From assembly GCF_022557175.1 (NCBI RefSeq), contig NZ_CP092915.1:4092001-4156000 (forward strand): 64,000 nt of DNA, in the 5' to 3' direction. Below, piece by piece: positions 1 to 64,000 of the stretch. The notes beneath the pieces were generated by a model. It saw nothing but the letters and a program-made list of their open reading frames with translations, was not told the DNA's origin and did not search any database. A program made the translations under genes and the position numbers. Numbering within the stretch: the first letter of the stretch is position 1; each line of letters opens with the position of its first letter. Source of the stretch: Mycolicibacterium sp. YH-1 (lineage in GTDB: Bacteria; Actinomycetota; Actinomycetes; Mycobacteriales; Mycobacteriaceae).

Positions 1-159
1 GGCCGCGCGATCCCTCACTGCGGCTCGCAGTTCGTCGACGGTGCGAAGGCGCTCGGCCAGGGACTCATCGGGATATGCCAGCAGCAACGAGGCACACTGC
101 CAGACCGCACGGTCGTGCAGTGAGATCACGTTTCCGCCACCGCGATTGAGCAACCTCAT
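1..159 (-). CDS. narJ: Nitrate reductase molybdenum cofactor assembly chaperone NarJ (N-terminal part, cut by window edge)
   Basis: Only the first 53 codons are in the window. NarJ is the cytoplasmic chaperone that holds apo-NarGH while the molybdenum cofactor and Fe-S clusters are inserted. The visible N-terminus contains the LLLAYPDESLAERL stretch typical of NarJ/TorD-type chaperones. The ATG at 159 overlaps the TGA of narH (ATGA), so the two are translationally coupled. Assignment rests on this motif plus position after narG-narH; narI would be expected beyond the window edge. Confidence 0.85.
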   Translation of the reverse strand, partial: MRLLNRGGGNVISLHDRAVWQCASLLLAYPDESLAERLRTVDELRAAVRDRAA

Positions 160-1799
160 TGCGGGAACATTCCCGTCGGCGCTCCCCTGCCGTCCCAGTT
201 CAGCAGGTTGACCCGGGAGGGGTTTTCGGCGTTGGCGGCCATACCCTCGCCGGTCTGCCGCTGTTTCAGCGCCCGGAACGTCTCGACCGCGACGGGCACC
301 GGCCCGCCGCTGGCCTCCCCGAACGGGCCCGACTCGAACATGCCAGGACCATCGTCGAACGACAGTGCGCACTCGGTGGCCGTCTCCTCGAGGCGGTGGC
401 CCTCAGCGGCGTACACCGACGGAATGACATAGCGCTCATCGTATTTCGCGAGGGCGAGCAGCCGGTACATCTCATACATCTGCTCCTCGGTCATCCCGAC
501 CGCCTCCGGAATGTGCGGCTGGGTCTCGCGACCGAGGTTGATATCGCGCATATAGGACCGCATCGCGGCCAGCCGGCGCAACACCGCCTCGACGACGCCG
601 GTGTCGCCCGCGGTGAACAGTCCGGCCAGGTACTCGATCGGGATGCGCAGGGCCTCCAGCGCGCCGAACAGGTTGCCCAGGTCCTCCCCGTCGTGGCTAT
701 CCCGGCTGACGGCGTCGACGACCGGGGACAACGGTGGGACGTACCAGACCATCGGCATGGTCCGGTACTCCGGATGTAGCGGCAGCGCCACCCGAAAGGT
801 GTTGATCAGCGCGTACACCGGCGATCGCTGCGCTGCCTCGATCCACTCATCCGAGATGCCCTCCGCACGGGCGCCGGCGATGACGGCGGGATCGGAGGGG
901 TCGAGCAGCAGCTGGCGCTGCGCCTCGTACAGATCGGTCTCGTTCTCGGTCGACGCCGCCTCGAGCACCCGGTCCACGTCGTAGAGGACCAGTCCGATGT
1001 AGCGCAGCCGGCCCACACACGTCTCGGCGCACACGGTGGGCAGCCCGACCTCGACGCGCGGGTAGCAGAAGGTGCACTTCTCGGCCTTGCCGGTCTTGTG
1101 GTTGAAGTACACCTTCTTGTAGGGACATCCGGACACGCACATCCGCCAGCCGCGGCACCGGTCCTGATCGACGAGCACGATGCCGTCCTCGGTGCGCTTG
1201 TACATCGCCCCCGACGGACACGAGGACACGCACGACGGGTTCAGGCAGTGTTCGCAGATGCGCGGCAGGTAGAACATGAACGTCTGCTCGAGCTCGAGGC
1301 GAACCTGTTCGCTCACCTTGGCCAGCACCGGGTCACCGGGCACGATCTCCGGGGAGCCGCCGAGGTCGTCATCCCAGTTCGCCGACCACGACACCTTCAT
1401 CGGCTTGCCGCTGATGAGGCTGCGCGGTGGGGCGACCGGCATCTGCTCACCCAGCGGTGCCGAGGTCAGGTTGTCGTAGTCATAGGTCCACGGCTCGTAG
1501 TAGTCGTCGATGCTGGGCAGTTTCGGGTTGGAGAATATCCGCAGCAGCTTGGCCAGCCGACCACCGTCGCGGAGCCGCAGCCTGCCCCGGCTGTCACGTA
1601 CCCAACCGCCGCGCCATCGGTCCTGATCCTCGTAGGTGCGTGGATACCCCTGCCCGGGGCGAGTCTCAACGTTGTTGAACCACACGTACTCGGTCCCGGA
1701 TCGGTTGGTCCAGGCCTGCTTGCACGTGACCGAACAGGTGTGGCACCCGATGCACTTGTCGAGGTTCATCACCATCGCCAGCTGCGCCATGACCTTCAT
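156..1799 (-). CDS. narH: Respiratory nitrate reductase beta subunit NarH
   Basis: 547-residue iron-sulfur electron-transfer subunit that passes electrons from NarI heme to NarG. Four cysteine clusters are visible: CIGCHTCSVTC near residue 17, CEHCLNPSCVSSC near 182, CRGWRMCVSGC near 215 and a later CTFCYP/CAETC group near 242-260. The Trp in CRGWRMC replaces a Cys, as known for the [3Fe-4S] centre of NarH. Length is close to the usual 510-550. Start ATG at 1799 overlaps the narG stop (ATGA) and its stop overlaps narJ. Inner-face membrane complex NarGHI; anaerobic or hypoxic nitrate respiration. Confidence 0.97.
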   Translation of the reverse strand: MKVMAQLAMVMNLDKCIGCHTCSVTCKQAWTNRSGTEYVWFNNVETRPGQGYPRTYEDQDRWRGGWVRDSRGRLRLRDGGRLAKLLRIFSNPKLPSIDDYYEPWTYDYDNLTSAPLGEQMPVAPPRSLISGKPMKVSWSANWDDDLGGSPEIVPGDPVLAKVSEQVRLELEQTFMFYLPRICEHCLNPSCVSSCPSGAMYKRTEDGIVLVDQDRCRGWRMCVSGCPYKKVYFNHKTGKAEKCTFCYPRVEVGLPTVCAETCVGRLRYIGLVLYDVDRVLEAASTENETDLYEAQRQLLLDPSDPAVIAGARAEGISDEWIEAAQRSPVYALINTFRVALPLHPEYRTMPMVWYVPPLSPVVDAVSRDSHDGEDLGNLFGALEALRIPIEYLAGLFTAGDTGVVEAVLRRLAAMRSYMRDINLGRETQPHIPEAVGMTEEQMYEMYRLLALAKYDERYVIPSVYAAEGHRLEETATECALSFDDGPGMFESGPFGEASGGPVPVAVETFRALKQRQTGEGMAANAENPSRVNLLNWDGRGAPTGMFPQ

Positions 1800-4700
1800 C
1801 AGTAGGACACCTCCTGCGAGCGGCGGCGGACCACCGTCACCTCGTCGCGCTGGTTCCCGGTGGGTCCCAGGTAGTTGAACGCGAACGCGTGCTGTGCGTA
1901 TCCGCCCGCGAGGTGAGTCGGCTTGACCAGCAGCCGGGTCAACGAATTATGAATGCCGCCACGGTTTCCCGTGGTCTCGGTCAGCGGAACGTCGATCGTC
2001 CGCTCCTGTGCGTGATACACGTACACCACACCGTCGGGCATGCGGTGCGAGACGACAGCACGGCACACCAGAACGCCGTTGCGGTTGACCGCCTCGACCC
2101 AATCATTGTCGTGCACTGCGATCTTCGCGGCATCGGCCGGGCTCATCCACATGGTCGGTCCGCCGCGTGACAGTGACAGCATGAACAGGTTGTCCTGATA
2201 CTCGGAGTGGATCGACCACTTCGAGTGCGGGGTGAGATAGCGCACCGTCAGGCCCACTCCCTCGGAACCGAGTGCGGGCTCGCCGAACAACCGGGACATG
2301 TCCAGTGGCGGCCGGTAGATGGGCAGCTGCTCTCCGAGTTCCTCGAGCCAGTCGTGGTCGACGTAGAAGTGCATCCGGCCGGTCAGCGTGTGAAAGGGCT
2401 TGAGTTCCTCGATGTTGACGGTGAACGGCGCGTACCGGCGGCCGCCGGTCTCACTGCCGGACCACTCCGGGCTGGTGATCACGGGGACGGGACGAGCCTG
2501 GGTGTCGGCGTAGGTGATGCGGCGTTCCTCGCTGCCCTCGGCCAGGTGCACCAGTCGTCGCCCGGTGCGCTTCTCGAGTTCCCGAAATCCCTCCACGGCC
2601 AGCCTGCCGTTGGAGGTACCCGACAGTGCGAGGATGACGTCGGCCATCCGCTCGGCCGTCGTGATCGCCGGACGACCCTCCGCTGGGCCGGAGTCCATCA
2701 CCCCGAACTTAGCGCCGAGTTCGGCGACCTCGACCGTCGGATGCGTCGTCACACCCTTGGTGGTCAAGCCCAGCTCGTCGACGAGCGGGCCCAGGGTGGC
2801 CCACTTGTCGGCAACCGCGGCGTAGTCGCGTTCGACGACCGCAATCGGTCCCATCGTCTTCCCCGGGACCGGCGTCTCCCCCGTCTTGCGCCAATCATGT
2901 TCGGTACCTCCGGGATACGCCATCGCGCCGGGGGTATCGTGCTGCAGGGTGCCGAGGACGACATCGGTTCGGGTGCCCAGGTGTCGCGCGGCGAGCGCGC
3001 TGAAGGTGCGGGCGATCGCGCCGAACGCCTCGTAGTCCGATCGCGTCTCCCAGGGCGGGTCGATCGCCGGGCTGAACGCGTGAATGAACGGGTGCATGTC
3101 GGTGCTGGACAGGTCACCCTTCTCGTACCAGGTGGCCGCGGGCAGCACGACATCCGATAGCAGGGTTGTCGACGTCATCCGGAAGTCGATCGACATCAGC
3201 ATGTCGACCTTGCCCTCGGGAATGTCATAGGTCCACGCAACGTCGTTGGGCCGCAGTTCTTCGGGTGCCGGCTCGGCCTGCAGGTTCGACGTGGTGCCCA
3301 GCAGGTGGCGCAGGAAGTACTCGTTGCCCTTGCTCGAGGAGCCGAGCAGGTTGGCCCGCCAGATGTTGAGCACTCGGGGCCAGTTCCGCGGGTTGTCGGG
3401 GTCGGTGACTGCCAGCTTGAGCTCGCCGGCGGCCAACTTCTCCGCCACGTAGGCGGGGATCTCCCGACCGGCCGCCCGGGCCTCGTCGGCGACGTCGAGG
3501 CTGGACCGGTCGAACTGCGGATAGAACGGCGTCCACCCCATCGCCACCGCGGAGCTGAGCACGTCCATGGTGTGCTTATCGTCAAACCTGCCGCGGCCCA
3601 GAGGACTTGCCAATGCGTCGGCGCGATAGCCGTCGTAGCGCCACTGGTCGGTGTGGGTGTACCAGTACGACGTGCCTGCCATCTGGCGGGGCGGCCTGCA
3701 CCAGTCGGTGCCCATCGCCATCGCGGCCCATCCGGTCACCGGCCGGCACTTCTCCTGGCCGACGTAGTGGGCCCAGCCGCCGCCGTTGCGGCCCATCGAT
3801 CCGGTCAACAACAGCAGTGCCAGGACCGCGCGGTAGGTGGCGTCACCGTGGAACCACTGACAGATGCCGGCGCCCATGATGATCATCGACCGTCCACCGG
3901 AGTCCTCGGCGTTGCGCGCGAACTCCTTGGCGATGCGGATCGCCTGTGCGGCCGACACTCCGGTGATCGCCTCCTGCCAGGCCGGGGTGTAGGGCTCGGT
4001 GTCGTCGTCGTAGCCGGTGGGCCACGTGCCCGGCAGTCCCGGCCGTCGCACCCCGTACTGGGCCAGCATCAGGTCATACACCGTGCAGACGCGGTGTGCA
4101 CCGACCCGCCGTACCGGGACGCCTCGCGCCAGAACCTCGCCGTGCCCGTCGATCGTGTCGAAACGTGGCAGGTGGACCACCGCGGTCTCGCCATCGGGTC
4201 GCGCAACCGTCAGAGCCGGGACCAGATCCCCGAGTTCCAGATTCCACTTGCCCACGCCGTCGTCGCCGTAGCGGAACCCCAGCGAACCCTTGGGCACGGC
4301 GATATCGTCGGTCGCCCCGTCGAGCAGGGCTGGCTTGAACGCCGCGTTCTCCACATCCAGACCGAGGTCGGCGGCGGTGAGGTTCTTCCCGGGCACCAGC
4401 ACACCGTCACGTTCCTCGAGCCGCACCAGGAAGGGTAGATCGGTGTACTGCCGCACGTAGTCGACGAAGAAGGGAATTCGGTTGCGCACGAAGCACTCCG
4501 AGAGGATGACGTGGCCCATCGCCATCGCGAGGGCTCCGTCGGTGCCCGCCGCGCAGGGCATCCACTCGTCGGCGAACTTCGTGTTGTCCGCGTAATCGGG
4601 GCTCACGGCGACGACCTTGGTTCCGCGGTAGCGAACCTCGGCCATCCAGTGCGCATCGGGTGTCCGGGTCACCGGCACGTTCGAGCCCCACATCATCAGG

Positions 4701-5470
4701 TATGCCGCGTCCCACCAATCCCCGGATTCCGGCACGTCGGTCTGGTCGCCGAAGACCTGCGGCGAGGCCACCGGCAGATCGGCGTACCAGTCGTAGAACG
4801 ACGTCATCACCCCGCCGATCATCTCGATGAACCGAGAACCGGCGGCGAATGACACCATCGACATCGCTGGGATCGGCGAGAAGCCGGAGACGCGGTCCGG
4901 TCCGTACTCCTTGATGGTGTGGACGTGCGCGGCCGCGATCATCTCGGTGGCCTCGGTCCAGGTCACGCGCACCAGTCCGCCCTTGCCGCGCGCCTGCTGA
5001 TAGCGACGTCGCCGAGCCGGATCTGCCTGGAGGTCGGCCCAGGCCAGCACGGGATCGCCCAATCGGGCACGGGCCTCGCGGTACATCTCGACCAGAACGC
5101 CGCGCGCGTAGGGGTAACGCACCCGTGTCGGCGAGTAGGTGTACCAGGAGAACGCGGCGCCGCGGGGGCAGCCGCGCGGTTCGTACTCGGGCCGGTCGGG
5201 GCCCACCGACGGGTAGTCGGTCTCCTGGGTCTCCCAGGTGATGATGCCGTCCTTGACGTAGACCTTCCACGAGCACGATCCGGTGCAGTTCACTCCGTGT
5301 GTGGACCGCACCACCTTGTCGTGGCTCCAGCGGTCGCGGTAGAACACGTCGCCCTCGCGCCCGCCGCGGCGGGTGACGGTGCGCAGGTCGTCGGATGTCT
5401 TGCCCGACGTGAAGAATCTGCCGCTGCGTGCGAGCAACGCCTCAATCGGGCCGCCGATCTGCGCGCTCAC
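1799..5470 (-). CDS. narG: Respiratory nitrate reductase catalytic alpha subunit NarG
   Basis: 1223-residue Mo-bis-MGD nitrate reductase. The N-terminal FS0 cluster ligands are visible as HGVNCTGSCSW and RGCPRGA (His plus three Cys). The QTDVPESGDWWD segment carries the Asp that ligates molybdenum in E. coli NarG. Full family length, no break. The start is GTG at 5470, overlapping the narK TGA (GTGA), so narK-narG-narH-narJ form one coupled operon. No Tat signal, consistent with a cytoplasmic-facing NarG rather than a periplasmic Nap enzyme. Confidence 0.97.
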   Translation of the reverse strand: MSAQIGGPIEALLARSGRFFTSGKTSDDLRTVTRRGGREGDVFYRDRWSHDKVVRSTHGVNCTGSCSWKVYVKDGIITWETQETDYPSVGPDRPEYEPRGCPRGAAFSWYTYSPTRVRYPYARGVLVEMYREARARLGDPVLAWADLQADPARRRRYQQARGKGGLVRVTWTEATEMIAAAHVHTIKEYGPDRVSGFSPIPAMSMVSFAAGSRFIEMIGGVMTSFYDWYADLPVASPQVFGDQTDVPESGDWWDAAYLMMWGSNVPVTRTPDAHWMAEVRYRGTKVVAVSPDYADNTKFADEWMPCAAGTDGALAMAMGHVILSECFVRNRIPFFVDYVRQYTDLPFLVRLEERDGVLVPGKNLTAADLGLDVENAAFKPALLDGATDDIAVPKGSLGFRYGDDGVGKWNLELGDLVPALTVARPDGETAVVHLPRFDTIDGHGEVLARGVPVRRVGAHRVCTVYDLMLAQYGVRRPGLPGTWPTGYDDDTEPYTPAWQEAITGVSAAQAIRIAKEFARNAEDSGGRSMIIMGAGICQWFHGDATYRAVLALLLLTGSMGRNGGGWAHYVGQEKCRPVTGWAAMAMGTDWCRPPRQMAGTSYWYTHTDQWRYDGYRADALASPLGRGRFDDKHTMDVLSSAVAMGWTPFYPQFDRSSLDVADEARAAGREIPAYVAEKLAAGELKLAVTDPDNPRNWPRVLNIWRANLLGSSSKGNEYFLRHLLGTTSNLQAEPAPEELRPNDVAWTYDIPEGKVDMLMSIDFRMTSTTLLSDVVLPAATWYEKGDLSSTDMHPFIHAFSPAIDPPWETRSDYEAFGAIARTFSALAARHLGTRTDVVLGTLQHDTPGAMAYPGGTEHDWRKTGETPVPGKTMGPIAVVERDYAAVADKWATLGPLVDELGLTTKGVTTHPTVEVAELGAKFGVMDSGPAEGRPAITTAERMADVILALSGTSNGRLAVEGFRELEKRTGRRLVHLAEGSEERRITYADTQARPVPVITSPEWSGSETGGRRYAPFTVNIEELKPFHTLTGRMHFYVDHDWLEELGEQLPIYRPPLDMSRLFGEPALGSEGVGLTVRYLTPHSKWSIHSEYQDNLFMLSLSRGGPTMWMSPADAAKIAVHDNDWVEAVNRNGVLVCRAVVSHRMPDGVVYVYHAQERTIDVPLTETTGNRGGIHNSLTRLLVKPTHLAGGYAQHAFAFNYLGPTGNQRDEVTVVRRRSQEVSY

Positions 5471-6696
5471 GTGGCGGCCGCCGGCCGGTCCCGCGGAACC
5501 GGTTCGTGGGCGTGCAATCGTATTGCGGTGTACGCCAACGCGATGAGTGCGGTGGCCACCAGCAACAGCAGACCGAAGGTGTAGTCGTTGTCGACCTCAT
5601 CGTAGCTGGCACCCATTACCAGCGGTGGGAAGTAACCACCCAATCCTCCTGCGGCGGCGACGATTCCGGTGACCGAGCCGACCGATTTGGCTGGCGCCCG
5701 ACGCGCGACCCAGGCGAACACGCCACCGGTTCCCATTCCCAGGAACAGCGCCAACCCGATGAAGGTCACGGCGGACCAGAGGTCCGGGGGTGGCTGGAAG
5801 ACCGCGATGAAGGCCATCACCGCCGTGCCCGCCAGGGAGACCAGCACGACGTACTTCGGCGGAATCCGGTCGGAGAGGGCACCACCGATCGGTCGGGCGA
5901 TCACGGCGGCAAGCGCGAATCCTGCGGTGCGGGCGCCCGCGTCGACAGCGGAGAAGTCGTAGATCGTCTTGATGTAGGTGGGCAGGTAGTTGCTGAAGGC
6001 GACGAAACCGCCGAAGACGACGGCGTAGAGGAAGCACATCTCCCACGTCACACCGAGTTTGGCGGCGGCTGCCAACTTCGGCAGCACCGCCTCGGTGTTC
6101 GGCGTGAACGCGGGCGAGTCGCGCATCACCAGCAGGCAGATCACGGCCGTGAGCGCCAGGGCGACGGCGATGATGACGTGCGCGGTGAGCAACCCGAACC
6201 ACGCGACGAACCGGGGCGTGAAGAACGCCGACAGCGCGGTGCCGACCATTCCCGCACCGAAAACGCCGGTCGCGAAGCCGCGACGGGCCGGCTCGTACCA
6301 GTTGTTCGCGAACGGAATTCCGACCGCGAAGACCGTTCCCGCGATACCCAGGAAGAACCCGAAGACCAGCAGCAGCGGATATGAATCGATGGTTCCGGCC
6401 ACCCCGACCGCCAGCACTGGCAGGATCGAGGCGAGACAGATCGCGATGAACATGACGCGGCCACCGAACCGGTCGGTCAGCGATCCGACGACGATGCGGC
6501 CCAGCGCACCGACGAGAATCGGCGTGGCCACGAGCATCGAGGCCTTGGTGCTGCTCAGAGACATGTCGCCGGCATACGTTGTCGACAGCGGGCCAATCAT
6601 GTTCCAGGCCCAGAAGTTGATGGCCGATGCCCAGGTGGCAAGCGCCAGGTTCACACCCTGACCATCGAGCCTCGACGATGTGGCCACGCCGCCCAT
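5467..6696 (-). CDS. narK: Nitrate/nitrite transporter NarK (MFS)
   Basis: Major-facilitator nitrate/nitrite transporter, about 12 membrane segments. The nitrate-transporter signature region is visible around residues 85-140 (PFANNWYEP and GNGR-like GVFGAGMVGTAL). I start it at the ATG at 6696 (409 residues), because the protein-like part begins MGGVATSSRL and continues into the first membrane helix; the frame stays open upstream to 6807 but that extension is not protein-like. It leads the nar operon, with its stop overlapping narG. It supplies nitrate and removes nitrite. Confidence 0.93.
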   Translation of the reverse strand: MGGVATSSRLDGQGVNLALATWASAINFWAWNMIGPLSTTYAGDMSLSSTKASMLVATPILVGALGRIVVGSLTDRFGGRVMFIAICLASILPVLAVGVAGTIDSYPLLLVFGFFLGIAGTVFAVGIPFANNWYEPARRGFATGVFGAGMVGTALSAFFTPRFVAWFGLLTAHVIIAVALALTAVICLLVMRDSPAFTPNTEAVLPKLAAAAKLGVTWEMCFLYAVVFGGFVAFSNYLPTYIKTIYDFSAVDAGARTAGFALAAVIARPIGGALSDRIPPKYVVLVSLAGTAVMAFIAVFQPPPDLWSAVTFIGLALFLGMGTGGVFAWVARRAPAKSVGSVTGIVAAAGGLGGYFPPLVMGASYDEVDNDYTFGLLLLVATALIALAYTAIRLHAHEPVPRDRPAAAT

Positions 6697-6881
6697 GTCC
6701 CCAGACAAGCACTCTCGCCTGAGCAAGGTCCCGGTTTCGACAAATGTTCCCGCAGTGACCATTCGGCCGACCATTCGGCCAAGACCGCCGACACCCGGAT
6801 CGGCCACGCGCCGCGCGGTGGCCGATTACGGTGAGAGCCGACCAACGATTGGCGAGACACCGAGCGACACGAGGAGGACGG

Positions 6882-7232
6882 GTGAACAAGTTCTCATTGA
6901 CGGCGAAGGCCCGCGAACAGCTCGCGGCAGCGGGACGTGCCAGCAGCGGGCGCAGTGCCCACACCGTGTACGGCGGCCACGAACACGTGCTCCGTCAAAC
7001 GATGATCGCGCTGGTGGCGGGTCAAAGGCTCGACGAGCACTCGAATCCAGGTGAGGCAACCGTCCATGTCCTTCTCGGACGGGTGCGGCTCATCGCGGGC
7101 GACAACACCTGGGAGGGCTCGGCGGCTGATCTGATCGTGGTACCCGATGCGCGGCACTCACTCGAGGCCGTCGAGGACTCGGTAATTCTGCTCACCGTCG
7201 CCAAACTGCCCGCACAGGACGACGGCTCGTAG
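6882..7232 (+). CDS. Cupin-domain protein
   Basis: 116-residue single-domain cupin. A small beta-barrel is suggested by the HEHVLRQ, GQRLDEHSNPGEA and PDARHSLEA segments, which carry the metal-binding His/Glu pattern of cupins. The start is GTG at 6882, chosen because GAGGAGG at 6871 sits at ideal spacing. It is divergent from narK and convergent with the sulfide oxidoreductase. Similar small cupins often accompany redox or detoxification genes, but no substrate can be read from the sequence. Confidence 0.8.
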   Translation: MNKFSLTAKAREQLAAAGRASSGRSAHTVYGGHEHVLRQTMIALVAGQRLDEHSNPGEATVHVLLGRVRLIAGDNTWEGSAADLIVVPDARHSLEAVEDSVILLTVAKLPAQDDGS

Positions 7233-7268
7233 TGGGCGTGCAATCGTCCCGTGCGGTCAGCTGCGTTA

Positions 7269-8468
7269 CTAGGCGAGGCCCTTGAGCATCAGGTTCCAGT
7301 ACATGAACGGCAGTCCGTACTTCTTGAGGTACCAGTAGCCACGGTGCGGCTTGGTCGCGTCGATCACCGGGAACGACGGCGTGACCTTCATGTCGTAGTT
7401 GAACTCCGCCAGAAGCATCGCGTGCGAGGACGTGACGATCGGGCACGACGCGTACCCGTTGTAGCTAGCACCCAGGGGTCGGCTCGCGAGGAATGCGGCG
7501 ATGTTGTCGGCCACGACGGGTGCCTGCTTGCGGATCGCGGCACCGGTCTTGGAGTTGGGTGAGGATCCGGCGTCGCCGAGGCTGAACACGTTGGGATAGC
7601 GCACGTGCTGCATGGTGTGCTTGTCGATGTCCACGTACCCGTTCGCGTCACCGGTCGACAGCGGGCTCGACTTGATCCAGTCCGGCGCGGATTGGCGTGG
7701 CACGGCGTGCAGCACGTCGAACGCCAGCATGCTGTCGGACCCGTTCTCCCCGACACCGCTCACCGTCACCTTGCGTCCCGTCGCGTCGATTGAGGTCACC
7801 TCGGCGCTGGTGTGCACGGTGATGCCGTAGTCGGCAGCCACCACATCGAGGCTGTCGGCGATCGCCGGGATGCCGAACAGCCGCGGTGTCGGCACCACCA
7901 GGTGGACATCGATGTCCTTGAGAACGCCTTGGCGGCGCCAGTAGTCGGCGGCCAGGTAGGCGATCTTCTGCGGTGCACCCGCACACTTGATCGGACCCGA
8001 CGGCATCATGAACACCGCACTGCCCGAACGTAAGTCGCGGATGAACTCCCACGTGCGCGGTGCCAGGTCGTACTCGTAGTTCGACGACACCCCGCCCTTG
8101 CCGATCGCGTCCTGCAATCCCTCGGTGCGATTCCAGTCCAGCTGGATGCCGGGGCAGACCACGAGCACGTCGTACTCGTATGTCGCGCCATCACTGCAGA
8201 TCACCGTGTTGCTGTCGGGGTCGACGGTGGCCGCGGCGTTCCTGATCCACGTCGCTCCCTTGGGCATCACCGACGCCTCGGACCGCTCAGTCGTCGACGC
8301 CTTCGCCTGCCCGCCCCCGACGAGGGTCCACAGCGGCTGGTAGTAGTGCTTGTCGGAAGGCTCGATGACGGCGACGTCGGACTGTCCGTTGCGCAGCAGA
8401 CGGGCCGCGACCGAGATACCGGCGGAGCCTCCGCCGACGATCAGGATCTGATGTTTCGCGGTGGTCAT
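7269..8468 (-). CDS. Sulfide:quinone oxidoreductase-like FAD protein
   Basis: 399-residue flavoprotein of the SQR/FCSD/NDH-2 superfamily. An N-terminal Rossmann motif (VGGGSAGISVA, residues 10-20) binds FAD. The YYQPLWTLVGGG segment near 42 and KCAGAPQKI near 160 fit the SQRDL-type (type II) sulfide:quinone oxidoreductases; the Cys of KCAGAP is a likely active-site Cys. It would oxidise sulfide to persulfide/sulfane sulfur and pass electrons to menaquinone at the membrane. It lies 30 bp downstream of the persulfide dioxygenase on the same strand, supporting a sulfide-detoxification operon. A related quinone reductase is the main alternative. Confidence 0.85.
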   Translation of the reverse strand: MTTAKHQILIVGGGSAGISVAARLLRNGQSDVAVIEPSDKHYYQPLWTLVGGGQAKASTTERSEASVMPKGATWIRNAAATVDPDSNTVICSDGATYEYDVLVVCPGIQLDWNRTEGLQDAIGKGGVSSNYEYDLAPRTWEFIRDLRSGSAVFMMPSGPIKCAGAPQKIAYLAADYWRRQGVLKDIDVHLVVPTPRLFGIPAIADSLDVVAADYGITVHTSAEVTSIDATGRKVTVSGVGENGSDSMLAFDVLHAVPRQSAPDWIKSSPLSTGDANGYVDIDKHTMQHVRYPNVFSLGDAGSSPNSKTGAAIRKQAPVVADNIAAFLASRPLGASYNGYASCPIVTSSHAMLLAEFNYDMKVTPSFPVIDATKPHRGYWYLKKYGLPFMYWNLMLKGLA

Positions 8469-8498
8469 GAATTCCTTTTCCTCATTCTCTTTTGGCGC

Positions 8499-9878
8499 CT
8501 AGACGCTCTGGTGGGAGTCGTTCCAGGCGCCGTATCCGCCCAGGATATCGCTGACGTCGGCGAACCCTCTCTGCCGCAGGACGCTGGCGGCCACTGAGGA
8601 TCGATACCCGCCGGCGCAGTAGACGACGGTCGGTTTGGCAGCGTCGAGCTCGTTCAGCCGGCTGGGCAATTGGCCGACCGGGATGGTGATCGCGTTCGGG
8701 ATGGTGCCAGCCTCAACCTCGCCCGGGTTGCGCACGTCGACAATCTGCAGGTTCGCCAGCTCGGAAACACGCTGGTCGAAGGCCTTGGCGGTCAGCCTGG
8801 AGGCGACCTGCACGTCGTCGCGGTGTTCGAGCATCACCGCAAACGGCTGGTCGAGAAAGCCGATCACCCGGTCGAAACCGATGCGCGCGAGCCGGTTCTT
8901 GCCCTCCAGTTCCTGGCCCGGCTCGGTGAACAGCACGACATCGACATCATGAGGAAGGACCGACCCGGCGAACTCGGCATAGCGTCCCTCGAGGCCGATG
9001 TTGATGGCGTGACGCAGGTGACCAAGGGCGAAGTCCTCGGGATTGCGCCCGTCGACCAGGACGGCACCTCCGCGGACCGCCTCGACAACTTGCTCGTAGG
9101 TCATCGGCGTCGGCATCTTGGTCTCGTCCAGCAGCTCACGGTCCTTGCGGTTGAGGATCGCGTCGTAGACGAAGTAGCTCGGTGCGGGCGGCTGTCCCTC
9201 GGTGACCAACTCCATGAACGTGGCCTTGTCGGGCGCACGCAGGGCGTAGTTCGTCTCCTTCTGCTCCCCCATCGTCGACCACAGGTCGGTGGAGAGATTC
9301 TTGCCACACGCCGAGCCTGCGCCGTGCGCCGGGTACACCCGCGTCGCATCCGGCAGCGTCATGAGCTTGTTGTGCAGCGAGTCGTAGAGCTTGTCAGCCA
9401 ACTCCTCGCGGGTGAACCCGATCGAGGCCAGCAGGTCGGGGCGGCCGACGTCGCCGATGAACAGCGCATCACCGGTCAGCACACCGTAGGGAACCTCGTC
9501 CCCGGCGTGCTCGTAGACCACGATGCTCATCGACTCGGGGGTGTGGCCCGGGGTGTGACGGAACTCCAACGTCACGTCGCCCAGCGAGTAGCGCTCGCCG
9601 TCGGCGACGCCCATCGACTCGAACTCCGTCTCGGCGACCGAGGAGTACACGATCTTGGCTCCGGTGGCCTTGGCGAGCTCGAGGTGACCGGACAGGAAGT
9701 CGGCATGAAAGTGCGTCTCGATGACGAGTTCGATCGTCAACCCGAGATCCTTGGCGTCGGCCAGGTATTCGGCCACATCGCGTTGCGGGTCGACAACAAC
9801 TGCGCGCCCGGTGTTTTCGTCTGCAATCAGATACGACGCGTGGGACAGACAGTCCAGGTAGTACTGAATGAACTTCAT
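8499..9878 (-). CDS. Persulfide dioxygenase/rhodanese fusion (metallo-beta-lactamase fold)
   Basis: 459 residues. Residues 1-240 form an ETHE1-like metallo-beta-lactamase domain with THFHADFLSGH (H56, H58, D60) and YPAHGAGSACG. Two rhodanese domains follow: the first (about 255-350) lacks an active Cys, the second (about 365-455) has VYCAGGYRSS with the catalytic Cys. The family oxidises glutathione or other low-molecular-weight persulfide to sulfite; mycothiol persulfide is a likely substrate here. The ATG at 9878 starts MKFIQYYLDC; the open frame upstream runs through the operator region and is not protein-like. Divergent from the membrane rhodanese, with repressor-type palindromes between. 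Confidence 0.9.
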   Translation of the reverse strand: MKFIQYYLDCLSHASYLIADENTGRAVVVDPQRDVAEYLADAKDLGLTIELVIETHFHADFLSGHLELAKATGAKIVYSSVAETEFESMGVADGERYSLGDVTLEFRHTPGHTPESMSIVVYEHAGDEVPYGVLTGDALFIGDVGRPDLLASIGFTREELADKLYDSLHNKLMTLPDATRVYPAHGAGSACGKNLSTDLWSTMGEQKETNYALRAPDKATFMELVTEGQPPAPSYFVYDAILNRKDRELLDETKMPTPMTYEQVVEAVRGGAVLVDGRNPEDFALGHLRHAINIGLEGRYAEFAGSVLPHDVDVVLFTEPGQELEGKNRLARIGFDRVIGFLDQPFAVMLEHRDDVQVASRLTAKAFDQRVSELANLQIVDVRNPGEVEAGTIPNAITIPVGQLPSRLNELDAAKPTVVYCAGGYRSSVAASVLRQRGFADVSDILGGYGAWNDSHQSV

Positions 9879-9932
9879 CTTTCGAATCCTCTCGTTTCGG
9901 GGGCGGGCATCGCCGCTACACATCCTGCGCGC

Positions 9933-10040
9933 ATACCCCCCTTGGGTATACCAAGGACTATACCCGCCGCGCGCATTCCCGTTTGGACGTACCCCCGGGG
10001 GTATATGTACTATGGCTGTCACTATACCCCAGGCGGTATA
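9933..10040. promoter_or_regulatory. Three CsoR/CstR-type palindromic operators in a divergent promoter region
   Basis: Three inverted repeats lie in the 200 bp between the divergent persulfide dioxygenase and rhodanese genes. Site 1 (9933-9949) has arms ATACCC and GGGTAT. Site 2 (9990-10003) is a perfect palindrome TACCCCCGGGGGTA. Site 3 (10023-10040) has arms TATACC and GGTATA. CsoR-family tetramers (CsoR, CstR) are known to bind AT-flanked G/C-tract palindromes of this design. A CsoR-family gene lies 0.7 kb away, so control by its product is the likely reading. Confidence 0.8.
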
Positions 10041-10078
10041 CGAAAGCATCCCTGCAGCGCAACCAGGAGGACATCCAC

Positions 10079-10672
10079 ATGACCGCACCCGCCACCATCG
10101 ACTCGCACAATCTCAGCGCCCGACTCGGGTCGGCCAAGCCACCCCGGGTCCTGGACGTGCGCACCCCCGGCGAGTTCGAGACAGCGCATATCGCCGGCGC
10201 CTACAACGTGCCGTTGGATCTGCTGCGGGAGCACCGCGACGAGATCATCAAGCATCTCGACGAGGACGTCGTCCTGGTGTGCCGCTCGGGCCAGCGCGCT
10301 GCCCAGGCCGATGAGACGCTGCGCAACGCCGGACTGGCCAACGTGCACGTCCTCGACGGCGGCATCACCGCCTGGGAGGCCAACGGCTTCATGGTCAGCC
10401 GGGGCGCACAACGCTGGGACCTCGAGCGCCAGGTGCGCCTCGTCGCCGGCTCGATCGTGCTGTCCAGCGTTCTGGCCAGCATTGCCGTCCCCAAGCTCAA
10501 GTGGGTGGCCGCCGCGATCGGCGGCGGACTGACCTTCGCGTCACTGACCAACACCTGCGCCATGGGCATGGCGCTGTCCAAGCTGCCCTACAACCGTGGC
10601 GCCAGCTGTGACGCACAGTCCGTGGTGTCTGCGCTCATCGGCGCCAACTGCCCTGCCGGGCGGGCGAACTAG
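10079..10672 (+). CDS. Membrane-anchored rhodanese
   Basis: 197 residues. The N-terminal 105 residues are a rhodanese domain with LDVRTPGEF and the active-site loop VCRSGQRAA (catalytic Cys). A C-terminal module of two hydrophobic segments (about 125-165), ending in a Cys-containing tail, resembles the DUF2892-type module joined to rhodaneses such as YgaP. It would move sulfane sulfur at the inner face of the membrane. ATG 10079 was chosen because AGGAGG at 10065 is well placed. First gene of the rightward sulfur unit, directly downstream of three operators. Confidence 0.88.
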   Translation: MTAPATIDSHNLSARLGSAKPPRVLDVRTPGEFETAHIAGAYNVPLDLLREHRDEIIKHLDEDVVLVCRSGQRAAQADETLRNAGLANVHVLDGGITAWEANGFMVSRGAQRWDLERQVRLVAGSIVLSSVLASIAVPKLKWVAAAIGGGLTFASLTNTCAMGMALSKLPYNRGASCDAQSVVSALIGANCPAGRAN

Positions 10673-10696
10673 ACGATCAGCCGACACGCGGCATGA

Positions 10697-11026
<330 letters not shown>

Positions 11027-11058
11027 TCCGCTCAACATCGACGAGGGATGGAGGAATT

Positions 11059-11472
11059 ATGAGTTACGCATTGTCCACAACACTGCACACCACATTCGAG
11101 GATGCGGTGGCCAGAACCCGTAAGGCACTGGCAGATCAGGGTTTCGGTGTCCTGACCGAGATCGACATGAAGGCCACACTGAAAGCCAAGCTGGACCAGG
11201 ACATGGAGGACTACCTGATCCTCGGGGCCTGTAATCCGCCGCTGGCGCACCGCGCGATCACCGCCGACCGCCAGATCGGATTGCTGCTGCCGTGCAACGT
11301 GGCCGTGCGCGCCGACACCACGGCAGGTGGCGATACGGTGATCGTCGACGCGATGGATCCGCAGGTGATGGTTCAGCTCTCCGATCAGCCTGGGGTTCGC
11401 GAGGTCGCCGACGAGGCCGCGGCGAGACTGCGGGCCGCACTCGACTCCCTCGAGTCCACCGATAGCCAATAG
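11059..11472 (+). CDS. DUF302 domain protein
   Basis: 137 residues, one DUF302 domain. The pattern DAVARTRKALADQGFGVLTE, then GACNPPLAHRA and LLLPCNVAVR, is typical. The domain often occurs in redox or sulfur-stress operons; its activity is not established. Two Cys residues (GACNP, LPCNV) are conserved in the family and could be redox active. ATG 11059 follows GGAGGA at good spacing, 32 bp after the repressor gene, so it is in the same unit. Confidence 0.88.
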   Translation: MSYALSTTLHTTFEDAVARTRKALADQGFGVLTEIDMKATLKAKLDQDMEDYLILGACNPPLAHRAITADRQIGLLLPCNVAVRADTTAGGDTVIVDAMDPQVMVQLSDQPGVREVADEAAARLRAALDSLESTDSQ

Positions 11473-11559
11473 CAGTACTGGCCGAATGACGTACCACCTG
11501 ACTCTGCGCTGCGACGATTCGCCGCGGTCCCTCTCGCACCATCGCGAGGTTCATCGACG

Positions 11560-12330
11560 ATGACCATCACCCTCGCCTTGGTTTTCGGTGGAGTCATCGG
11601 AGTGCTGCTGGGCCTTCTCGGCGGTGGCGGTTCAATCCTGGCAGTGCCGGCACTGGTGTACGCGGTTGGACTGGACATGGAGCAGGCCATTCCGGTGTCG
11701 CTCATCGTGATTGGATTGGCATCCGCCGTTGGGGCGCTACCCAAGATCCGTGCCCATCAGGTGGAATGGCGTCTGGCCGGGATCTTCGCGGCGGCCGGAA
11801 TTCCCGCTACCTTCGCCGGTGCCGCGATCGGATCACACCTTCCACAGTCAGCACTGTTGCTCGGTTTTGCCGCCATGATGGTGATCGCCGGCATCCGCAT
11901 GCTCAGCGGCAGTGAACGCACCGGCACGGCCTGCAAGTCCAGCGAGGGCATCAACTGGCGACGGTGCATCCCACGCTCGATACCCGCGGGGCTCGCCGTC
12001 GGGCTCCTGACCGGACTGTTCGGCGTAGGTGGCGGCTTCCTGATCATCCCAGCCCTGGTGCTGATGCTGGGCGTGACGATGCCGATCGCGGTGGGAACCT
12101 CGCTGCTGATCATCGTGGCGAACTCGGCCGCCGGTGTCATCTCGCATCTACCTGGTCTGGACATCAACTGGACGGTCGCGGCGGCGTTCGCCGTCACCGC
12201 GACAACCGCCTCGTTAATCGCCGGCCACGTGGGCACACGCATGAACACCGATCGCCTCCAGCGCTGGTTCGCCTACCTGGTCTTCACCATCGCGGCGTTC
12301 GTCATCATCGACACCGTCTTCCTGCGCTGA
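11560..12330 (+). CDS. TauE/SafE-family sulfite/anion exporter
   Basis: 256-residue polytopic membrane protein with about eight hydrophobic segments and the two internal repeats typical of the family: GLLGGGGSILAVPAL near residues 20-35 and GLFGVGGGFLIIPAL near 155-170. The family exports sulfite, sulfoacetate and related organosulfur anions. As last gene of the cluster it fits disposal of sulfite made by the persulfide dioxygenase. ATG 11560 has little Shine-Dalgarno, and coupling to the upstream gene is loose (87 bp). Confidence 0.88.
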   Translation: MTITLALVFGGVIGVLLGLLGGGGSILAVPALVYAVGLDMEQAIPVSLIVIGLASAVGALPKIRAHQVEWRLAGIFAAAGIPATFAGAAIGSHLPQSALLLGFAAMMVIAGIRMLSGSERTGTACKSSEGINWRRCIPRSIPAGLAVGLLTGLFGVGGGFLIIPALVLMLGVTMPIAVGTSLLIIVANSAAGVISHLPGLDINWTVAAAFAVTATTASLIAGHVGTRMNTDRLQRWFAYLVFTIAAFVIIDTVFLR

Positions 12331-12497
12331 CTCTCACATCCACAGACCCCAGCGGTTTCACAGGACGTTCGCCGAGTGCCGACAGGCCTGCCCAATATTC
12401 TGAGTCACTGGCATGGGGCACTTGATGGTTGGCACTCCGGCGCGGAAGGGGCGGTGGCGCCTTCGGCGACCCGGCACCACGTGAAAGCTGGCGCACG

Positions 12498-13229
12498 ATG
12501 GCTCAATTGAATCGCCGGACGTTCTTCCAGGCCTGCGCGCTCGGCGCCGTGGTGGCGAGCACCCCCGTCTTCAGAGCCGGCGCATCGCCGTGGCCGGTTC
12601 CCGGGGCCCGGGTGGCGCCACCCGTCGGCGTACTCACCCGCCTCCCCGGTGAGGGAACTCAACTGGCTCTCACTGTCGATGACGGGTGCAGCACCGCCGA
12701 CGTCGCCGCCATCGGGCAGTTCTGCGCCGCCACCGGGATGCGGTTGACCTTCTTCGTCAATGGGGACAACCCCTCCTGGACCGTCAACGCTCCCCTCCTG
12801 CAACCGATGGTCGCCTCCGGGCAGATCCAGATGGGCAACCACACCTGGTCCCATCCGAACATCACGCACATCAGCCCCGCCGCGGTCGCCGACGAGATCG
12901 CTCGAAACGCCACGTTCCTACGCAACACCTACGGTGTCGACGGGACTCCGTACTTCCGACCGCCCTTCGGCGACCACAACCCCGACACAGACCGCATAGC
13001 CGCCGACCACGGCTACAGCACCATCACGCTGTGGAGCGCCGACATCGGCGACTCGTTACCGATCAACGAGGCAGCGATGATCGCCAACGCCCAGAACCAA
13101 TTCCAGGCTCAGCAGATCGTGCTCGCTCACGCGAACCTGCCTCCGATCAGCCGCGTGCTGCCACAGCTCTCCGGCATCATCGCCGGAAGGGGTCTGCAGG
13201 CCGTCACGCTCAACGACGTGTTCTCCTGA
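12498..13229 (+). CDS. Exported polysaccharide deacetylase (NodB fold)
   Basis: 243 residues. The N-terminus has a Tat-type signal (NRRTFFQACALGAVVAS), so export in folded form is likely. The NodB core is visible: TVDDGCST (catalytic and metal Asp), MGNHTWSHPN (metal His pair) and YFRPPFGDHN. Such enzymes remove acetyl groups from cell-wall or capsule sugars. ATG 12498 is preferred over an in-frame upstream start at 12429 because it places the twin-arginine motif at the N-terminus. Single gene, no evident operon. Confidence 0.88.
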   Translation: MAQLNRRTFFQACALGAVVASTPVFRAGASPWPVPGARVAPPVGVLTRLPGEGTQLALTVDDGCSTADVAAIGQFCAATGMRLTFFVNGDNPSWTVNAPLLQPMVASGQIQMGNHTWSHPNITHISPAAVADEIARNATFLRNTYGVDGTPYFRPPFGDHNPDTDRIAADHGYSTITLWSADIGDSLPINEAAMIANAQNQFQAQQIVLAHANLPPISRVLPQLSGIIAGRGLQAVTLNDVFS

Positions 13230-13389
13230 CTGCTGTGCGGCGCTGCCCGGCCAGCCGTCGCTTGGTGTCGGGACTTCGCCTTGTGGGCGCGAGTCGCAAG
13301 CCCGCCACGCGTCGAACATGTGTTCTAATGGGCTCTCAGTGCCATCCCGCCCACTGCGGGCGAAATTCGAAAAGGAGTACGCCGCAACG

Positions 13390-13863
13390 ATGACTGTAGA
13401 CACTCTGGCCCCAGAATCACCCTCCGCCGACTTCGGCACCCCCGACGCCTTGACCCCTTCGGTCGAGAGCGCCTCGCCTGAGAGTGCGTCAGCGCCCGCC
13501 CCTGAGTCAGTTGCCGAGGCGGCACCCTCAGTCGCTGAGCCGTCCGCCGAGGAGTCACCCAAGAAGGCCCCGGCCAAGAGGGCAGCCGGCAAGAAGGCCA
13601 AGACCATCGAGCTGACGCTGACCGTCACCGGTACCGCTGACGGCGAATGGCACGCCGAGCTCAAGCAGGGCACCACATACCTCGCCCGCGACATCGCGGT
13701 CGCGGCCGCAGCCGTCTCCCGCGCAGCCAAGGAACTGCACACGGACCTCTCCACCCCGATCGACGAGATCATCGAAGCGGCACGCTCCCAGCAGGCCGCC
13801 AGGGTCGCCGCCCTCGAAGCCGAACTCGAGGCCGCCCGCAAGGCCCTCGCCGATCTGGAGTGA
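13390..13863 (+). CDS. Small acidic/alanine-rich protein with C-terminal coiled coil
   Basis: 157 residues, not firmly recognised. Residues 1-60 are a low-complexity Ala/Pro/Ser/Glu stretch, followed by a Lys/Ala-rich patch (KKAPAKRAAGKKAK), a compact domain (residues 75-120), and a C-terminal helix rich in Ala/Glu (VAALEAELEAARKALADLE) that would form a coiled coil. The basic patch suggests nucleic-acid contact. AAAGGAG at 13370 sets the ATG at 13390. It resembles small conserved actinobacterial proteins of unknown function. Confidence 0.75.
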   Translation: MTVDTLAPESPSADFGTPDALTPSVESASPESASAPAPESVAEAAPSVAEPSAEESPKKAPAKRAAGKKAKTIELTLTVTGTADGEWHAELKQGTTYLARDIAVAAAAVSRAAKELHTDLSTPIDEIIEAARSQQAARVAALEAELEAARKALADLE

Positions 13864-14014
13864 GATAGCTGGAGCAACGCCGCTCGCCGGCTTCTCACGG
13901 GATGCAATCCGTTTCAACACATTTCGTGTTACAACGGCCTCCGATCCCCTCGCAGTGATGGCCACCCTGCCGCGGCACCCGTCCGCCTGGTGGCGCTGGT
14001 ACACCTCTTAGGTA

Positions 14015-14872
14015 TCACCGACGAGAGCCGAAGCCTGCCCATCCATCTCCATGAGTGTCCGGCTTGCTACGTGCTTCTATACGGCGAAACTGTTGTGCCG
14101 TCGGTCGTTGCGCCAAACTTGTGACCAGAAGCGGCTTGAGCCAGCGTGTCACAGCGACCCATCGCGGTACGTCCACATGCCGTCTACGGTGCTCAATCGC
14201 ATCTACAAGGCGTGAAGCGCAATGATCAGCGGCGACGGGCCGACTCATCAAAGTCGGGAGCGTCGAAACCAGTTCAGTGAATTGCGTTGACTTAGATTGA
14301 GTTTCGCGCAGCATCGGCGTATCAACCAATGACATGTGTGCCGTACCGACGGCCACACCGTGGCTGGCAAGCTCGACTCTAAGCACGTTCGCGAACTGCT
14401 CCGCGCCGGCCTTACTTGCGCCGTAGGAAGCCATGCCGGGCATCGCGGTGTATGACGACACCGAGGCCACCACCAAGATGTAGCCCTGCCGGTCGAGGAG
14501 GGACGGCAAAGCAGCACGGACGGTGTTGAACACGCCGATCACGTTCGTCTCAATCACCTGCCGGAACTCTTGCGGGTCGACGGTGCAGACGGGCGCCCAG
14601 TGCTCGACACCGGCATTAGCCACGACAACATCAATCCGACCAAAACGCCCCATCGCGGCGTCGACCGCAGCTTGCATCCCATCGAAATCGTTGACATCGC
14701 AGCCGGCACACGCGACCACCGCGTCTCCCAGCTCCTCTGCAAGGGTCTGGAGGCTTGATCCGTCGGCATCAATGAGCAAGAGCCGGGCCCCGCGCTGGTG
14801 CAGCAGTCGCGCCATGCTGGCGCCGATCCCCCGCGCAGCCCCTGTGATCATGACGACTTTCCCACGAAGCAT
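14015..14872 (-). CDS. Short-chain dehydrogenase/reductase
   Basis: 285-residue classical SDR. The NAD(P) site ITGAARGIG lies at residues 8-16, NAG near 83, and the catalytic Ser-Tyr-Lys set is in SVSSYTAMPGMASYGASKAG near 135-155. The C-terminal extension (RWVAVTRWLKPLLV) is amphipathic and could touch membrane. I start at ATG 14872 (MLRGKVVMITG), which puts the nucleotide-binding motif at the usual distance; the frame is open to 14929. Codon use is less GC-rich than the core genes. Substrate unknown. Confidence 0.9.
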   Translation of the reverse strand: MLRGKVVMITGAARGIGASMARLLHQRGARLLLIDADGSSLQTLAEELGDAVVACAGCDVNDFDGMQAAVDAAMGRFGRIDVVVANAGVEHWAPVCTVDPQEFRQVIETNVIGVFNTVRAALPSLLDRQGYILVVASVSSYTAMPGMASYGASKAGAEQFANVLRVELASHGVAVGTAHMSLVDTPMLRETQSKSTQFTELVSTLPTLMSRPVAADHCASRLVDAIEHRRRHVDVPRWVAVTRWLKPLLVTSLAQRPTAQQFRRIEARSKPDTHGDGWAGFGSRR

Positions 14873-15070
14873 GCTTCCCCCGGTCACTACGATCGCCCCC
14901 TGTCCGCAGTATCGCTGGCGCGGTTTCAAGGTTCAGCTATATGGCTGGAGTGTGGGCAGCGCGACCCCTTACCGTGCGCTCGGCGCGAAGAGCATGTCGG
15001 GATATGGGAGACGAACAAGCCAGCCTGACATTGACTGGATCGTTTTGCCGAACTTCGCGGCTGACTTCCC

Positions 15071-15096
15071 AAAAAACCCCGCCTGCACTGGGTTTT
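15071..15096 (-). terminator. Rho-independent-like terminator after tRNA-Val(CAC)
   Basis: Read on the minus strand just after the tRNA, AAAACCC pairs with GGGGTTTT across a nine-base loop and runs into a T stretch, a clear intrinsic-terminator shape. Confidence 0.7.
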
Positions 15097-15101
15097 GGTG
15101 G

Positions 15102-15173
15102 TGGTCCCGGCTGGTTTCGAACCAGCGACCTTCCGCGTGTGAGGCGGACGCTCTCCCCCTGAGCTACGAGACC
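15102..15173 (-). tRNA. tRNA-Val (anticodon CAC)
   Basis: Full cloverleaf: acceptor GGTCTCG/CGGGACC (one T-G pair), D arm GCTC..GAGC, anticodon stem TCCGC/GCGGA around loop CTCACAC, T arm GCTGG TTCGAAA CCAGC. The discriminator A is followed by an encoded CCA at 15099-15101. The anticodon CAC reads GUG. Confidence 0.95.
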
Positions 15174-15287
15174 GGGGATACCGTCAACCATACGACTGAC
15201 GGACGCAGAAGATTAACACGGGGGTGGCCGCGTTCGAGAACTCCGACCGCCCTACCGACGCCCTCGACCGCCGGTAGGGTCACCGCA

Positions 15288-15824
15288 ATGACGCTACGAG
15301 CTGGGGTTTTCGTGGCGGTTCTCGCCGCTTGTGTGCTGTCGGGATGCAGCGGTCAGGACGCGGCGATCACCACGTCATCGCCCACGTTGTCGCGCGCGGG
15401 CATGCCCCATGCCTCGGAGCGCCCTGCGTCGCCCATGACGGGCCAGAAGGCGACGCCGACGGCCGACAACGACGACACGATCGCCGAGGTGGTCAGCTTC
15501 ACATCCCCCAGCGGCAACGTCGCCTGCCAACTCGGTGCGACCGCCGTCCGGTGCGACATCCTGGACCGGAACTGGACTCCCCCACCCCGGCCTGCCGACT
15601 GCCAGTTCGGCTACGGACAGGGCATCGCGATGTCGGCCGGCGGAGACGCGGAGTTCGTCTGCGCGGGCGATACCGCGCTCGGCACCGGCCAGCCCCTGCC
15701 CTATGGCGAGTCGATCTCGGCAGGCGCCCTCGGGTGCGACAGCGCGGAGTCGGGTATCACGTGCCGCGACACCGAATCCGGGCGCGGCTTCGCCCTCTCG
15801 CGGGAGGGTTACGAGATCTTCTGA
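15288..15824 (+). CDS. Lipoprotein with DUF6636-like domain
   Basis: 178 residues. The N-terminus is a lipoprotein signal peptide with lipobox LSGC (Cys at about 20), then a Ser/Thr/Pro-rich linker and a domain with FTSPSGNVACQL, VRCDI and a later GCDSAESGITCRD. The paired cysteines suggest two disulfides in an extracytoplasmic domain. The pattern resembles the actinobacterial DUF6636 family, function unknown. ATG 15288 begins the signal peptide; the frame is open far upstream but that part is antisense to the SDR gene and tRNA. Confidence 0.82.
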   Translation: MTLRAGVFVAVLAACVLSGCSGQDAAITTSSPTLSRAGMPHASERPASPMTGQKATPTADNDDTIAEVVSFTSPSGNVACQLGATAVRCDILDRNWTPPPRPADCQFGYGQGIAMSAGGDAEFVCAGDTALGTGQPLPYGESISAGALGCDSAESGITCRDTESGRGFALSREGYEIF

Positions 15825-15933
15825 GGGCCGTTGTCACACCCGCAACACCCGTCCCGGCTAGGGGATTTGTGCGCCGCGACTCGCGTCGACTATTGTTCAT
15901 TTTCGCAACGGCCGACGATCTCGGCCGTAGCGT

Positions 15934-16006
15934 GCGGATGTAGCGCAGTTGGTAGCGCACAACCTTGCCAAGGTTGGGGTCGCGGGTTCGAATCCCGTCA
16001 TCCGCT
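15934..16006 (+). tRNA. tRNA-Gly (anticodon GCC)
   Basis: Acceptor GCGGATG/CATCCGC, D arm with GCGC pairs, anticodon loop TTGCCAA with GCC, T arm CGGG TTCGAAT CCCG. No encoded CCA. First of a three-tRNA cluster. Confidence 0.95.
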
Positions 16007-16034
16007 CGAAGGTGCAGAAAGCATCAACCCCAGC

Positions 16035-16105
16035 GGTGGAGTGGCCGAGTGGTGAGGCAACGGCCTGCAAAGCCGTGCACACGGGTTCGATTCCCGTCTC
16101 CACCT
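16035..16105 (+). tRNA. tRNA-Cys (anticodon GCA)
   Basis: Acceptor GGTGGAG/CTCCACC, anticodon loop CTGCAAA with GCA, T arm ACGGG TTCGATT CCCGT. Followed by TCCA, so CCA is encoded at 16106-16108. Confidence 0.95.
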
Positions 16106-16122
16106 CCAATGTTTCGACCCCG

Positions 16123-16194
16123 GCGCGATTAGCTCAGCGGGAGAGCGCTTCCCTGACACGGAAGAGGTCACTGGTTCAATCCCAGTATCGCGCA
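16123..16194 (+). tRNA. tRNA-Val (anticodon GAC)
   Basis: Acceptor GCGCGAT/ATCGCGC, D arm GCTC..GAGC, anticodon stem CTTCC/GGAAG with loop CTGACAC (anticodon GAC), T arm ACTGG TTCAATC CCAGT. Discriminator A and encoded CCA at 16195-16197. The low-GC accessory island begins straight after it, making its 3' end the likely attachment site. Confidence 0.95.
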
Positions 16195-16387
16195 CCACAG
16201 TTTGTGCAGTTCAGAGTGCTTATCTAGCACAACTATGCAGTGGCCATGTAATAAACATGAATAGCGCTCACACACAGGACCCCAGCGGACCGACATCAGG
16301 TTATCGAACTCGGCCCCTCGCGGCGACCGAGTAGCTCAGCGACTGACTCATCAGCATCGACTGCCACGCCGCCACTATCCTGCTCGG

Positions 16388-16993
16388 ATGAGGCTCCAGG
16401 ATTTCGACACCGAACGGGAAATCGAAAACGGACGGCAACGGATCGAACTCCAACGGCAACAGCGACGGGAACAAATCGAAACAGTTGCCCCGCTGGTCGA
16501 TGCCAGGGTGACGGCATGGGCGCAGGCCGATCCGCACCGTTACGTTGGCGAGTGGCGCGATCGGGGGCGTTTCGTGGACACGGCACCGTTTTCCCCCGGC
16601 TCAGAAAAGGCAATTACCGTCGCTGAGTTGGCTCGGTACACGGTCGTGTTCGCCCACCAGGTCGACGACGCAGTGTTCACCTTCTGCGACGAGCATCAGA
16701 CGGCGTTCTCGGCTGGCTTCCAACGCGCCGCTCGCGACCAAAGCCCGAAGCACTGGTGTCCGAGCTGTTGCAGTGATCCGACATGGCCCCCAGGCGTCAG
16801 AGACCCTGGCGTTGTCGCTGCTGAACGAGCCGCCGAGCGTGAGGCTCACCAGCAGCGGATCGATACGATCTTGGCAAGCCGCAAGAACCGGATAACGAAG
16901 ACTGTGCAGATCGCGACCGCCCGCGGCGTCACCACCGATGACCAGTCCGAAAAACTCCTCGCGATCTGGCGAGACATCCAGGCACCCAGATAG
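16388..16993 (+). CDS. Unrecognised protein with possible zinc-binding motif
   Basis: 201 residues. The N-terminal 35 residues are a charged Arg/Gln/Glu helix. The middle contains VDDAVFTFCDEH and, 30 residues later, WCPSCCSDP, a Cys/His set that could bind zinc. The C-terminal part (AAEREAHQQRIDTILASRKNR) is helical and ends in a domain with GVTTDDQSEKLLAIW. First gene of the island after the tRNA cluster; no signal peptide or membrane segment. Not recognised. Confidence 0.6.
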   Translation: MRLQDFDTEREIENGRQRIELQRQQRREQIETVAPLVDARVTAWAQADPHRYVGEWRDRGRFVDTAPFSPGSEKAITVAELARYTVVFAHQVDDAVFTFCDEHQTAFSAGFQRAARDQSPKHWCPSCCSDPTWPPGVRDPGVVAAERAAEREAHQQRIDTILASRKNRITKTVQIATARGVTTDDQSEKLLAIWRDIQAPR

Positions 16994-17346
16994 CGAACCG
17001 CGTCGATTATTCAACGCCGCCCGGGACTACTCGAGCCGGGAGTGCAACTGACCCACGTCGGACCGACACTTGGCGAATTTTAAGTCGGACTCCCCTGTTT
17101 CGATCAGGGTTGCTGTATCGCGTCCCGACGATCCATCAGGACCGGCAATCACCTAGGTTTGGCTAGGCCCTATTGGGTCGACTCAGTTATTGCTGGGCAC
17201 CATCGCCCGTTGCCGCAGGTGAGCTATTTCCGGCCGTGCTGCTGTCACGCTGCTGTCGCGCGGGGCGGGAAGCCACTACCCCCGGCCTCGACACGGGCAG
17301 TCACAATTCGCCAGAAGTGTCAGAGGGTGTCAGTACGATCCCCAAT
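16994..17346. other. Non-coding stretch before the island's first membrane operon
   Basis: No convincing gene. The heptamer GTCGGAC occurs directly repeated at 17057 and 17084. The segment probably holds the promoter of the operon starting at 17347, but I see no clear -10/-35 pair. Confidence 0.4.
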
Positions 17347-18576
17347 GTGAGTTTCTGGGACGACGACGTCTTTGACCGGCACCCTGTCTGGGCGAAGGTC
17401 GATGAGTTCGCACGCCTGATAGACGACGAACGTCTACCAGGGGACGTTGATGCACCGCAGCGGCTGTCGATTGTCCGCCTCAAGACAGCCCTAGAGCTGC
17501 TACGGGAGCACCGCGAACGTGGCGTAAAAGTTCACTACACCGCATCCATGCTCGACAACGTGGACAACCAGCTGACCAACGCCGTACTACCTTCGTTGAC
17601 GACATTTGTCGACAATCCAGACGACTACGGCAACGCCGTGAACGACGCAGCTGATCACGCAGACTCGCTGTTCGCCTATGTAGCCCAGTGGCCCTCGCTA
17701 CCAGCTGGCGGACAAGCCAGTGCTGCGGGACGTGCGTTCGCTGAGTACAAACGTGAAGCCGAAGTTGCCCTCCAAAACTTCGCGGAGCAGAACACTGCCC
17801 TGAAGGCCGAGAATGACAAGCTGCAATCGGAGTTGGGCAATGTCGAGCGGCTCATGGATGGCGTCCAGGAGAAGTATGAAGCTTCTCTGCAAGAGCGCGA
17901 AAACGAGTACGTAGAGGCGATCAATCGAGTAGAAGAGTCTGGCAAGGAGGCGTACGACAAGGCGATTAAAGACACCCTTGACGAACGTCTCACGAAGTTG
18001 GTCTGGTTGGAAGGCCAAGCAAATAAGTCCGTTGAACGCGCAGCAAGCGCGCAGAAAGAGGCGGAAGACCTAGCTGCAGCTAGCAAGAACTCCGCCGACT
18101 GGCTATCCAAGCGCGCGTTCGCAAAGGACTTCGGGGAGCAGGCACGGCGGAAGTCAGCTGCGGGCTGGGCCTACGAAGTACTGGGAGCGATCATTATTGG
18201 CGTTCCGCTTGTCGCGCTACTCGTTCACTTCCTGACCAATCAAAGCACTGACGGCACGCTCGCGGTGAGCATGACGCGGTTGAGCATCATCATTGGCGCA
18301 GTCGTCCTGGGCGGCTACCTATTTAGTCGCGGCGCAACCAACCACCGTCAGGCGCGTGCAAGCAAGAGCGCCGAGATTCGGTTGAATAACTTTGAAGCGT
18401 TCATCGTGAAGCTCACACCTGACGAGCAAGCGGAAATTCGCGCTGGCATGGCAAGGACCATCTACCTGCAGGGCCGCCTATCGGATGAGGAGCCGGACAG
18501 TCCGAACCCCGTGATGCGCCTACTGAATCGGGCGACTGGCAAGGATGGGGACGAGAACGAGGACAAGACGGCCTAG
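17347..18576 (+). CDS. Coiled-coil membrane protein of unknown function
   Basis: 409 residues from GTG 17347. Residues 1-120 are a helical domain (VDEFARLIDD, IVRLKTALELLREHRERG). Residues 130-270 are a long Gln/Glu/Lys-rich coiled coil (FAEQNTALKAENDKLQSEL and following). Two membrane helices follow at about 285-305 and 315-335 (IIIGVPLVALLVHFL and LSIIIGAVVLGGYLF), then a cytosolic tail. The frame is open upstream to 17173 but that part is not protein-like. Codon use is less GC-biased than the core. Three bases later a second membrane-protein frame begins, so this leads an operon. Sensor or effector roles in defence are guesses. Confidence 0.7.
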   Translation: MSFWDDDVFDRHPVWAKVDEFARLIDDERLPGDVDAPQRLSIVRLKTALELLREHRERGVKVHYTASMLDNVDNQLTNAVLPSLTTFVDNPDDYGNAVNDAADHADSLFAYVAQWPSLPAGGQASAAGRAFAEYKREAEVALQNFAEQNTALKAENDKLQSELGNVERLMDGVQEKYEASLQERENEYVEAINRVEESGKEAYDKAIKDTLDERLTKLVWLEGQANKSVERAASAQKEAEDLAAASKNSADWLSKRAFAKDFGEQARRKSAAGWAYEVLGAIIIGVPLVALLVHFLTNQSTDGTLAVSMTRLSIIIGAVVLGGYLFSRGATNHRQARASKSAEIRLNNFEAFIVKLTPDEQAEIRAGMARTIYLQGRLSDEEPDSPNPVMRLLNRATGKDGDENEDKTA

Positions 18577-18665
18577 CCATTGAGTGCTGACGAACTGAAG
18601 CCGACTGCGACATCCGCCTGTCTGGGCCCACGGCGTTTCTTTGGCCGCGTGAAGACCTGGACGGT

Positions 18666-18992
18666 TTGCGCGATGAGCTGGCCAGTGACAGTTACGAGCT
18701 GGCATTTGAGGAGCCAACGCCGCCGGACTACAACGTCCACGCCCCACTGACGGCGGTAGGAATCTTCCTAGCCGGTGCCGCGACCACCACTCTTCTCAAC
18801 ACGGCGCTGAAGGATGCATATGACGGCGCGAAGCGATGGCTCAAGAGCCGGTTCGAGAAGGATAAGGACGCAGACGCCGTTGTCGTAACTATCTACGGTC
18901 CAAACGGCAGGCCACTGAAGAATGTGCTTGGCAGACCACCGAATATCATCAAGGACCTTGACGATTATGCGGAGCGCGACCGTGATTCCTGA
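18666..18992 (+). CDS. Small membrane-associated protein, start uncertain
   Basis: 108 residues from a TTG at 18666. One hydrophobic segment (VGIFLAGAATTTLLNTAL) is followed by a basic helix (YDGAKRWLKSRFEK) and a strand-rich end with VVVTIYGPNGRPLKNV. The frame upstream is open from 18591 and reads protein-like (DIRLSGPTAFLWPREDLDGL) but has no ATG or GTG. Either a TTG or CTG start is used or a frameshift separates it from the TTG at 18580. The layout, a small domain, one membrane segment and a short beta domain, resembles effector-associated small proteins of actinobacterial conflict systems; this is only a resemblance. Overlaps the next gene. Confidence 0.55.
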   Translation: MRDELASDSYELAFEEPTPPDYNVHAPLTAVGIFLAGAATTTLLNTALKDAYDGAKRWLKSRFEKDKDADAVVVTIYGPNGRPLKNVLGRPPNIIKDLDDYAERDRDS

Positions 18993-19728
18993 GTGGTTTC
19001 CAGACGCGGATACATGGGCCGCGTGGGCGCAATGGATTACTGCGGCTATTGCTTTCGGCGCTGGGATTTTTGCCTACCAGCAGGTCAAGGAAGCCCGCGA
19101 GACCCGCCAACGTGTCGCCCAGCCTGAGGTTGTCGTGTTCGTCGATCACCATCAAGTGCGGCGCTACGTCGACCTGGTGATCAAGAACTTCGGTCAGACT
19201 ACGGCTTACAACATCAGGGTGTCTTTGAGTGACTTGTTGCAGGTCGCTCCGTTCAACAACCAAATCGACGGCAAGCGAGTAACCCATCTTCAAGTGCCCG
19301 AGAAAATCGTGGTGTTAGCACCCGGCCAAGAGTGGCGAACCGTTTGGGACTCGGCCGTCAGGCGCGAGAAGTACAAAGGGCCGCCGCTCACGGACAAGTA
19401 CGGTGGCGTTGTCCAGTTCGATGACAAGGTCGATGGCCCCGATAAGCGAACATATAGCAACCCGATTGCGCTCGACATCAGGATGTTCTGGAACACGATG
19501 TGGATTGAACAGAAGAAGGGAAATACAGTCGAGAGCCATCTCCGAGATATCGCTACCACCCTGGAGAGCTACAAAGAAGAGCACGATGGAGTCTGGGTCT
19601 ACACCGTTCCAGGCGACGAAGAACGCGACCATCGGGCAAATCTGGAAAATGACCCAGAATATGCCTTTGACGTCTTTATGGACGACGTCAATCGCGTGGA
19701 ACGGCGATATCCACCTTCTTCCGATTAG
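18967..19728 (+). CDS. Membrane-anchored protein with beta-rich soluble domain
   Basis: 253 residues from ATG 18967; a GTG at 18982 is an alternative. One N-terminal membrane helix (WITAAIAFGAGIFAYQQV) is followed by a basic stretch and a beta-rich domain with VVFVDHHQVRRYVDLVIKNF and GQTTAYNIRVSL. The motif N-x-G-Q-T-T-A-Y-N-I-R-V is nearly repeated in the protein at 34438. A helical tail ends the protein. The start lies inside the end of the previous gene, so the three frames from 17347 to 19728 are one operon. Function unknown. Confidence 0.7.
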   Translation: MRSATVIPEWFPDADTWAAWAQWITAAIAFGAGIFAYQQVKEARETRQRVAQPEVVVFVDHHQVRRYVDLVIKNFGQTTAYNIRVSLSDLLQVAPFNNQIDGKRVTHLQVPEKIVVLAPGQEWRTVWDSAVRREKYKGPPLTDKYGGVVQFDDKVDGPDKRTYSNPIALDIRMFWNTMWIEQKKGNTVESHLRDIATTLESYKEEHDGVWVYTVPGDEERDHRANLENDPEYAFDVFMDDVNRVERRYPPSSD

Positions 19729-19849
19729 ATTGCCTTCCGTCCAAGTGGCACAACGCTTCCCGTGGGGACAGTCTGGTGTCTCGCGATCGTGTTGCGTACC
19801 CAACGCATACCGGACGAACGGTGTGCAGCACGCGTGGTGCGGAGGGCTT

Positions 19850-20932
19850 TCAGGAGTTCAACAGGCCTGGTGTCCAAGTGCGGGGTAGATCCGATGGCTG
19901 AACCGGCTGGCCGATCGCATGCACTCTCCAACCACCAAGCTCTGGCCGAAGAACGAGCGTCAGAATCATGGCGTTTGTCGGAAAATAACCGCCGACTAGT
20001 TGCCAGACCGCTACGCCTTCCGCTTGCGGTGGGTCGTCGGCAAGTCGGATGTAGGCAACGTCATAGACGGGCTTCACTACGCCGGTGGCGATACCGCTGT
20101 TGCTGGTACGGGCACGAAGATTCGGCAAATCCCATAGACCGTCAGACTCCGGTGTGACCGTGGAGCGGATGATTCCCTCATCCAGCTGAAGAACGCCATA
20201 CCACCACATGTATGCGACGGCGAATGGGTTATCCCGGCTGATAGGGCCACCGGCAGCGTGCGACTCCTCTGCGGATGCAGGAATGAGCCGACCCGGAAAT
20301 GGTGGTGCTGAAGTTGGCGCTTCCGATCCGGGAAAGCCGGGCGGAAGTGGAGGCTTTCGGCGTTCTGAACCGACCGCGCTTAGAAGGCGCGAACGCGCAG
20401 TCTCCATGTCTAACCCAAACAGATCAACCGAAACGACCTGTCCCAACAGTCCTGGGCGAGTGCAGTCCGCAATCCTGAAGACCAAGAGTCGCCGCTCTGC
20501 GCCAGACGGGTCTCCCCTCCATGCCTCCTGCCATTCGGCGCTGGCGAACTGGGACTGCAAATACTCATCAGAAAGCACTGCGATTGTGCGGTCCGCCAGT
20601 GACGTTGCGCGGTGCATTTCCTCGACGAAGTGGGCACCTGGAGTGAAGTCCCATGTCTGCAGGAAGGTCGTGTATCCGGCCTCCTCCAAGGTCCACGCGA
20701 GCCATTCCGCCCAAGCCTCGTCTGCGGCCGTATAGCTAACAAAAAAGTCTCGACGTTCATTGTCCCCACTGTCACCCACGGGCCTTAGCGTAGGTGGTCG
20801 ACCTTCAGTGGCGTCGACAAGACGCTCGAGAGCAAGCGACGTCGCGTGAATGGAGCGCAAACCTTCGTGACGAAGACTGTGTTTCGTAGTACTAGACACG
20901 CCCTGACCTACTCGATGCGAACGAGACGACAT
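19850..20932 (-). CDS. TIR-domain protein with C-terminal second domain
   Basis: 360 residues. Residues 60-160 are a TIR domain: DFFVSYTAADEAWAEWLAW (first strand and helix), TFLQTWDFTPGAHF (BB-loop region), IAVLSDEYLQSQF and the catalytic-Glu position in ASAEWQEAW (E133). Bacterial TIR domains are known NAD-cleaving or nucleotide-signalling modules in anti-phage defence. A Pro-rich linker (195-230) leads to a 130-residue domain with FAVAYMWWYGVLQLDEGIIRS and LTLVLRPELGGWRVHAIG, an NTF2-like pattern. ATG 20932 has no strong Shine-Dalgarno. Last of four minus-strand genes beginning with the recombinase. Confidence 0.85.
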   Translation of the reverse strand: MSSRSHRVGQGVSSTTKHSLRHEGLRSIHATSLALERLVDATEGRPPTLRPVGDSGDNERRDFFVSYTAADEAWAEWLAWTLEEAGYTTFLQTWDFTPGAHFVEEMHRATSLADRTIAVLSDEYLQSQFASAEWQEAWRGDPSGAERRLLVFRIADCTRPGLLGQVVSVDLFGLDMETARSRLLSAVGSERRKPPLPPGFPGSEAPTSAPPFPGRLIPASAEESHAAGGPISRDNPFAVAYMWWYGVLQLDEGIIRSTVTPESDGLWDLPNLRARTSNSGIATGVVKPVYDVAYIRLADDPPQAEGVAVWQLVGGYFPTNAMILTLVLRPELGGWRVHAIGQPVQPSDLPRTWTPGLLNS

Positions 20933-21056
20933 GGACGTTTGTCGCGACTGACAACGTTGGGATCGTTAAGAATCAGCAGGTCAAAGGTTGCGTACGTTGG
21001 CGAGTTGAGAGGGTCGTCGGAACTACTGCGGACGGATTGCGGACGCGCCAGAACGC

Positions 21057-21554
21057 TTACAGGGAGACCTCGCCCTCTGGAGCCTGCTCAACCACGACGC
21101 GCCGCATCCACTCAAGCACAGTGTCCACGCGGTGATGTTTGCGCTGCGGAGCGAGAATCTCGTGGAACTGATACCCCACCCCCGCAATCCGCCAAGTGGC
21201 GTGGTCGAGGTGCATCCCACGACCACCGATTGTCGCGTCGATGGTGTTCTTGCCGTGTTTAAGAGTGAGTGTCGTACGGGCAATGCCCCAGTCTGGGTCG
21301 ACCTTCGTCTCTTCCTGCGTTTCCCAGCCGGTCACGGCGGCCACAGTCCGAAACCGCTCGACTACGGGCATCTCGACATCTTGCGGTCTGCCATAGGCCG
21401 CCACGTCGTCCACCGCTTCGGCAAGCTCGGCGAAGCCCAGAAGCTTTAGCCGCAATGACGCGGCGGCCAACAGCCGATCAAAATCGGCAGGGGCAGGCAT
21501 AGCCCTGATGGCCTCTCGGAGGGCCTCCCGAGGGTCTGGTTTCTGTCTAACCAT
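21057..21554 (-). CDS. Unrecognised soluble protein
   Basis: 165 residues from ATG 21554, preceded by GGTGGAAT. The N-terminal half is helical (PREALREAIRAM, FDRLLAAASLRLKLLGFAELAEAV), the C-terminal half beta-rich (ARTTLTLKHGKNTIDATIG, WRIAGVGYQFHEIL). No signal, membrane segment or catalytic motif seen. It sits between the TIR gene and the UDG-fold gene with gaps of about 120 bp on each side, same strand, and could be part of the same defence module. Function unknown. Confidence 0.65.
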   Translation of the reverse strand: MVRQKPDPREALREAIRAMPAPADFDRLLAAASLRLKLLGFAELAEAVDDVAAYGRPQDVEMPVVERFRTVAAVTGWETQEETKVDPDWGIARTTLTLKHGKNTIDATIGGRGMHLDHATWRIAGVGYQFHEILAPQRKHHRVDTVLEWMRRVVVEQAPEGEVSL

Positions 21555-21666
21555 GAGGTCATTCCACCAGACACCGACGTCAGATTTTACGGAGAGAGAC
21601 AAAGCGCTGGCCGTTCGAGGCAGTGGCCGGGGGCAATACGGGCTACCCCCAGGGGGTGCGTCGACG

Positions 21667-22323
21667 CTACTCGACCAAGGGGAACTGGGTCTTTTCGCCG
21701 TTGACTACGCGTGCAACCGTCTCAAAGGCTCGCTGCTGCTTATCGAGTCGAGCCTGGCGCTCGGCCAGGTCCGGCGTCCATTGCGCTTGCCGGCTCGGGT
21801 GAATGCTCTCGATGACCACCAGGCCACGGTCGGCAACCATCGCTGGGCGCAGCTTCACGACGCGCTTCCAAACGTCGACTGCTGATCCTCCTTGCAACAG
21901 AACTACTTTCAAGGCAGGGATCAGGTCGATGAGTTCGCAGAGGACCTCGGCTCCGGCGTTCTTCTCCTCGGCATTCGGAGCACGGTCGATGAACCACGGG
22001 TAGGCGTTCCACGGCAGGACCCAACGCGGGGAGATTTCATGGGCGTCGAATAGTTTGCATTGGGCTTCGGCAGTTGCATCGTTGTTCTCGATGCATAGGA
22101 AGCCCGAACCCCCGCCGTCGAGTGTTGCTTTTCCGGGATCGCTCAAGACGCTAAGGACTTTGGCATCGACGCCACCGTGCAGCGGAGCTACCTTGGGTAG
22201 CCAGCCGCGCCCATTCGGATCAGTCAGTTGGTCAACGAAGGCGTTGATAGGGGCAATGTGCGGGTCTGATTGATGAGCGAGCTGGCTAGCCTTGAACTCT
22301 GCATCTTTCATCCGCCGCACCAT
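21667..22323 (-). CDS. Uracil-DNA glycosylase-superfamily protein
   Basis: 218 residues. Three family marks are visible: LSDPGKA near residue 60 (the G/S-x-DPG motif after the first strand), WNAYPW near 105, and IHPSRQAQ near 175 (the HPS DNA-binding loop). These fit the UDG fold but the usual catalytic context of families 1-5 is not complete, so base-excision activity is not certain. It starts 10 bp after the serine recombinase stop and shares its strand. Such stand-alone UDG-fold proteins occur on mobile elements. No signal peptide. Confidence 0.72.
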   Translation of the reverse strand: MVRRMKDAEFKASQLAHQSDPHIAPINAFVDQLTDPNGRGWLPKVAPLHGGVDAKVLSVLSDPGKATLDGGGSGFLCIENNDATAEAQCKLFDAHEISPRWVLPWNAYPWFIDRAPNAEEKNAGAEVLCELIDLIPALKVVLLQGGSAVDVWKRVVKLRPAMVADRGLVVIESIHPSRQAQWTPDLAERQARLDKQQRAFETVARVVNGEKTQFPLVE

Positions 22324-22333
22324 GGCAGGCAGG

Positions 22334-22933
22334 CTAGCTGACCGCTTCTGCGAGAACTCGATAAACCGTCGCCCGGCTTACGCCAAGCGCGGCGGCAATG
22401 GTGGTCGCTGATTCCCCACTTGTATGCATCCGCTGAGCCAGCGCAGCCTTTTGGCCATCGAGGACCTTGGGCCGCCCGATAGCCTGTCCGCGGGCCCGGC
22501 GTGCTTCGCGGGCGGCTGTGCGACGCTCACGGCCAAGTTCTAATTCCAGTTCGGCCAAGCTCGCGAGTACTCCGGCCACCATGCGTCCAGCGGCGGTGCT
22601 GGTGTCGATGCCCTCACGCAGGCTGCGCAGCACGATGCCACGCTCGCCAAGTTCCCTAATGGTGGTCATGACCTCGGCGGCGTTCCGGCCCAATCGGTCG
22701 ATTCCAACGACCGTGATCGCGTCGCCTTCGCGCGCGTAGTCGAGCAGACGACTCAGACCGGGGCGCTGTTCCCTAGTGCTCATGCCGGTGAGCTTGTCGC
22801 TGTAGATGCGGTTAGGTTCCACCCCGGCGGCAGTGAGGGCGTCGGCTTGAGCATCGAGGCTCTGGTGCCCGGTAGAGACACGGCAATAACCAAGCAAGGT
22901 TCCGTTGGCGGCGGGAGCGGTCGCAGTCGACAT
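22334..22933 (-). CDS. Small serine recombinase (resolvase/invertase type)
   Basis: 199 residues. The N-terminal catalytic domain has LLGYCRVSTGHQSLDAQ with the nucleophilic Ser, then DKLTGMSTREQRPGLSRLLDYAREGD and VVGIDRLGRN. A helix-turn-helix (ESATTIAAALGVSRATVYRVL) ends the protein. Size and layout match Tn3-type resolvases and DNA invertases. ATG 22933 is chosen over an upstream frame start at 22957 because it begins the protein-like part. A res-like repeat array lies immediately upstream. No transposase is seen, so this may be an orphan from a lost transposon or an element-maintenance resolvase. Confidence 0.9.
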   Translation of the reverse strand: MSTATAPAANGTLLGYCRVSTGHQSLDAQADALTAAGVEPNRIYSDKLTGMSTREQRPGLSRLLDYAREGDAITVVGIDRLGRNAAEVMTTIRELGERGIVLRSLREGIDTSTAAGRMVAGVLASLAELELELGRERRTAAREARRARGQAIGRPKVLDGQKAALAQRMHTSGESATTIAAALGVSRATVYRVLAEAVS

Positions 22934-22936
22934 ACA

Positions 22937-23006
22937 GAGAGTGCTCAAAAGTCTCACAAGCCGTCAATATGCGATAGATATTATGAGACGTGTATTGAGA
23001 GTGCTC
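22937..23006. promoter_or_regulatory. Candidate res site upstream of the serine recombinase
   Basis: GAGAGTGCTC occurs directly repeated at 22937-22946 and 22997-23006, 60 bp apart. Between them GTCTCA (22951) and TGAGAC (22984) form the ends of a 39-bp imperfect palindrome with an AT-rich centre. Directly upstream of a resolvase gene this is the expected form and place of a res site. The rest of 22.93-23.21 kb shows no gene. Confidence 0.5.
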
Positions 23007-23209
23007 GACGTGGCGATTCTTCTGCTGCAAGCGATCCTGTCCACCCCGTCTCAGTTCTTTAGTTCTGAGATGCGATCGCTTGGTTGCGTGCTAGCAACTA
23101 TCGACTAGCGGAGCAATCGCACTCGGCGCCAGAACAATCGCTCGACTGTTGTCGATGGCGGCGCTGCACTGTCGCCCGTGACGTTTGTGGAACACAGATG
23201 GCCGGCGAC

Positions 23210-26158
23210 CTAGTTAGCGTTTTGGGCTTCCAGCCAGGCGCCGTGTTTCGCAACGAATTGACCAAAGATCGCCAGTGCGTCTAGGGGCCTGTCGCCAAGG
23301 AAGCCACCTGAAAACTGCGCTCGCGTTGCGAGTCTTTCCAGAGTGGCGTGTCTTTCGCTTCCAGCCACAATCCAAGGCGCATAGCCTCTACGGCGAACGA
23401 CTTCGGCCAAGCTCAATACCATTGAGGATGCGCCGACTGCCACTGCTGCACCGCCTATCAGCCAGAAATGATTTGCACCCGCATCTTTTTCACGTTCACG
23501 ATCAGGGTAGGCGTCAAGGATGGTCTCAAGGGTGGTGCTGCCGGAGAGTGCAAGTCGATAATTGTGGCGACAGGCGTAGGCGGTCAGGTCTGTCACGAAT
23601 TCTCTTATTTGACTATCGAATTCGATGCGCTCTGCCATCGTCTCAACTTCACTCAGAAGGAGGCCCCAGGCCAATGAGTTCTGGTGTTCAAGCGTATGCA
23701 GACTGCAAATCCGTAAGATGTCACACGCTGATTCCAACTTTCTGTCTGTATCGACGTTCTTCCCCGATATTGAGGTAATAACAATCGCTGCAGCGTATTC
23801 ATTTTGGTCCGTCGGTGTCAGTAGTGTGCGAATCAGATATTCGAAAACTTTCGAGCCGGGACCGGTGGTGTCGACTGCCGCCCGCGTCGCTACTCCGAGG
23901 ACATCACGAAGAAGCGCGTGTATTGGCGGAGCCGACGCCTGGCTGCTCAATGTGGGGTTGGAGGCTCCGCTGTCTATGGCAGGCTTGGCGGCTGTTGTCT
24001 GGCCTTCTTTGACACTCTCTCGGAGTGCCCATCGATTCAGAGCAGCACGTCGGGCAGTCCTGGTGTGAGCCATATGAGCGTTGACAAAATCGGCGACCGA
24101 CTGTGCCACTTGGTGGGCCGTACCGATGTCACCTGAAGTCACCAGATCGGAAGTGAGTTTCATGAGAGCTAAAGCAGCGCTGCATGTCTCATCGATTTCG
24201 GCACTGCTTCGTACTTTGAATCCGCGCCGTGCTCGGGAGATCCAACCGGGGCGAATAGATTGGTCTTCCAATGGCAGTGCGTAGGCGAGGTTGTCGTGCC
24301 GGTTGACCGCCATACCGATGACGCTCGTGATCCGGAGTCGTAGACCTGCCTGCATCGGTTCACTGGCTAGAAGTCTCCTGAGACCGCCGCGATGCGGCAA
24401 GAAAATTCCCCGCTGGCGCGCGCCGATAGGCCGATCCCAAGTTCCCGGAACAGCACCAATGAGCGACTCGACGGCTGAACACGACTCGATGAGTGAATTT
24501 AGTTCCATAGCCGATGCTTGGTATTTCCCCACCGTTCGGCCAACATTGCGTGCTTGTTGCTTCCGGATCGACACGAACCCGGCGGCGGCGCGAGCGAAAT
24601 CAACCCGCCCAAATATGGTAAGTAGCGCGAAGATCAGACTGCATGCCCATATCGCCAAGGACACTGTTGAGAGCCAGTTTCGTAGGAACGTCCATGGGCC
24701 GCGCTCTGGCTGGCTGGGCTGCCAAATCGCGAGACCGATCATGGTCAAGGACGCGGCGTAAGCGACATCTAATTGCCAGGACTGGCTTGTGTGACGCGCA
24801 ATAATCCCTGGAAGTCGATTTCCCGAAAGGTTCGCGGCAAAAACTTGGACAGTGGCGAGTAGGGCCAACGTCGCAATCGCAGGAGCGACCGGTACTTCAA
24901 GCGGGCTGATTTTCGGAAGCTGTGCTTGAAGCAGCGCCGAACTGCCGAAGCACACCGCAAGAACGACTATCCAGCAAAAAAGCCGTCGCCATACGGGACC
25001 GGTCGGCATGGCAGCGATGCCACCGCGAGCTAGGACAGGCTGCGGAAGCGTTCGTAGGCTGGCGTTCGCCAAGCGCGCTATTTCTGTGATCTCGGTCGAC
25101 GTGAACTTCCCGTTCGTCGCTGCATCCGCGATGACCAATGGTGTGGCCGGACCTCGCGCCCGCAGAGCGACTGCGAGAAGCTGTGCCAGCAGCGGAAATT
25201 CATCGGCAGGGTCCCGAGCCGACAATGCTGCGAGCACCATCGCCTCCAGTTCATGCCTCTGTCGGAGGAGGCTCACGAGTGCCCTGCGAGCAAGCAAGGT
25301 TTCTCCGCTTGGGTCGTACGGGCCGAGCGTGCGATCAACCGCTTGGAGGAGATGGCCGAAGATACAACGAGCATGTTCGTCGCTCATGGTGCTAGCCACT
25401 TCGGGCACGAGCCGGAGCAGTGCACAACGTCGAGCCGGTAGTTTTTCTGCCACAAGTTGTTGACTAACGACTGTCTCAAGCTCAAGCCCGTCGGCGTGGT
25501 GTCTGATCCATTGATTTGCTGCGATCCGCCAGTCGTGCGGTGTGTTGTTGCTTGCTACGTCGACGACGAGGCTGAGGGAAATGGTCGGATCGGGTTTGTT
25601 GGCGACTAATGCTTGGAGTACGCGATTGCCTAGTAGCGCGGATGCCAGTTGGTTGCCGCGCATCGCAGGAATTTTCGTTGGGCTCGTCCATCTAACGGCC
25701 CCACCCACTACGCAGCGCCAGAAGGACCTACGTCTGCCAATTGCGTGTGCGGTGGCGACGGGCCTGGAACTTGGGAGTGCGGTCTCGCTGCCATCATCCT
25801 TCGGCATATCCCGTTTGAATCGCCTCTTGTCGATGACGGTAAACCCCCTTGTCGTATCGGTGACCGGGGGGCTTGCATCTGAGGTTTCTCTTTCGCGGCT
25901 TACGGCGGTCTCTTGGACGACAGTTTGCGGTTGAACCTTGTTGGACTGCCAACGCAGCCACAAGAGGGCCAACTTCAGAATGAAAGGCTTGATGAACTTG
26001 CGAAGTAGTCGGCGGACGGGTGTAGTGATGGTTTGCCGGAGGTTCTGAACCATCGCGGACTGGACTAACGCCAGCGAGTAATATCTGGGAAGTTGAGTGA
26101 TAGATAGCCCATCGAAAACCTCAAATGGCCTGTGATCAACCGGAACTGGTTCGCTCAA
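23210..26158 (-). CDS. Large membrane protein of unknown function, coupled to a portal-like gene
   Basis: 982 residues, not recognised. Residues 1-70 hold amphipathic helices; 70-380 a long helical soluble region including Leu/Ala-rich repeats (FPLLAQLLAVALRARG); four membrane helices at about 390-410, 423-443, 463-481 and 494-516; then some 400 soluble residues and a last hydrophobic helix near 915-940 (WLIGGAAVAVGASSMVL). No ATPase or nuclease motif is visible. The start is TTG at 26158, overlapping the stop of the upstream gene by four bases (TTGA), so the two are made together. Low GC and ordinary codon use. Confidence 0.75.
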   Translation of the reverse strand: MSEPVPVDHRPFEVFDGLSITQLPRYYSLALVQSAMVQNLRQTITTPVRRLLRKFIKPFILKLALLWLRWQSNKVQPQTVVQETAVSRERETSDASPPVTDTTRGFTVIDKRRFKRDMPKDDGSETALPSSRPVATAHAIGRRRSFWRCVVGGAVRWTSPTKIPAMRGNQLASALLGNRVLQALVANKPDPTISLSLVVDVASNNTPHDWRIAANQWIRHHADGLELETVVSQQLVAEKLPARRCALLRLVPEVASTMSDEHARCIFGHLLQAVDRTLGPYDPSGETLLARRALVSLLRQRHELEAMVLAALSARDPADEFPLLAQLLAVALRARGPATPLVIADAATNGKFTSTEITEIARLANASLRTLPQPVLARGGIAAMPTGPVWRRLFCWIVVLAVCFGSSALLQAQLPKISPLEVPVAPAIATLALLATVQVFAANLSGNRLPGIIARHTSQSWQLDVAYAASLTMIGLAIWQPSQPERGPWTFLRNWLSTVSLAIWACSLIFALLTIFGRVDFARAAAGFVSIRKQQARNVGRTVGKYQASAMELNSLIESCSAVESLIGAVPGTWDRPIGARQRGIFLPHRGGLRRLLASEPMQAGLRLRITSVIGMAVNRHDNLAYALPLEDQSIRPGWISRARRGFKVRSSAEIDETCSAALALMKLTSDLVTSGDIGTAHQVAQSVADFVNAHMAHTRTARRAALNRWALRESVKEGQTTAAKPAIDSGASNPTLSSQASAPPIHALLRDVLGVATRAAVDTTGPGSKVFEYLIRTLLTPTDQNEYAAAIVITSISGKNVDTDRKLESACDILRICSLHTLEHQNSLAWGLLLSEVETMAERIEFDSQIREFVTDLTAYACRHNYRLALSGSTTLETILDAYPDREREKDAGANHFWLIGGAAVAVGASSMVLSLAEVVRRRGYAPWIVAGSERHATLERLATRAQFSGGFLGDRPLDALAIFGQFVAKHGAWLEAQNAN

Positions 26159-27498
26159 CTGACTGGCTTACTTGGCGTGGCCCCGTCAGTAGTCAACGCT
26201 TGGGCCGAAGGGCTCATGTTCGTGAAGCCTTGAAAGTAGAGTCCTTTGGGTATGGCGATTTTCAGCATGTTGCCACCGAGAATAGGCCCAAGAATTTCGC
26301 GAGTGCTCTCCTCGCATTTCGCTAAGACGCGGTTCGCAAACGGGACTCGAGCACGTTGGCTTTGGCGCACTTCGTCGGGGACCTCGTCGGTGTCCCATGC
26401 GGCATCGCAAGCCAAGATGTGTTCAGCTATCTCTCGCTGGAGTTGCAGGCTCACGAATGGTTCGAGGAGGCTTATTCCGTAAGGGCTATTAGCCTGCGTT
26501 GCGCCAGTCATGTGCATGACTTTTCGATGAACCAGAGTTCCCGATGTCGTTGTTTCCAGGTAGGCGCCGTCATCGCGTATTGAAACGGTCTCGGGCCGGA
26601 GAAGACGTATGTCTTCGTCTGACACTGGCCCGTGCAGCAGGTAGCCGTTTCCGCATACGTACGCATCGCGCACTAGATGTGCTGTGTAAGTTCGACTTAG
26701 CCCGAGGTCGAGAAAATCTCGCACGAAACCTGCTGTTTCAGCGTTCGTGCCTCCCATGGAGTTCATTCCCTGGCTGAGCTGCGTGGCCAGTCTGTCGATC
26801 GCCCCACGTACAGCGGGTGACTCGTTGTAGATCCTTCTGACTATTGGTAACTGGCGTGCTATTTGGTCGTGAGTCATCAGCGGACTCGTTGCATGAATTA
26901 CAAGGGGTGACCGGCTGGCCTCTGCTCGTACTTTCACTGCGTGAGCCGCGACCCGCCACCCCTGCAATCGGATCAGGTCTGCAACTTCTCGGTCGGCCTT
27001 TGCATCTATCTGGCTGCCGATGATGTCGGCGTTCGTGATGGAGTCGCCTGACAATCCGCTCGTAAGTGCACGTCTTCCAACCAGTCTCGCTAGATAGGAA
27101 ATCGTGTGTTGTATCTGCACGTCGACCGGATGGTTGGCAACGACCGCATAGAGGAGAGGGTTATCTTCTGTGCTTGTTGGAGACTGCACAACGTGAGCCG
27201 GAGGTGGTGCAGGCATTAGAGGAGCCCTAGGCAGCTGAACGGTTCGTCCGAGTCCGAGCTGAATAGTAAAGCCAAACACTAGGTGGTTCAGGCACGACCC
27301 ATGATCAAAGAGGCCGATGCGAACGAATTGCCCCTCCTCGTTGTCAAGAGACGGTGACGTCGAAATAATGGACGCCAGCTCGCTTAGCGCTCTGGTAGAA
27401 GCAAGCAGATGTGAGCGCGTGGCTTCGCCGTAGCCTGCGTTTAGCCCCCGGAAGGCATTGACAAGTTGTAGTCGGTTTGCGGTATCGGTGACTACCAC
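26155..27498 (-). CDS. HK97-type phage-portal-like protein
   Basis: 447 residues. Residues 1-200 are an N-terminal region unlike portals. Residues 220-365 resemble phage portal cores: SPAVRGAIDRLATQLSQG, DAYVCGNGYLL, LRPETVSI, and NSPYGISLLEPF, which match the usual portal features (helix, D-x-x-x-x-GNGY, L-x-P-x-x-V, S-P-Y-G-x-S-x-L). It ends soon after, so it is shorter than a virion portal. GTG 27498 follows AAGGAA. No capsid, terminase or protease gene is nearby; the partner is a membrane protein. A domesticated portal is the likely reading, but distant similarity only. Confidence 0.6.
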   Translation of the reverse strand: MVVTDTANRLQLVNAFRGLNAGYGEATRSHLLASTRALSELASIISTSPSLDNEEGQFVRIGLFDHGSCLNHLVFGFTIQLGLGRTVQLPRAPLMPAPPPAHVVQSPTSTEDNPLLYAVVANHPVDVQIQHTISYLARLVGRRALTSGLSGDSITNADIIGSQIDAKADREVADLIRLQGWRVAAHAVKVRAEASRSPLVIHATSPLMTHDQIARQLPIVRRIYNESPAVRGAIDRLATQLSQGMNSMGGTNAETAGFVRDFLDLGLSRTYTAHLVRDAYVCGNGYLLHGPVSDEDIRLLRPETVSIRDDGAYLETTTSGTLVHRKVMHMTGATQANSPYGISLLEPFVSLQLQREIAEHILACDAAWDTDEVPDEVRQSQRARVPFANRVLAKCEESTREILGPILGGNMLKIAIPKGLYFQGFTNMSPSAQALTTDGATPSKPVS

Positions 27499-27728
27499 TG
27501 CTGCCTGTTCCTTGTTGACTAAATTGACGACCCGTTCGACTCGGGCCTACGCAAACTAAGATACCAAGACGGAGGGGCGCACAGAGCATCTTGACCTGCG
27601 CACCGCAACGCCGTGCATGTGAGATCGAGACGCCGGTCGCGTGCACTTCGCTCTCGCTGGTCGCGGAACTTTCGCTGCGACTTTAGGAGGCGCACACCGT
27701 TGGTTCTGAAGCAGGTCCCCGCCGGGAG

Positions 27729-28535
27729 CTATGGAGCGGATTCCACCGCCTGCTCCGTATAGACGTCCCCGGCAGTGCGGATTACCAACTCAGTACTGCT
27801 GATCTCGTACAACGTCCCGTCGGTGTTGGAGGCAGCGAAACCTGATTCGGTTTGACGGGCTCCACCTAGTTCGATGAGCCCGTTGTCGCTGAGTCGTAAT
27901 CCCCGGTAGTAGAGCGCGTTCTGAGTTGTTTGGCAGACAACGACGGCCGACTTGGCTGTTCGCACGACCTGCACGGCTTGGTCGGTGCCGTGGCACCGCG
28001 CCGCGCCCTGGTATGTCGTAAAGCCCTGGCTATCCGCGTCGGGCAAGACGGCGCTAGGCACCGTCGCTGCAGCCACTGGGAATGGTGGAGTAACCGGCAC
28101 TGGAGAGATGAGAGTCCAAGTCGCACAGTGCTGCGTCATGAACCCGGCATCAGACGCCGGGATCTGGACCACTTGCGGGCCAGCCAAGAGGCCGTTCGTG
28201 ATGCGGTCATCGGCTACACCGCTAAAGCCGGAGAGCCTTTCCCAGTAACACGATTCCGATCCCGTGGTCCGGTATGTGCCGGGTCGGATGTCGCTACCCA
28301 CGCGGTAAATACCGTCTCCAGAGATGGTCGTCCCAGGCTGCGGTGGCGTTGGAGGCCGGGTAGGCGTACCGACCGCTCGAGTTGTCGGCGTCGCCTGGGC
28401 TGTCACAGTGTCTCTAACCGTCACCGTCGTCGGCGACACCGAATGACCGCCAGGCGCACAAGCCACTAGCGCACACACCAGTGCAGGGAAGCTCAGCGTA
28501 GAAATTCTCACAGCGGAGTTAACCGCACGTGACAT
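27729..28535 (-). CDS. Lipoprotein with tryptophan/cysteine-rich ligand domain
   Basis: 268 residues from ATG 28535. A lipoprotein signal ends at VACAPGG (lipobox LVAC). A Thr/Pro-rich linker leads to GDGIYRVGSDIRPGTYRT, then SCYWERLSGFSG and a later HCATW, a pattern shared by many actinobacterial lipoproteins in which Cys-Tyr-Trp packs against a bound glycan or lipid. A second domain follows (ARCHGTDQAVQVVR). The upstream ATG at 28661 would leave the signal internal. Minus strand, in the island but with GC closer to the host. Confidence 0.78.
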   Translation of the reverse strand: MSRAVNSAVRISTLSFPALVCALVACAPGGHSVSPTTVTVRDTVTAQATPTTRAVGTPTRPPTPPQPGTTISGDGIYRVGSDIRPGTYRTTGSESCYWERLSGFSGVADDRITNGLLAGPQVVQIPASDAGFMTQHCATWTLISPVPVTPPFPVAAATVPSAVLPDADSQGFTTYQGAARCHGTDQAVQVVRTAKSAVVVCQTTQNALYYRGLRLSDNGLIELGGARQTESGFAASNTDGTLYEISSTELVIRTAGDVYTEQAVESAP

Positions 28536-28548
28536 CAAGGCTGTGGCG

Positions 28549-28788
28549 TTATCCGTCAAGTCCGAGTTCGGCCAACAGCGCGTACTCGGCGGCGAAGGGG
28601 CGCTCCCGCCTACACCTCGGGGCCTTCCCCGTGACCGGTATGCATTCCCCGTCCTCACCAAGATCGTGCTGCACGTAGCTTCTCACCGGCGCGTCCATGC
28701 GCTGACCGGAACGCCACCGACGGTAGTGCGTAGTGCACCAACCCCTCGAGCGCCTCTGTCGTGTGCATCCATCCTCTTTGCAGGTCAT
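28549..28788 (-). CDS. Small zinc-finger protein of phage type
   Basis: 79 residues from ATG 28788. The motif CKEDGCTRQRRSRGWCTTHY carries C-x4-C-x9-C-x2-H, a zinc-binding knuckle frequent in mycobacteriophage and recombinase-associated small proteins. A basic RRWRSGQR stretch follows. The stop is 13 bp before the lipoprotein start. Function unknown; DNA binding is plausible. Confidence 0.65.
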   Translation of the reverse strand: MTCKEDGCTRQRRSRGWCTTHYRRWRSGQRMDAPVRSYVQHDLGEDGECIPVTGKAPRCRRERPFAAEYALLAELGLDG

Positions 28789-29001
28789 TCTTCTCCAATT
28801 CGATTGACTATCAGACAGTTCTGATGAAGGGTCGTTGCACACTGTTCGCCTGGGGGGTACCCCCGAACCACACCGAACCGGACACTTTTTGCAAATACGG
28901 CCATCCCCCTAAGTCTGGCGATTGGGCTCGTCCATGCAAATGCAATTGGCCTAGCGACGCTCAGGTCTGGGTTACGTCGCAATGGCCGATGCCTTGCACT
29001 G

Positions 29002-29430
29002 TTGCAGCCATGCGTTGTTCGCTTACAGCTCCGCAATCCATTCGTCACCCACCCTGTTGGCCCTAACGCCGATTCGTTTGCGTGCCCGGGCGAGCTGCAA
29101 GCTGATCTCGCCGATTCCCCCGGCGCTCCGCTTTGGCGCGTCCAGGTCGAGTGCGAGGTCGCCAACCTGGTGGTGTTCAAGCGAATGCTGAATCGGGTCG
29201 TGGGGTTCGACCCGTCCCACCCGCCGGAGGTTGAACACCTGGACGTGGACGGCGTGGAGGTGAGCAGCGTTGGTGGTCCCACTCGAAGGGTGACGGTGCA
29301 CCTGCGCGAGTGGGAGAACGAAGGGACCCTCGCGGCGGCACGCGCTGTGGAGTTGGTCAGTGCGGCAAGCCTCGCAGTGCTCCACGGCGGTCCCGCAACG
29401 CTGGTGGACGTGCATCCAGCGGGCCGCTAG
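29002..29430 (+). CDS. Unrecognised small protein
   Basis: 142 residues at most; the true start may be later, around 29080, because the first 25 residues are not protein-like. The rest has strong third-position GC and an alternating pattern (LWRVQVECEVANLVVFKRML, VSSVGGPTRRVTVHLREWEN). No motif recognised. It converges on the gene at 29427 with the stops overlapping. An antisense frame over the same region is less convincing. Confidence 0.45.
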   Translation: MQPCVVRLQLRNPFVTHPVGPNADSFACPGELQADLADSPGAPLWRVQVECEVANLVVFKRMLNRVVGFDPSHPPEVEHLDVDGVEVSSVGGPTRRVTVHLREWENEGTLAAARAVELVSAASLAVLHGGPATLVDVHPAGR

Positions 29431-29837
29431 GCGTCACCCAAAGTAGCCACCCGTCTCGGTGGGTCCGTGGCCGATCGGGACGGGTGGCACTTGGCCCGCT
29501 CACAGTCCAGCACAGACGCCGCCGCGCTGATCGAACGCACCACGGCGGTACGGTCCTGCCACACGTCTTCGCCCCCCTCGGTGAGCACCAGGTGGGCACG
29601 CTCCCGCATCGCTGCTGCCGGGTCCACGTGGTTCACCACGGACAGCAGCACCAGGATGGCCGCCCGCTGGGCATCCGGCCACGCCAAACCGCCGAACACC
29701 TCCTCCAGCTGGAGCAGGCCCGCGACGTCTTGCAGCATCGGGCGGGTCAGCGCGTCGGCCTTCACCACCGCCTCCTGTACCGCGACGAGTAGCTCCAGGG
29801 CGCGTCTCTCCACGTCGGCGGGGTGGTGGGCGGGCAC
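29427..29837 (-). CDS. Unrecognised helical protein
   Basis: 136 residues, almost all helical: ERRALELLVAVQEAVVKADAL, LQDVAGLLQLEEVFGGLAW and AQRAAILVLLSVVNHVDP. The C-terminal 40 residues are less ordered. No signal or catalytic motif. ATG 29837 has weak Shine-Dalgarno. Unknown function; kept because of codon bias and the clean amphipathic helices. Confidence 0.5.
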   Translation of the reverse strand: MPAHHPADVERRALELLVAVQEAVVKADALTRPMLQDVAGLLQLEEVFGGLAWPDAQRAAILVLLSVVNHVDPAAAMRERAHLVLTEGGEDVWQDRTAVVRSISAAASVLDCERAKCHPSRSATDPPRRVATLGDA

Positions 29838-30522
29838 TTCGGATCAAGGTTCATGATCAAACCGTAACTCCGAGTCGGTGAAATACCAAGGTGGACAATG
29901 GAATTGCTAACATGCCTCGATCCAGCATAAGCGCAAGGGCCGACAGATGCGTACTCAGTAACCGGAATGGATTGGGCGACAGACGGCGATCCGCTCGTCC
30001 AGTAATTTCGTCTACCACCGACATGCTCAGGGCCGGACCCCCGCCCCACCACCGACTGACGGACCGTGGCCAGCATCCGCAGCTCACCGTCGATCACCTG
30101 GAGATCACGCACACCACCATCGTCCCCGCAAAATGCCCGACCCTCCCGAGAGAGCCGGGTTCTCCGGCACTAGCAACACACCCCTTCGCCGCCTCAAGCA
30201 GCGACCGCCAGTGTCACCGTCCTCACCGACAAGGTCCTGGATAGACACCCGAAAATCGCTGGCGCCCAAAGACTGCGGATCAGCGGCGGGGAATATCAAT
30301 CGGACCAGTTGGAACCGGCCCAAAAGTGAACACCGAAGTCGTTGGTGCAGAACGTTTTGCCACGATCTGGATCAGGTTCTTGACCTGGAGAATTGTAGGT
30401 CGGCGGCGGCAGGGTCCGGAACCTCATGTGCGCGTTCACTTATACCCCACGGGGGTATGACCACTACCGGTGGGCAGGGGCGGCACGCTGAGGTTTCCCG
30501 TTCTGAGGTACCCCGGTGGGAA
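29838..30522. other. Long non-coding stretch with an orphan operator
   Basis: No convincing gene over 680 bp. It contains the CsoR-type palindrome at 30442-30458. A 43-codon minus-strand frame (30296-30427) starts 15 bp from that palindrome but has no Shine-Dalgarno and no recognisable content. The rest looks like degraded DNA. Confidence 0.45.
30442..30458. promoter_or_regulatory. Orphan CsoR/CstR-type operator
   Basis: ATACCCC-AC-GGGGGTAT, arms of seven bases. It is nearly the same as the site before the repressor gene at 10707 but 20 kb away inside the island, next to no recognised sulfur or copper gene. Confidence 0.55.
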
Positions 30523-31224
30523 CTAGTCGGTAGCTCCAACAGAGCCGCGAAACGCCTTTTCACTGGCCACCATGATCTTGAGGAGTTCGGCTGCCCTCGC
30601 GGCCACCTCAGATGCCTTCGCAACATCGCCTTGGCGCGCAGCTTCGATGAGATTGTGGTGGGGTAAGTCCTCGGCCAAGCAGTAGGCGGCGATTCCGCTC
30701 AGGGCATTTACAACCCGCTGGTCCCCAATGACAATCATTGCGCGCTCGGTCTTTTCCAGCAGTTCTTGGAAGGAATCCTCCGCATTGTCTATGACAGTTT
30801 GGATCTCAGGGAAAGCACTGTCGTCGCCATCCTGTTCAGCCGCTACAGCTCCTGACAAGTAGCCGCTGGCCTCAACGTATGTGCGTATCGCGTCGTACAC
30901 CCCGATTAGCACCTCACCGTCGAGGCGCTTTCGTTCGGCACGGGCGATCCCCTGCTGGACCTCAACCTGCTCGGCGGCTTGCCGCCGAATCACTACCGAT
31001 TGCCACAATGCAACACCGACTGCGAGCAAGGTACCCACAGCTGCGAACCCTTCGGAGACGCTGCCCCAGCTGATCACTGTGTAGGTCTGGTGGATGGCCA
31101 CTGCCTGGATCACGGTCAAGGCGATCAGGCACACGGTGGCGATGCCGAACACCACGGCGAGCCAACCCTTGTTGACGGCCCAAGCCTTGCTGCACCGGGT
31201 CGTAAGCGCGCTCCAAGCCCCCAT
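30523..31224 (-). CDS. Two-helix membrane protein with cytosolic helical domain
   Basis: 233 residues. Two N-terminal membrane helices (WLAVVFGIATVCLIALTVIQ and GTLLAVGVALWQSVVI) are followed by a helical domain (VEVQQGIARAERKRLDG, NAEDSFQELLEKTERA) to the C-terminus. The segment WGSVSEGFAAVGTLLAVGVA is close to WGTPWDALASIGTVGALGVA in the protein at 34438. Single gene, ATG 31224. Unknown function; one of several related membrane proteins scattered through the island. Confidence 0.7.
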   Translation of the reverse strand: MGAWSALTTRCSKAWAVNKGWLAVVFGIATVCLIALTVIQAVAIHQTYTVISWGSVSEGFAAVGTLLAVGVALWQSVVIRRQAAEQVEVQQGIARAERKRLDGEVLIGVYDAIRTYVEASGYLSGAVAAEQDGDDSAFPEIQTVIDNAEDSFQELLEKTERAMIVIGDQRVVNALSGIAAYCLAEDLPHHNLIEAARQGDVAKASEVAARAAELLKIMVASEKAFRGSVGATD

Positions 31225-31444
31225 CCGCGAAATCTAGCGCCCGGGACCGACATACCGGTGATGACCCGCCGGTGAATGTGTCGGCGGGGCTCATGGACCA
31301 GGTTCGGCGCGACACGCGCGCAACAACGTCTTGTGTCGCCCAGCGTTGTCGGTACCCGCTGCTGAGCTAGCTACGCACCACTGCTCAACTCCGCTGCTGC
31401 GCGAAAGTGATTCCGAGAAATGCCAAGGACCATGGTCGAAACCG

Positions 31445-31710
31445 GTGACGCACGCGGAGTGTTCTACGGCATCTCCGACAGACGAGGCCGCGAACCTCAC
31501 CGCGCGGTCTCAGTTGATGGTTGCCATTGCCGAACACATCCACGCGCAAGGGTGGACCCAGGTCGAAGGTTTCGCGGGTACTACACATCACCCGGCCCCG
31601 TGCTTCCGACTTGCTCAACGGCAAGTTCAACAAGTTCAGTCTGACGCACCGGTCAACATGCTGCCGGCCGTCGGGCTGAGGGTTGAGACCGCTCTGCAGA
31701 TGTTAGTCAC
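31445..31710 (+). pseudogene. Frameshifted HigA/XRE-type antitoxin gene
   Basis: Frame 1 gives EAANLTARSQLMVAIAEHI with HAQGWTQVE, the first helices of a HTH_37-type antitoxin. At about 31570 the homology moves to another frame, giving SRVLHITRPRASDLLNGKF and NKFSLT, the recognition helix and after. At about 31650 it returns with VNMLPAVGLRVE. Two frameshifts thus break one gene of about 85 codons. No HigB-type toxin is visible beside it. It was probably carried in by the mobile element and decayed. Confidence 0.7.
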
Positions 31711-31789
31711 GCTGCCGTCTGCTCACAATCGCCTCTGTCTCGGCAATGGCATCCGCCTCGTTGTGAGCCTGTAGCGGTACCTGCACCCA

Positions 31790-31963
31790 CTACTCTGCCA
31801 GTTGATCGCTCGGCTCGCGCAGCACCCAACCGCCTACACGATCGGGATGGGCCGGATGCATAGCCATTTGGTGTTGAATTACCGGCAAGCGGTTCGGATT
31901 GTTGCCCCTCGCCATCCATCCCGCGACGTCATCTTCGTGACGGACCTTGACGTTGTCGCTCAT
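31790..31963 (-). CDS. 57-residue protein coupled to an excisionase
   Basis: 57 residues, MSDNVKVRHEDDVAGWMARG and onward to WVLREPSDQLAE. Its ATG overlaps the stop of the excisionase-like gene (ATGA at 31960-31963), strong support for translation. The sequence is acidic with several His and Met; no known motif. Position next to an excisionase suggests a small phage or element protein. Confidence 0.55.
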   Translation of the reverse strand: MSDNVKVRHEDDVAGWMARGNNPNRLPVIQHQMAMHPAHPDRVGGWVLREPSDQLAE

Positions 31964-32154
31964 CGCTCACTGCTCTTTGCGCGCTGGAGCGTGAGCAGAG
32001 AGTCGCGGTCAAAACGAATCGTGCGCGTGCCGAGCCGATAGCCATTGATGCGCGACGCACTGAGCCATCTCCGAATAGTCTTGTCCGACAGACCGAATAT
32101 CTCCGCCGCGGGCTGGATACCAAGGCGGACAGGAAGCGACTCCAGATCCGTCAT
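31960..32154 (-). CDS. Excisionase-type helix-turn-helix protein
   Basis: 64 residues from ATG 32154. The helix-turn-helix GIQPAAEIFGLSDKTIRRWL followed by a wing, INGYRLGTRTIRFDRDSLLT, matches the excisionase/MerR-like DNA-binding domain used by prophage and integrative-element Xis proteins. It lies about 250 bp from a decayed integrase on the same strand, as expected for an int-xis module, and overlaps the 57-residue gene downstream. Confidence 0.78.
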   Translation of the reverse strand: MTDLESLPVRLGIQPAAEIFGLSDKTIRRWLSASRINGYRLGTRTIRFDRDSLLTLQRAKSSER

Positions 32155-32399
32155 CTGCTCTGTAGCGGTCACACATCCACTGTGACATGCCAATAGCTCG
32201 TTCCGGAGACACTGGGGCGTATCATTTTTGTGATACTCCATTGCGCCACAACGTGTTCCACAGCGTGTCAACACCCTGCGCCGCTCCAACATGCAACTTG
32301 ACGCAAGTCGCCTACCTGCAGTTGTTCGGTTACGTGGCGGGGACTCGCTTCATCACTCTCCCCACGCGGACGCATGGTTTTACACGCTGTGAGTTCGGT

Positions 32400-32740
32400 C
32401 ACGCTGAGTCTTGGGTCAGCTTCGGACTCGTCGGCTATCACCTTTCCCGACCTTGCGCCGCGTGCTGGTATCTCGTGCCAGCCGCCGGCATCGAGTGCAC
32501 GATGCGCGCCAATCAGTTCGGCCCACGTCGCGCCAGTCTGGGCCGCAAGGCGGCACCCGCGTGCCGCAAGTCATAGAACACAGATCCGTCCGCTTGGCCT
32601 TCGCCCTGGCTTTGAATAGTGCCGGTGGAGAAGGACGGCGGTAGCCACTCCCCCGTCACGGGCGGAATTCGAAGCGCATCTTTCGGCATCGTCGCAGGCC
32701 AGACCCCGCGCTCTCCCGTTAGCGCGGTGACGTGGACCAA
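32400..32740 (-). pseudogene. Decayed tyrosine integrase, catalytic domain
   Basis: Minus strand. One frame gives GSVFYDLRHAGAA (the H-x-x-R box). The next frame continues AAQTGATWAELIGAHRALDA (the conserved stretch after it). A third frame gives TRYQHAAQGRER, which contains the nucleophilic Tyr region, and the second resumes with KVIADE. Successive frameshifts therefore break an actinobacterial/phage integrase C-terminal domain. Upstream to 32740 the frame is open but not clearly integrase-like. It pairs with the excisionase at 31960. Confidence 0.75.
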
Positions 32741-32902
32741 CTCGCCGAAGTACCGGCCCGGGCGGAGACCACCAACATGGTCGTCGGGGTACGCCAGGTC
32801 GAGCTGTTGCGCACGCTCACCGTGTCACCACGTCCGGCCACGTTCATCGTCTCGGTCTGACGCGGCACCAGAGAACCGGCCACCGCGTTTGTCGGCTGCC
32901 AC

Positions 32903-33172
32903 GTGGTCGCTCTGTTTTGCCGCGCGGGCTACTGCCTCGACGGCCGACCGGCTCGGCCGCTCACCGAGTCCGTGACGGTCTACCGAGGCGCGACACGCGG
33001 CGGTCGGTTCGGCATGGCCTGGACAACCCACCGCGACGTTGCCGAGCGGTTCGCTGGCCAGCCAGGCGGCCAAGTTTGGGCCACGACCGTCGAGCCACTG
33101 CACCTGCTGGCCTACGTCAACGACCCACGCAACCCCGAACACCAGTACGTCGTGGACCCGAGGATTGAGTGA
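32903..33172 (+). CDS. ADP-ribosyltransferase-like protein, probably truncated
   Basis: 89 residues. VTVYRGATRGG, FGMAWTTHRDVAERFAG and EHQYVVDPR are spaced like the R, S/T and E motifs of the ADP-ribosyltransferase fold. I recall similar actinobacterial proteins as longer, about 140 residues, beginning with a helical domain and an RAGYC-like segment; here only CRAGYCLDG remains at the N-terminus. Upstream DNA has no continuing frame, so this is likely a truncated gene. Toxicity or activity cannot be inferred. Confidence 0.5.
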   Translation: MVALFCRAGYCLDGRPARPLTESVTVYRGATRGGRFGMAWTTHRDVAERFAGQPGGQVWATTVEPLHLLAYVNDPRNPEHQYVVDPRIE

Positions 33173-33279
33173 CGCGAACGTGCGCCGGGCACAGTTGCCC
33201 CTACCGCCGGTCGGATGCCCACGCTCCACTTAGGCGGGTGACGCAGGCCCGCGACCCCGGCGGCAGGTGGCCAGCGTTC

Positions 33280-33321
33280 GGGCTACGGGCTACGGGCTAC
33301 GGGCTACGGGCTACGGGCTAC
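33280..33321. repeat. Six tandem copies of GGGCTAC
   Basis: A perfect 7-bp unit repeated six times in 42 bp, in the gap between the ART-like gene and the membrane protein at 33393. A seventh partial unit follows. Not a CRISPR: no spacers. Confidence 0.95.
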
Positions 33322-33392
33322 GGCGTAGCTGGTCCCGCTGAACAGAGCGTGTCTTGCGCCAGTCCGGCTACTCGGTGCCCTAGCTTCTGCCT

Positions 33393-34187
33393 GTGAACAC
33401 GTCGTGGCTGCGGCGCGATCTAAGTACGCTGCTGGTGGTCGTCAGTGCCGCCGTCCTCATGCTGGCTACTGTTCTGAGTTGGTTCGGGAGTTGGCTGCGA
33501 GCGGCCGTCGGCGACGTTGGCTCCTGGCTGATCGACACCGGCCCCGGCCTGCTGACGCAGTTGGTCTCGATCGCGACGCTACTAGCACTCCTCGTCGCGT
33601 GGCGGCAACTCGTCTTGTCACGAAACCAAGCAGGCGGCAGGCTATTTCAGTTCAACGCCTGGAGACACGACGGTGCTGACTCCGAAGAGGACGACGGCAT
33701 CACATACCAATACTGCACGGTGCGAGTAACGCTGACCGGCCCTCGGGTGCTCCACAACGTGAACGTCCACATTGAGATTGACGGTGTGCAGCGCGACCCG
33801 AAACGGGACTTCCACCCCAGGCTGAACGGCAGCGCCGCGACACCGGAGGTCAGGCACACGATGGCGTCCACCGACGATCCAATCGGCTGGGCGTTCTGGC
33901 TGCCACTTGATCTGGTCCCGCGCACCAAATGCGTGTTGTCGTGGGTGGAGACCATTGGCGATGGTGTCCGCACCGCCGCAGTACGCCAGCCCCTCACGAC
34001 GGCCGACGTGGAGCAATGGCGGTGGTACGTCGGCCACAGGCACCGCGGCCACTTCCGGCACTGGGCATCGAAACACGGTCCCCAATGGTTCCGGCGAAGC
34101 ATCGGCAAGCCGCGACCGCTCGGCAAGTATGTGAAGATCGCCACCGAGAACATACGCGACGGTGAGGGGCCGTTTGGGCAGCCGTAG
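33393..34187 (+). CDS. Membrane-anchored protein with beta-rich domain
   Basis: 264 residues from GTG 33393. Two hydrophobic segments (STLLVVVSAAVLMLATVLSW and QLVSIATLLALLVAW) precede a beta-rich domain (TVRVTLTGPRVLHNVNVHIEI and following) and a basic Trp/His-rich C-terminus (YVGHRHRGHFRHW). Layout parallels the proteins at 18967 and 34438. Not recognised. Stands alone, 250 bp before the next gene on the same strand. Confidence 0.68.
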   Translation: MNTSWLRRDLSTLLVVVSAAVLMLATVLSWFGSWLRAAVGDVGSWLIDTGPGLLTQLVSIATLLALLVAWRQLVLSRNQAGGRLFQFNAWRHDGADSEEDDGITYQYCTVRVTLTGPRVLHNVNVHIEIDGVQRDPKRDFHPRLNGSAATPEVRHTMASTDDPIGWAFWLPLDLVPRTKCVLSWVETIGDGVRTAAVRQPLTTADVEQWRWYVGHRHRGHFRHWASKHGPQWFRRSIGKPRPLGKYVKIATENIRDGEGPFGQP

Positions 34188-34437
34188 CTGGGCGCCCGTT
34201 TGCGCGTGACGTCGGGACGCGACAGCACAATGGACACCACCACCACGCGGAGTGCCCGAGGGTGACCCGTCGGGAACGCAAGGCCAGTGCCCAAGCTCGG
34301 CCAATCGGGTGACGAGTCCACCCGACCTGGCCTTGATGCAGCCGGCCGCGGGTCCCAACTTATGAGCCTCCGTCGCCATACCGGCCGCGTCGACACGCCT
34401 CCCGTCCTGCACCAGCGATACAGACGGCGGCACTACC

Positions 34438-35400
34438 GTGCATCCAGTGGGGGTTCGTGAGTGGTTTTCAAAGTCGGTGTGGAGCCGGGTGAAGCGCGCG
34501 TGGGCACGGGTCAGCGCAGCTTGGGCACGGGTAGACCGCGCATGGAACGAGCACACTTCCGAACTAGCGTGTCTATTCGCCGCGCTCGCGCTCATCTTCG
34601 CTCTATTGTTCGTCATTCAGACGATCAAGCTTGATGACCGCCACTTCGACGTTGACTGGGGAACCCCGTGGGACGCATTGGCGTCGATTGGAACTGTCGG
34701 AGCGCTGGGTGTCGCGGTGTATGTGTTCTGGCACGGGATGCGCCAACGAAGCACGGATGAGCGTCGTCGACAGGCTGAGCTTGTAACGGCCTGGATTCAC
34801 GACCACGCGGTCGGCCTAATGGAACCGGATACCGTCAAGGTACGGGTGGCGCTGGTCAATGCTTCTACCTCAGTTGCGTATGACGTCAAGGTCGTGGTTA
34901 GCGGACATGCGCGGTCCGCCTTCAAACCAGGGATGCAGCCTCCAGAAATTCGATGGACGATCGAGTCGACGAACGCCGACTCGCCCCTCAAATGGTTTAG
35001 GAAGTCAAGGGCTTCGCGAACCACTGATTGGTCGGCGATTGCAGCCGACTGGACTAAACAGAGCAACTTCAACCCGATAACGTCTACTTTGCTGTCTTCG
35101 CACTTAGCCTCATCCTTCGGCCCCCGCGAACTCGCTCGCGGAAACCTCCGAATACTGCCTCCCGGCACGTGGTTGGTAGAGATACGGCTTCCGGGCAAAG
35201 CCTTGGAGCCCGACGTTGTCGACGTGCGCTTTCGGGATCACCGCGACCTCCGATGGCGACGTGGGGCACTGGGCAATCTCACCGAGTCCCCTAAGACTGA
35301 CCTGGATTCGTGGGAATCGCTGCAAACTGGCCTGTTGAACTGGAACTTTGGGAACAGCGAGGTACAGACGCTTTTCGTACAGCCTCTAAATCCGAATTAA
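34438..35400 (+). CDS. Membrane-anchored protein with beta-rich domain
   Basis: 320 residues from GTG 34438. An N-terminal amphipathic repeat (VKRAWARVSAAWARVDRAW) precedes two membrane helices (LACLFAALALIFALLFVI and SIGTVGALGVAVYVFW). The soluble part has VRVALVNASTSVAYDVKVVV, nearly the motif seen at 18967 (N-F-G-Q-T-T-A-Y-N-I-R-V), and later beta strands (GTWLVEIRLPG). Last intact gene of the island; its stop is 51 bp from the integrase remnant. Unknown function. Confidence 0.68.
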   Translation: MHPVGVREWFSKSVWSRVKRAWARVSAAWARVDRAWNEHTSELACLFAALALIFALLFVIQTIKLDDRHFDVDWGTPWDALASIGTVGALGVAVYVFWHGMRQRSTDERRRQAELVTAWIHDHAVGLMEPDTVKVRVALVNASTSVAYDVKVVVSGHARSAFKPGMQPPEIRWTIESTNADSPLKWFRKSRASRTTDWSAIAADWTKQSNFNPITSTLLSSHLASSFGPRELARGNLRILPPGTWLVEIRLPGKALEPDVVDVRFRDHRDLRWRRGALGNLTESPKTDLDSWESLQTGLLNWNFGNSEVQTLFVQPLNPN

Positions 35401-35450
35401 GCGTTCTCAGCCGCGGTTTGGACTTGGCCGTGCTCGCGGCCGAGAATCTT

Positions 35451-35525
35451 CTAGGCACCCGCAATCTTCGATACCGCCGCCGCGATCGCCTGGTCCCTGC
35501 CCCGTGCCGCGTCCTGGTAGCGCAG
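35451..35525 (-). pseudogene. C-terminal remnant of a tyrosine integrase
   Basis: Read on the minus strand, 24 codons ending in TAG give LRYQDAARGRDQAIAAAVSK and then IAGA. This is the hallmark tail of actinobacterial tyrosine integrases, where R-Y-Q-x-A includes the nucleophilic Tyr. Upstream of the Leu codon the frame runs into a signal-peptide gene instead of an integrase, so the rest was deleted or recombined away. It marks the right side of the island. Confidence 0.6.
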
Positions 35526-35622
35526 GTGTCGGCCTGGGCAGCCCCGCACCGACCGCCAGTCCGGCGAGCCCCAGACCGCCGGACATCACCACTGTTGTCG
35601 TGAACCGCGACATTCCCTTCAT
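35526..35622 (-). pseudogene. Signal-peptide start of a secreted protein, truncated
   Basis: From ATG 35622 (GAGAGGA upstream) the frame gives MKGMSRFTTTVVMSGGLGLA and GLAVGAG, a clear Sec signal peptide. The expected end AAQADT is read only after a one-base frame change, and the sequence then joins the integrase tail. It is the broken head of a small mycobacterial secreted protein. Confidence 0.55.
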
Positions 35623-35719
35623 GGCCATTTCCTCTCATGAGGCGTAGAGCCAACTTGAACCCGCCAGGCGGTGGGTATCGAGCATTGGACGCCACAGCGC
35701 GGCCATGACGCAGTCGGAT

Positions 35720-36163
35720 TCAGTCCAAGACCAAGGCGGCGTGCAGGACGCTGCGATCTGGCGTTCGAACCGATCGCACCGCCGCGGGCAGCTCCGCTGA
35801 GTTGACGGGGATGACGCGGGGATTGGTCAGTCGGTATCGCCGGCCACGATGCAGAACCCCCGCCGTGCCCGCGGCTGCCACGTTGCGGATCCAGTCCGAT
35901 TCGACACCGTAGTTCAGAACCACCACCAACTCGTCGCCCTCGACGAACACCATCACCGGAGTCCGGTAGGTCGTGCCGGATCTTCGGCCACGATGCTCGA
36001 TGACGGCCATGTGGCGCAGCCGAGATGCCCAGAGCGGCTGAATCGGATTCGTGACGCGCTTGTTGACTTGCGCGATGAGGCGCATCACGCGCGGACCCAG
36101 GACCGCTGAGATCCGCTCTGCCACTATGGCGGTCCGATCGGCGGCACCAGTCGTCACCGGCAC
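35720..36163 (-). CDS. Deazaflavin (F420)-dependent nitroreductase-family protein
   Basis: 147 residues, Ddn-like split-barrel fold. Marks: PIQPLWASRLRHMAVIEHRG (first strand and lid), GTTYRTPVMVFVEGDELVVV (beta core) and SDWIRNVAAAG (F420-binding helix). Members of this actinobacterial family use F420H2 to reduce quinones and other compounds. ATG 36163. It precedes the P450 by 43 bp on the same strand, transcribed after it. Exact substrate unknown. Confidence 0.85.
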   Translation of the reverse strand: MPVTTGAADRTAIVAERISAVLGPRVMRLIAQVNKRVTNPIQPLWASRLRHMAVIEHRGRRSGTTYRTPVMVFVEGDELVVVLNYGVESDWIRNVAAAGTAGVLHRGRRYRLTNPRVIPVNSAELPAAVRSVRTPDRSVLHAALVLD

Positions 36164-36205
36164 CCCCTCGATCGCTGCCCTCCCCGGCTCACGAACCTCA
36201 GACGG

Positions 36206-37510
36206 TCATTGGGCGGGCGCGGCCCGTCGACTGCGCAGCTGGGCCGGCAGCCGCGTGTAACCGAACAGGTTGACCAGCCCGCGTCGTCGCGGGGTCTCGG
36301 TCAGGTCCAGCTCCGGATACGCCTCGAACAGCGCGCGCAGCGCGGTGGCACCCTCGATGCGGGCCAGCGCCGCCCCCACGCACGCATGCACACCGGACGC
36401 GAACGCCAGGTGCTCGCGCGCGTTGGCTCGGGTGATGTCGAAGGCGGCGGGGTCGGCGAACATCCGCGGGTCGCGATTGGCGCCACCGAGAAGCAACACC
36501 ACCGTCTCCCCGGCCCGAACGTGCTGGCCGGCGATCTCGACATCGCACTGCGGCGTGCGCGCGGTCATCTGCACGGGGCTCTCGAACCGAAGGATCTCCT
36601 CGACGGCACCCGGCCACAGCCCTGGGTCGTCGCGCAGGAGTGCCAGTTGCTCGGGATGACGCAACAACAGAGCGATGCCGTTGCCGATGAGGTTCACGGT
36701 GGTCTCGAAGCCCGCCCCGACGAGCAGTGCCGCGTTCGCGGTGAGTTCACGGTCGGTGAGGGTGGCATCCCCGGACAACCGGCTGAACGGATTGTCACCC
36801 GCCTTGTCGGCGCGCATGCGGTCGAAGTGCTCGCCGAGAAATCCGTCCATGCCGCGCAACCCGTCGATGGCCCGGCGGTAGGACTTCCACCCAATACCGA
36901 TGTCCAGCAGTGGCGCGCCACAACGGCCCCACTCCAGCAGCTGCGCGTGCGCGCCCGCGGGTAGGCCCAGGATCTCAGCGATCATCGCCACCGGCAGTTG
37001 CGCCGCGTAGTCCGCGATCAGGTCGGGCCGAGCGGTCGCGTCGAGTTGATCGATCAGCTCTCGGGTCACCTCGTCGACGCGAGTTTCGAGCGTCTCGATC
37101 GCGCGCGGCGTGAAGCTCTGCGCCACCAACTGCCGATACCGGGTGTGGTCGGGCGGGTTCATGACGACCATTGCTGGCGGCTCCACCGGGTTGGCCACCT
37201 TCGGGTCGGTTCTGGCCAGCACGGCCCCCAACGGCCATGGAAGCTCCATATCCGTCGGCGCGGTGACACCGAATCGTCTGTCGCGCAGGATCTCTCGACA
37301 CACACCATGGTCGACGCTGACCCAGACGAACGGGCGTCGCACCAACGGCCCGCGCGCCCTGAGCTCCTCCATCACCGGGTAGGGATCGTCGCCCTGTCCG
37401 TGATTCGCGATCAGCCGCGCGAACGGGTCGCCGCGACGTGCCCGGATCGCCATGTATGCCCGCGGCACTCCGTGCAGCGCCGTCCACCGTGCTCGTAACC
37501 CGATGCCCAT
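36206..37510 (-). CDS. Cytochrome P450
   Basis: 434 residues. The heme loop is FASGVHACVGAALAR (Cys ligand; the second residue is Ala where most P450s have Gly), the K-helix ExxR is in VEEILRFESPV, and the I-helix contains LLVGAGFETTVNLIG with the acid-alcohol pair replaced by Glu-Thr. Soluble bacterial class needing ferredoxin. Divergent from a TetR gene with a 13-bp-spaced palindrome between, so it is probably induced by a ligand. Substrate not predictable. Confidence 0.95.
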   Translation of the reverse strand: MGIGLRARWTALHGVPRAYMAIRARRGDPFARLIANHGQGDDPYPVMEELRARGPLVRRPFVWVSVDHGVCREILRDRRFGVTAPTDMELPWPLGAVLARTDPKVANPVEPPAMVVMNPPDHTRYRQLVAQSFTPRAIETLETRVDEVTRELIDQLDATARPDLIADYAAQLPVAMIAEILGLPAGAHAQLLEWGRCGAPLLDIGIGWKSYRRAIDGLRGMDGFLGEHFDRMRADKAGDNPFSRLSGDATLTDRELTANAALLVGAGFETTVNLIGNGIALLLRHPEQLALLRDDPGLWPGAVEEILRFESPVQMTARTPQCDVEIAGQHVRAGETVVLLLGGANRDPRMFADPAAFDITRANAREHLAFASGVHACVGAALARIEGATALRALFEAYPELDLTETPRRRGLVNLFGYTRLPAQLRSRRAAPAQ

Positions 37511-37549
37511 GCGACTCCCCGATCAGGCATGAAATCGTTGATGAGATAT

Positions 37550-37578
37550 GCGAGACATTGATACTCTCACTGTCTCGC
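37550..37578. promoter_or_regulatory. Palindrome between P450 and TetR genes
   Basis: GCGAGACA at 37550-37557 is repeated inverted as TGTCTCGC at 37571-37578, 13 bases between. Perfect 8-bp arms in a divergent intergenic region fit a TetR operator. Confidence 0.65.
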
Positions 37579-37632
37579 ACGTTCCGTCGCCACGCTACGT
37601 CGATCCGCTTGAGCAGGCAAGGAGGAATTCCC

Positions 37633-38298
37633 GTGGCATCAACCCGGACATCGGAATTCATGCGACGCCTCGCCGAACCCGACCCTGCCGTGCTAGCCAG
37701 GGTCAGCCAGCCGGACGCGATCACCAGTCGCATCCTCGACGCGGCGCTCGAGCAGGCCGAGCTCGTCGGAATCCGGCGCATGACCATGGAGGACGTCGCC
37801 CGCCGCAGCGGCGTCGGTCGGGCCACCCTCTACCGACGCTTCCCCACCAAGGACGCCCTCATCGACGCCCTGGTGCTCGCCGAAGCCCGTCGCTACCTCG
37901 ACGGCAGCGCGCACGCCCGCTCACGGGCCGACACCCTCGAGGACCGTCTGGTCTACGGCACGGTGTTCACGGTGACCTTCCTTCGCGAACACACGCTGCT
38001 CAAGAAGCTGCTGCGCACGGAACCGGAGACGATCCTTCCCAGCCTGACCATCGACGCCGGGGCGATCCTCGATTTCGCCACCGCCCACTCCGCCGCGCTG
38101 CTTCGAACCGACCTCTACGGGACGAGCACGACGACACCCGCCCAGGAGCGCCACCTGCGCACCGTCGCCGAGCTCCACACCCGACTCACGTTGTCGTTCA
38201 TCGTCACCCCGCACACGGGCATCAAACTCACCACCATCGGTGACACACGGGCCTACGTGCGCACCTACCTCCTGCCGATGGTCACCACGTCCGGCTGA
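37633..38298 (+). CDS. TetR-family regulator
   Basis: 221 residues. The N-terminal DNA-binding region has SRILDAALEQAELVGIRRMT, then EDVARRSGVGRATLYRRFPT, a standard TetR helix-turn-helix. The C-terminal ligand domain is helical. GTG 37633 is chosen because AAGGAGGA at 37618 is well placed; the open frame upstream lies in the palindrome and P450 start. Likely represses the divergent P450 through the site at 37550-37578. Confidence 0.9.
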   Translation: MASTRTSEFMRRLAEPDPAVLARVSQPDAITSRILDAALEQAELVGIRRMTMEDVARRSGVGRATLYRRFPTKDALIDALVLAEARRYLDGSAHARSRADTLEDRLVYGTVFTVTFLREHTLLKKLLRTEPETILPSLTIDAGAILDFATAHSAALLRTDLYGTSTTTPAQERHLRTVAELHTRLTLSFIVTPHTGIKLTTIGDTRAYVRTYLLPMVTTSG

Positions 38299-38329
38299 GC
38301 GACCCCACCGCGTCACTAGACTGCACAGC

Positions 38330-38671
38330 ATGAAAGCCGCACTGATCGCCATCACCGCGGCGGTACTGCTGCTGGCGGGATGCAGCGGGTCACCCGACCC
38401 CGCCGAACTGAGCAACAAGGTGCGCGACTCGATGCAGGAGACGCTCACCAACGATCCGAACTTCTCCGACTACGACATGAGCGTCGTCAAGGTGACACTG
38501 GAGCAGCCCGACGGCACCGAGTACAAGGGCGTCGCCACCGTCCGCACACCCAAGGGCACCGAGCGCGACGTCCCCGTGGAGGTCACCGCCGACGGATCCG
38601 ACGTGCAGTGGCGAACCGAGCCGGGCGCGTTCACCTTCGCAGCGCAGGAAGTGTTCGACGGCGCGCCGTAG
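38330..38671 (+). CDS. Small lipoprotein
   Basis: 113 residues. Signal peptide KAALIAITAAVLLLAGC with the lipobox Cys at about 19, then a small domain (DYDMSVVKVTLEQPDGTEYK, GVATVRTPKGTERDVPV). Resembles the DUF4333-like lipoproteins of mycobacteria, function unknown. ATG 38330 begins the signal; no Shine-Dalgarno. Follows the TetR gene by 31 bp. Confidence 0.8.
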   Translation: MKAALIAITAAVLLLAGCSGSPDPAELSNKVRDSMQETLTNDPNFSDYDMSVVKVTLEQPDGTEYKGVATVRTPKGTERDVPVEVTADGSDVQWRTEPGAFTFAAQEVFDGAP

Positions 38672-38711
38672 GCACTACCGCCGACCCAGGCAGCCTGACA
38701 GCATCGGGGAA

Positions 38712-39218
38712 ATGACCGACCGAATCGAAGTCCAGCGCGCCATTCCCGCTCCCCCGGCCGACGTCTTCGCCGTACTGTGCGATCCCCACGGACACGTCGC
38801 CATCGACGCCACCGGGATGCTTCAGGACGCCGACGGCGACGCGGTGTCCGCGGCCGGCGACAGCTTCGTCATCCACATGGATCGCGAGTCGCTCAACGAC
38901 TTTCCGCTCGGCAAGTACGACGTGACCGTCCAGATCACCGAGTACGAGAGGGACCGTTTGATCGCCTGGACCATCGTCGGGAACATCAAGCCGCAGATCG
39001 GCCACGTGTACGGCTACCGACTGGAACCCGACGACGCCAACCCCGGTGGCACGCTGGTCACCTCGTTCTACGACTGGTCCGACATCGACCAGCACTGGCG
39101 CGACGCCGCCATCTTCCCCGTCATCTCCGAGGCGGCGCTGCGCGGCACCCTGGGCATCCTTGATCGCACCGTCCGACGCGGCTACCCCCGCGGCGAGAGA
39201 GCGTCAACTCAAGGTTGA
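38712..39218 (+). CDS. SRPBCC (START-like) family protein
   Basis: 168 residues, one polyketide-cyclase/START-like domain: IEVQRAIPAPPADVFAVLCD (first strand and helix), WTIVGNIKPQIGHVYGYRL (beta sheet) and a long C-terminal helix. The fold binds hydrophobic ligands. No catalytic residue can be named. Stop at 39216-39218 lies inside the clpC2 operator. Confidence 0.85.
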   Translation: MTDRIEVQRAIPAPPADVFAVLCDPHGHVAIDATGMLQDADGDAVSAAGDSFVIHMDRESLNDFPLGKYDVTVQITEYERDRLIAWTIVGNIKPQIGHVYGYRLEPDDANPGGTLVTSFYDWSDIDQHWRDAAIFPVISEAALRGTLGILDRTVRRGYPRGERASTQG

Positions 39219-39238
39219 CGATTTCCGATCGTCAACCT
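39212..39238. promoter_or_regulatory. Perfect inverted repeat before clpC2
   Basis: AGGTTGACGAT and ATCGTCAACCT are 11-base perfect arms around TTCCG. A third half-copy, GGTTGAC, sits at 39241-39247 against the start codon. The place and shape fit an operator; the downstream protein itself has a helix-turn-helix. Confidence 0.75.
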
Positions 39239-39249
39239 ACGGTTGACGC

Positions 39250-39984
39250 ATGACCGAACCAGCCGACGCCACGCGCATCACCAACCCCGTCAGCCTCGAT
39301 GAGCTCATCACCGCCATCAAGAGAGTCCACGACCAGCCGCTCGAACAACTGACCGACGCCGTCCTGGCCGGCGAGGCCCTCGGCGAGGTCGCCGATCACC
39401 TCATCGGGCACTTCGTCGACCAGGCCCGCCGATCGGGCGCGTCGTGGACCGAGATCGGCAAGTGCATGGGCGTCACCAAGCAGGCCGCCCAGAAGCGATT
39501 CGTCCCCAAGGCCGAGGCATCCCCGCTCGACCCGAACGAGGGCTTCAACAGGTTCACCCCACGCGCCCGCAATGTCGTCGTCGAATCCCAGAACACCGCC
39601 CACGCCGCCGGTAACAACCAGATAGGACCGGAGCACATCCTGCTCGCGCTGTTCGCCGACTCCGAGTCGCTCGCGGTGACGCTGCTGCGCGGACAGGGCG
39701 TCGACGCCGCCGCGGTCGCGACCGTGGTGACCCTGCCCCCGCGGGTCGACGACATGCCCGCCCTGATCCCCTTCAGCGGACCCGCCAAGAAGGTGCTCGA
39801 ATTGACGTTCCGCGAAGCACTTCGCCTGGGACACAACTACATCGGCACCGAGCACATCCTGCTCGCCCTGTTGGAGAGCGAGGGCGATCAGGGACCGCTG
39901 CACGATCTCGGCGTCGACAAGCAGCGTGTCGAGACCGAACTCGTCGACGCGCTGCGGTCGATCACGGGAGCCGACGGGGAATGA
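39250..39984 (+). CDS. clpC2: ClpC2: ClpC N-terminal-domain protein with HTH
   Basis: 244 residues. Residues 10-85 contain a helical region with WTEIGKCMGVTKQAAQKRF, a helix-turn-helix. Residues 100-240 hold two Clp-N repeats (FTPRARNVVVESQ, GPEHILLALFAD and GTEHILLALLES). There is no AAA+ ATPase. In M. tuberculosis this protein is known to bind ClpC1-targeting cyclic peptides such as cyclomarin and so protect the protease. The HTH and the palindrome at 39212 suggest autoregulation. First gene of the segment syntenic with Rv2667 onward. Confidence 0.9.
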   Translation: MTEPADATRITNPVSLDELITAIKRVHDQPLEQLTDAVLAGEALGEVADHLIGHFVDQARRSGASWTEIGKCMGVTKQAAQKRFVPKAEASPLDPNEGFNRFTPRARNVVVESQNTAHAAGNNQIGPEHILLALFADSESLAVTLLRGQGVDAAAVATVVTLPPRVDDMPALIPFSGPAKKVLELTFREALRLGHNYIGTEHILLALLESEGDQGPLHDLGVDKQRVETELVDALRSITGADGE

Positions 39985-40012
39985 AACGCGCGCCGCGACC
40001 GTAGGACACGGT

Positions 40013-40435
40013 ATGAGACTCGACGACTCCGCCCGCACGCTCATCGGTTCCGGCGCCGATGCCACGCTGGTCACCATCAACGCCGACGGCAGCCCGCAGG
40101 TGTCGATGGTGTGGGTGGCCCTGCAGTCGACCGATGACGGTGACGAACTGGTCAGCGCGCACCTCGCCGAGTACCAGAAGACCCGCAACATCCGCCGCGA
40201 CCCGCGCGTCGCCCTCACCATCGCGGCTCCGACCCAACCCGGTCAGCAGACCCCGTACCTGGCAATACGCGGTACCGCACGCATCGTCGAGGGCGGCGCG
40301 CCCGAACTTCTCACCGACCTGGCGCAGACGATGCTCGGCTCCAGCGAGCACTTCCCGCCACCCAATTCGCCCGCGGGTCTGCTGACCCGGGTGCGCATCG
40401 ACAGGGTCGGCGGCGTGGGCCCCTGGGCATCCTGA
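40013..40435 (+). CDS. PPOX-class F420-dependent oxidoreductase
   Basis: 140 residues, split beta-barrel of the pyridoxamine-oxidase-like superfamily: ADATLVTINADGSPQVSMVW, EYQKTRNIRRDPRVALTIAA, YLAIRGTARIVEGG. Mycobacterial members use F420 or FMN. ATG 40013 starts the compact domain; an upstream in-frame start overlaps clpC2 and is less likely. Single gene, 28 bp after clpC2. Confidence 0.88.
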   Translation: MRLDDSARTLIGSGADATLVTINADGSPQVSMVWVALQSTDDGDELVSAHLAEYQKTRNIRRDPRVALTIAAPTQPGQQTPYLAIRGTARIVEGGAPELLTDLAQTMLGSSEHFPPPNSPAGLLTRVRIDRVGGVGPWAS

Positions 40436-40521
40436 CCACTGAATCCGTCGTCGCCGCTGCACCGATGTGCCATCATGCGAGGCAGCAACGGAAGCGGTGG
40501 GCGATGAGGAGTGGGAATTCA

Positions 40522-41070
40522 ATGGGTGTTCAGGCGAAGCACATCGGTCGACGCATGTTCGTCCTCCTCATCGCCACGATGGCCGCCCTCGGTCTCGCCG
40601 TCGCACCTCCGGCGGCCGCGGACCTGATTCCCATCGGGAACCTGAACCAGACGCTGCGCGTCGAGTACAAGGGCCTTGTCGCCGACGTCACGGTGCACGA
40701 CGTGCTTCCCACCCCACCACCGCCGGGCTACATCCCCACCGGATCGCCGCGCTGGCGCGACCAGGGTGGCCCGTGGCGGGCGGCCGTGACCGTGCACATC
40801 ATCCAGACGCCCAGCCCGTTCGCCGCGTCACTGATGTTCGCGTTCAACGGAAACACCCCCTACGGGGACTCGTACGGGCCCAAGAACACCGACGCCCCCG
40901 ACGCGCTGACCACGGCGCTGCAGAACGCTCCGGCGGGCGCGACGGTCAGCGGGGGCGTGTACTGGCAGGTCTACCGGGACCTCGTCACCAACGTCGTCCT
41001 GATCAACCCGCAGTCGGGCATGCAACTGGCCCAGTGGAACATCTGGCAGCCGGGCACACCGCTCCCCTGA
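40522..41070 (+). CDS. Secreted protein, possibly MPT63/DUF1942-like
   Basis: 182 residues from ATG 40522, after GAGGAG. Signal peptide FVLLIATMAALGLAVAPPAAADL ends near residue 31 (APPAAA). The mature part is beta-rich: LNQTLRVEYKGLVADVTVHD, GGPWRAAVTVHI and VSGGVYWQVYRDLV. It fits the Ig-like fold of secreted mycobacterial proteins but identity is not sure. It occupies the place of Rv2668. Confidence 0.8.
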   Translation: MGVQAKHIGRRMFVLLIATMAALGLAVAPPAAADLIPIGNLNQTLRVEYKGLVADVTVHDVLPTPPPPGYIPTGSPRWRDQGGPWRAAVTVHIIQTPSPFAASLMFAFNGNTPYGDSYGPKNTDAPDALTTALQNAPAGATVSGGVYWQVYRDLVTNVVLINPQSGMQLAQWNIWQPGTPLP

Positions 41071-41075
41071 CCACC

Positions 41076-41606
41076 GTGCCCGTCGAGGTCTCTACTCCCG
41101 GCGACGCGGATCTGGCGGAACTCGCCGACGTCGCGGCGCGCACCTTCCCGCTGGCCTGCCCCGCGTCGGCGACGGCCGACAACATCGCGGCATTCATCGC
41201 CGAGAACCTGTCCAGGGATCGCTTCGGCGAGTACCTCACCGACCCCGACCGCGCGGTGCTCGTCGGTCGCGACGGCGACCGAATCGTGGGCTATGCCATC
41301 CTGATTCGAGGCGTCGGCAGCGACGCCGACGTCCAACGCGCGGTGACCACCGAACCGGCGGTGGAACTGTCCAAGATGTATGTGCTGCCCGACGCGCACG
41401 GGGCAGGCGCGTCCGCGGCCCTCATGACCGCCGCACTGGGCCGGGCCCGCGAACTCGGTGCCGCCGCCGTCTGGCTCGGCGTCAACCAGAACAATCAACG
41501 CGCGCAACGGTTCTACGCCAAGCACGGGTTCGGTGTCGCCGGCACCAAGACCTTCCGGCTCGGCGAGGGCCTCGAGAACGACTACGTGATGGTGCGCACG
41601 CTCTGA
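41076..41606 (+). CDS. GNAT-family N-acetyltransferase
   Basis: 176 residues. Conserved GNAT features: VELSKMYVLPDAHGAG (motif A, acetyl-CoA pyrophosphate loop), ALGRARELGAAAVWLGVNQNN and AQRFYAKHGFGVAGTKTF (motif B). GTG 41076 starts it, five bases after the secreted gene. Orthologous place to Rv2669. Acceptor unknown. Confidence 0.9.
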   Translation: MPVEVSTPGDADLAELADVAARTFPLACPASATADNIAAFIAENLSRDRFGEYLTDPDRAVLVGRDGDRIVGYAILIRGVGSDADVQRAVTTEPAVELSKMYVLPDAHGAGASAALMTAALGRARELGAAAVWLGVNQNNQRAQRFYAKHGFGVAGTKTFRLGEGLENDYVMVRTL

Positions 41607-41616
41607 ACGAGCGCGG

Positions 41617-42651
41617 CTACTCCCGGCCTGCGTGGGTCAGCGCGAGCAGACGCGACGTGGCCCGCAGGTACTTCTTGCGGTAGCCGCCCGCCAGCATCTC
41701 CTCGCTGAACACGGTGTCGATCTTGGAGCCCGAGGCCGTCACCGGGATCCCGGCGTCATAGAGCCGGTCGGTCAGCGACACCAGCCGCAGGGCCACGCTC
41801 TGGTCATCCAGCGGGTGAACCCCGGTGATGAACACCTCCGACACGCCCTCGATCAGCGCCTGGTAGCGCGACGGGTGCATGGTCGCCAGATGCGCACACA
41901 GCGCGTCGAAGTCATCCAGGGTCGCGCCCGCCACCCCGGCCGCGCGCGCCCGCACCTCCTCATCGCTCGGCAGCTGCGGCGCCGGCGGCAGGTCGCGATG
42001 CCGGTAGTCCGGACCCTCGATACGCACGGTCGTGAAGATCTGCGACAACGCGGCGATCTCCCGCATGAAGTCCTGGGCGGCGAACCGCCCCTCCCCCAGC
42101 TGCTCGGGCAGTGTGTTGGATGTCGCCGCGATCGACACACCGCGCTCCACCAGCGCCGACAGCAGCCGCGAGATGAGCGTCGTGTTCCCCGGATCATCGA
42201 GTTCGAACTCGTCGATGCACACCACCACGTAATCGGCCAACAGGTCGATGCACTCGACGAAGCCGAAAACCCCTGCCAGCTGGGTCAATTCACCGAACGT
42301 CGCGAACGCCGCCGGCCCGGTATCCGCTGCCGACAACCGGTAGTACGTCGATGCGAGCAGGTGGGTCTTGCCGACACCGAACCCACCGTCGAGGTACACC
42401 CCGACACCCGGAAGCACCTCACGCTTGCCGAACATCTTCTTCCTGCCCGCCCGACGCAGCACGGCCTCATCGCAGAACTGCTGGCACAACTTCACGGCGG
42501 CGGCCTGTGACGGCTCACCCGGATCGGGTCGGTAGGTGTCGAAGGCGACATCGGCGAAGGTCGGCGGCGGAACCAACTGCGCGACCAGCCGCTCAGGTGT
42601 CACCTTGGGCTGCCGATCGGTGAGATGAGTAATGCCCGTGGCCCCGTTCAT
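41617..42651 (-). CDS. zapE: ZapE/AFG1-like ATPase
   Basis: 344 residues. Walker A GGFGVGKTH near residues 89-97 and Walker B VCIDEFELDD near 145, plus SNTLPEQL, are the family signature. In E. coli the protein acts at the division ring and destabilises FtsZ. The mycobacterial role is less known. Divergent from the RibD-like gene with only about 30 bp between starts. Syntenic with Rv2670c. Confidence 0.9.
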   Translation of the reverse strand: MNGATGITHLTDRQPKVTPERLVAQLVPPPTFADVAFDTYRPDPGEPSQAAAVKLCQQFCDEAVLRRAGRKKMFGKREVLPGVGVYLDGGFGVGKTHLLASTYYRLSAADTGPAAFATFGELTQLAGVFGFVECIDLLADYVVVCIDEFELDDPGNTTLISRLLSALVERGVSIAATSNTLPEQLGEGRFAAQDFMREIAALSQIFTTVRIEGPDYRHRDLPPAPQLPSDEEVRARAAGVAGATLDDFDALCAHLATMHPSRYQALIEGVSEVFITGVHPLDDQSVALRLVSLTDRLYDAGIPVTASGSKIDTVFSEEMLAGGYRKKYLRATSRLLALTHAGRE

Positions 42652-42685
42652 GCAGGCACCCTATCGACGTGTTGCAATTAATCCC

Positions 42686-43477
42686 GTGTCCGATGCCCAC
42701 GCTGCGACGGAGCTCACAGAGCTGAAGGCGGTCGGCGCGTCGTTCGAGGCCGACGACGACCGCCTCGCCAGCTACTACTCCTACCCCGACGACCTGGGCA
42801 GATGCTGGGTGCGGGCCAATATGATCGCCAGCCTCGACGGCGGCGCCACCGACGACGGCACCGTGGGTGGCCTGGCCGGGGTCGGTGACCGCGCGCTGTT
42901 CGCGAGGATGCGGCAGGAGTCCGACGTGATCCTGGTCGGGGCGGCCACGGTGCGCATCGAGAACTACTCCGGCGCACAGGTGTCGGCCGCCCAGCGACTG
43001 GCGCGCCACCACCGCGGGCAGGCCGAGGTGCCGCCCATCGCCGTCGTCACCCACACCGCCGACTTCGACCACGACGCGAAGCTGTTCACCCGCTCCGAGG
43101 TGCCGCCGCTCATCCTGACCTGCCGCGAGACCGTCGCGGAGGCCCGTCGCCGCCTCGGCGGGCTGGCCGAGGTGCTCGACGCCTCAGGACGCCACACCGA
43201 CCGTGTCGACCCGGCATCGGTGTTGGAGATCCTGGCCGATCGAGGACTGCGCCGCGTGCTCACCGAGGGCGGCCCCCAACTGTTGAGCCTGTTCATCGAG
43301 CACGACCTGATCGACGAACTGTGCGTGACGATCGCGCCGATCCTGGTCGGCGGGCAGGCCCGGCGCATCGCCACCGGTTCGGGTGAGGTGCACACCCGCA
43401 TGCGTCGCAGCCACCTGCTCACCGACCCCGAGGGTTACCTGTACACCCGCTACGTCAAGGCCAACGAGGACCGTTGA
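42686..43477 (+). CDS. RibD-like pyrimidine/dihydrofolate reductase
   Basis: 263 residues from GTG 42686. The RibD C-terminal reductase domain is clear: RANMIASLDGGATDDGTVG, DVILVGAATVRIENYSG, GLRRVLTEGGPQLLSLF and TIAPILVGGQARR. There is no N-terminal deaminase domain. It matches the Rv2671 type, which I recall as able to act as a dihydrofolate reductase bypass. An open frame from 42632 exists; the later start leaves room for a promoter between divergent genes. Confidence 0.88.
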   Translation: MSDAHAATELTELKAVGASFEADDDRLASYYSYPDDLGRCWVRANMIASLDGGATDDGTVGGLAGVGDRALFARMRQESDVILVGAATVRIENYSGAQVSAAQRLARHHRGQAEVPPIAVVTHTADFDHDAKLFTRSEVPPLILTCRETVAEARRRLGGLAEVLDASGRHTDRVDPASVLEILADRGLRRVLTEGGPQLLSLFIEHDLIDELCVTIAPILVGGQARRIATGSGEVHTRMRRSHLLTDPEGYLYTRYVKANEDR

Positions 43478-43500
43478 GCCCGATCGCTACTGTGGTCAGC

Positions 43501-45069
43501 ATGTATCGGCGTCGTCACCCTCTCCGGGCTCTGTGCCTTGCGACCGTCACGGTGACCGTTCTGGCCGGATGTGCGCCGATCCTGGCCGCCAACCCCCGCT
43601 ACGCCACCGACTCCGGTGCGCGCCCGCAGGGCGCACCGGAGACCACAGAGACCCCCAAGGGACCGCCTCCCATCGAGGTCCCCAAGAACGAGCTGTCCTG
43701 GCGCGACTGCACGTCGCGGATGTTCAGTGTCGCCAGCGTGGCACCGCCGCCCGGGGTGAGCCTGGATTGCGCCGAGTACGACTCCCCCCTGGACTCCATC
43801 AACGGCGCCTCCGGAACGCTGAGCATCGGGGTGGTGCGGGCCAAGTCCGTGGGTACCCCGTCCGACGCGGGCCCCCTGGTGATGACAACCGGCACCGACA
43901 TCCCGTCGTCCGTGCAGCTGCCGGTGTGGTTGTCACGCAATGGAACCGACGTGCTCAAGACCAACCCGGTCGTGGCCGTCGATCGCCGCGGCATGGGAGT
44001 GTCCGGCGAAATCGACTGCCGCGACCTGTACGACCGCCAGGAGATGCTCGACCAGGCGCAGTTCGAATCGGGTGATGACCCCGTCGCCAACCTGGGTTCC
44101 ATCGTGCAGACCGCCACCACCAGCTGCACCGACACCATCGCCCCCGGCGACTCCGCCTACGACAACGCGCACGCCGCCGAGGACCTCGAACGGCTCCGCA
44201 GCACCTGGGACGTCCCGACGCTGGCGGTTCTCGGCATCGGCAACGGCGCCCAGGTGGCGCTGGCCTACGCCGGGTCACACCCCAACAAGCTCTCGCGCCT
44301 CGTCCTGGACTCACCGCTGCCCCTGGCCGTGGGCGCCGAGTCCGCCGCCGAACAGCGGGTGAAGGGTCAGCAGGCCGCGCTGGAGGCATTCGCCTCCCAG
44401 TGCGCGGCCACCGCGTGCGCGCTGGGCCCCGACCCCAAGGGCGCCGTCGACGCCATGCTGGCCGCCGCCCGGGACGGACGTGGACCCGCGGGCGCCTCGG
44501 TGGCGACCCTCACCGACGCCATCGTCACCGCGCTTGGCTTCCCCAGAGGTGACCGCGTCGCCTCCACCAACGCGCTGGCCGGCACGCTGGCCGCCGCCCG
44601 CGGCGGGGACACCGGCGGGCTCAACGCACTGATCTCGCAGGCCGAATCGATGCGCCAGTCCGACGGACAGTTCGTGAACTCGTGCAGCGACGCGCTGAAC
44701 CGGCCGACGCCCGACCGGGTCCGCGAACTGGTGGTGGCGTGGGGCAAGCTCTACCCGCAGTTCGGCAGCGTGGGCGCGCTCAACCTGGTCGACTGCCTGA
44801 ACTGGCCCAGCAGCACGCCGCCCAAGGAGCCCAAGGGCCTGGAGATCCCGGTCCTGCTGCTCGGCGTGCAGAACGACCCGATTGTCGGCAATGAGGGCGT
44901 GGCCGCCGTCGCCGCCACCGCCATCAACGCGGGGGCATCCAACCGACGGGTGATCTGGCAGGGCATCGGCCACGGCGCGTCGATCTACTCGCAGTGCGCC
45001 CTGACACCGGTGCAGGCCTACCTGGCCAGCGGCACCCTGCCGGGCACCGACACGTACTGCCCCGCCTAG
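43501..45069 (+). CDS. Secreted alpha/beta-hydrolase-like protein (Rv2672 type)
   Basis: 522 residues with a lipoprotein-like signal (VTVTVLAGCAP, Cys 24). The alpha/beta-hydrolase core shows NPVVAVDRRGMGVSG, the elbow VLGIGNGAQVALAYAG and C-terminal LLLGVQNDPIVG and GIGHGASI. The elbow reads G-I-G-N-G, so the expected nucleophilic Ser of GxSxG is Gly. The acid and His regions remain. Either catalysis differs or is lost. Syntenic with Rv2672, annotated as a possible secreted protease. ATG 43501. Confidence 0.85.
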   Translation: MYRRRHPLRALCLATVTVTVLAGCAPILAANPRYATDSGARPQGAPETTETPKGPPPIEVPKNELSWRDCTSRMFSVASVAPPPGVSLDCAEYDSPLDSINGASGTLSIGVVRAKSVGTPSDAGPLVMTTGTDIPSSVQLPVWLSRNGTDVLKTNPVVAVDRRGMGVSGEIDCRDLYDRQEMLDQAQFESGDDPVANLGSIVQTATTSCTDTIAPGDSAYDNAHAAEDLERLRSTWDVPTLAVLGIGNGAQVALAYAGSHPNKLSRLVLDSPLPLAVGAESAAEQRVKGQQAALEAFASQCAATACALGPDPKGAVDAMLAAARDGRGPAGASVATLTDAIVTALGFPRGDRVASTNALAGTLAAARGGDTGGLNALISQAESMRQSDGQFVNSCSDALNRPTPDRVRELVVAWGKLYPQFGSVGALNLVDCLNWPSSTPPKEPKGLEIPVLLLGVQNDPIVGNEGVAAVAATAINAGASNRRVIWQGIGHGASIYSQCALTPVQAYLASGTLPGTDTYCPA

Positions 45070-45104
45070 CGGGACCCCCACCGGCTTCGTTATAGGGTTC
45101 GCTG

Positions 45105-46376
45105 GTGGCGGTACCCGAATCCCTCCTGAGCGCCTTCCGGCCCCGCACCTCCCCACCCAGCGTTGCGACGGTGCTGCGTTCGGTGTTGTGGCCCATCGCG
45201 ATCCTGTCGATCTTCCACCGCAGCTACGTGCTGGCGACCAACGGCTACATCACCGACGACTTCGGCCCCGTCTACCGCGCCGTCATCAACTTCAAGCTCG
45301 GCTGGGACATCTACAACGAGAACTTCCAGCACGTCGACCCGCACTACCTGTACCCGCCGGGTGGCACCTTGCTGCTGGCACCGTTCGGCTACCTGCCCGT
45401 CGACGCGTCCCGGTACTGGTTCATCTTCTTCAACACCGTGGCGATCCTGCTGGCCGCGTACTTCCTGCTGCGACTGTTCAAGTACTCGATGGCCTCGGTG
45501 GCGGCTCCGGCGTTGATCCTGGCGATGTTCGTCACCGAATCCGTCACCAGCACACTCGTTTACACCAACATCAACGGCTGCATCCTGCTCGGCGAGGTGC
45601 TGTTCCTGATGTGGCTGCTCGACGGCCGACGCAACCGCGAGTGGCTGGCCGGTATCGCCATCGGCCTCACCGTGGTGGTCAAACCGTCGTTGTTACCGCT
45701 ACTGCTCCTGCCTGTGCTGAATCGTCAGTGGCGACCGCTGGTCGGCGCGTTCGGCGTGCCGCTGGTCTTCAACGCCGTGGCGTGGCCGATGGTCAGCGAC
45801 CCGATGAACTTCATCCACCGCACCGTGCCCTACATCCTGAGCACCCGCGACTACTTCAACTCATCCATCCTCGGTAACGGCATCTACTACGGCCTGCCGA
45901 TGTGGCTGATCCTGGCCATGCGCATTCTGTTCGCGCTGCTGGCCCTCGGCAGTCTGGTACTGCTGTACCGCTACTACCGCACCCGCGACCCGCTGTTCTG
46001 GTTGCTGACATCCTCCGGCGTGCTGCTCATCGCGTCCTACCTGGTGACGTCGCTGGGCCAGGGCTACTACTCGATGATGCTGTTCCCGTTCCTGATGACG
46101 GTGGTGCTGAAGAACTCGGTGATCCGCAATTGGCCTGCGTGGCTGGCGATATACGGGTTCATGACGATGGACCGCTACCTGCTCGCGCACTGGCCGACCA
46201 CCGGCCGCTTCCTGGAGTACATGAAGATCACCTACGGCTGGTCGCTGATGCTGATCGTGGTGTTCTGCGTGCTCTACTTCCGTTATCTCGACGCCAAGGC
46301 CGACGGCCGCCTCGAGGACGGTATCGATCCGCCGTGGATGACGGACGATGGAGAGCGCGCTAGCGTTAAGGCATGA
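45105..46376 (+). CDS. aftC: Alpha-(1->3)-arabinofuranosyltransferase AftC
   Basis: 423-residue membrane GT-C glycosyltransferase with about ten helices. The first extracytoplasmic loop has TDDFGPVYRA, with the Asp residues needed for catalysis, and DPHYLYPPGG. AftC adds alpha-1,3 arabinofuranose branches to arabinan of arabinogalactan and lipoarabinomannan, using decaprenyl-phospho-arabinose. GTG 45105. Its stop overlaps msrB (ATGA). Syntenic with Rv2673. Confidence 0.92.
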   Translation: MAVPESLLSAFRPRTSPPSVATVLRSVLWPIAILSIFHRSYVLATNGYITDDFGPVYRAVINFKLGWDIYNENFQHVDPHYLYPPGGTLLLAPFGYLPVDASRYWFIFFNTVAILLAAYFLLRLFKYSMASVAAPALILAMFVTESVTSTLVYTNINGCILLGEVLFLMWLLDGRRNREWLAGIAIGLTVVVKPSLLPLLLLPVLNRQWRPLVGAFGVPLVFNAVAWPMVSDPMNFIHRTVPYILSTRDYFNSSILGNGIYYGLPMWLILAMRILFALLALGSLVLLYRYYRTRDPLFWLLTSSGVLLIASYLVTSLGQGYYSMMLFPFLMTVVLKNSVIRNWPAWLAIYGFMTMDRYLLAHWPTTGRFLEYMKITYGWSLMLIVVFCVLYFRYLDAKADGRLEDGIDPPWMTDDGERASVKA

Positions 46377-46780
46377 GCCCCAAAGTTGAACTGACCGACG
46401 ATGAGTGGCGCGCGAAGCTCACCCCCGACGAGTACGCGGTACTTCGCCAGGCGGGCACCGAGCGGCCCTTCACCGGCGAGTACACCGACACCAAGACCGA
46501 GGGCGTCTATCAGTGCCGCGCCTGCGGCACCGAACTCTTCCGCAGCACCGAGAAGTTCGAATCCCACTGCGGCTGGCCGTCGTTCTTCGACCCGGCCGAC
46601 TCCGACGCGGTCATCCTCAAGACCGACGACTCGATGGGCATGCGTCGCGTCGAGGTGATCTGCGCGAACTGCCACAGCCACCTCGGGCACGTCTTCGAGG
46701 GCGAGGGTTACCCGACCCCGACTGACCAGCGGTACTGCATCAACTCCATCTCGCTGAAGCTGGTGCCGGCGCAATCCTGA
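46373..46780 (+). CDS. msrB: Peptide-methionine (R)-S-oxide reductase MsrB
   Basis: 135 residues. Zinc ligands C48/C51 (CRACG) and C97/C100 (CANC), and the catalytic Cys in RYCINS (C122), are all present, with the substrate loop HCGWPSFF. Repairs R-methionine sulfoxide in proteins. Overlaps aftC by four bases; syntenic with Rv2674. Stop is 4 bp from the convergent chdC stop. Confidence 0.96.
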   Translation: MSPKVELTDDEWRAKLTPDEYAVLRQAGTERPFTGEYTDTKTEGVYQCRACGTELFRSTEKFESHCGWPSFFDPADSDAVILKTDDSMGMRRVEVICANCHSHLGHVFEGEGYPTPTDQRYCINSISLKLVPAQS

Positions 46781-46784
46781 CGCG

Positions 46785-47477
46785 TCAGGGCAGTCGGGTG
46801 ACCAGGTCCTCGACTGCGACGCGCGGGCCGGTGAAGAACGGCGTCTCCTCGCGGACGTGGCGGCGCGCATCGGTGTAGCGCAGCTTCCACATCAGCTCGA
46901 CGATCCGACCCAGATCCGGGCCCTCGAAAGCCAGGATCCACTCGTAGTCGCCGAGCGCGAACGCGGGCACGGTGTTGGCGCGGACATCCGGGTACTCGCG
47001 GCCGGCCATGCCGTGCTCGACGAGCATCTTGCGGCGCTCGTCATCGGGCAGCAGGTACCACTCCAGTGATCGCACGAACGGGTACACGCAGATGTAGTCG
47101 CCGGGATCCTCACCCGCGATGAACGCGGGAACGTGGCTCTTGTTGAACTCGGCGGGCCGGTGCAGAGCCACGGCACTCCACACCGGGTCGCTGACCAGAC
47201 CGAGTCCGGTGCGACGGAACGCCCGGTAGGTCGCCTGCAGTGACTCCACCCGTTCGGCGTGCGTCCAGATCATGAAGTCGGCGTCCGCGCGGAACCCCGC
47301 AACGTCATACAGGCCCCGCACGACGACGCCGTCGGCCTCCTGTTGTTTGAGGAAGGTCGCCGCCTCGTCGATGACCGCAGAACGGTCATCCCCCAACGCC
47401 TCCGGTTGCACGGAGAACACCGACAGCATCATGTACCGGGTCATCGAGTTGAGCGCGTCGTAGTCGAGCTTGGCCAT
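46785..47477 (-). CDS. chdC: Coproheme decarboxylase ChdC (HemQ)
   Basis: 230 residues from ATG 47477. The chlorite-dismutase-like fold is shown by [18 protein letters not shown], the coproheme-site [17 protein letters not shown] (Tyr of the reaction) and [16 protein letters not shown]. It converts coproheme III to heme b in the coproporphyrin pathway. An in-frame upstream extension overlaps hemY and is not protein-like. Follows hemY in the same direction by 28 bp. Confidence 0.95.
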
Positions 47478-47505
47478 GGCTCCATCGTGCCACGTCCGAT
47501 GTGGG

Positions 47506-48888
47506 CTACTCGGCGGCGGTGGCGACCGCCACAGACGCCGCCGCCCTGGTGCCCGACGCCACGCAGGCGGGCACGCCGATACCGTCGAGATAGCCGCCCG
47601 CCACCGCGACCGTCGGCGGCAGACCGGCACGCAACTGCGCGACCAGATCTGCGTGGCCAGGACCGTACTGCGGCATCGCATCGATCCACCGCTGCACGAG
47701 GCAGTCCTCCGGATCGGGCCGAATCCCGAACAGATCGGCCAGGTCGTCGGCCGCCCACGACAACAGCTCCTCGTCGCTGGTGTTGCGGGCCAGGCTGTCG
47801 CCGAACCTCCCGAACGACAACCGCAGCAGCTCGACGTTGCCGCGACGGCCCCATTTGCGTGAGGTCAGCGTTATCGCCTTGGCGTGCAACCGTTCCGCGC
47901 TAGCCACCAGCACACCCGAATGCTCGGGCAGCGGCGTCCCGCCGGGCAGCGCCAACACCACCAGCGCCGTGGACGCCACCGCGATGCGCCTGGCCGCCGC
48001 CGCGGTGCTCGGCGCGAACGGTTCCACGATTCCCGGCAGCAGCGGCGCAGGGACGGCGATCACGACGGCGTCAGCGTGGCTGTGCCCGCCGTCGTCGTCG
48101 ATCAGGGTCCAGCCGCGACCAGCCCCCTCGATGCGGCGCACCCCCACCTGCGCCCAGCCGAACCCGGCCCGCCGGATCAACTCGTCGACCAGTACGCGGT
48201 AGCCGCCGTCGACAGCGCCGAACACCGAGCCGGCGCCCGGCGGTGGCCCCAGTCCCGAGGTGGCCTCCCGCACCGCATCGGTCAGGCTGCGCGCGCCTCG
48301 GTCGAGCGCCGCAGCCAACGTCGGCACCGACGACCGCAGACCAATGGTGGCCGCCGACCCCGCGTACACCCCCGCCAGCAGCGGGTCGACCGACCGGGCC
48401 ACGACCTGACTCCCGAACCGGTCCCCGACCAACTCGGCAACCGCCGGGTCCGCCCCGCGACGCCACGGCAGGGGGCGCGCCCGTTCGTCGGCGATTCGCG
48501 CAACGGTTGGGGCGTCGACCAGCCCGGTCATCGATGCGGCGTTCGCCGGAATGCCCTGCAACGTGCCCTGCGGCATGGGATGCAGTCGCCCGCCCGCGAA
48601 GATCAGCGGTCGCACGCCGGTCGTGCCGACCTGCCGACCCGCCAGTCCGAGTTCGGCCAGCAGCGCCGGGACCTCCGGGCGGCGCGCGATGAACGCCTCC
48701 GCGCCGACGTCCACGGTCTGGCCGCCAATCTGTTCGGTGCGCAGCACACCGCCGAGCCGGTCGGCGGGGTCGAACAGGGTTATCGACGCATCGGGGCCCG
48801 CGGCCATTCTCAATCGGTAGGCCGTGACCAACCCCGAGATACCGCCCCCGACAACACAATAGGACGGCGGGCGCGACCGGACAGTCAC
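47506..48888 (-). CDS. hemY: Coproporphyrinogen/protoporphyrinogen oxidase HemY (CgoX)
   Basis: 460 residues. FAD motif [15 protein letters not shown] at residues 8-23, then [15 protein letters not shown], and the C-terminal [17 protein letters not shown]. Oxidises coproporphyrinogen III to coproporphyrin III in the Gram-positive heme pathway. GTG 48888 overlaps the hemE stop (GTGA). With hemE and chdC it forms a minus-strand heme operon. Confidence 0.95.
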
Positions 48889-49934
48889 AACGAGTGGACC
48901 AGCGCCACGGCATCGGAGATGATGCCCGGATCGGTGGCGGGCAGCACACCGTGCCCCAGGTTGAACACGTGGCCGGTGGCACCCGCGGCGATCGCGCGCC
49001 TGCCGTCGGCGACCACGGCGCGCACCGAACGCTCGACCGCCGGCCAGCCCGCCATCAGCACCACCGGGTCGAGGTTGCCCTGCAACGCCTTGCCAGGACC
49101 CACCCGGGACGCAGCGTCGGCCAGCGAGGTTCGCCAGTCCACCCCGACGACGTTGGCGCCGGCCTCCCCCATCGCACCGAGCAGTTCGGCGGTGCCGACC
49201 CCGAAGTGCGTCATCGGCACGCCGTCGTCGACGAGGGCCTCGAAGACCCGGGTGCTGTGCGGCAGGACGAAGCTGCGGTAGTCGGCCAGCGACAACGTGC
49301 CCGCCCAGGAGTCGAACAGCTGGATGGCGTCGACCCCCGCATCCAGCTGCGCGCGCAGGAACGCGATCGTGACGTCGGTCAGCTTCGTCATCAGCGCGTG
49401 CCAGGTGTCCGGCTCGCCCAACATCATCGCCTTGGTCTTCTCGTGGTTGCGGCTCGGACCGCCCTCCACCAGGTAGGACGCCAGCGTGAACGGCGCGCCG
49501 GCAAACCCGATCAACGGCACGTCGCCCAGCGCGCCGGTCAGCAGGCCAATGGCGTCGACGACCGGCGAAACCTGCCCGGCGTCCAGCGGACGGACCGCGG
49601 CGACGTCGCCCGCGGTGCGGATCGGGTGCGCGATGACCGGCCCCACATCGGGCACGATGTCCAGGTCAATGCCGGCAGCGCGCAGTGGGACGACGATGTC
49701 GGAGAACAGAATCGCCGCGTCCACACCGTGCCGCCGCACGGGCTGCAACGTGATCTCGCAAATCAGTTCTGCGTCGAAGCAGGCCTGCATCATGGTGTTC
49801 TTCGCCCGCAGGGCGCGATACTCCGGCAGCGAACGCCCAGCCTGACGCATGAACCACACAGGCACGTGGCTTGGCTCGCGCCCGGACGCAGCGGCGAGAT
49901 AGGGAGACTTGGGCAGGTCACGACGGGTATTCAT
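48885..49934 (-). CDS. hemE: Uroporphyrinogen decarboxylase
   Basis: 349 residues from ATG 49934 ([13 protein letters not shown], matching the known mycobacterial start; an earlier ATG at 49952 is possible). Signatures: [16 protein letters not shown] near the N-terminus, [14 protein letters not shown] and [16 protein letters not shown]. Converts uroporphyrinogen III to coproporphyrinogen III. First gene of the heme operon; divergent from the DUF3000 gene. Confidence 0.95.
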
Positions 49935-50012
49935 CGGGGTCCATGCTGCCATGTCGGATGACTTCGGCGCGCCTGCGCCGTCACCAGGCGTGATCGGCTA
50001 GCGTCAAACGTC

Positions 50013-50594
50013 GTGACCTCCGCCGAACCGGCTCCATTCCGCGAAGCCGTCGCGGCGATGAGTGCGGCGATCGTACGGCCGGAGATCGAGCTCGGCCCGA
50101 TCCGGCCGCCGCAGCGACTCGCACCGTTCAGCTACGCGCTGGGCGCCGAGGTCCGCCACCCCGAGACCGCGATCGTGCCCGAGCGCTCCGAGGGCGACGC
50201 CTTCGGTCGGCTCATCCTTCTGCATGACCCCGAGGGAGCCGAGGCCTGGGATGGCACCATGCGGCTGGTCGCCTACATCCAGGCCGACCTCGACTCCATG
50301 GAAGCCGTCGACCCGCTACTGCCCGAGGTGGCGTGGAGCTGGCTGGTCGACGCCCTCGAGTCCAACGCCGAACACGTGACCGCCCTCGGAGGCACGGTGA
50401 CGGCGACGACATCGGTCCGCTACGGCGACATCTCCGGTCCGCCGCGTGCCCACCAACTCGAGCTGCGGGCGTCGTGGACCGCGACGAACCTCGAGTTGGG
50501 TCCGCACGTCCAGGCATTCTGCGAGGTGCTCGAGCACGCCGCGGGTTTGCCGCCGGCGGGCGTGACCGACCTGACCTCCCGCCCGCGCGCCTGA
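50013..50594 (+). CDS. DUF3000 protein
   Basis: 193 residues, actinobacterial family: REAVAAMSAAIVRPEIELGP, PQRLAPFSYALGAEV and GRLILLHDPEGAEAWDGTMR. No catalytic motif known. GTG 50013. It is followed at one base by the RNase D gene, so the two are coupled. Syntenic with Rv2680. Confidence 0.9.
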   Translation: MTSAEPAPFREAVAAMSAAIVRPEIELGPIRPPQRLAPFSYALGAEVRHPETAIVPERSEGDAFGRLILLHDPEGAEAWDGTMRLVAYIQADLDSMEAVDPLLPEVAWSWLVDALESNAEHVTALGGTVTATTSVRYGDISGPPRAHQLELRASWTATNLELGPHVQAFCEVLEHAAGLPPAGVTDLTSRPRA

Positions 50595-50595
50595 G

Positions 50596-51879
50596 ATGCC
50601 GGATACCCCCTCACCCGAGACGCAGACGCCCGGGAAAGACACCGAGCCCGAGGCCACACCACTGCTGGCCCCGGCCGACGGCGTGCCCCCGCTGGCCATC
50701 TATCCCAGTGACATCGAGAGGGCGGCAACGCTTCTCGCATCGGGCACCGGGCCGTTCGCCATCGACGCCGAGCGGGCGTCGGGCTTCCGCTACTCCAACC
50801 GCGCCTACCTGGTGCAGATCCGCCGCGAAGGCGCGGGCACCGTCCTGATCGACCCGGTCAACCACGGTGCCGATCCGCTGGCCACGATGGCGCCGGTGGC
50901 TGAGGTTTTGGCATCAGACGAGTGGATCCTGCACGCCGCCGACCAGGATCTGCCGTGTCTGGCCGAACTCGGCATGACCCCGCCGAGCCTGTACGACACC
51001 GAGCTGGCCGGACGACTCGCGGGCTTCGACCGGGTGAACCTGGCCGCGATGGTGCAGCGCCTGCTGGGCCTGCACCTAGTGAAGGGCCACGGCGCCGCGG
51101 ACTGGTCCAAGCGCCCACTGCCCGCGGACTGGCTGAACTACGCCGCGTTGGACGTCGAGGTACTCGTCGAACTGCGCGCGGCCGTCGCGGCGGTTCTCGA
51201 GGAGCAGGGCAAGACCGAGTGGGCCGCCCAGGAATTCGAGTACCTCCGGACCTACATCGCCGCACCCACCCGGCGTGACCGCTGGCGTCGCACCTCGGGC
51301 ATCCACAAGGTGCGCAACCCGCGCGCCCTGGCTGCGGTGCGCGAACTGTGGACCGCTCGGGACTCCATCGCCTCCCGGCGCGATATCGCACCGGGACGAA
51401 TCCTGCCGGACTCGGCGATCGTGAACGCCGCCACGGCGGACCCCGACACCATCGAGAAGCTAATCGCCCTGCCGATCTTCGGTGGCAACAGGCAACGCCG
51501 CAGCGCGCAGGTGTGGCTGGACGCGCTGGCCCGGGCACGCACCACCGAGGATCTGCCCACATCGTCCGACCCGCAGACCGGTCCGCCGCCTGCCGCACGG
51601 TGGGCCCGCCGCAAGCCGGAGGCCGCCGCGCGTCTGGAGGCGGTACGGGCCGGCCTGGCCGACCTCTCGCAGCGGGTGAACGTGCCCAGCGAGAACCTCC
51701 TGACCCCCGACACCGTGCGACGGCTGTGCTGGGACTGGCAGCCGGTGCCGGACACCGCGTCGGTCGTCGAGGCGTTCCTGGCCGAGGCCGGTGCGCGGGC
51801 GTGGCAGCGCGAGTTGACCGTTCCCGTGCTCGCTCAGGCGTTGGAGACCGCGGCGAGCGCCGAGGCGTCGCAGGACTGA
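50596..51879 (+). CDS. rnd: Ribonuclease D (DEDD exonuclease with HRDC)
   Basis: 427 residues. The 3'-5' exonuclease domain shows FAIDAERASGFRY (Asp and Glu metal ligands), LHAADQDLPCL and the DYxxxD-like NYAALDVEVL. A HRDC domain follows (NPRALAAVRELWTARD, IEKLIALPIFG). Involved in RNA 3'-end trimming. Starts directly after DUF3000. Syntenic with Rv2681. Confidence 0.93.
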   Translation: MPDTPSPETQTPGKDTEPEATPLLAPADGVPPLAIYPSDIERAATLLASGTGPFAIDAERASGFRYSNRAYLVQIRREGAGTVLIDPVNHGADPLATMAPVAEVLASDEWILHAADQDLPCLAELGMTPPSLYDTELAGRLAGFDRVNLAAMVQRLLGLHLVKGHGAADWSKRPLPADWLNYAALDVEVLVELRAAVAAVLEEQGKTEWAAQEFEYLRTYIAAPTRRDRWRRTSGIHKVRNPRALAAVRELWTARDSIASRRDIAPGRILPDSAIVNAATADPDTIEKLIALPIFGGNRQRRSAQVWLDALARARTTEDLPTSSDPQTGPPPAARWARRKPEAAARLEAVRAGLADLSQRVNVPSENLLTPDTVRRLCWDWQPVPDTASVVEAFLAEAGARAWQRELTVPVLAQALETAASAEASQD

Positions 51880-51903
51880 CGCTCGACTGCGTAGCCGGAG
51901 CGC

Positions 51904-52818
51904 TCAGCGCCCCAGCACGCGGTCCACGTGCTCGAGGAAGTGAGTCAGCACGGCCTCGGGTGCCTCGATCTGCGGCCAGTGCGCGATATCGTCGGCCAGC
52001 ATCACAACATCGGCGTCGGGGATCACCTCGCGATACCGGTCGGCCATGTGGCGGCCCGAGTTCGGGTCGATCGGCCCGTCGATCAGACGCATCGGCACGC
52101 TGGTCTGCCGCATCGCCCGCACCCAGCGATTGCGGTGCGTGTACCGGTCGTTGAGGAATCTGCCGACCTGATGCATGACGCGCTTACCGTCGTTGAATTC
52201 CAGGATCTGGTGAAACTGCTCGAACATGTGCGGTGTCGGCTTGGTGTTGGGTCCGAACATCTCGTTGAGGGTCGGCTCCAATAACTTTCGTGACAACACA
52301 CTGCCCTGAACGTGACTCATGATGTCGCCCAACGGTGTTCGCGACATCAGCTTCTGCATCACGCGCGGGGTGTAGGCCTCATTGAACATGCCGCCGTTGA
52401 GCCACGTGATGGACTCGAAACGCAGCGGCCGGTAGGACCAGTCGCCGAACTCGTGCCGCGCCAACAGTTCCTGACCGACCGAGTCGCCGAGATCGTGCGC
52501 GAGCACATGGCACTGCGCGACGCCGAGGTGCTCCAGCAGCGCCTCGTGCATGTCGGCGTGGTCGTGCACCGAGTACTGGTAGGCCACCGGCTTGTCCGAG
52601 AATCCCATGCCGATCATGTCCGGTGCGATGACGGTGAACCGTTCGAGCAGCGTCGGCCAGATCAGCGACCAGTCCCACGAACTGAACGGATAGCCGTGGA
52701 TCAGCAACAGCGTCGGGCCCTCACCCAGGGGCAGGCCCGCAACAGAGAAGAAGATGTCGAAGCCCAGGTAGTCGAAGTACTGACCGGCGGCCTTCCAGCG
52801 CTCGAGATCGGCGTCCAT
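51904..52818 (-). CDS. Alpha/beta hydrolase (haloalkane dehalogenase/epoxide hydrolase type)
   Basis: 304 residues. Oxyanion region LLIHGYPFSSWDW, nucleophile elbow VLAHDLGDSVGQE with Asp as nucleophile, and a C-terminal AHWPQIEAPE with the His. Asp as nucleophile is the mark of haloalkane dehalogenases and epoxide hydrolases. The specific substrate is unknown. Downstream of dxs, 22 bp after it on the same strand. Confidence 0.88.
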   Translation of the reverse strand: MDADLERWKAAGQYFDYLGFDIFFSVAGLPLGEGPTLLLIHGYPFSSWDWSLIWPTLLERFTVIAPDMIGMGFSDKPVAYQYSVHDHADMHEALLEHLGVAQCHVLAHDLGDSVGQELLARHEFGDWSYRPLRFESITWLNGGMFNEAYTPRVMQKLMSRTPLGDIMSHVQGSVLSRKLLEPTLNEMFGPNTKPTPHMFEQFHQILEFNDGKRVMHQVGRFLNDRYTHRNRWVRAMRQTSVPMRLIDGPIDPNSGRHMADRYREVIPDADVVMLADDIAHWPQIEAPEAVLTHFLEHVDRVLGR

Positions 52819-52840
52819 GCTCGCAGCCTAGGCCGCGGCG

Positions 52841-54754
52841 TCAGTCGACCCGGCCGGTGACGCTCGCCTCGCCGACGGTGCTCGCCAGTGCGGCCACCCA
52901 GCCGGTGATCTGGCGAGCGATGTTCTGGTCGGTCAGGCCGGCCGCGGCCAGCACCTCGCCGCGCGAGGCGTGGTCGGAGAACTCCTGCGGCATACCCACG
53001 TCGCGGCAGGGCACATCGACCTCGGCCCGGCGCAGCGCCGACGACACCGCCGACCCGATACCACCGTGAACGCCGTTGTCCTCCAGCGTCACGACGAGCT
53101 TGCGCGTCCTCGCCATCGACACCACAACGTCGGACACCGGCAGCACCCAACGCGGGTCGACCACGGTCACGCCGATGCCCTGCTTGCGCAGACGCTCGGC
53201 CACCGAAAGCGCCATCGAGGCGAACGCCCCGACCGCGACCAGCAGCACGTCATCGGACAGGCCGTCCGCGGGGACCGCGAGCACGTCGACGCCGGAGCGC
53301 CGCTCGAGCGCGGGAATGTCCTCGCCCACCGCACCCTTCGGGAAGCGCACCGCGGTGGGACCGTCCTTGACCTCGAGGGCCTCGCCGAGTTCCTCGCGTA
53401 GCCGCGCCGCGTCCCGTGGGGCTGCGACCCGGATGCCGGGGACGACACCGAGGATCGAGAGGTCCCAGACGCCGTTGTGGCTCGCCCCGTCGGGGCCGGT
53501 GACACCGGCGCGGTCGAGCACGATCGTGACCGGAAGCCGGTGCAGTGCAACGTCCATCATCAGCTGGTCGAAGGCCCGGTTGATGAAGGTCGAGTAGATG
53601 GCCACGACCGGGTGCATGCCGCCCATCGCCAGACCGGCGGCAGAGGTCATGGCGTGCTGCTCGGCGATGCCGACGTCGAAGAACCGGTCTGGGAAGCGGT
53701 CGCGGAAGGCGCTGAGCCCGGTGGGGCCGGGCATCGCCGCGGTGATCGCCACGATGTCGCGGCGCTTGCTCGCCCGCTTGATCAGCTCGTCGGAGAACAC
53801 CGACGTCCAACCCGGGGCCGCCACCGACGTGGACAACCCGGTGTAGGGATCGATCACGCCGGTGGCGTGCATCTGCTCTTCCTCGTCGGCCTCGGCCGGG
53901 CCGAACCCCTTGCCCTTGCGGGTGACGACGTGCACGATCACCGGTGCGTTGAAGCCGCGAGCGCTGCGCAGCGCCGTCTCAACCGCGTGCTCGTCGTGCC
54001 CGTCGATGGGGCCGACGTACTTCAGCCCGAGATCGGTGAACATCACCTGGGGCGACAGCGCATCCTTCACGCCGGCCTTGACGCTGTGCATGCACTGGTA
54101 GCAGAACTCACCGATCAACGGCACGCCGCGAACCGTGTCGCGGCCCTTCTCGAGCAGCCGCTCGTATCCCGGCTGCAGGCGCAGGCCCGCGAGATGATCG
54201 GCGAAACCACCGATGGTCGGGGCGTAGCTGCGGCCGTTGTCGTTGACGACGATCACCACGGGCCGCTTGGAGCCGGCGATGTTGTTGAGCGCCTCCCAGC
54301 ACATGCCGCCGGTCAGCGCACCGTCACCCACAACGGCGACGACGTGACGGTTGCGATGTCCGCTCAGCTCGAAGGCCTTGGCCAGACCGTCCGCGTAGGA
54401 CAGCGCGCTGCTGGCGTGGCTGGACTCGACCCAGTCGTGCTCACTCTCGGTGCGCGACGGGTAGCCCGACAGGCCGCCCCTCATCCGGAGGTTGTCGAAG
54501 TCCGCGCAGCGGCCAGTCAGCATCTTGTGCACGTAGGACTGGTGCCCGGTGTCGAAGACGATCGGGTCGTGTGGGGAGTCGAACACCCTGTGCAGCGCCA
54601 ACGTCAGTTCGACGACACCGAGGTTGGGGCCGAGGTGTCCGCCCGTCGCGGCGACTTTGTGGATCAGGAACTGCCGGATCTCGATGGCGAGTTCGTCCAG
54701 CTGCGACTGCGTTAGGTGCTGCAGATCAGCGGGTCCGCGGACCTGTTCAAGCAT
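52841..54754 (-). CDS. dxs: 1-deoxy-D-xylulose-5-phosphate synthase
   Basis: 637 residues. TPP-binding [19 protein letters not shown], the pyrimidine domain [17 protein letters not shown] and [20 protein letters not shown], all complete. Condenses pyruvate and glyceraldehyde-3-phosphate, first step of the MEP isoprenoid pathway. ATG 54754. Syntenic with Rv2682c (dxs1). Confidence 0.97.
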
Positions 54755-55064
54755 CTCGTCAGTTTACGCACGCGAACCTCGTGCAGTCCTCTCAAGGCGG
54801 TTAGACATGGGCCACACCAGGGGGTCGGCCACGGTCGGCCGAATCCGCGACCACGCAGGTCAGCTCCCCCGCATCCGCCCGCAGCCACGGCCGCCAGCAC
54901 CGCCTTTCCGGGTTCCGGCGTGTCCGCGGCATCGACGCGCGTCACACCCGTGACATGGCACGTCGGTCGTGCTCGCCGCGCTAAACTCCCCGTTCAGGTG
55001 TGCCGGGAAGTCTGGTCGGCGAATGGACGCCCCATGCCCAGACCCACCACCAAACGAGGTGCTC

Positions 55065-56411
55065 GTGTTGCCCGACGATCAACAACCCCGCCGCTCGGTC
55101 ACCCGAGCCCTGCTGAGTCGCGGCTCGTGGGCCGAGACATCGCGGGTGTCCGACATCCTGCGCAAGGAGACCGTCGGCGGCGCCCTGCTGCTCGTCGCGG
55201 CCGTCGTGGCCATCGGATGGGCCAACTCACCGTGGGCGGCCTCCTATGAGGCGCTCGGCGACCTGCGCGTGGGCACCGACCAGTTGGGCCTGCACCTCAA
55301 CCTGAGCCTGGGCACCTGGGCCGCCGACGGGCTGCTGGCCATCTTCTTCTTCGTGGTCGGCCTCGAACTCAAGCGCGAGTTCGTCGCCGGCGACCTGCGC
55401 GACCCCAGCCGCGCGGCCCTGCCGATCGCCGCCGCGGTCGGCGGCATGGTGGTGCCGGCGCTGATCTTCGTGGCGTTCACGGCTCAGGTCGGCGGCGAGG
55501 CCATGCAGGGATGGGCCATCCCCACCGCCACCGACATCGCGTTCGCCGTCGCGGTGCTCGCGGTCATCTCCACACACCTTCCTGGCGCGCTGCGGACCTT
55601 CCTGCTCACCCTGGCTGTGGTCGATGACCTCTTGGCGATCACGGTGATCGCGGTGTTCTACACCGACGACATCAACCTTGTCGCGCTCGGCCTGGCGGTC
55701 GTGCCGCTATTGCTGTTCGCGCTGTGCGTGCAGCGCCGCATCCGGTCACCATGGCTGCTGATACCGCTGGCGCTGGCGACGTGGGCCCTGGTGCACGAGT
55801 CAGGCGTGCACGCGACGGTGGCGGGGGTGCTGCTCGGCTTCACGGTGCCGGTGCTGCGCAGTCAGGCTGCCGGCGGCCCGGACGCCGGGCCGGGGCTGGC
55901 CGAACACCTCGAGCACATCATCCGCCCGGTCTCGGCCGGAGTGGCCGTGCCGGTCTTCGCGTTCTTCGCCGCCGGCGTGACGATCGGCGGTCTGGACGGG
56001 CTCGCCTCGGCCCTGAGCGACCCCATCGCGCTGGGCATCGTGTTCGGTCTGGTGGTGGGCAAGGCGATCGGCGTCTTCGGCACCACTCGGATTCTGGCCG
56101 CGGTCACCCGGGCATCGCTCGACAGCGCACTGCGCTGGATCGACGTTTTCGGCATGTCGATGCTTGCCGGTATCGGCTTCACGGTGTCTCTGCTGATCGG
56201 CGAGTTGGCCTACGGCCCGGGCTCCGAGCAGAGCGAGCACGTCAAGATCGCGGTGCTGACGGGGTCACTGCTCGCCGCCGCTCTAGCCGCGATCCTGCTG
56301 CGGCTGCGCAACCGGCACTACCGCGCCGTGTACCTCGAGGAGACGCGCGACGACGACCACGACGGGATACCCGACGTCTACGAGGAGGCCGAGACCCCTC
56401 GCGCTCCGTGA
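55065..56411 (+). CDS. nhaA: Na+/H+ antiporter NhaA
   Basis: 448 residues from GTG 55065; an ATG at 55023 would add 14 residues. The NhaA core is complete: [35 protein letters not shown] and [21 protein letters not shown], with the two adjacent Asp needed for transport. About 12 helices; a hydrophilic acidic tail ends it. ACGAGG precedes the GTG. Not part of the Rv2682c-Rv2689c order as I recall it, so an insertion or local gain. Confidence 0.93.
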
Positions 56412-56436
56412 CTCGGCACGGGTGCCACGCGGTGGG

Positions 56437-57627
56437 TCACCCCCGCGTGAGCACCGCGATGCACTCCACGTGGTGGGTCAGCGGGAACGAGTCGAACACC
56501 CGTAGCTCCTCGACGGCGTAGCCGTGGCCCGTGTAGAGCCCCACGTCACGCGCGAACGACGCCGCCTCACAACCGATGTGGACGATCCGCGGGACGTCGG
56601 CGGCGGCGAGCAGATCGATCACCTCGCGTCCGGCACCGGTCCGTGGCGGATCGAGGACCGCGACGTCGGCGCGGCGCTTCTCGCCGGTGAGCGCGCGTCG
56701 CACCGAGTCCGTCACCACCGAGACGCAGCTGAGGTCGGCCAGCGCTGAGCGCGCCGCCCGCGCCGAGCCACGCGAGGTGTCCACCGTCAGCACCCGGCCC
56801 GACTCCCCCACCCCTTCGGCCAGGACTGCCGCGAAAACGCCTGCGCCGCCATACAAGTCCCATGCCGTCTGGCCGGGTTGCAGCCTGGCGTACTGCGCGA
56901 CCAGATCGCTGTAGAGCTGGGCCGCCCCGCGATGCGCCTGCCAGAACGCCGTCACCGGCACACGCCACACCCGGTCGCCAACACGCTGGGTGGCCTCGTA
57001 CTCGCCCTCGATCACCTGTGTCTGAGCTGACTTTCGTGCGGTGCGCGGTCCGGTCTGGACCACGTGGCGCGAACCGTCGTCATCGAGTGCGACGTGGATC
57101 TCGGCGCCCGGTGGCCAGCGCGACCCGTCGAGTCCGTCGAGCATCCCGGCGGGCAGTTGCGCACAGTTGAGGTCGGTCACCAGTTCGGGGCTGTGATAGC
57201 GGTGAAAACCCGCCTGGCCGTCTCCCGTCGTGGCCAGCCGCACCCGGGTGCGCCACCCCGTCGCACCGTCGTCGTCGACCTCCTCGGCCTCGCCCGTCCA
57301 CGAGAAGCCGCCGAGGCGTCCCAACTGATTGGCGACCACCTCACCCTTGAGATTCCTTGCGGCCGAGGGCTTCACGAACGCCAGGTCACAGCACCCCGAG
57401 CCGTCGACACCGGCGATCTGACACAGCGAGTCCACCCGGTCCTGCGACGGCTCGAGGATCTCGACGGCGACCGCGTGCCAGTGCTTGGCGCGCTCGTCGG
57501 TCACCCGCGCGACAACCCGTTCGCCGGGCAGCGCGTAGCGCACGAACACCACCCGTCCGTCGTGACGGGCGATGCAGCTGCCGCCGTTGGCCGCGGGCCC
57601 GACGGTCAACTCCAGTGTGGAACTCAT
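56437..57627 (-). CDS. TrmA/RumA-type RNA (uracil-5)-methyltransferase with TRAM domain
   Basis: 396 residues from ATG 57627. TRAM domain residues 1-60 (GSCIARHDGRVVFVRYALPG). Fe-S cysteines are suggested by SLCQIAGVDGSGCCD. Catalytic domain: AWDLYGGAGVFAAVLAE (SAM), VLDPPRTGAGREVIDLL and HIGCEAASFARDV, with the Cys that forms the covalent adduct. tRNA or rRNA target not assignable. Overlaps the APC gene stop (ATGA). Syntenic with Rv2689c. Confidence 0.9.
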   Translation of the reverse strand: MSSTLELTVGPAANGGSCIARHDGRVVFVRYALPGERVVARVTDERAKHWHAVAVEILEPSQDRVDSLCQIAGVDGSGCCDLAFVKPSAARNLKGEVVANQLGRLGGFSWTGEAEEVDDDGATGWRTRVRLATTGDGQAGFHRYHSPELVTDLNCAQLPAGMLDGLDGSRWPPGAEIHVALDDDGSRHVVQTGPRTARKSAQTQVIEGEYEATQRVGDRVWRVPVTAFWQAHRGAAQLYSDLVAQYARLQPGQTAWDLYGGAGVFAAVLAEGVGESGRVLTVDTSRGSARAARSALADLSCVSVVTDSVRRALTGEKRRADVAVLDPPRTGAGREVIDLLAAADVPRIVHIGCEAASFARDVGLYTGHGYAVEELRVFDSFPLTHHVECIAVLTRG

Positions 57628-59681
57628 TCCAGGTAACCCCTTCGAGCATCGCCGGGAGCGGACTGCGGTTTGAGATTCTTCAACCGCTCCGACGAACTCA
57701 GTTGGTAAGGCACCGAGGTCACCATGACCTGCGGCTCGAACAGCAGACGGCCCTTGAGCCGCAGGGCACTCTGATTGTGCAGGACCTGTTCCCACCAGTG
57801 TCCGACGACGTACTCGGGTATGAAGATTGTGACCACCGTACGCGGCGAGTCCTTGGTGATCCGCTTGACGTACTCGAGCACCGGACGCGTGATATCGCGG
57901 TACGGCGAGGCAATCACTTTGAGCGGCAGGGGGAAGTCACTCTCCTCCCATGCTCCCTTCAGCGCACGCGCCTCGGCGTCGTCGATGCTGACGTGGATCG
58001 CCTCGAGTTCGTCGGGTCGCGTCGCCCGCGCATACGCCAGCGCACGCTTGGTCGGCAGCGTCACGCTGGACACCAGCACGATCGCGTGGTTGCGACTGGG
58101 CAGGACCATGTCACCGCCCTCATCGGCCTCGAGCAACTCCTGCCGAACCGAGGCGTAGTGCTTGTGGATCATCTTCATGATTGCGAAGAGCACGCCCATC
58201 GCCAGGATCGCGATCCACGCCCCGGCCGCGAACTTGGTGACGACGACCACCAACAGGACCGATCCGGTGCAGATGCAACCGATGGTGTTGATCGCCCGGG
58301 AGCGCTGCATCTTGCTGCGCGCGGCGTCGTCGGTTTCGATGCGCAACAGCCGGGTCCAGTGCCGCACCATGCCGATCTGGCTCAGCGTGAACGACACGAA
58401 GACCCCGACGATGTACAGCTGGATCAGCGCGGTGACCTCAGCCTGGAACGCGACGACGAAGCCGACGGCCGCGAACGCCAGGAACAGGATGCCATTCGAG
58501 AACGCCAGCCGGTCACCACGGGTGCGGAGCTGATGGGGCAGGTAACTGTCCTGAGCGAGAATCGATCCCAGCACCGGAAAGCCGTTGAACGCGGTGTTCG
58601 CGGCGAGCATCAGGATCAACGCGGTGACGAGAGCGATGAGGAAGAGCCCGAGTGGGAAATCGTGGAACACCGCATCGGCCAACTGCGCGATCAGCGTCTT
58701 CTGGTGATAGTCGGCCGGCGCACCGATCAACTGCTCGTGCGGCCGTTCGGCGATCTGTACGCCGGTCTCCTTGGCCAGCAGGATGATGCCCATCAGCAGC
58801 GATACCGAGATCCCACCCAGCATCAACAGAGTCGTGGCGGCGTTGCGCGACTTCGGTTTCCGGAACGCAGGCACACCGTTGCTGATGGCCTCGACACCGG
58901 TCAGGGCGGCCGATCCGGAGGAGAATGCGCGCGCGACCAGGAACACCAGGGCGAACCCGAGCACGTCACCGTGCTCCGAGTGCATCTCGAAGCCTGCGGA
59001 CTCGGCCCGCAGCGGCTGATCGAGGACGAGGATCTGGAAGAAGCCCCAGCCCAACATGAGGAACATGCCAATCATGAACGCGTAGGTGGGAATTGCGAAC
59101 GCCGTGCCGGACTCACGGATTCCGCGAAGGTTCAACGCCGCGATGATCAGGATTGCGGCGACGGCGAACAACACCTTGTGCTGTGCGATGAACGGCACCG
59201 CCGAGCCGATGTTGGCCATCGCCGACGACATCGACACCGCCACCGTCAGCACGTAGTCCACCATGAGCGCGCTGGCCACCGTCAGTCCAGCCGTGGGCCC
59301 GAGGTTGGTGGTGACCACCTCGTAGTCGCCGCCACCGGACGGATAGGCGTGCACGTTCTGCCGGTAGCTGGCGATCACGATGAGCATGACCGCGCAGACG
59401 GCGAGGCCGATCCACGGCGTCAGCGCGTAGGCGCTCAACCCGGCGATCGACAGCACCAGGAAGATCTCCTCCGGCGCGTACGCCACCGACGACAGTGCGT
59501 CGGATGCGAACACCGGCAGCGCGATGCGCTTGGGTAAAAGCGTGTGGGCGAGCTTGTCGCTGCGGAACGGCGTTCCTAGGACCAGTCGGCGCGCGACGGT
59601 CGAGAGCTTGGACACGAGAGCCAAGGGTATGCCTATGCGTCGCGTACCGTCCCAATAGCTGTAGCGTTCTTCAGTGCGCAT
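57624..59681 (-). CDS. APC-family permease (Rv2690c type)
   Basis: 685 residues from ATG 59681. Twelve hydrophobic segments begin with ALSSVAYAPEEIFLVLSIAG; ASYRQNVHAYPSGGGDYEVV is the characteristic first-loop sequence. A 200-residue cytosolic C-terminal part follows (RALAYARATRPDELEAIHVS), a USP-like regulatory region. Probably a K+ or amino-acid symporter of the KUP/APC type. Divergent from ceoB, suggesting shared control with the Trk regulators. Confidence 0.88.
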   Translation of the reverse strand: MRTEERYSYWDGTRRIGIPLALVSKLSTVARRLVLGTPFRSDKLAHTLLPKRIALPVFASDALSSVAYAPEEIFLVLSIAGLSAYALTPWIGLAVCAVMLIVIASYRQNVHAYPSGGGDYEVVTTNLGPTAGLTVASALMVDYVLTVAVSMSSAMANIGSAVPFIAQHKVLFAVAAILIIAALNLRGIRESGTAFAIPTYAFMIGMFLMLGWGFFQILVLDQPLRAESAGFEMHSEHGDVLGFALVFLVARAFSSGSAALTGVEAISNGVPAFRKPKSRNAATTLLMLGGISVSLLMGIILLAKETGVQIAERPHEQLIGAPADYHQKTLIAQLADAVFHDFPLGLFLIALVTALILMLAANTAFNGFPVLGSILAQDSYLPHQLRTRGDRLAFSNGILFLAFAAVGFVVAFQAEVTALIQLYIVGVFVSFTLSQIGMVRHWTRLLRIETDDAARSKMQRSRAINTIGCICTGSVLLVVVVTKFAAGAWIAILAMGVLFAIMKMIHKHYASVRQELLEADEGGDMVLPSRNHAIVLVSSVTLPTKRALAYARATRPDELEAIHVSIDDAEARALKGAWEESDFPLPLKVIASPYRDITRPVLEYVKRITKDSPRTVVTIFIPEYVVGHWWEQVLHNQSALRLKGRLLFEPQVMVTSVPYQLSSSERLKNLKPQSAPGDARRGYLE

Positions 59682-59724
59682 GTTGGGCACAACGATCTCT
59701 GGATAGCGCTGGGAGGACCGACGC

Positions 59725-60399
59725 GTGCGGGTAGTGGTGATGGGATGCGGCCGAGTGGGCGCGTCACTGGCGGACGGTTTGGCCCGCATCGGCCACGAGG
59801 TGGCCGTCATCGACCGTGACGGCACGGCATTTCACCGGCTGTCACCCGAGTTCCCCGGTGAGCGCGTGCTGGGCATGGGCTTCGACCGGGACGTCCTGCT
59901 GCGGGCCGGAATCGAGGATGCGGGCGCATTCGCCGCGGTCTCCTCCGGCGACAACTCCAACATCATCTCCGCACGGGTGGCCCGCGAGACGTTCGGCGTC
60001 GAGCGTGTGGTCGCCCGGATCTACGACGCCAAACGCGCCGCGGTGTACGAACGCCTTGGCATCCCGACGGTGGCCACCGTGCCGTGGACCACCGACCGGC
60101 TGCTCAACGTGCTGACCCGTGAGACCGAGACCACCAAATGGCGCGACCCGTCGGGCAATGTCGGTGTCGCCGAGCTGCCGCTGCACGAGGAGTGGGCCGG
60201 CCATCGCGTCACCGTGTTGGAGGGTGCGACCGGCGGCCGGGTCGCGTTCCTGATCCGCTTCGGCAGCGGCGTGCTGCCCGACCAGAAGACCGTGATCCAG
60301 GCGGGTGACCAGGTGTATCTGGCCGCGGTGTCCGGTCACATCGCCGAGGCGATGGCGATCTCCGCTCTGCCTCCCGCCGAGGACATCGACGACCAGTGA
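59725..60399 (+). CDS. ceoB: Trk-system NAD-binding subunit CeoB
   Basis: 224 residues. RCK_N domain with VVMGCGRVGASLADGLARIG (Rossmann, residues 5-22) and ISARVARETFGVERVVARIY, then a RCK_C domain. Gates K+ uptake in response to NAD+/NADH or nucleotide. GTG 59725 after GGGAGGA. Divergent from the APC permease. Syntenic with Rv2691. Confidence 0.93.
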   Translation: MRVVVMGCGRVGASLADGLARIGHEVAVIDRDGTAFHRLSPEFPGERVLGMGFDRDVLLRAGIEDAGAFAAVSSGDNSNIISARVARETFGVERVVARIYDAKRAAVYERLGIPTVATVPWTTDRLLNVLTRETETTKWRDPSGNVGVAELPLHEEWAGHRVTVLEGATGGRVAFLIRFGSGVLPDQKTVIQAGDQVYLAAVSGHIAEAMAISALPPAEDIDDQ

Positions 60400-60435
60400 A
60401 CAACGACAACCAGTGAAGAACCAGGTGAGGCCCCA

Positions 60436-61095
60436 GTGAAGGTCGCCATCGCAGGAGCCGGCGCCGTCGGCCGGTCCATAGCCCGCGAGCTCGTCGAGAG
60501 CCACGACGTGACACTGCTCGAGCGCAATCCCGATCACCTCGACGTCGATGCCATTCCCGCCGCGCAGTGGCGACTCGGAGACGCGTGCGAGCTGAGCCTG
60601 CTGGAGTCGGTCAAGCTCGAGGACTTCGACGTGGTGATCGCCGCGACGGGCGACGACAAGGCCAACGTCGTGCTCAGCCTGCTGGCCAAGACGGAGTTCG
60701 CGGTGGACCGCGTGGTGGCCCGCGTCAACGACCCCCGCAACGAGTGGCTGTTCGACGAGAACTGGGGCGTCGACGTCGCCGTGTCCACGCCGCGCATGCT
60801 CGCGTCGCTGGTCGAGGAGGCGGTGTCCGTCGGCGATCTGGTCCGGCTGATGAGTTTCCGCAAGGGCCAGGCCAACCTCGTCGAGATCACGCTGCCCGAT
60901 GACACACCGTGGGGCGGCAAGGCCGTCAAGCGGCTGGAGCTTCCGCGCGACGCGTCCCTCGTGACGATCCTGCGCGGGTCGCGGGTCATCGTGCCTCAGG
61001 ACGACGAACCCCTCGAGGGAGGCGACGAGCTGCTCTTCGTCGCGGTCGCCGAAGTCGAGGAGCAGTTGCGCGCACTGATCCTGAACGCAGGCTGA
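60436..61095 (+). CDS. ceoC: Trk-system NAD-binding subunit CeoC
   Basis: 219 residues. RCK_N with VAIAGAGAVGRSIARELVES and VLSLLAKTEFAVDRVVARVN, then RCK_C (ITLPDDTPWGGKAVKRLELP). Partner of CeoB, 36 bp downstream; the two probably form one regulatory ring. GTG 60436. Syntenic with Rv2692. Confidence 0.93.
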   Translation: MKVAIAGAGAVGRSIARELVESHDVTLLERNPDHLDVDAIPAAQWRLGDACELSLLESVKLEDFDVVIAATGDDKANVVLSLLAKTEFAVDRVVARVNDPRNEWLFDENWGVDVAVSTPRMLASLVEEAVSVGDLVRLMSFRKGQANLVEITLPDDTPWGGKAVKRLELPRDASLVTILRGSRVIVPQDDEPLEGGDELLFVAVAEVEEQLRALILNAG

Positions 61096-61116
61096 TTCCG
61101 CACCCGAGCCGAGCGG

Positions 61117-62568
61117 TCAGTCCGTCCGCGCGAGCGCTGGCGGTGGTGGCCACCGATCGAAGCATCGGGCGGACGCCTCGGGTGCCACGCGACGGTAGTC
61201 ACACTGGCTGTTGCTGATGCCGATCGCCGAGATCACCCCGGCGACCGCGAACAGCACCGCGATCACGGCGGCCGCCTGACGGAAGCCCTCGAACTCCCCC
61301 GGCGGAAACCCGGAATCGCCACCCGCACCGATGATCACGCCCGCGAAGGCGATCGCCACCAGGCCCGCGATCCGCGACACCGCGTTGTTCACCGCTGAGC
61401 CGATGCCACTCTGCGCGGGATCGACCGCCGCCAGGACCGCCGAGGTGAGCGGTGACACGGTGATCGACAGACCCAGCCCGAAGACCACCAGACCCGGCAG
61501 TATCTGCGTCCAGAAGTCGAACGGCTCGCGCACCGTGGTGAGCAACAGGAAGCCGGCGGCGGCCACCAGCGGGCCCACCGCCATGTAGACGCGGGGGCCG
61601 TGTGCGCCCGCCAGGGCCCCGAAGCGCGGCGCGAGAACGAATGACAGCACCGCGATCGGCAGCGTGGCCAGGCCTGCCATCGACGCCGACATACCGGCAC
61701 CCTCCTGCAGGAACAGCGCCACCACGAGCGTGCCGAGTGACACCCCGGCGTAGAGGAACACCGTCGCCAGGTTGCCGACCGCGAAGTTACGGGCGGTGAA
61801 CAGCCCAAGCGGCATCACCGGATTCGGCACCCGGTGTTCCCACACCGGAAAGGCGACGAGGAGGCAGACACCCACCGCCAGACTGACCAGCACGGCCGGA
61901 TGGGTCCACCCAAGGCGCTGCTGCTCGATGAGCGCGATGACGACGGCCGCCAGCCCGAGCGCGCCCAGGACGGCGCCGACGACGTCGATCCGTCCTGCGG
62001 TGCGGCGAGGTTCGTCGGCGGGCAACCGGGTGATGAGGTACAGCGTGACGGCCAGGGGGATCACGTTGATGCCGAAGACCCACCGCCAGTTCAGCGCATC
62101 AACGAGCAGCCCGCCCAGGGGTGGTCCGATAACGAATGCCGTACCGGTCCACGCCGTCCAGGTGCCGATGGCCCTGGCCTGTGCCGCGCCGGTGAACCGG
62201 GCGTTGAGCATCGCCAGCGAACTGGGTACCAGGAACGCAGCACCAACACCCTGCAGACACCGCGCGGCGACCAGGATCCATCCGCTGGGTGCCAGCGCGC
62301 ACAGCACCGATGCGACGGCGAAGACCACCACCCCCAGCCGCAGGACCCTGAGCCTGCCGTACTGATCCGACACCGCACCGGCGACGAGGATCAGCGCACC
62401 CAGCGTCAGCAGGTAGCCGTCGATGACCCATTGCTGCAGCGCGAGGCCGCCACCGAGGTCGGCGGACATCGCGGGCAGCGCCAGATTGACCACCGAACCG
62501 TCCAGGAAGGCCACGAACGACGCGAGCACCGCGACGGCGAGCACCAGCCGGTCAGCGGTCCGCGGCAT
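61117..62568 (-). CDS. MFS multidrug/efflux transporter (DHA2 type)
   Basis: 483 residues, about 14 helices. Family motifs: FLDGSVVNLALPAMSADLGG (motif D1), DQYGRLRVLRLGVV (motif A), GTWTAWTGTAFVIGPPLGG (motif C). Proton-driven drug or metabolite export. ATG 62568 after GCATGT; the frame stays open upstream but only as Arg-rich antisense of the next gene. Lies 10 bp downstream of the DUF3159 gene. Confidence 0.92.
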   Translation of the reverse strand: MPRTADRLVLAVAVLASFVAFLDGSVVNLALPAMSADLGGGLALQQWVIDGYLLTLGALILVAGAVSDQYGRLRVLRLGVVVFAVASVLCALAPSGWILVAARCLQGVGAAFLVPSSLAMLNARFTGAAQARAIGTWTAWTGTAFVIGPPLGGLLVDALNWRWVFGINVIPLAVTLYLITRLPADEPRRTAGRIDVVGAVLGALGLAAVVIALIEQQRLGWTHPAVLVSLAVGVCLLVAFPVWEHRVPNPVMPLGLFTARNFAVGNLATVFLYAGVSLGTLVVALFLQEGAGMSASMAGLATLPIAVLSFVLAPRFGALAGAHGPRVYMAVGPLVAAAGFLLLTTVREPFDFWTQILPGLVVFGLGLSITVSPLTSAVLAAVDPAQSGIGSAVNNAVSRIAGLVAIAFAGVIIGAGGDSGFPPGEFEGFRQAAAVIAVLFAVAGVISAIGISNSQCDYRRVAPEASARCFDRWPPPPALARTD

Positions 62569-62578
62569 CACATGCCCG

Positions 62579-63334
62579 TCAGTCGGTGGGCGTCGGTCCC
62601 GACGCGTTCGACGTCTCGGACGTCTGCGTCGACGCCCCGCCCTCGACGGCACGTGCCTTCTCGTCCTCGTCAGCGTGCACCGCGCGCTGAGCGGCCCGGA
62701 TGGCGAGGTAGGTGACCAGTGCCGCAACGGCTGTCAGCGGCCATCCCATGGCGATACGGGCCACGCCGAGCAGACCCGTCTGGTTCTCGTCATAGAGGTG
62801 GTTCTGCACCACGAAGCGCGCGCCGAACACCAGCACCCAGGTGAGCGTCGCAAGGTCGAACGCCCTGACCGCCCGACGCACGTCGCGCCAGCCCCGGTCG
62901 CGTCCGTTGGCCCATCCCCACACGTAGCCGACGATTGGCCGCCGGATCAGCACTGACAGGGCGAACACGCCCGCGTAGATCAGCGAGGACCAGATACCCA
63001 GCAGGAAGAAGCCCTTGGACTCGCCGACGATGTAGGCGATCAGCGCGCTGACGCCGACGGCGAAGAACCCGGAGACGGCTGGCTGCAACGAGTCCCGGCG
63101 GATCAACCGCCACACCAGGATGAGCGTGGCCACACCGAGGGCGGCGTAGATGGCGGGCATCAGGCCGGCGAACGACGACACCGGCACGAAGACCACCACC
63201 GGCAGCGATGAGTAGATCAGGCCGCTGATGCCGCCCATCTGCTCGAGGATCGCCTGCGCGTTGAGCTTGCTCTCCGGCCGGTCCTGCCCGTCCGATGCGG
63301 TCTCGTCTGCAGCCCCGTTGTCGGGACTGGTCAC
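62579..63334 (-). CDS. DUF3159 membrane protein
   Basis: 251 residues from GTG 63334. Six or so helices: GLIYSSLPVVVFVPVSSFAG, AVSGFFAVGVSALIAYIVG and LGIWSSLIYAGVFALSVLI. The mid-part KGFFLLGIW and GYVWGWANGRDRGWRD mark the actinobacterial DUF3159 family. Function unknown. The start overlaps the OB-fold gene stop (GTGA). Acidic Thr/Ser-rich tail. Confidence 0.88.
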   Translation of the reverse strand: MTSPDNGAADETASDGQDRPESKLNAQAILEQMGGISGLIYSSLPVVVFVPVSSFAGLMPAIYAALGVATLILVWRLIRRDSLQPAVSGFFAVGVSALIAYIVGESKGFFLLGIWSSLIYAGVFALSVLIRRPIVGYVWGWANGRDRGWRDVRRAVRAFDLATLTWVLVFGARFVVQNHLYDENQTGLLGVARIAMGWPLTAVAALVTYLAIRAAQRAVHADEDEKARAVEGGASTQTSETSNASGPTPTD

Positions 63335-63702
63335 TTCTGGATCTCGTAGTGCGGGTTGTAGATGGCCTTGCTTCCGTTCTCCAGCTTGCCCATCCTGCCG
63401 TGGACGCGCAGCGTTCGACCTGACTCGATGCCCGGGATGCGGCGCTGGCCCAGCCAGACCAGCATCACCGAGTCGGTGCCGTCGAAGAGTTCGGCGCGCA
63501 CACCACCGGCGCACCCCTTCGCGGCGGTCTCCACGCAACGCAAGGTGCCGACCATGGTGACCTCCTGGCCGCGCTGGCAGTCAATCGCCTTCTGCGCGCC
63601 GGTCTGGGCCGCCTCGTCGCTGAGCGCCGCTACGTCGTGTTGTTCTGGATCTTCCGTCAGACGACGGGTGAGCCGACGCAGATAGCCTTCGGCCGTGGCC
63701 AT
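63331..63702 (-). CDS. OB-fold nucleic acid-binding protein
   Basis: 123 residues from ATG 63702. The C-terminal OB-fold is shown by EVTMVGTLRCVETAAKGCAG, GVRAELFDGTDSVMLVWLGQ and GRTLRVHGRMGKLENGSKAI. N-terminal part is helical and charged (MATAEGYLRRLTRRLTEDPE). Probably binds single-stranded nucleic acid. Overlaps DUF3159 and is coupled to it. Syntenic with Rv2694c. Confidence 0.88.
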   Translation of the reverse strand: MATAEGYLRRLTRRLTEDPEQHDVAALSDEAAQTGAQKAIDCQRGQEVTMVGTLRCVETAAKGCAGGVRAELFDGTDSVMLVWLGQRRIPGIESGRTLRVHGRMGKLENGSKAIYNPHYEIQK

Positions 63703-63835
63703 GTCTCTCCTGACCGCTGTGGCGAATCCACCGTGGATCCTGACCCCTCGCCACCGTAGACCTCTTGGTAGGGATTCGCCACGTCGCTCCTGGCGTTGCG
63801 CGCGGGTGATTTGACGCACACGGCACGATCGTCTG

Positions 63836-64000
63836 ATGGCGCTGAATCTGAGCGGGGCGACGGTCGTTCTGCTGCCCGGAACGGGCTCCGATGACGACTA
63901 CATCTACCGCGTGTTCGCCCCCGCCCTGCACGACGTGGGTGCCACCGTGGTGACACCGCCGCCGAACCCGAATCGCCTCGTCGACGGGTATCGCGACGAG
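63836..64000 (+). CDS. Conserved hypothetical, possibly alpha/beta hydrolase (N-terminal part)
   Basis: 55 codons in the window, running off the end. GATVVLLPGTGSDDDYIYRV gives the first strand and a Gly-rich oxyanion-type loop of alpha/beta hydrolases. ATG 63836. In the place of Rv2695. Too short to say more. Confidence 0.7.
   Translation, partial: MALNLSGATVVLLPGTGSDDDYIYRVFAPALHDVGATVVTPPPNPNRLVDGYRDE

Follow-up and report, generated by a model that had tools for sequence, protein, structure and literature searches.

The genes for P0001, a portal-like protein of 447 residues, and P0002, a membrane protein of 982 residues, form a conserved pair that is mobile cargo. We tentatively interpret the pair as a cassette of two genes, carried as cargo by integrative elements of actinobacteria, that might act as a membrane-anchored sensor/effector, a reading we hold to be possible rather than probable. 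In the window, that is, the entire 64,000-nucleotide stretch of Mycolicibacterium sp. YH-1 analysed here (NZ_CP092915.1, positions 4,092,001 to 4,156,000), both ORFs named in a preliminary description were confirmed on the minus strand, and so was the overlap of the first gene's stop codon with the second gene's TTG start (Table 1). Judging from the sequence, this overlap likely reflects translational coupling, and a scan for promoters and terminators returned background level only. The motifs GNGYLL, LRPETV and NSPYGISLLEPF, which the description had listed for the smaller protein, were likewise found. Neither protein has a significant match in Pfam, PHROGs, NCBIfam or PADLOC.

Table 1. Features of the gene pair and its surroundings, in window coordinates
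Feature	Position	Strand	Basis
tRNA-Val(gac), left island edge	16123..16197	+	end of the similarity shared with 11 relatives, 16197-16214
Variable island carrying the pair	16198..38694	.	right edge is an upper bound
TIR-domain protein, neighbour	19850..20932	-	Pfam TIR_2, E 1.9e-31
Serine resolvase/invertase, neighbour	22334..22957	-	Pfam Resolvase, E 3.3e-36; phrog_125, E 2.5e-60
982-aa membrane protein (P0002)	23210..26158	-	ORF, TTG start; relatives at four other loci
P0002 central four-helix region, residues 393-517	24608..24982	-	hydropathy; third helix weak
447-aa portal-like protein (P0001)	26155..27498	-	ORF, GTG start; relatives at four other loci
Stop/start overlap TTGA, P0001/P0002	26155..26158	-	4 nt
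P0001 residues 267-347, best-aligned stretch (GNGY, LRPE, VxH-like, YGISxLEP)	26458..26700	-	hhalign against HK97-type portals

The search for the gene pair in other genomes, which the preliminary description had proposed, located it at four further loci with the coupling to a membrane protein retained; because of this recurrence, we consider the pair to be more than a chance arrangement. The five loci comprise that of the window, those of two further congeneric genomes and those of two genomes from a Nocardioidaceae group (L012 and L162). Wherever the portal-like gene was found (5/5 loci), it is accompanied by the membrane gene; at the four other loci, a relative of P0002 lies directly downstream of it. 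At one of the five (L007, genome G407), the portal-like gene is interrupted by an insertion, and the P0002 relative follows its C-terminal piece. The two genes overlap by 4 nt in the window, L006 and L012, whereas gaps of 4 nt (L162) and 7 nt (L007) separate them at the remaining loci. Protein identities across the loci range from 28 to 56% for the 447-aa family and from 23 to 45% for the 982-aa family. In these counts, G1434 and G1117, near-identical in coordinates and size, are presumably one genome, and L011 and L006, alike in match and length, presumably one contig. Two further matches were rejected as spurious, one in G404 (E 9.3e-4, 74 residues), for which inspection of the L008 ORF list by eye showed no partner gene, and one in G1006 (E 9.7e-4, 63 residues), which has an internal stop.

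The four central helices previously suggested for P0002 correspond to four Kyte-Doolittle maxima, at residues 393-411 (2.11), 424-442 (1.97), 460-478 (1.15) and 499-517 (2.25), of which the third is weak. The same weakness of the third helix is seen in two of the five membrane proteins, P0002 and its relative at L007 (1.28). A further peak lies at residues 900-918 of P0002. Comparison of P0002 with plasmids found nothing, and no match emerged between its family and the portal profile (E 0.77).

The mobile context of the pair is apparent at several loci. In the window, G+C content is 0.57-0.64 across positions 16001-36000 versus 0.64-0.71 outside, and in genome G002 a stretch matching positions 38695-39347 sits about 0.8 kb from the tRNA gene. 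Neither another copy of the tRNA-Val 3' end nor an att repeat was found here. Integrase, relaxase or island features are present at four loci; for example, an integrase adjoins tRNA-Phe at L006 (G383), and at L162 (G1117) the pair has a TrwC relaxase about 2 kb upstream, with a tyrosine integrase also around it. The loci resemble integrative elements at tRNA genes in their tRNA-Val or tRNA-Phe edges, tyrosine integrases, and excisionase-like and resolvase genes, whereas the pair itself differs in looking like cargo, with neighbours that vary between loci and no att repeat in the window.

The PHROGs and Pfam scans covered part of the island ORFs and returned no capsid, terminase or protease among 17 island ORFs (PHROGs) and 10 island or neighbour ORFs (Pfam); the sole head/packaging match among them is a weak one to phrog_14074 (E 2.8e-4; ORF 17242-18576). 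None of these three functions was recognised either among the neighbour ORFs scanned at L006 (n=1), L012 (n=7), L007 (n=5) and L162 (n=4). The earlier statement that such genes are absent nearby is thus borne out among the ORFs scanned. The host genome (G000) likewise lacks any match to PF04860 (Phage_portal), and with no structural genes in the scanned ORFs, we rejected a decayed prophage.

Defence-type genes lie near the pair at four of the five loci, encoding the TIR-domain protein in the window, an NB-ARC protein (L007), BilC and BilD (L012), and PglZ about 7 kb upstream (L162). At L006, the contig starts just 1.3 kb before the pair and the family scan covered the integrase alone; it revealed no defence gene. 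The neighbour genes identified differ between loci. Since genomic islands often carry defence-type genes, the association may be simple co-residence. A mobile island with defence genes around the pair provides a circumstantial fit to the 'defence device' of the preliminary description. The pair shares this neighbourhood with bacterial defence cassettes (Bil, PglZ-type, TIR, NB-ARC/STAND) but differs from them in that neither protein matches any PADLOC-DB model; with 0 PADLOC and 0 NCBIfam hits, neither could be matched to a described defence protein.

When a five-member P0001 profile was compared with HK97-type portals by hhalign, residues ~243-347 aligned with residues ~80-199 of HK97 gp3, a part that we take to be the wing. 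The two proteins share the order of four motifs (GN-Y, L-P, H-x-x-G and G-x-S) at similar spacing. E values were 0.00027-0.003 in one comparison, yet the hhalign probability was 10-42%, and a four-member profile reached only 2.5-17%. The portal profiles contained 18 sequences and later 85, the latter adding 67 from 80 loci (13 omitted by name); the added sequences are about 348 residues long at most, and some portal ORFs were taken stop to stop. In each of two shuffle tests, none of 400 shuffles matched the real score, the nearest in the first test being one block shuffle at 34.2 versus 35.0. Control profiles for terminase, protease and capsid from five of the phages scored far lower than the portal profile, these controls being shallower, with 5 sequences each. 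At the level of sequence, the resemblance of this stretch to portals appears weak but specific.

The resemblance is confined to about 64-105 aligned residues. P0001 residues 338-447 scored 12.0 against the 18 portals, with a shuffle median of 11.5 and hence no match, and 10.6 against the 85; the stem/clip and later portal segments were not recognised there, and residues 20-195 show no portal match. The P0001 family found no match among 11 single portal sequences (best E 0.043, in another region) or in a profile of three mycobacteriophage portals (E 0.75). P0001 matches 0 Pfam families, and a Pfam search with the five family members at E up to 10 gave no portal, only Imm32 (E 0.19) in one of them. 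PHROGs yielded no portal match for P0001 or for a five-row family alignment from four loci. Searches of phages with three portal-like proteins (tblastn) gave nothing below E 3; searches of plasmids with two of the portal-like proteins and of viral contigs with both families found nothing, and PDB sequence searches returned nothing usable. A single-sequence structure prediction of P0001 (mean pLDDT 35.8) was uninformative on its fold. By eye, MSPSAQAL near the C terminus recalls the portal motif MSPDEAQ, a likeness we set aside because profile comparison of that segment gave nothing; a GAF-like N-terminal domain, suggested by reading, is backed by no family match. Of the portal features claimed earlier, the motifs are supported by profile-profile comparison for residues ~243-347, while the claim does not extend to residues 338-447 or 20-195 or to any family model. 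P0001 resembles HK97-type portals (PF04860) in motif order within this stretch and differs from them in these respects, in its surroundings, where neither a terminase nor a protease or capsid gene was recognised, and in its different N-terminal part and conserved membrane partner.

Because the genes overlap or abut, P0001 and P0002 are probably co-produced and, as gene order and co-inheritance suggest, probably join in a single complex. By hydropathy, P0002 would be anchored in the membrane by the four helices at its centre, which are flanked by a long N-terminal and a long C-terminal part. P0001 would be soluble and combine a putative portal-wing-like stretch with an N-terminal part of ~200 residues unlike portals. 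Our guess is that the two divide the roles of sensor and effector: P0001 would meet a product of a phage or competing element, our best guess for the target, perhaps via its portal-like surface, and P0002 may then execute the response by altering the membrane. We regard it as unlikely that a domesticated portal-derived protein and its permanent membrane partner constitute a new kind of device for membrane-based immunity or DNA gating that integrative elements have spread among Actinobacteria.

Alternatively, the portal likeness may be short and coincidental, or reflect one small shared beta unit, the pair being an island-borne membrane complex unrelated to portals. We take this seriously, while holding it short of probable: the short alignment, hhalign probabilities of 2.5-42% over the HK97-type profiles, the failure of all single portals and of the mycobacteriophage profile, a segment 338-447 at shuffle level, and the lack of a portal match in PHROGs and Pfam or of any significant phage match all point this way. 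Coincidence accounts less readily for four motifs in portal order at similar spacing, for 0/400 shuffles as good in two tests (one block shuffle coming close in the first), and for the far lower scores of the terminase, protease and capsid profiles and of the membrane family against the portal profile.

A portal decoy is quite unlikely in our estimation. Here, membrane-bound P0001 would capture or poison the portal subunits, terminase or scaffold of an incoming phage and block virion assembly, in line with the portal-like stretch, the membrane partner and the island context. According to PMC12931631, Avs immunity has terminase and portal proteins among its known triggers, which would accord with such a role. 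The portal clip domain is the terminase contact according to PMC10359639, however, and the P0001 segment expected to hold it is without a portal match; nor did the phage searches find a portal close enough in sequence to suggest co-assembly. We consider highly improbable a DNA-passage channel of the mobile element, in which a portal-like ring on a membrane base would serve transfer or entry exclusion. The integrase, relaxase or island features at four loci, and the TrwC relaxase of G1117, are compatible with it, but four of the five loci yielded no recognisable relaxase, and the scans of neighbour ORFs turned up neither a coupling ATPase nor a type IV secretion gene. Nothing observed points to a ring, and the segment after the wing-like stretch is unlike portals.

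Among the literature matches listed, no title dealt with the reuse of a portal protein outside the virion as part of a membrane or defence pair. If the portal link is true, a portal-like module that works outside the virion, is tied to a membrane protein and travels as cargo would represent an unusual reuse of a packaging protein, and also a candidate type of defence that none of the four family libraries searched contains. Should the link fail, the mobile islands of actinobacteria would still carry a conserved pair of genes that belongs to no family.

The portal-like protein (P0001) and the membrane protein (P0002) are encoded by a conserved, tightly linked and mobile pair of genes without a family, in which one product carries a portal-like stretch and the other a four-helix hydrophobic centre. 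Both ORFs occupy the positions given in the preliminary description; they run on the minus strand and share four bases, and the motifs it quoted were found in P0001. Its four central helices of P0002 correspond to hydrophobic maxima at residues 393-411, 424-442, 460-478 and 499-517, the third of them weak (1.15); an additional peak lies at 900-918. Neither protein matched Pfam, NCBIfam or PADLOC, and only chance-level matches were obtained against PHROGs. A tblastn search with P0001 yielded four matches among 50,697 phage records, all at E = 8, and none among 72,556 plasmid records; P0002 had no match in plasmid records, and pattern scans for it in genome contigs and viral contigs returned nothing. 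The two proteins have no match in the libraries searched.

Genes of the pair in the window and at four other loci
Feature	Coordinates	Strand	Product	Note
P0001 gene (portal-like)	26155-27498	minus	447 aa	ORF, GTG start
P0002 gene (membrane protein)	23210-26158	minus	982 aa	ORF, TTG start
L006 pair (G383)			portal-like 438 aa, membrane 1007 aa	4-nt overlap
L007 pair (G407)			large gene 984 aa	7 nt after C-terminal piece of portal-like gene
L012 pair (G1088, Nocardioidaceae MAG)			portal-like 431 aa, membrane 969 aa	4-nt overlap
L162 pair (G1117)			portal-like 451 aa, membrane 880 aa	4 nt apart

Genome surveys were queried with the portal-like gene, in samples that overlap, so that their counts are not additive. 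The gene was present in 1 of 100 relatives and 1 of 348 genomes of the order, in both cases the genome of the window itself. The genus sample (4/396) added G383, G407 and G404, the last being spurious, as was G1006, the only addition in the phylum sample (2/396). The class sample (2/345) contained the own genome and G1434, taken as G1117, and the family of G1088 contained G1088 and G1117 (2/294).

The search for the gene pair that had been proposed earlier recovered it, with its neighbours, at two loci of the host genus (L006, L007) and two of the Nocardioidaceae group (L012, L162). At L006, the pair is followed by a tyrosine integrase adjoining tRNA-Phe. At L007 (10646-15285), the insertion that splits the portal-like gene contains a Mutator-family transposase as well as two integrase-family ORFs; this copy looks inactive, and the next large ORF on the same strand encodes a 958-aa NB-ARC protein. 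Upstream of the pair, L012 has a gene for a peptidase M78 together with genes that match BilC and BilD; a separate DUF6791-ThiF gene lies downstream. The BilC-/BilD-like genes near the pair, plus the DUF6791-ThiF gene, were noted at 6688-8657 and 14846-16078. The L162 pair has a TrwC relaxase 2 kb upstream, a PglZ protein 7 kb upstream and a tyrosine integrase on its downstream side. Across the five loci, identities range from 28.0 to 56.2% for the portal-like and from 23.5 to 44.7% for the membrane proteins, and drop broadly in parallel, as expected from joint inheritance. All five membrane proteins have the four central maxima, the third reaching 1.42-2.15 in L006, L012 and L162, where it is clear, and being weak in P0002 and in L007 (1.28).

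In the 7.27-Mb genome carrying the window, the pair lies inside a lower-G+C region that begins where a tRNA-Val gene has its 3' end, and a duplicate of that tRNA end was not found. Of 41 genomes searched, flanks of ~1.5 kb included, the 11 best-scoring all align as far as 16197-16214, and past that point window sequence occurs in only one of the 11, G002. Past the tRNA, a match to 38695-39347 sits at ~0.8 kb in one relative (G002) and a match to 39201-39944 starts at ~4.5 kb in another (G012), while no matching stretch was seen within the 11.3 kb examined in a third (G011); the island therefore measures at most ~22.5 kb. It encodes a TIR protein, a weak uracil-DNA-glycosylase-like protein, a serine resolvase, an excisionase-like protein and an HNH-endonuclease-like ORF. 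The TIR protein (19850-20932; Pfam TIR_2), 2.3 kb from the pair, has a C-terminal part without a recognised family; the glycosylase-like match (21667-22323; PF03167, E 1.1e-4) is under the family cut-off, and the short HNH-like ORF (28549-28842) matches phrog_5351 (E 3.2e-8). By eye, the protein of 17242-18576 resembles a coiled coil with a membrane segment; its matches to LeoBC, BrxC and a virion structural PHROG are weak and are probably explained by coiled-coil similarity. By visual inspection, small proteins at 18922-19728, 30523-31224, 33393-34187 and 34438-35400 seemingly have one or two N-terminal membrane helices ahead of a soluble domain, the first also matching phrog_9607 of unknown function (E 1e-17). 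A short tandem repeat of CGGGCTA (~seven units) occupies 33279-33327.

The portal resemblance was examined with hhalign, by comparing a profile of the portal-like family with phage portal profiles. With four members, GNGY was aligned to GNAY of HK97 gp3 in the best match against 11 portals (E 0.0015, probability 17%), and a six-portal HK97-type profile gave E 0.019 (probability 2.5%); no match was obtained with a profile of three mycobacteriophage portals (E 0.75) or with the 11 portals singly (E 0.043-0.71), and E was 0.36, 0.13 and 0.63 for the terminase, protease and capsid profiles built from five phages. With five members, the alignment to 18 portals covers residues 243-347 (E 0.0013; E 0.003 against six portals), and its score of 35.0 compares with 22.6 for the best of 200 column shuffles, 34.2 for the best of 200 ten-column block shuffles and 13.5 for the reversed profile. 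Residues 205-345 on their own scored 30.2, against at most 22.8 among 200 shuffles. Against 85 portals, the full family scored 37.0 (E 0.00058; best shuffles 27.2 and 30.6) and residues 195-447 reached E 0.00027, the membrane family as negative query giving E 0.77. The signal spans ~64-105 residues at a probability of at most 42%. On their own, residues 338-447 had no portal match, nor did residues 20-195, for which the best E of 0.028 worsened to 0.22 once the larger profile was used. Judged from these profiles, the portal-like stretch exceeds what these shuffles yield, and does not establish membership of the portal family. A single-sequence structure prediction (mean pLDDT 35.8) was too low to inform on the fold.

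The matched HK97 residues presumably lie in the portal wing. In P22, the wing is one site of contact between subunits (PMC13386823), and in true portals the clip domain binds terminase (PMC10359639). No clip domain is recognisable in the portal-like protein, which weighs against its being a packaging decoy or DNA channel of the straightforward kind. The two genes are probably co-translated, and their products may form a complex, which would sit in the membrane and might take part in conflicts between the host and phages or other elements. The neighbouring TIR, NB-ARC, BilC/BilD and PglZ proteins are compatible with defence, but islands gather such genes anyway. Avs immunity is triggered by portal and terminase (PMC12931631), and on that account bacterial immunity watches the packaging machinery; to the pair, this would relate by analogy only. 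As any function of the pair is putative, we group it with the known island-borne two-gene cassettes and do not propose a new class for it.
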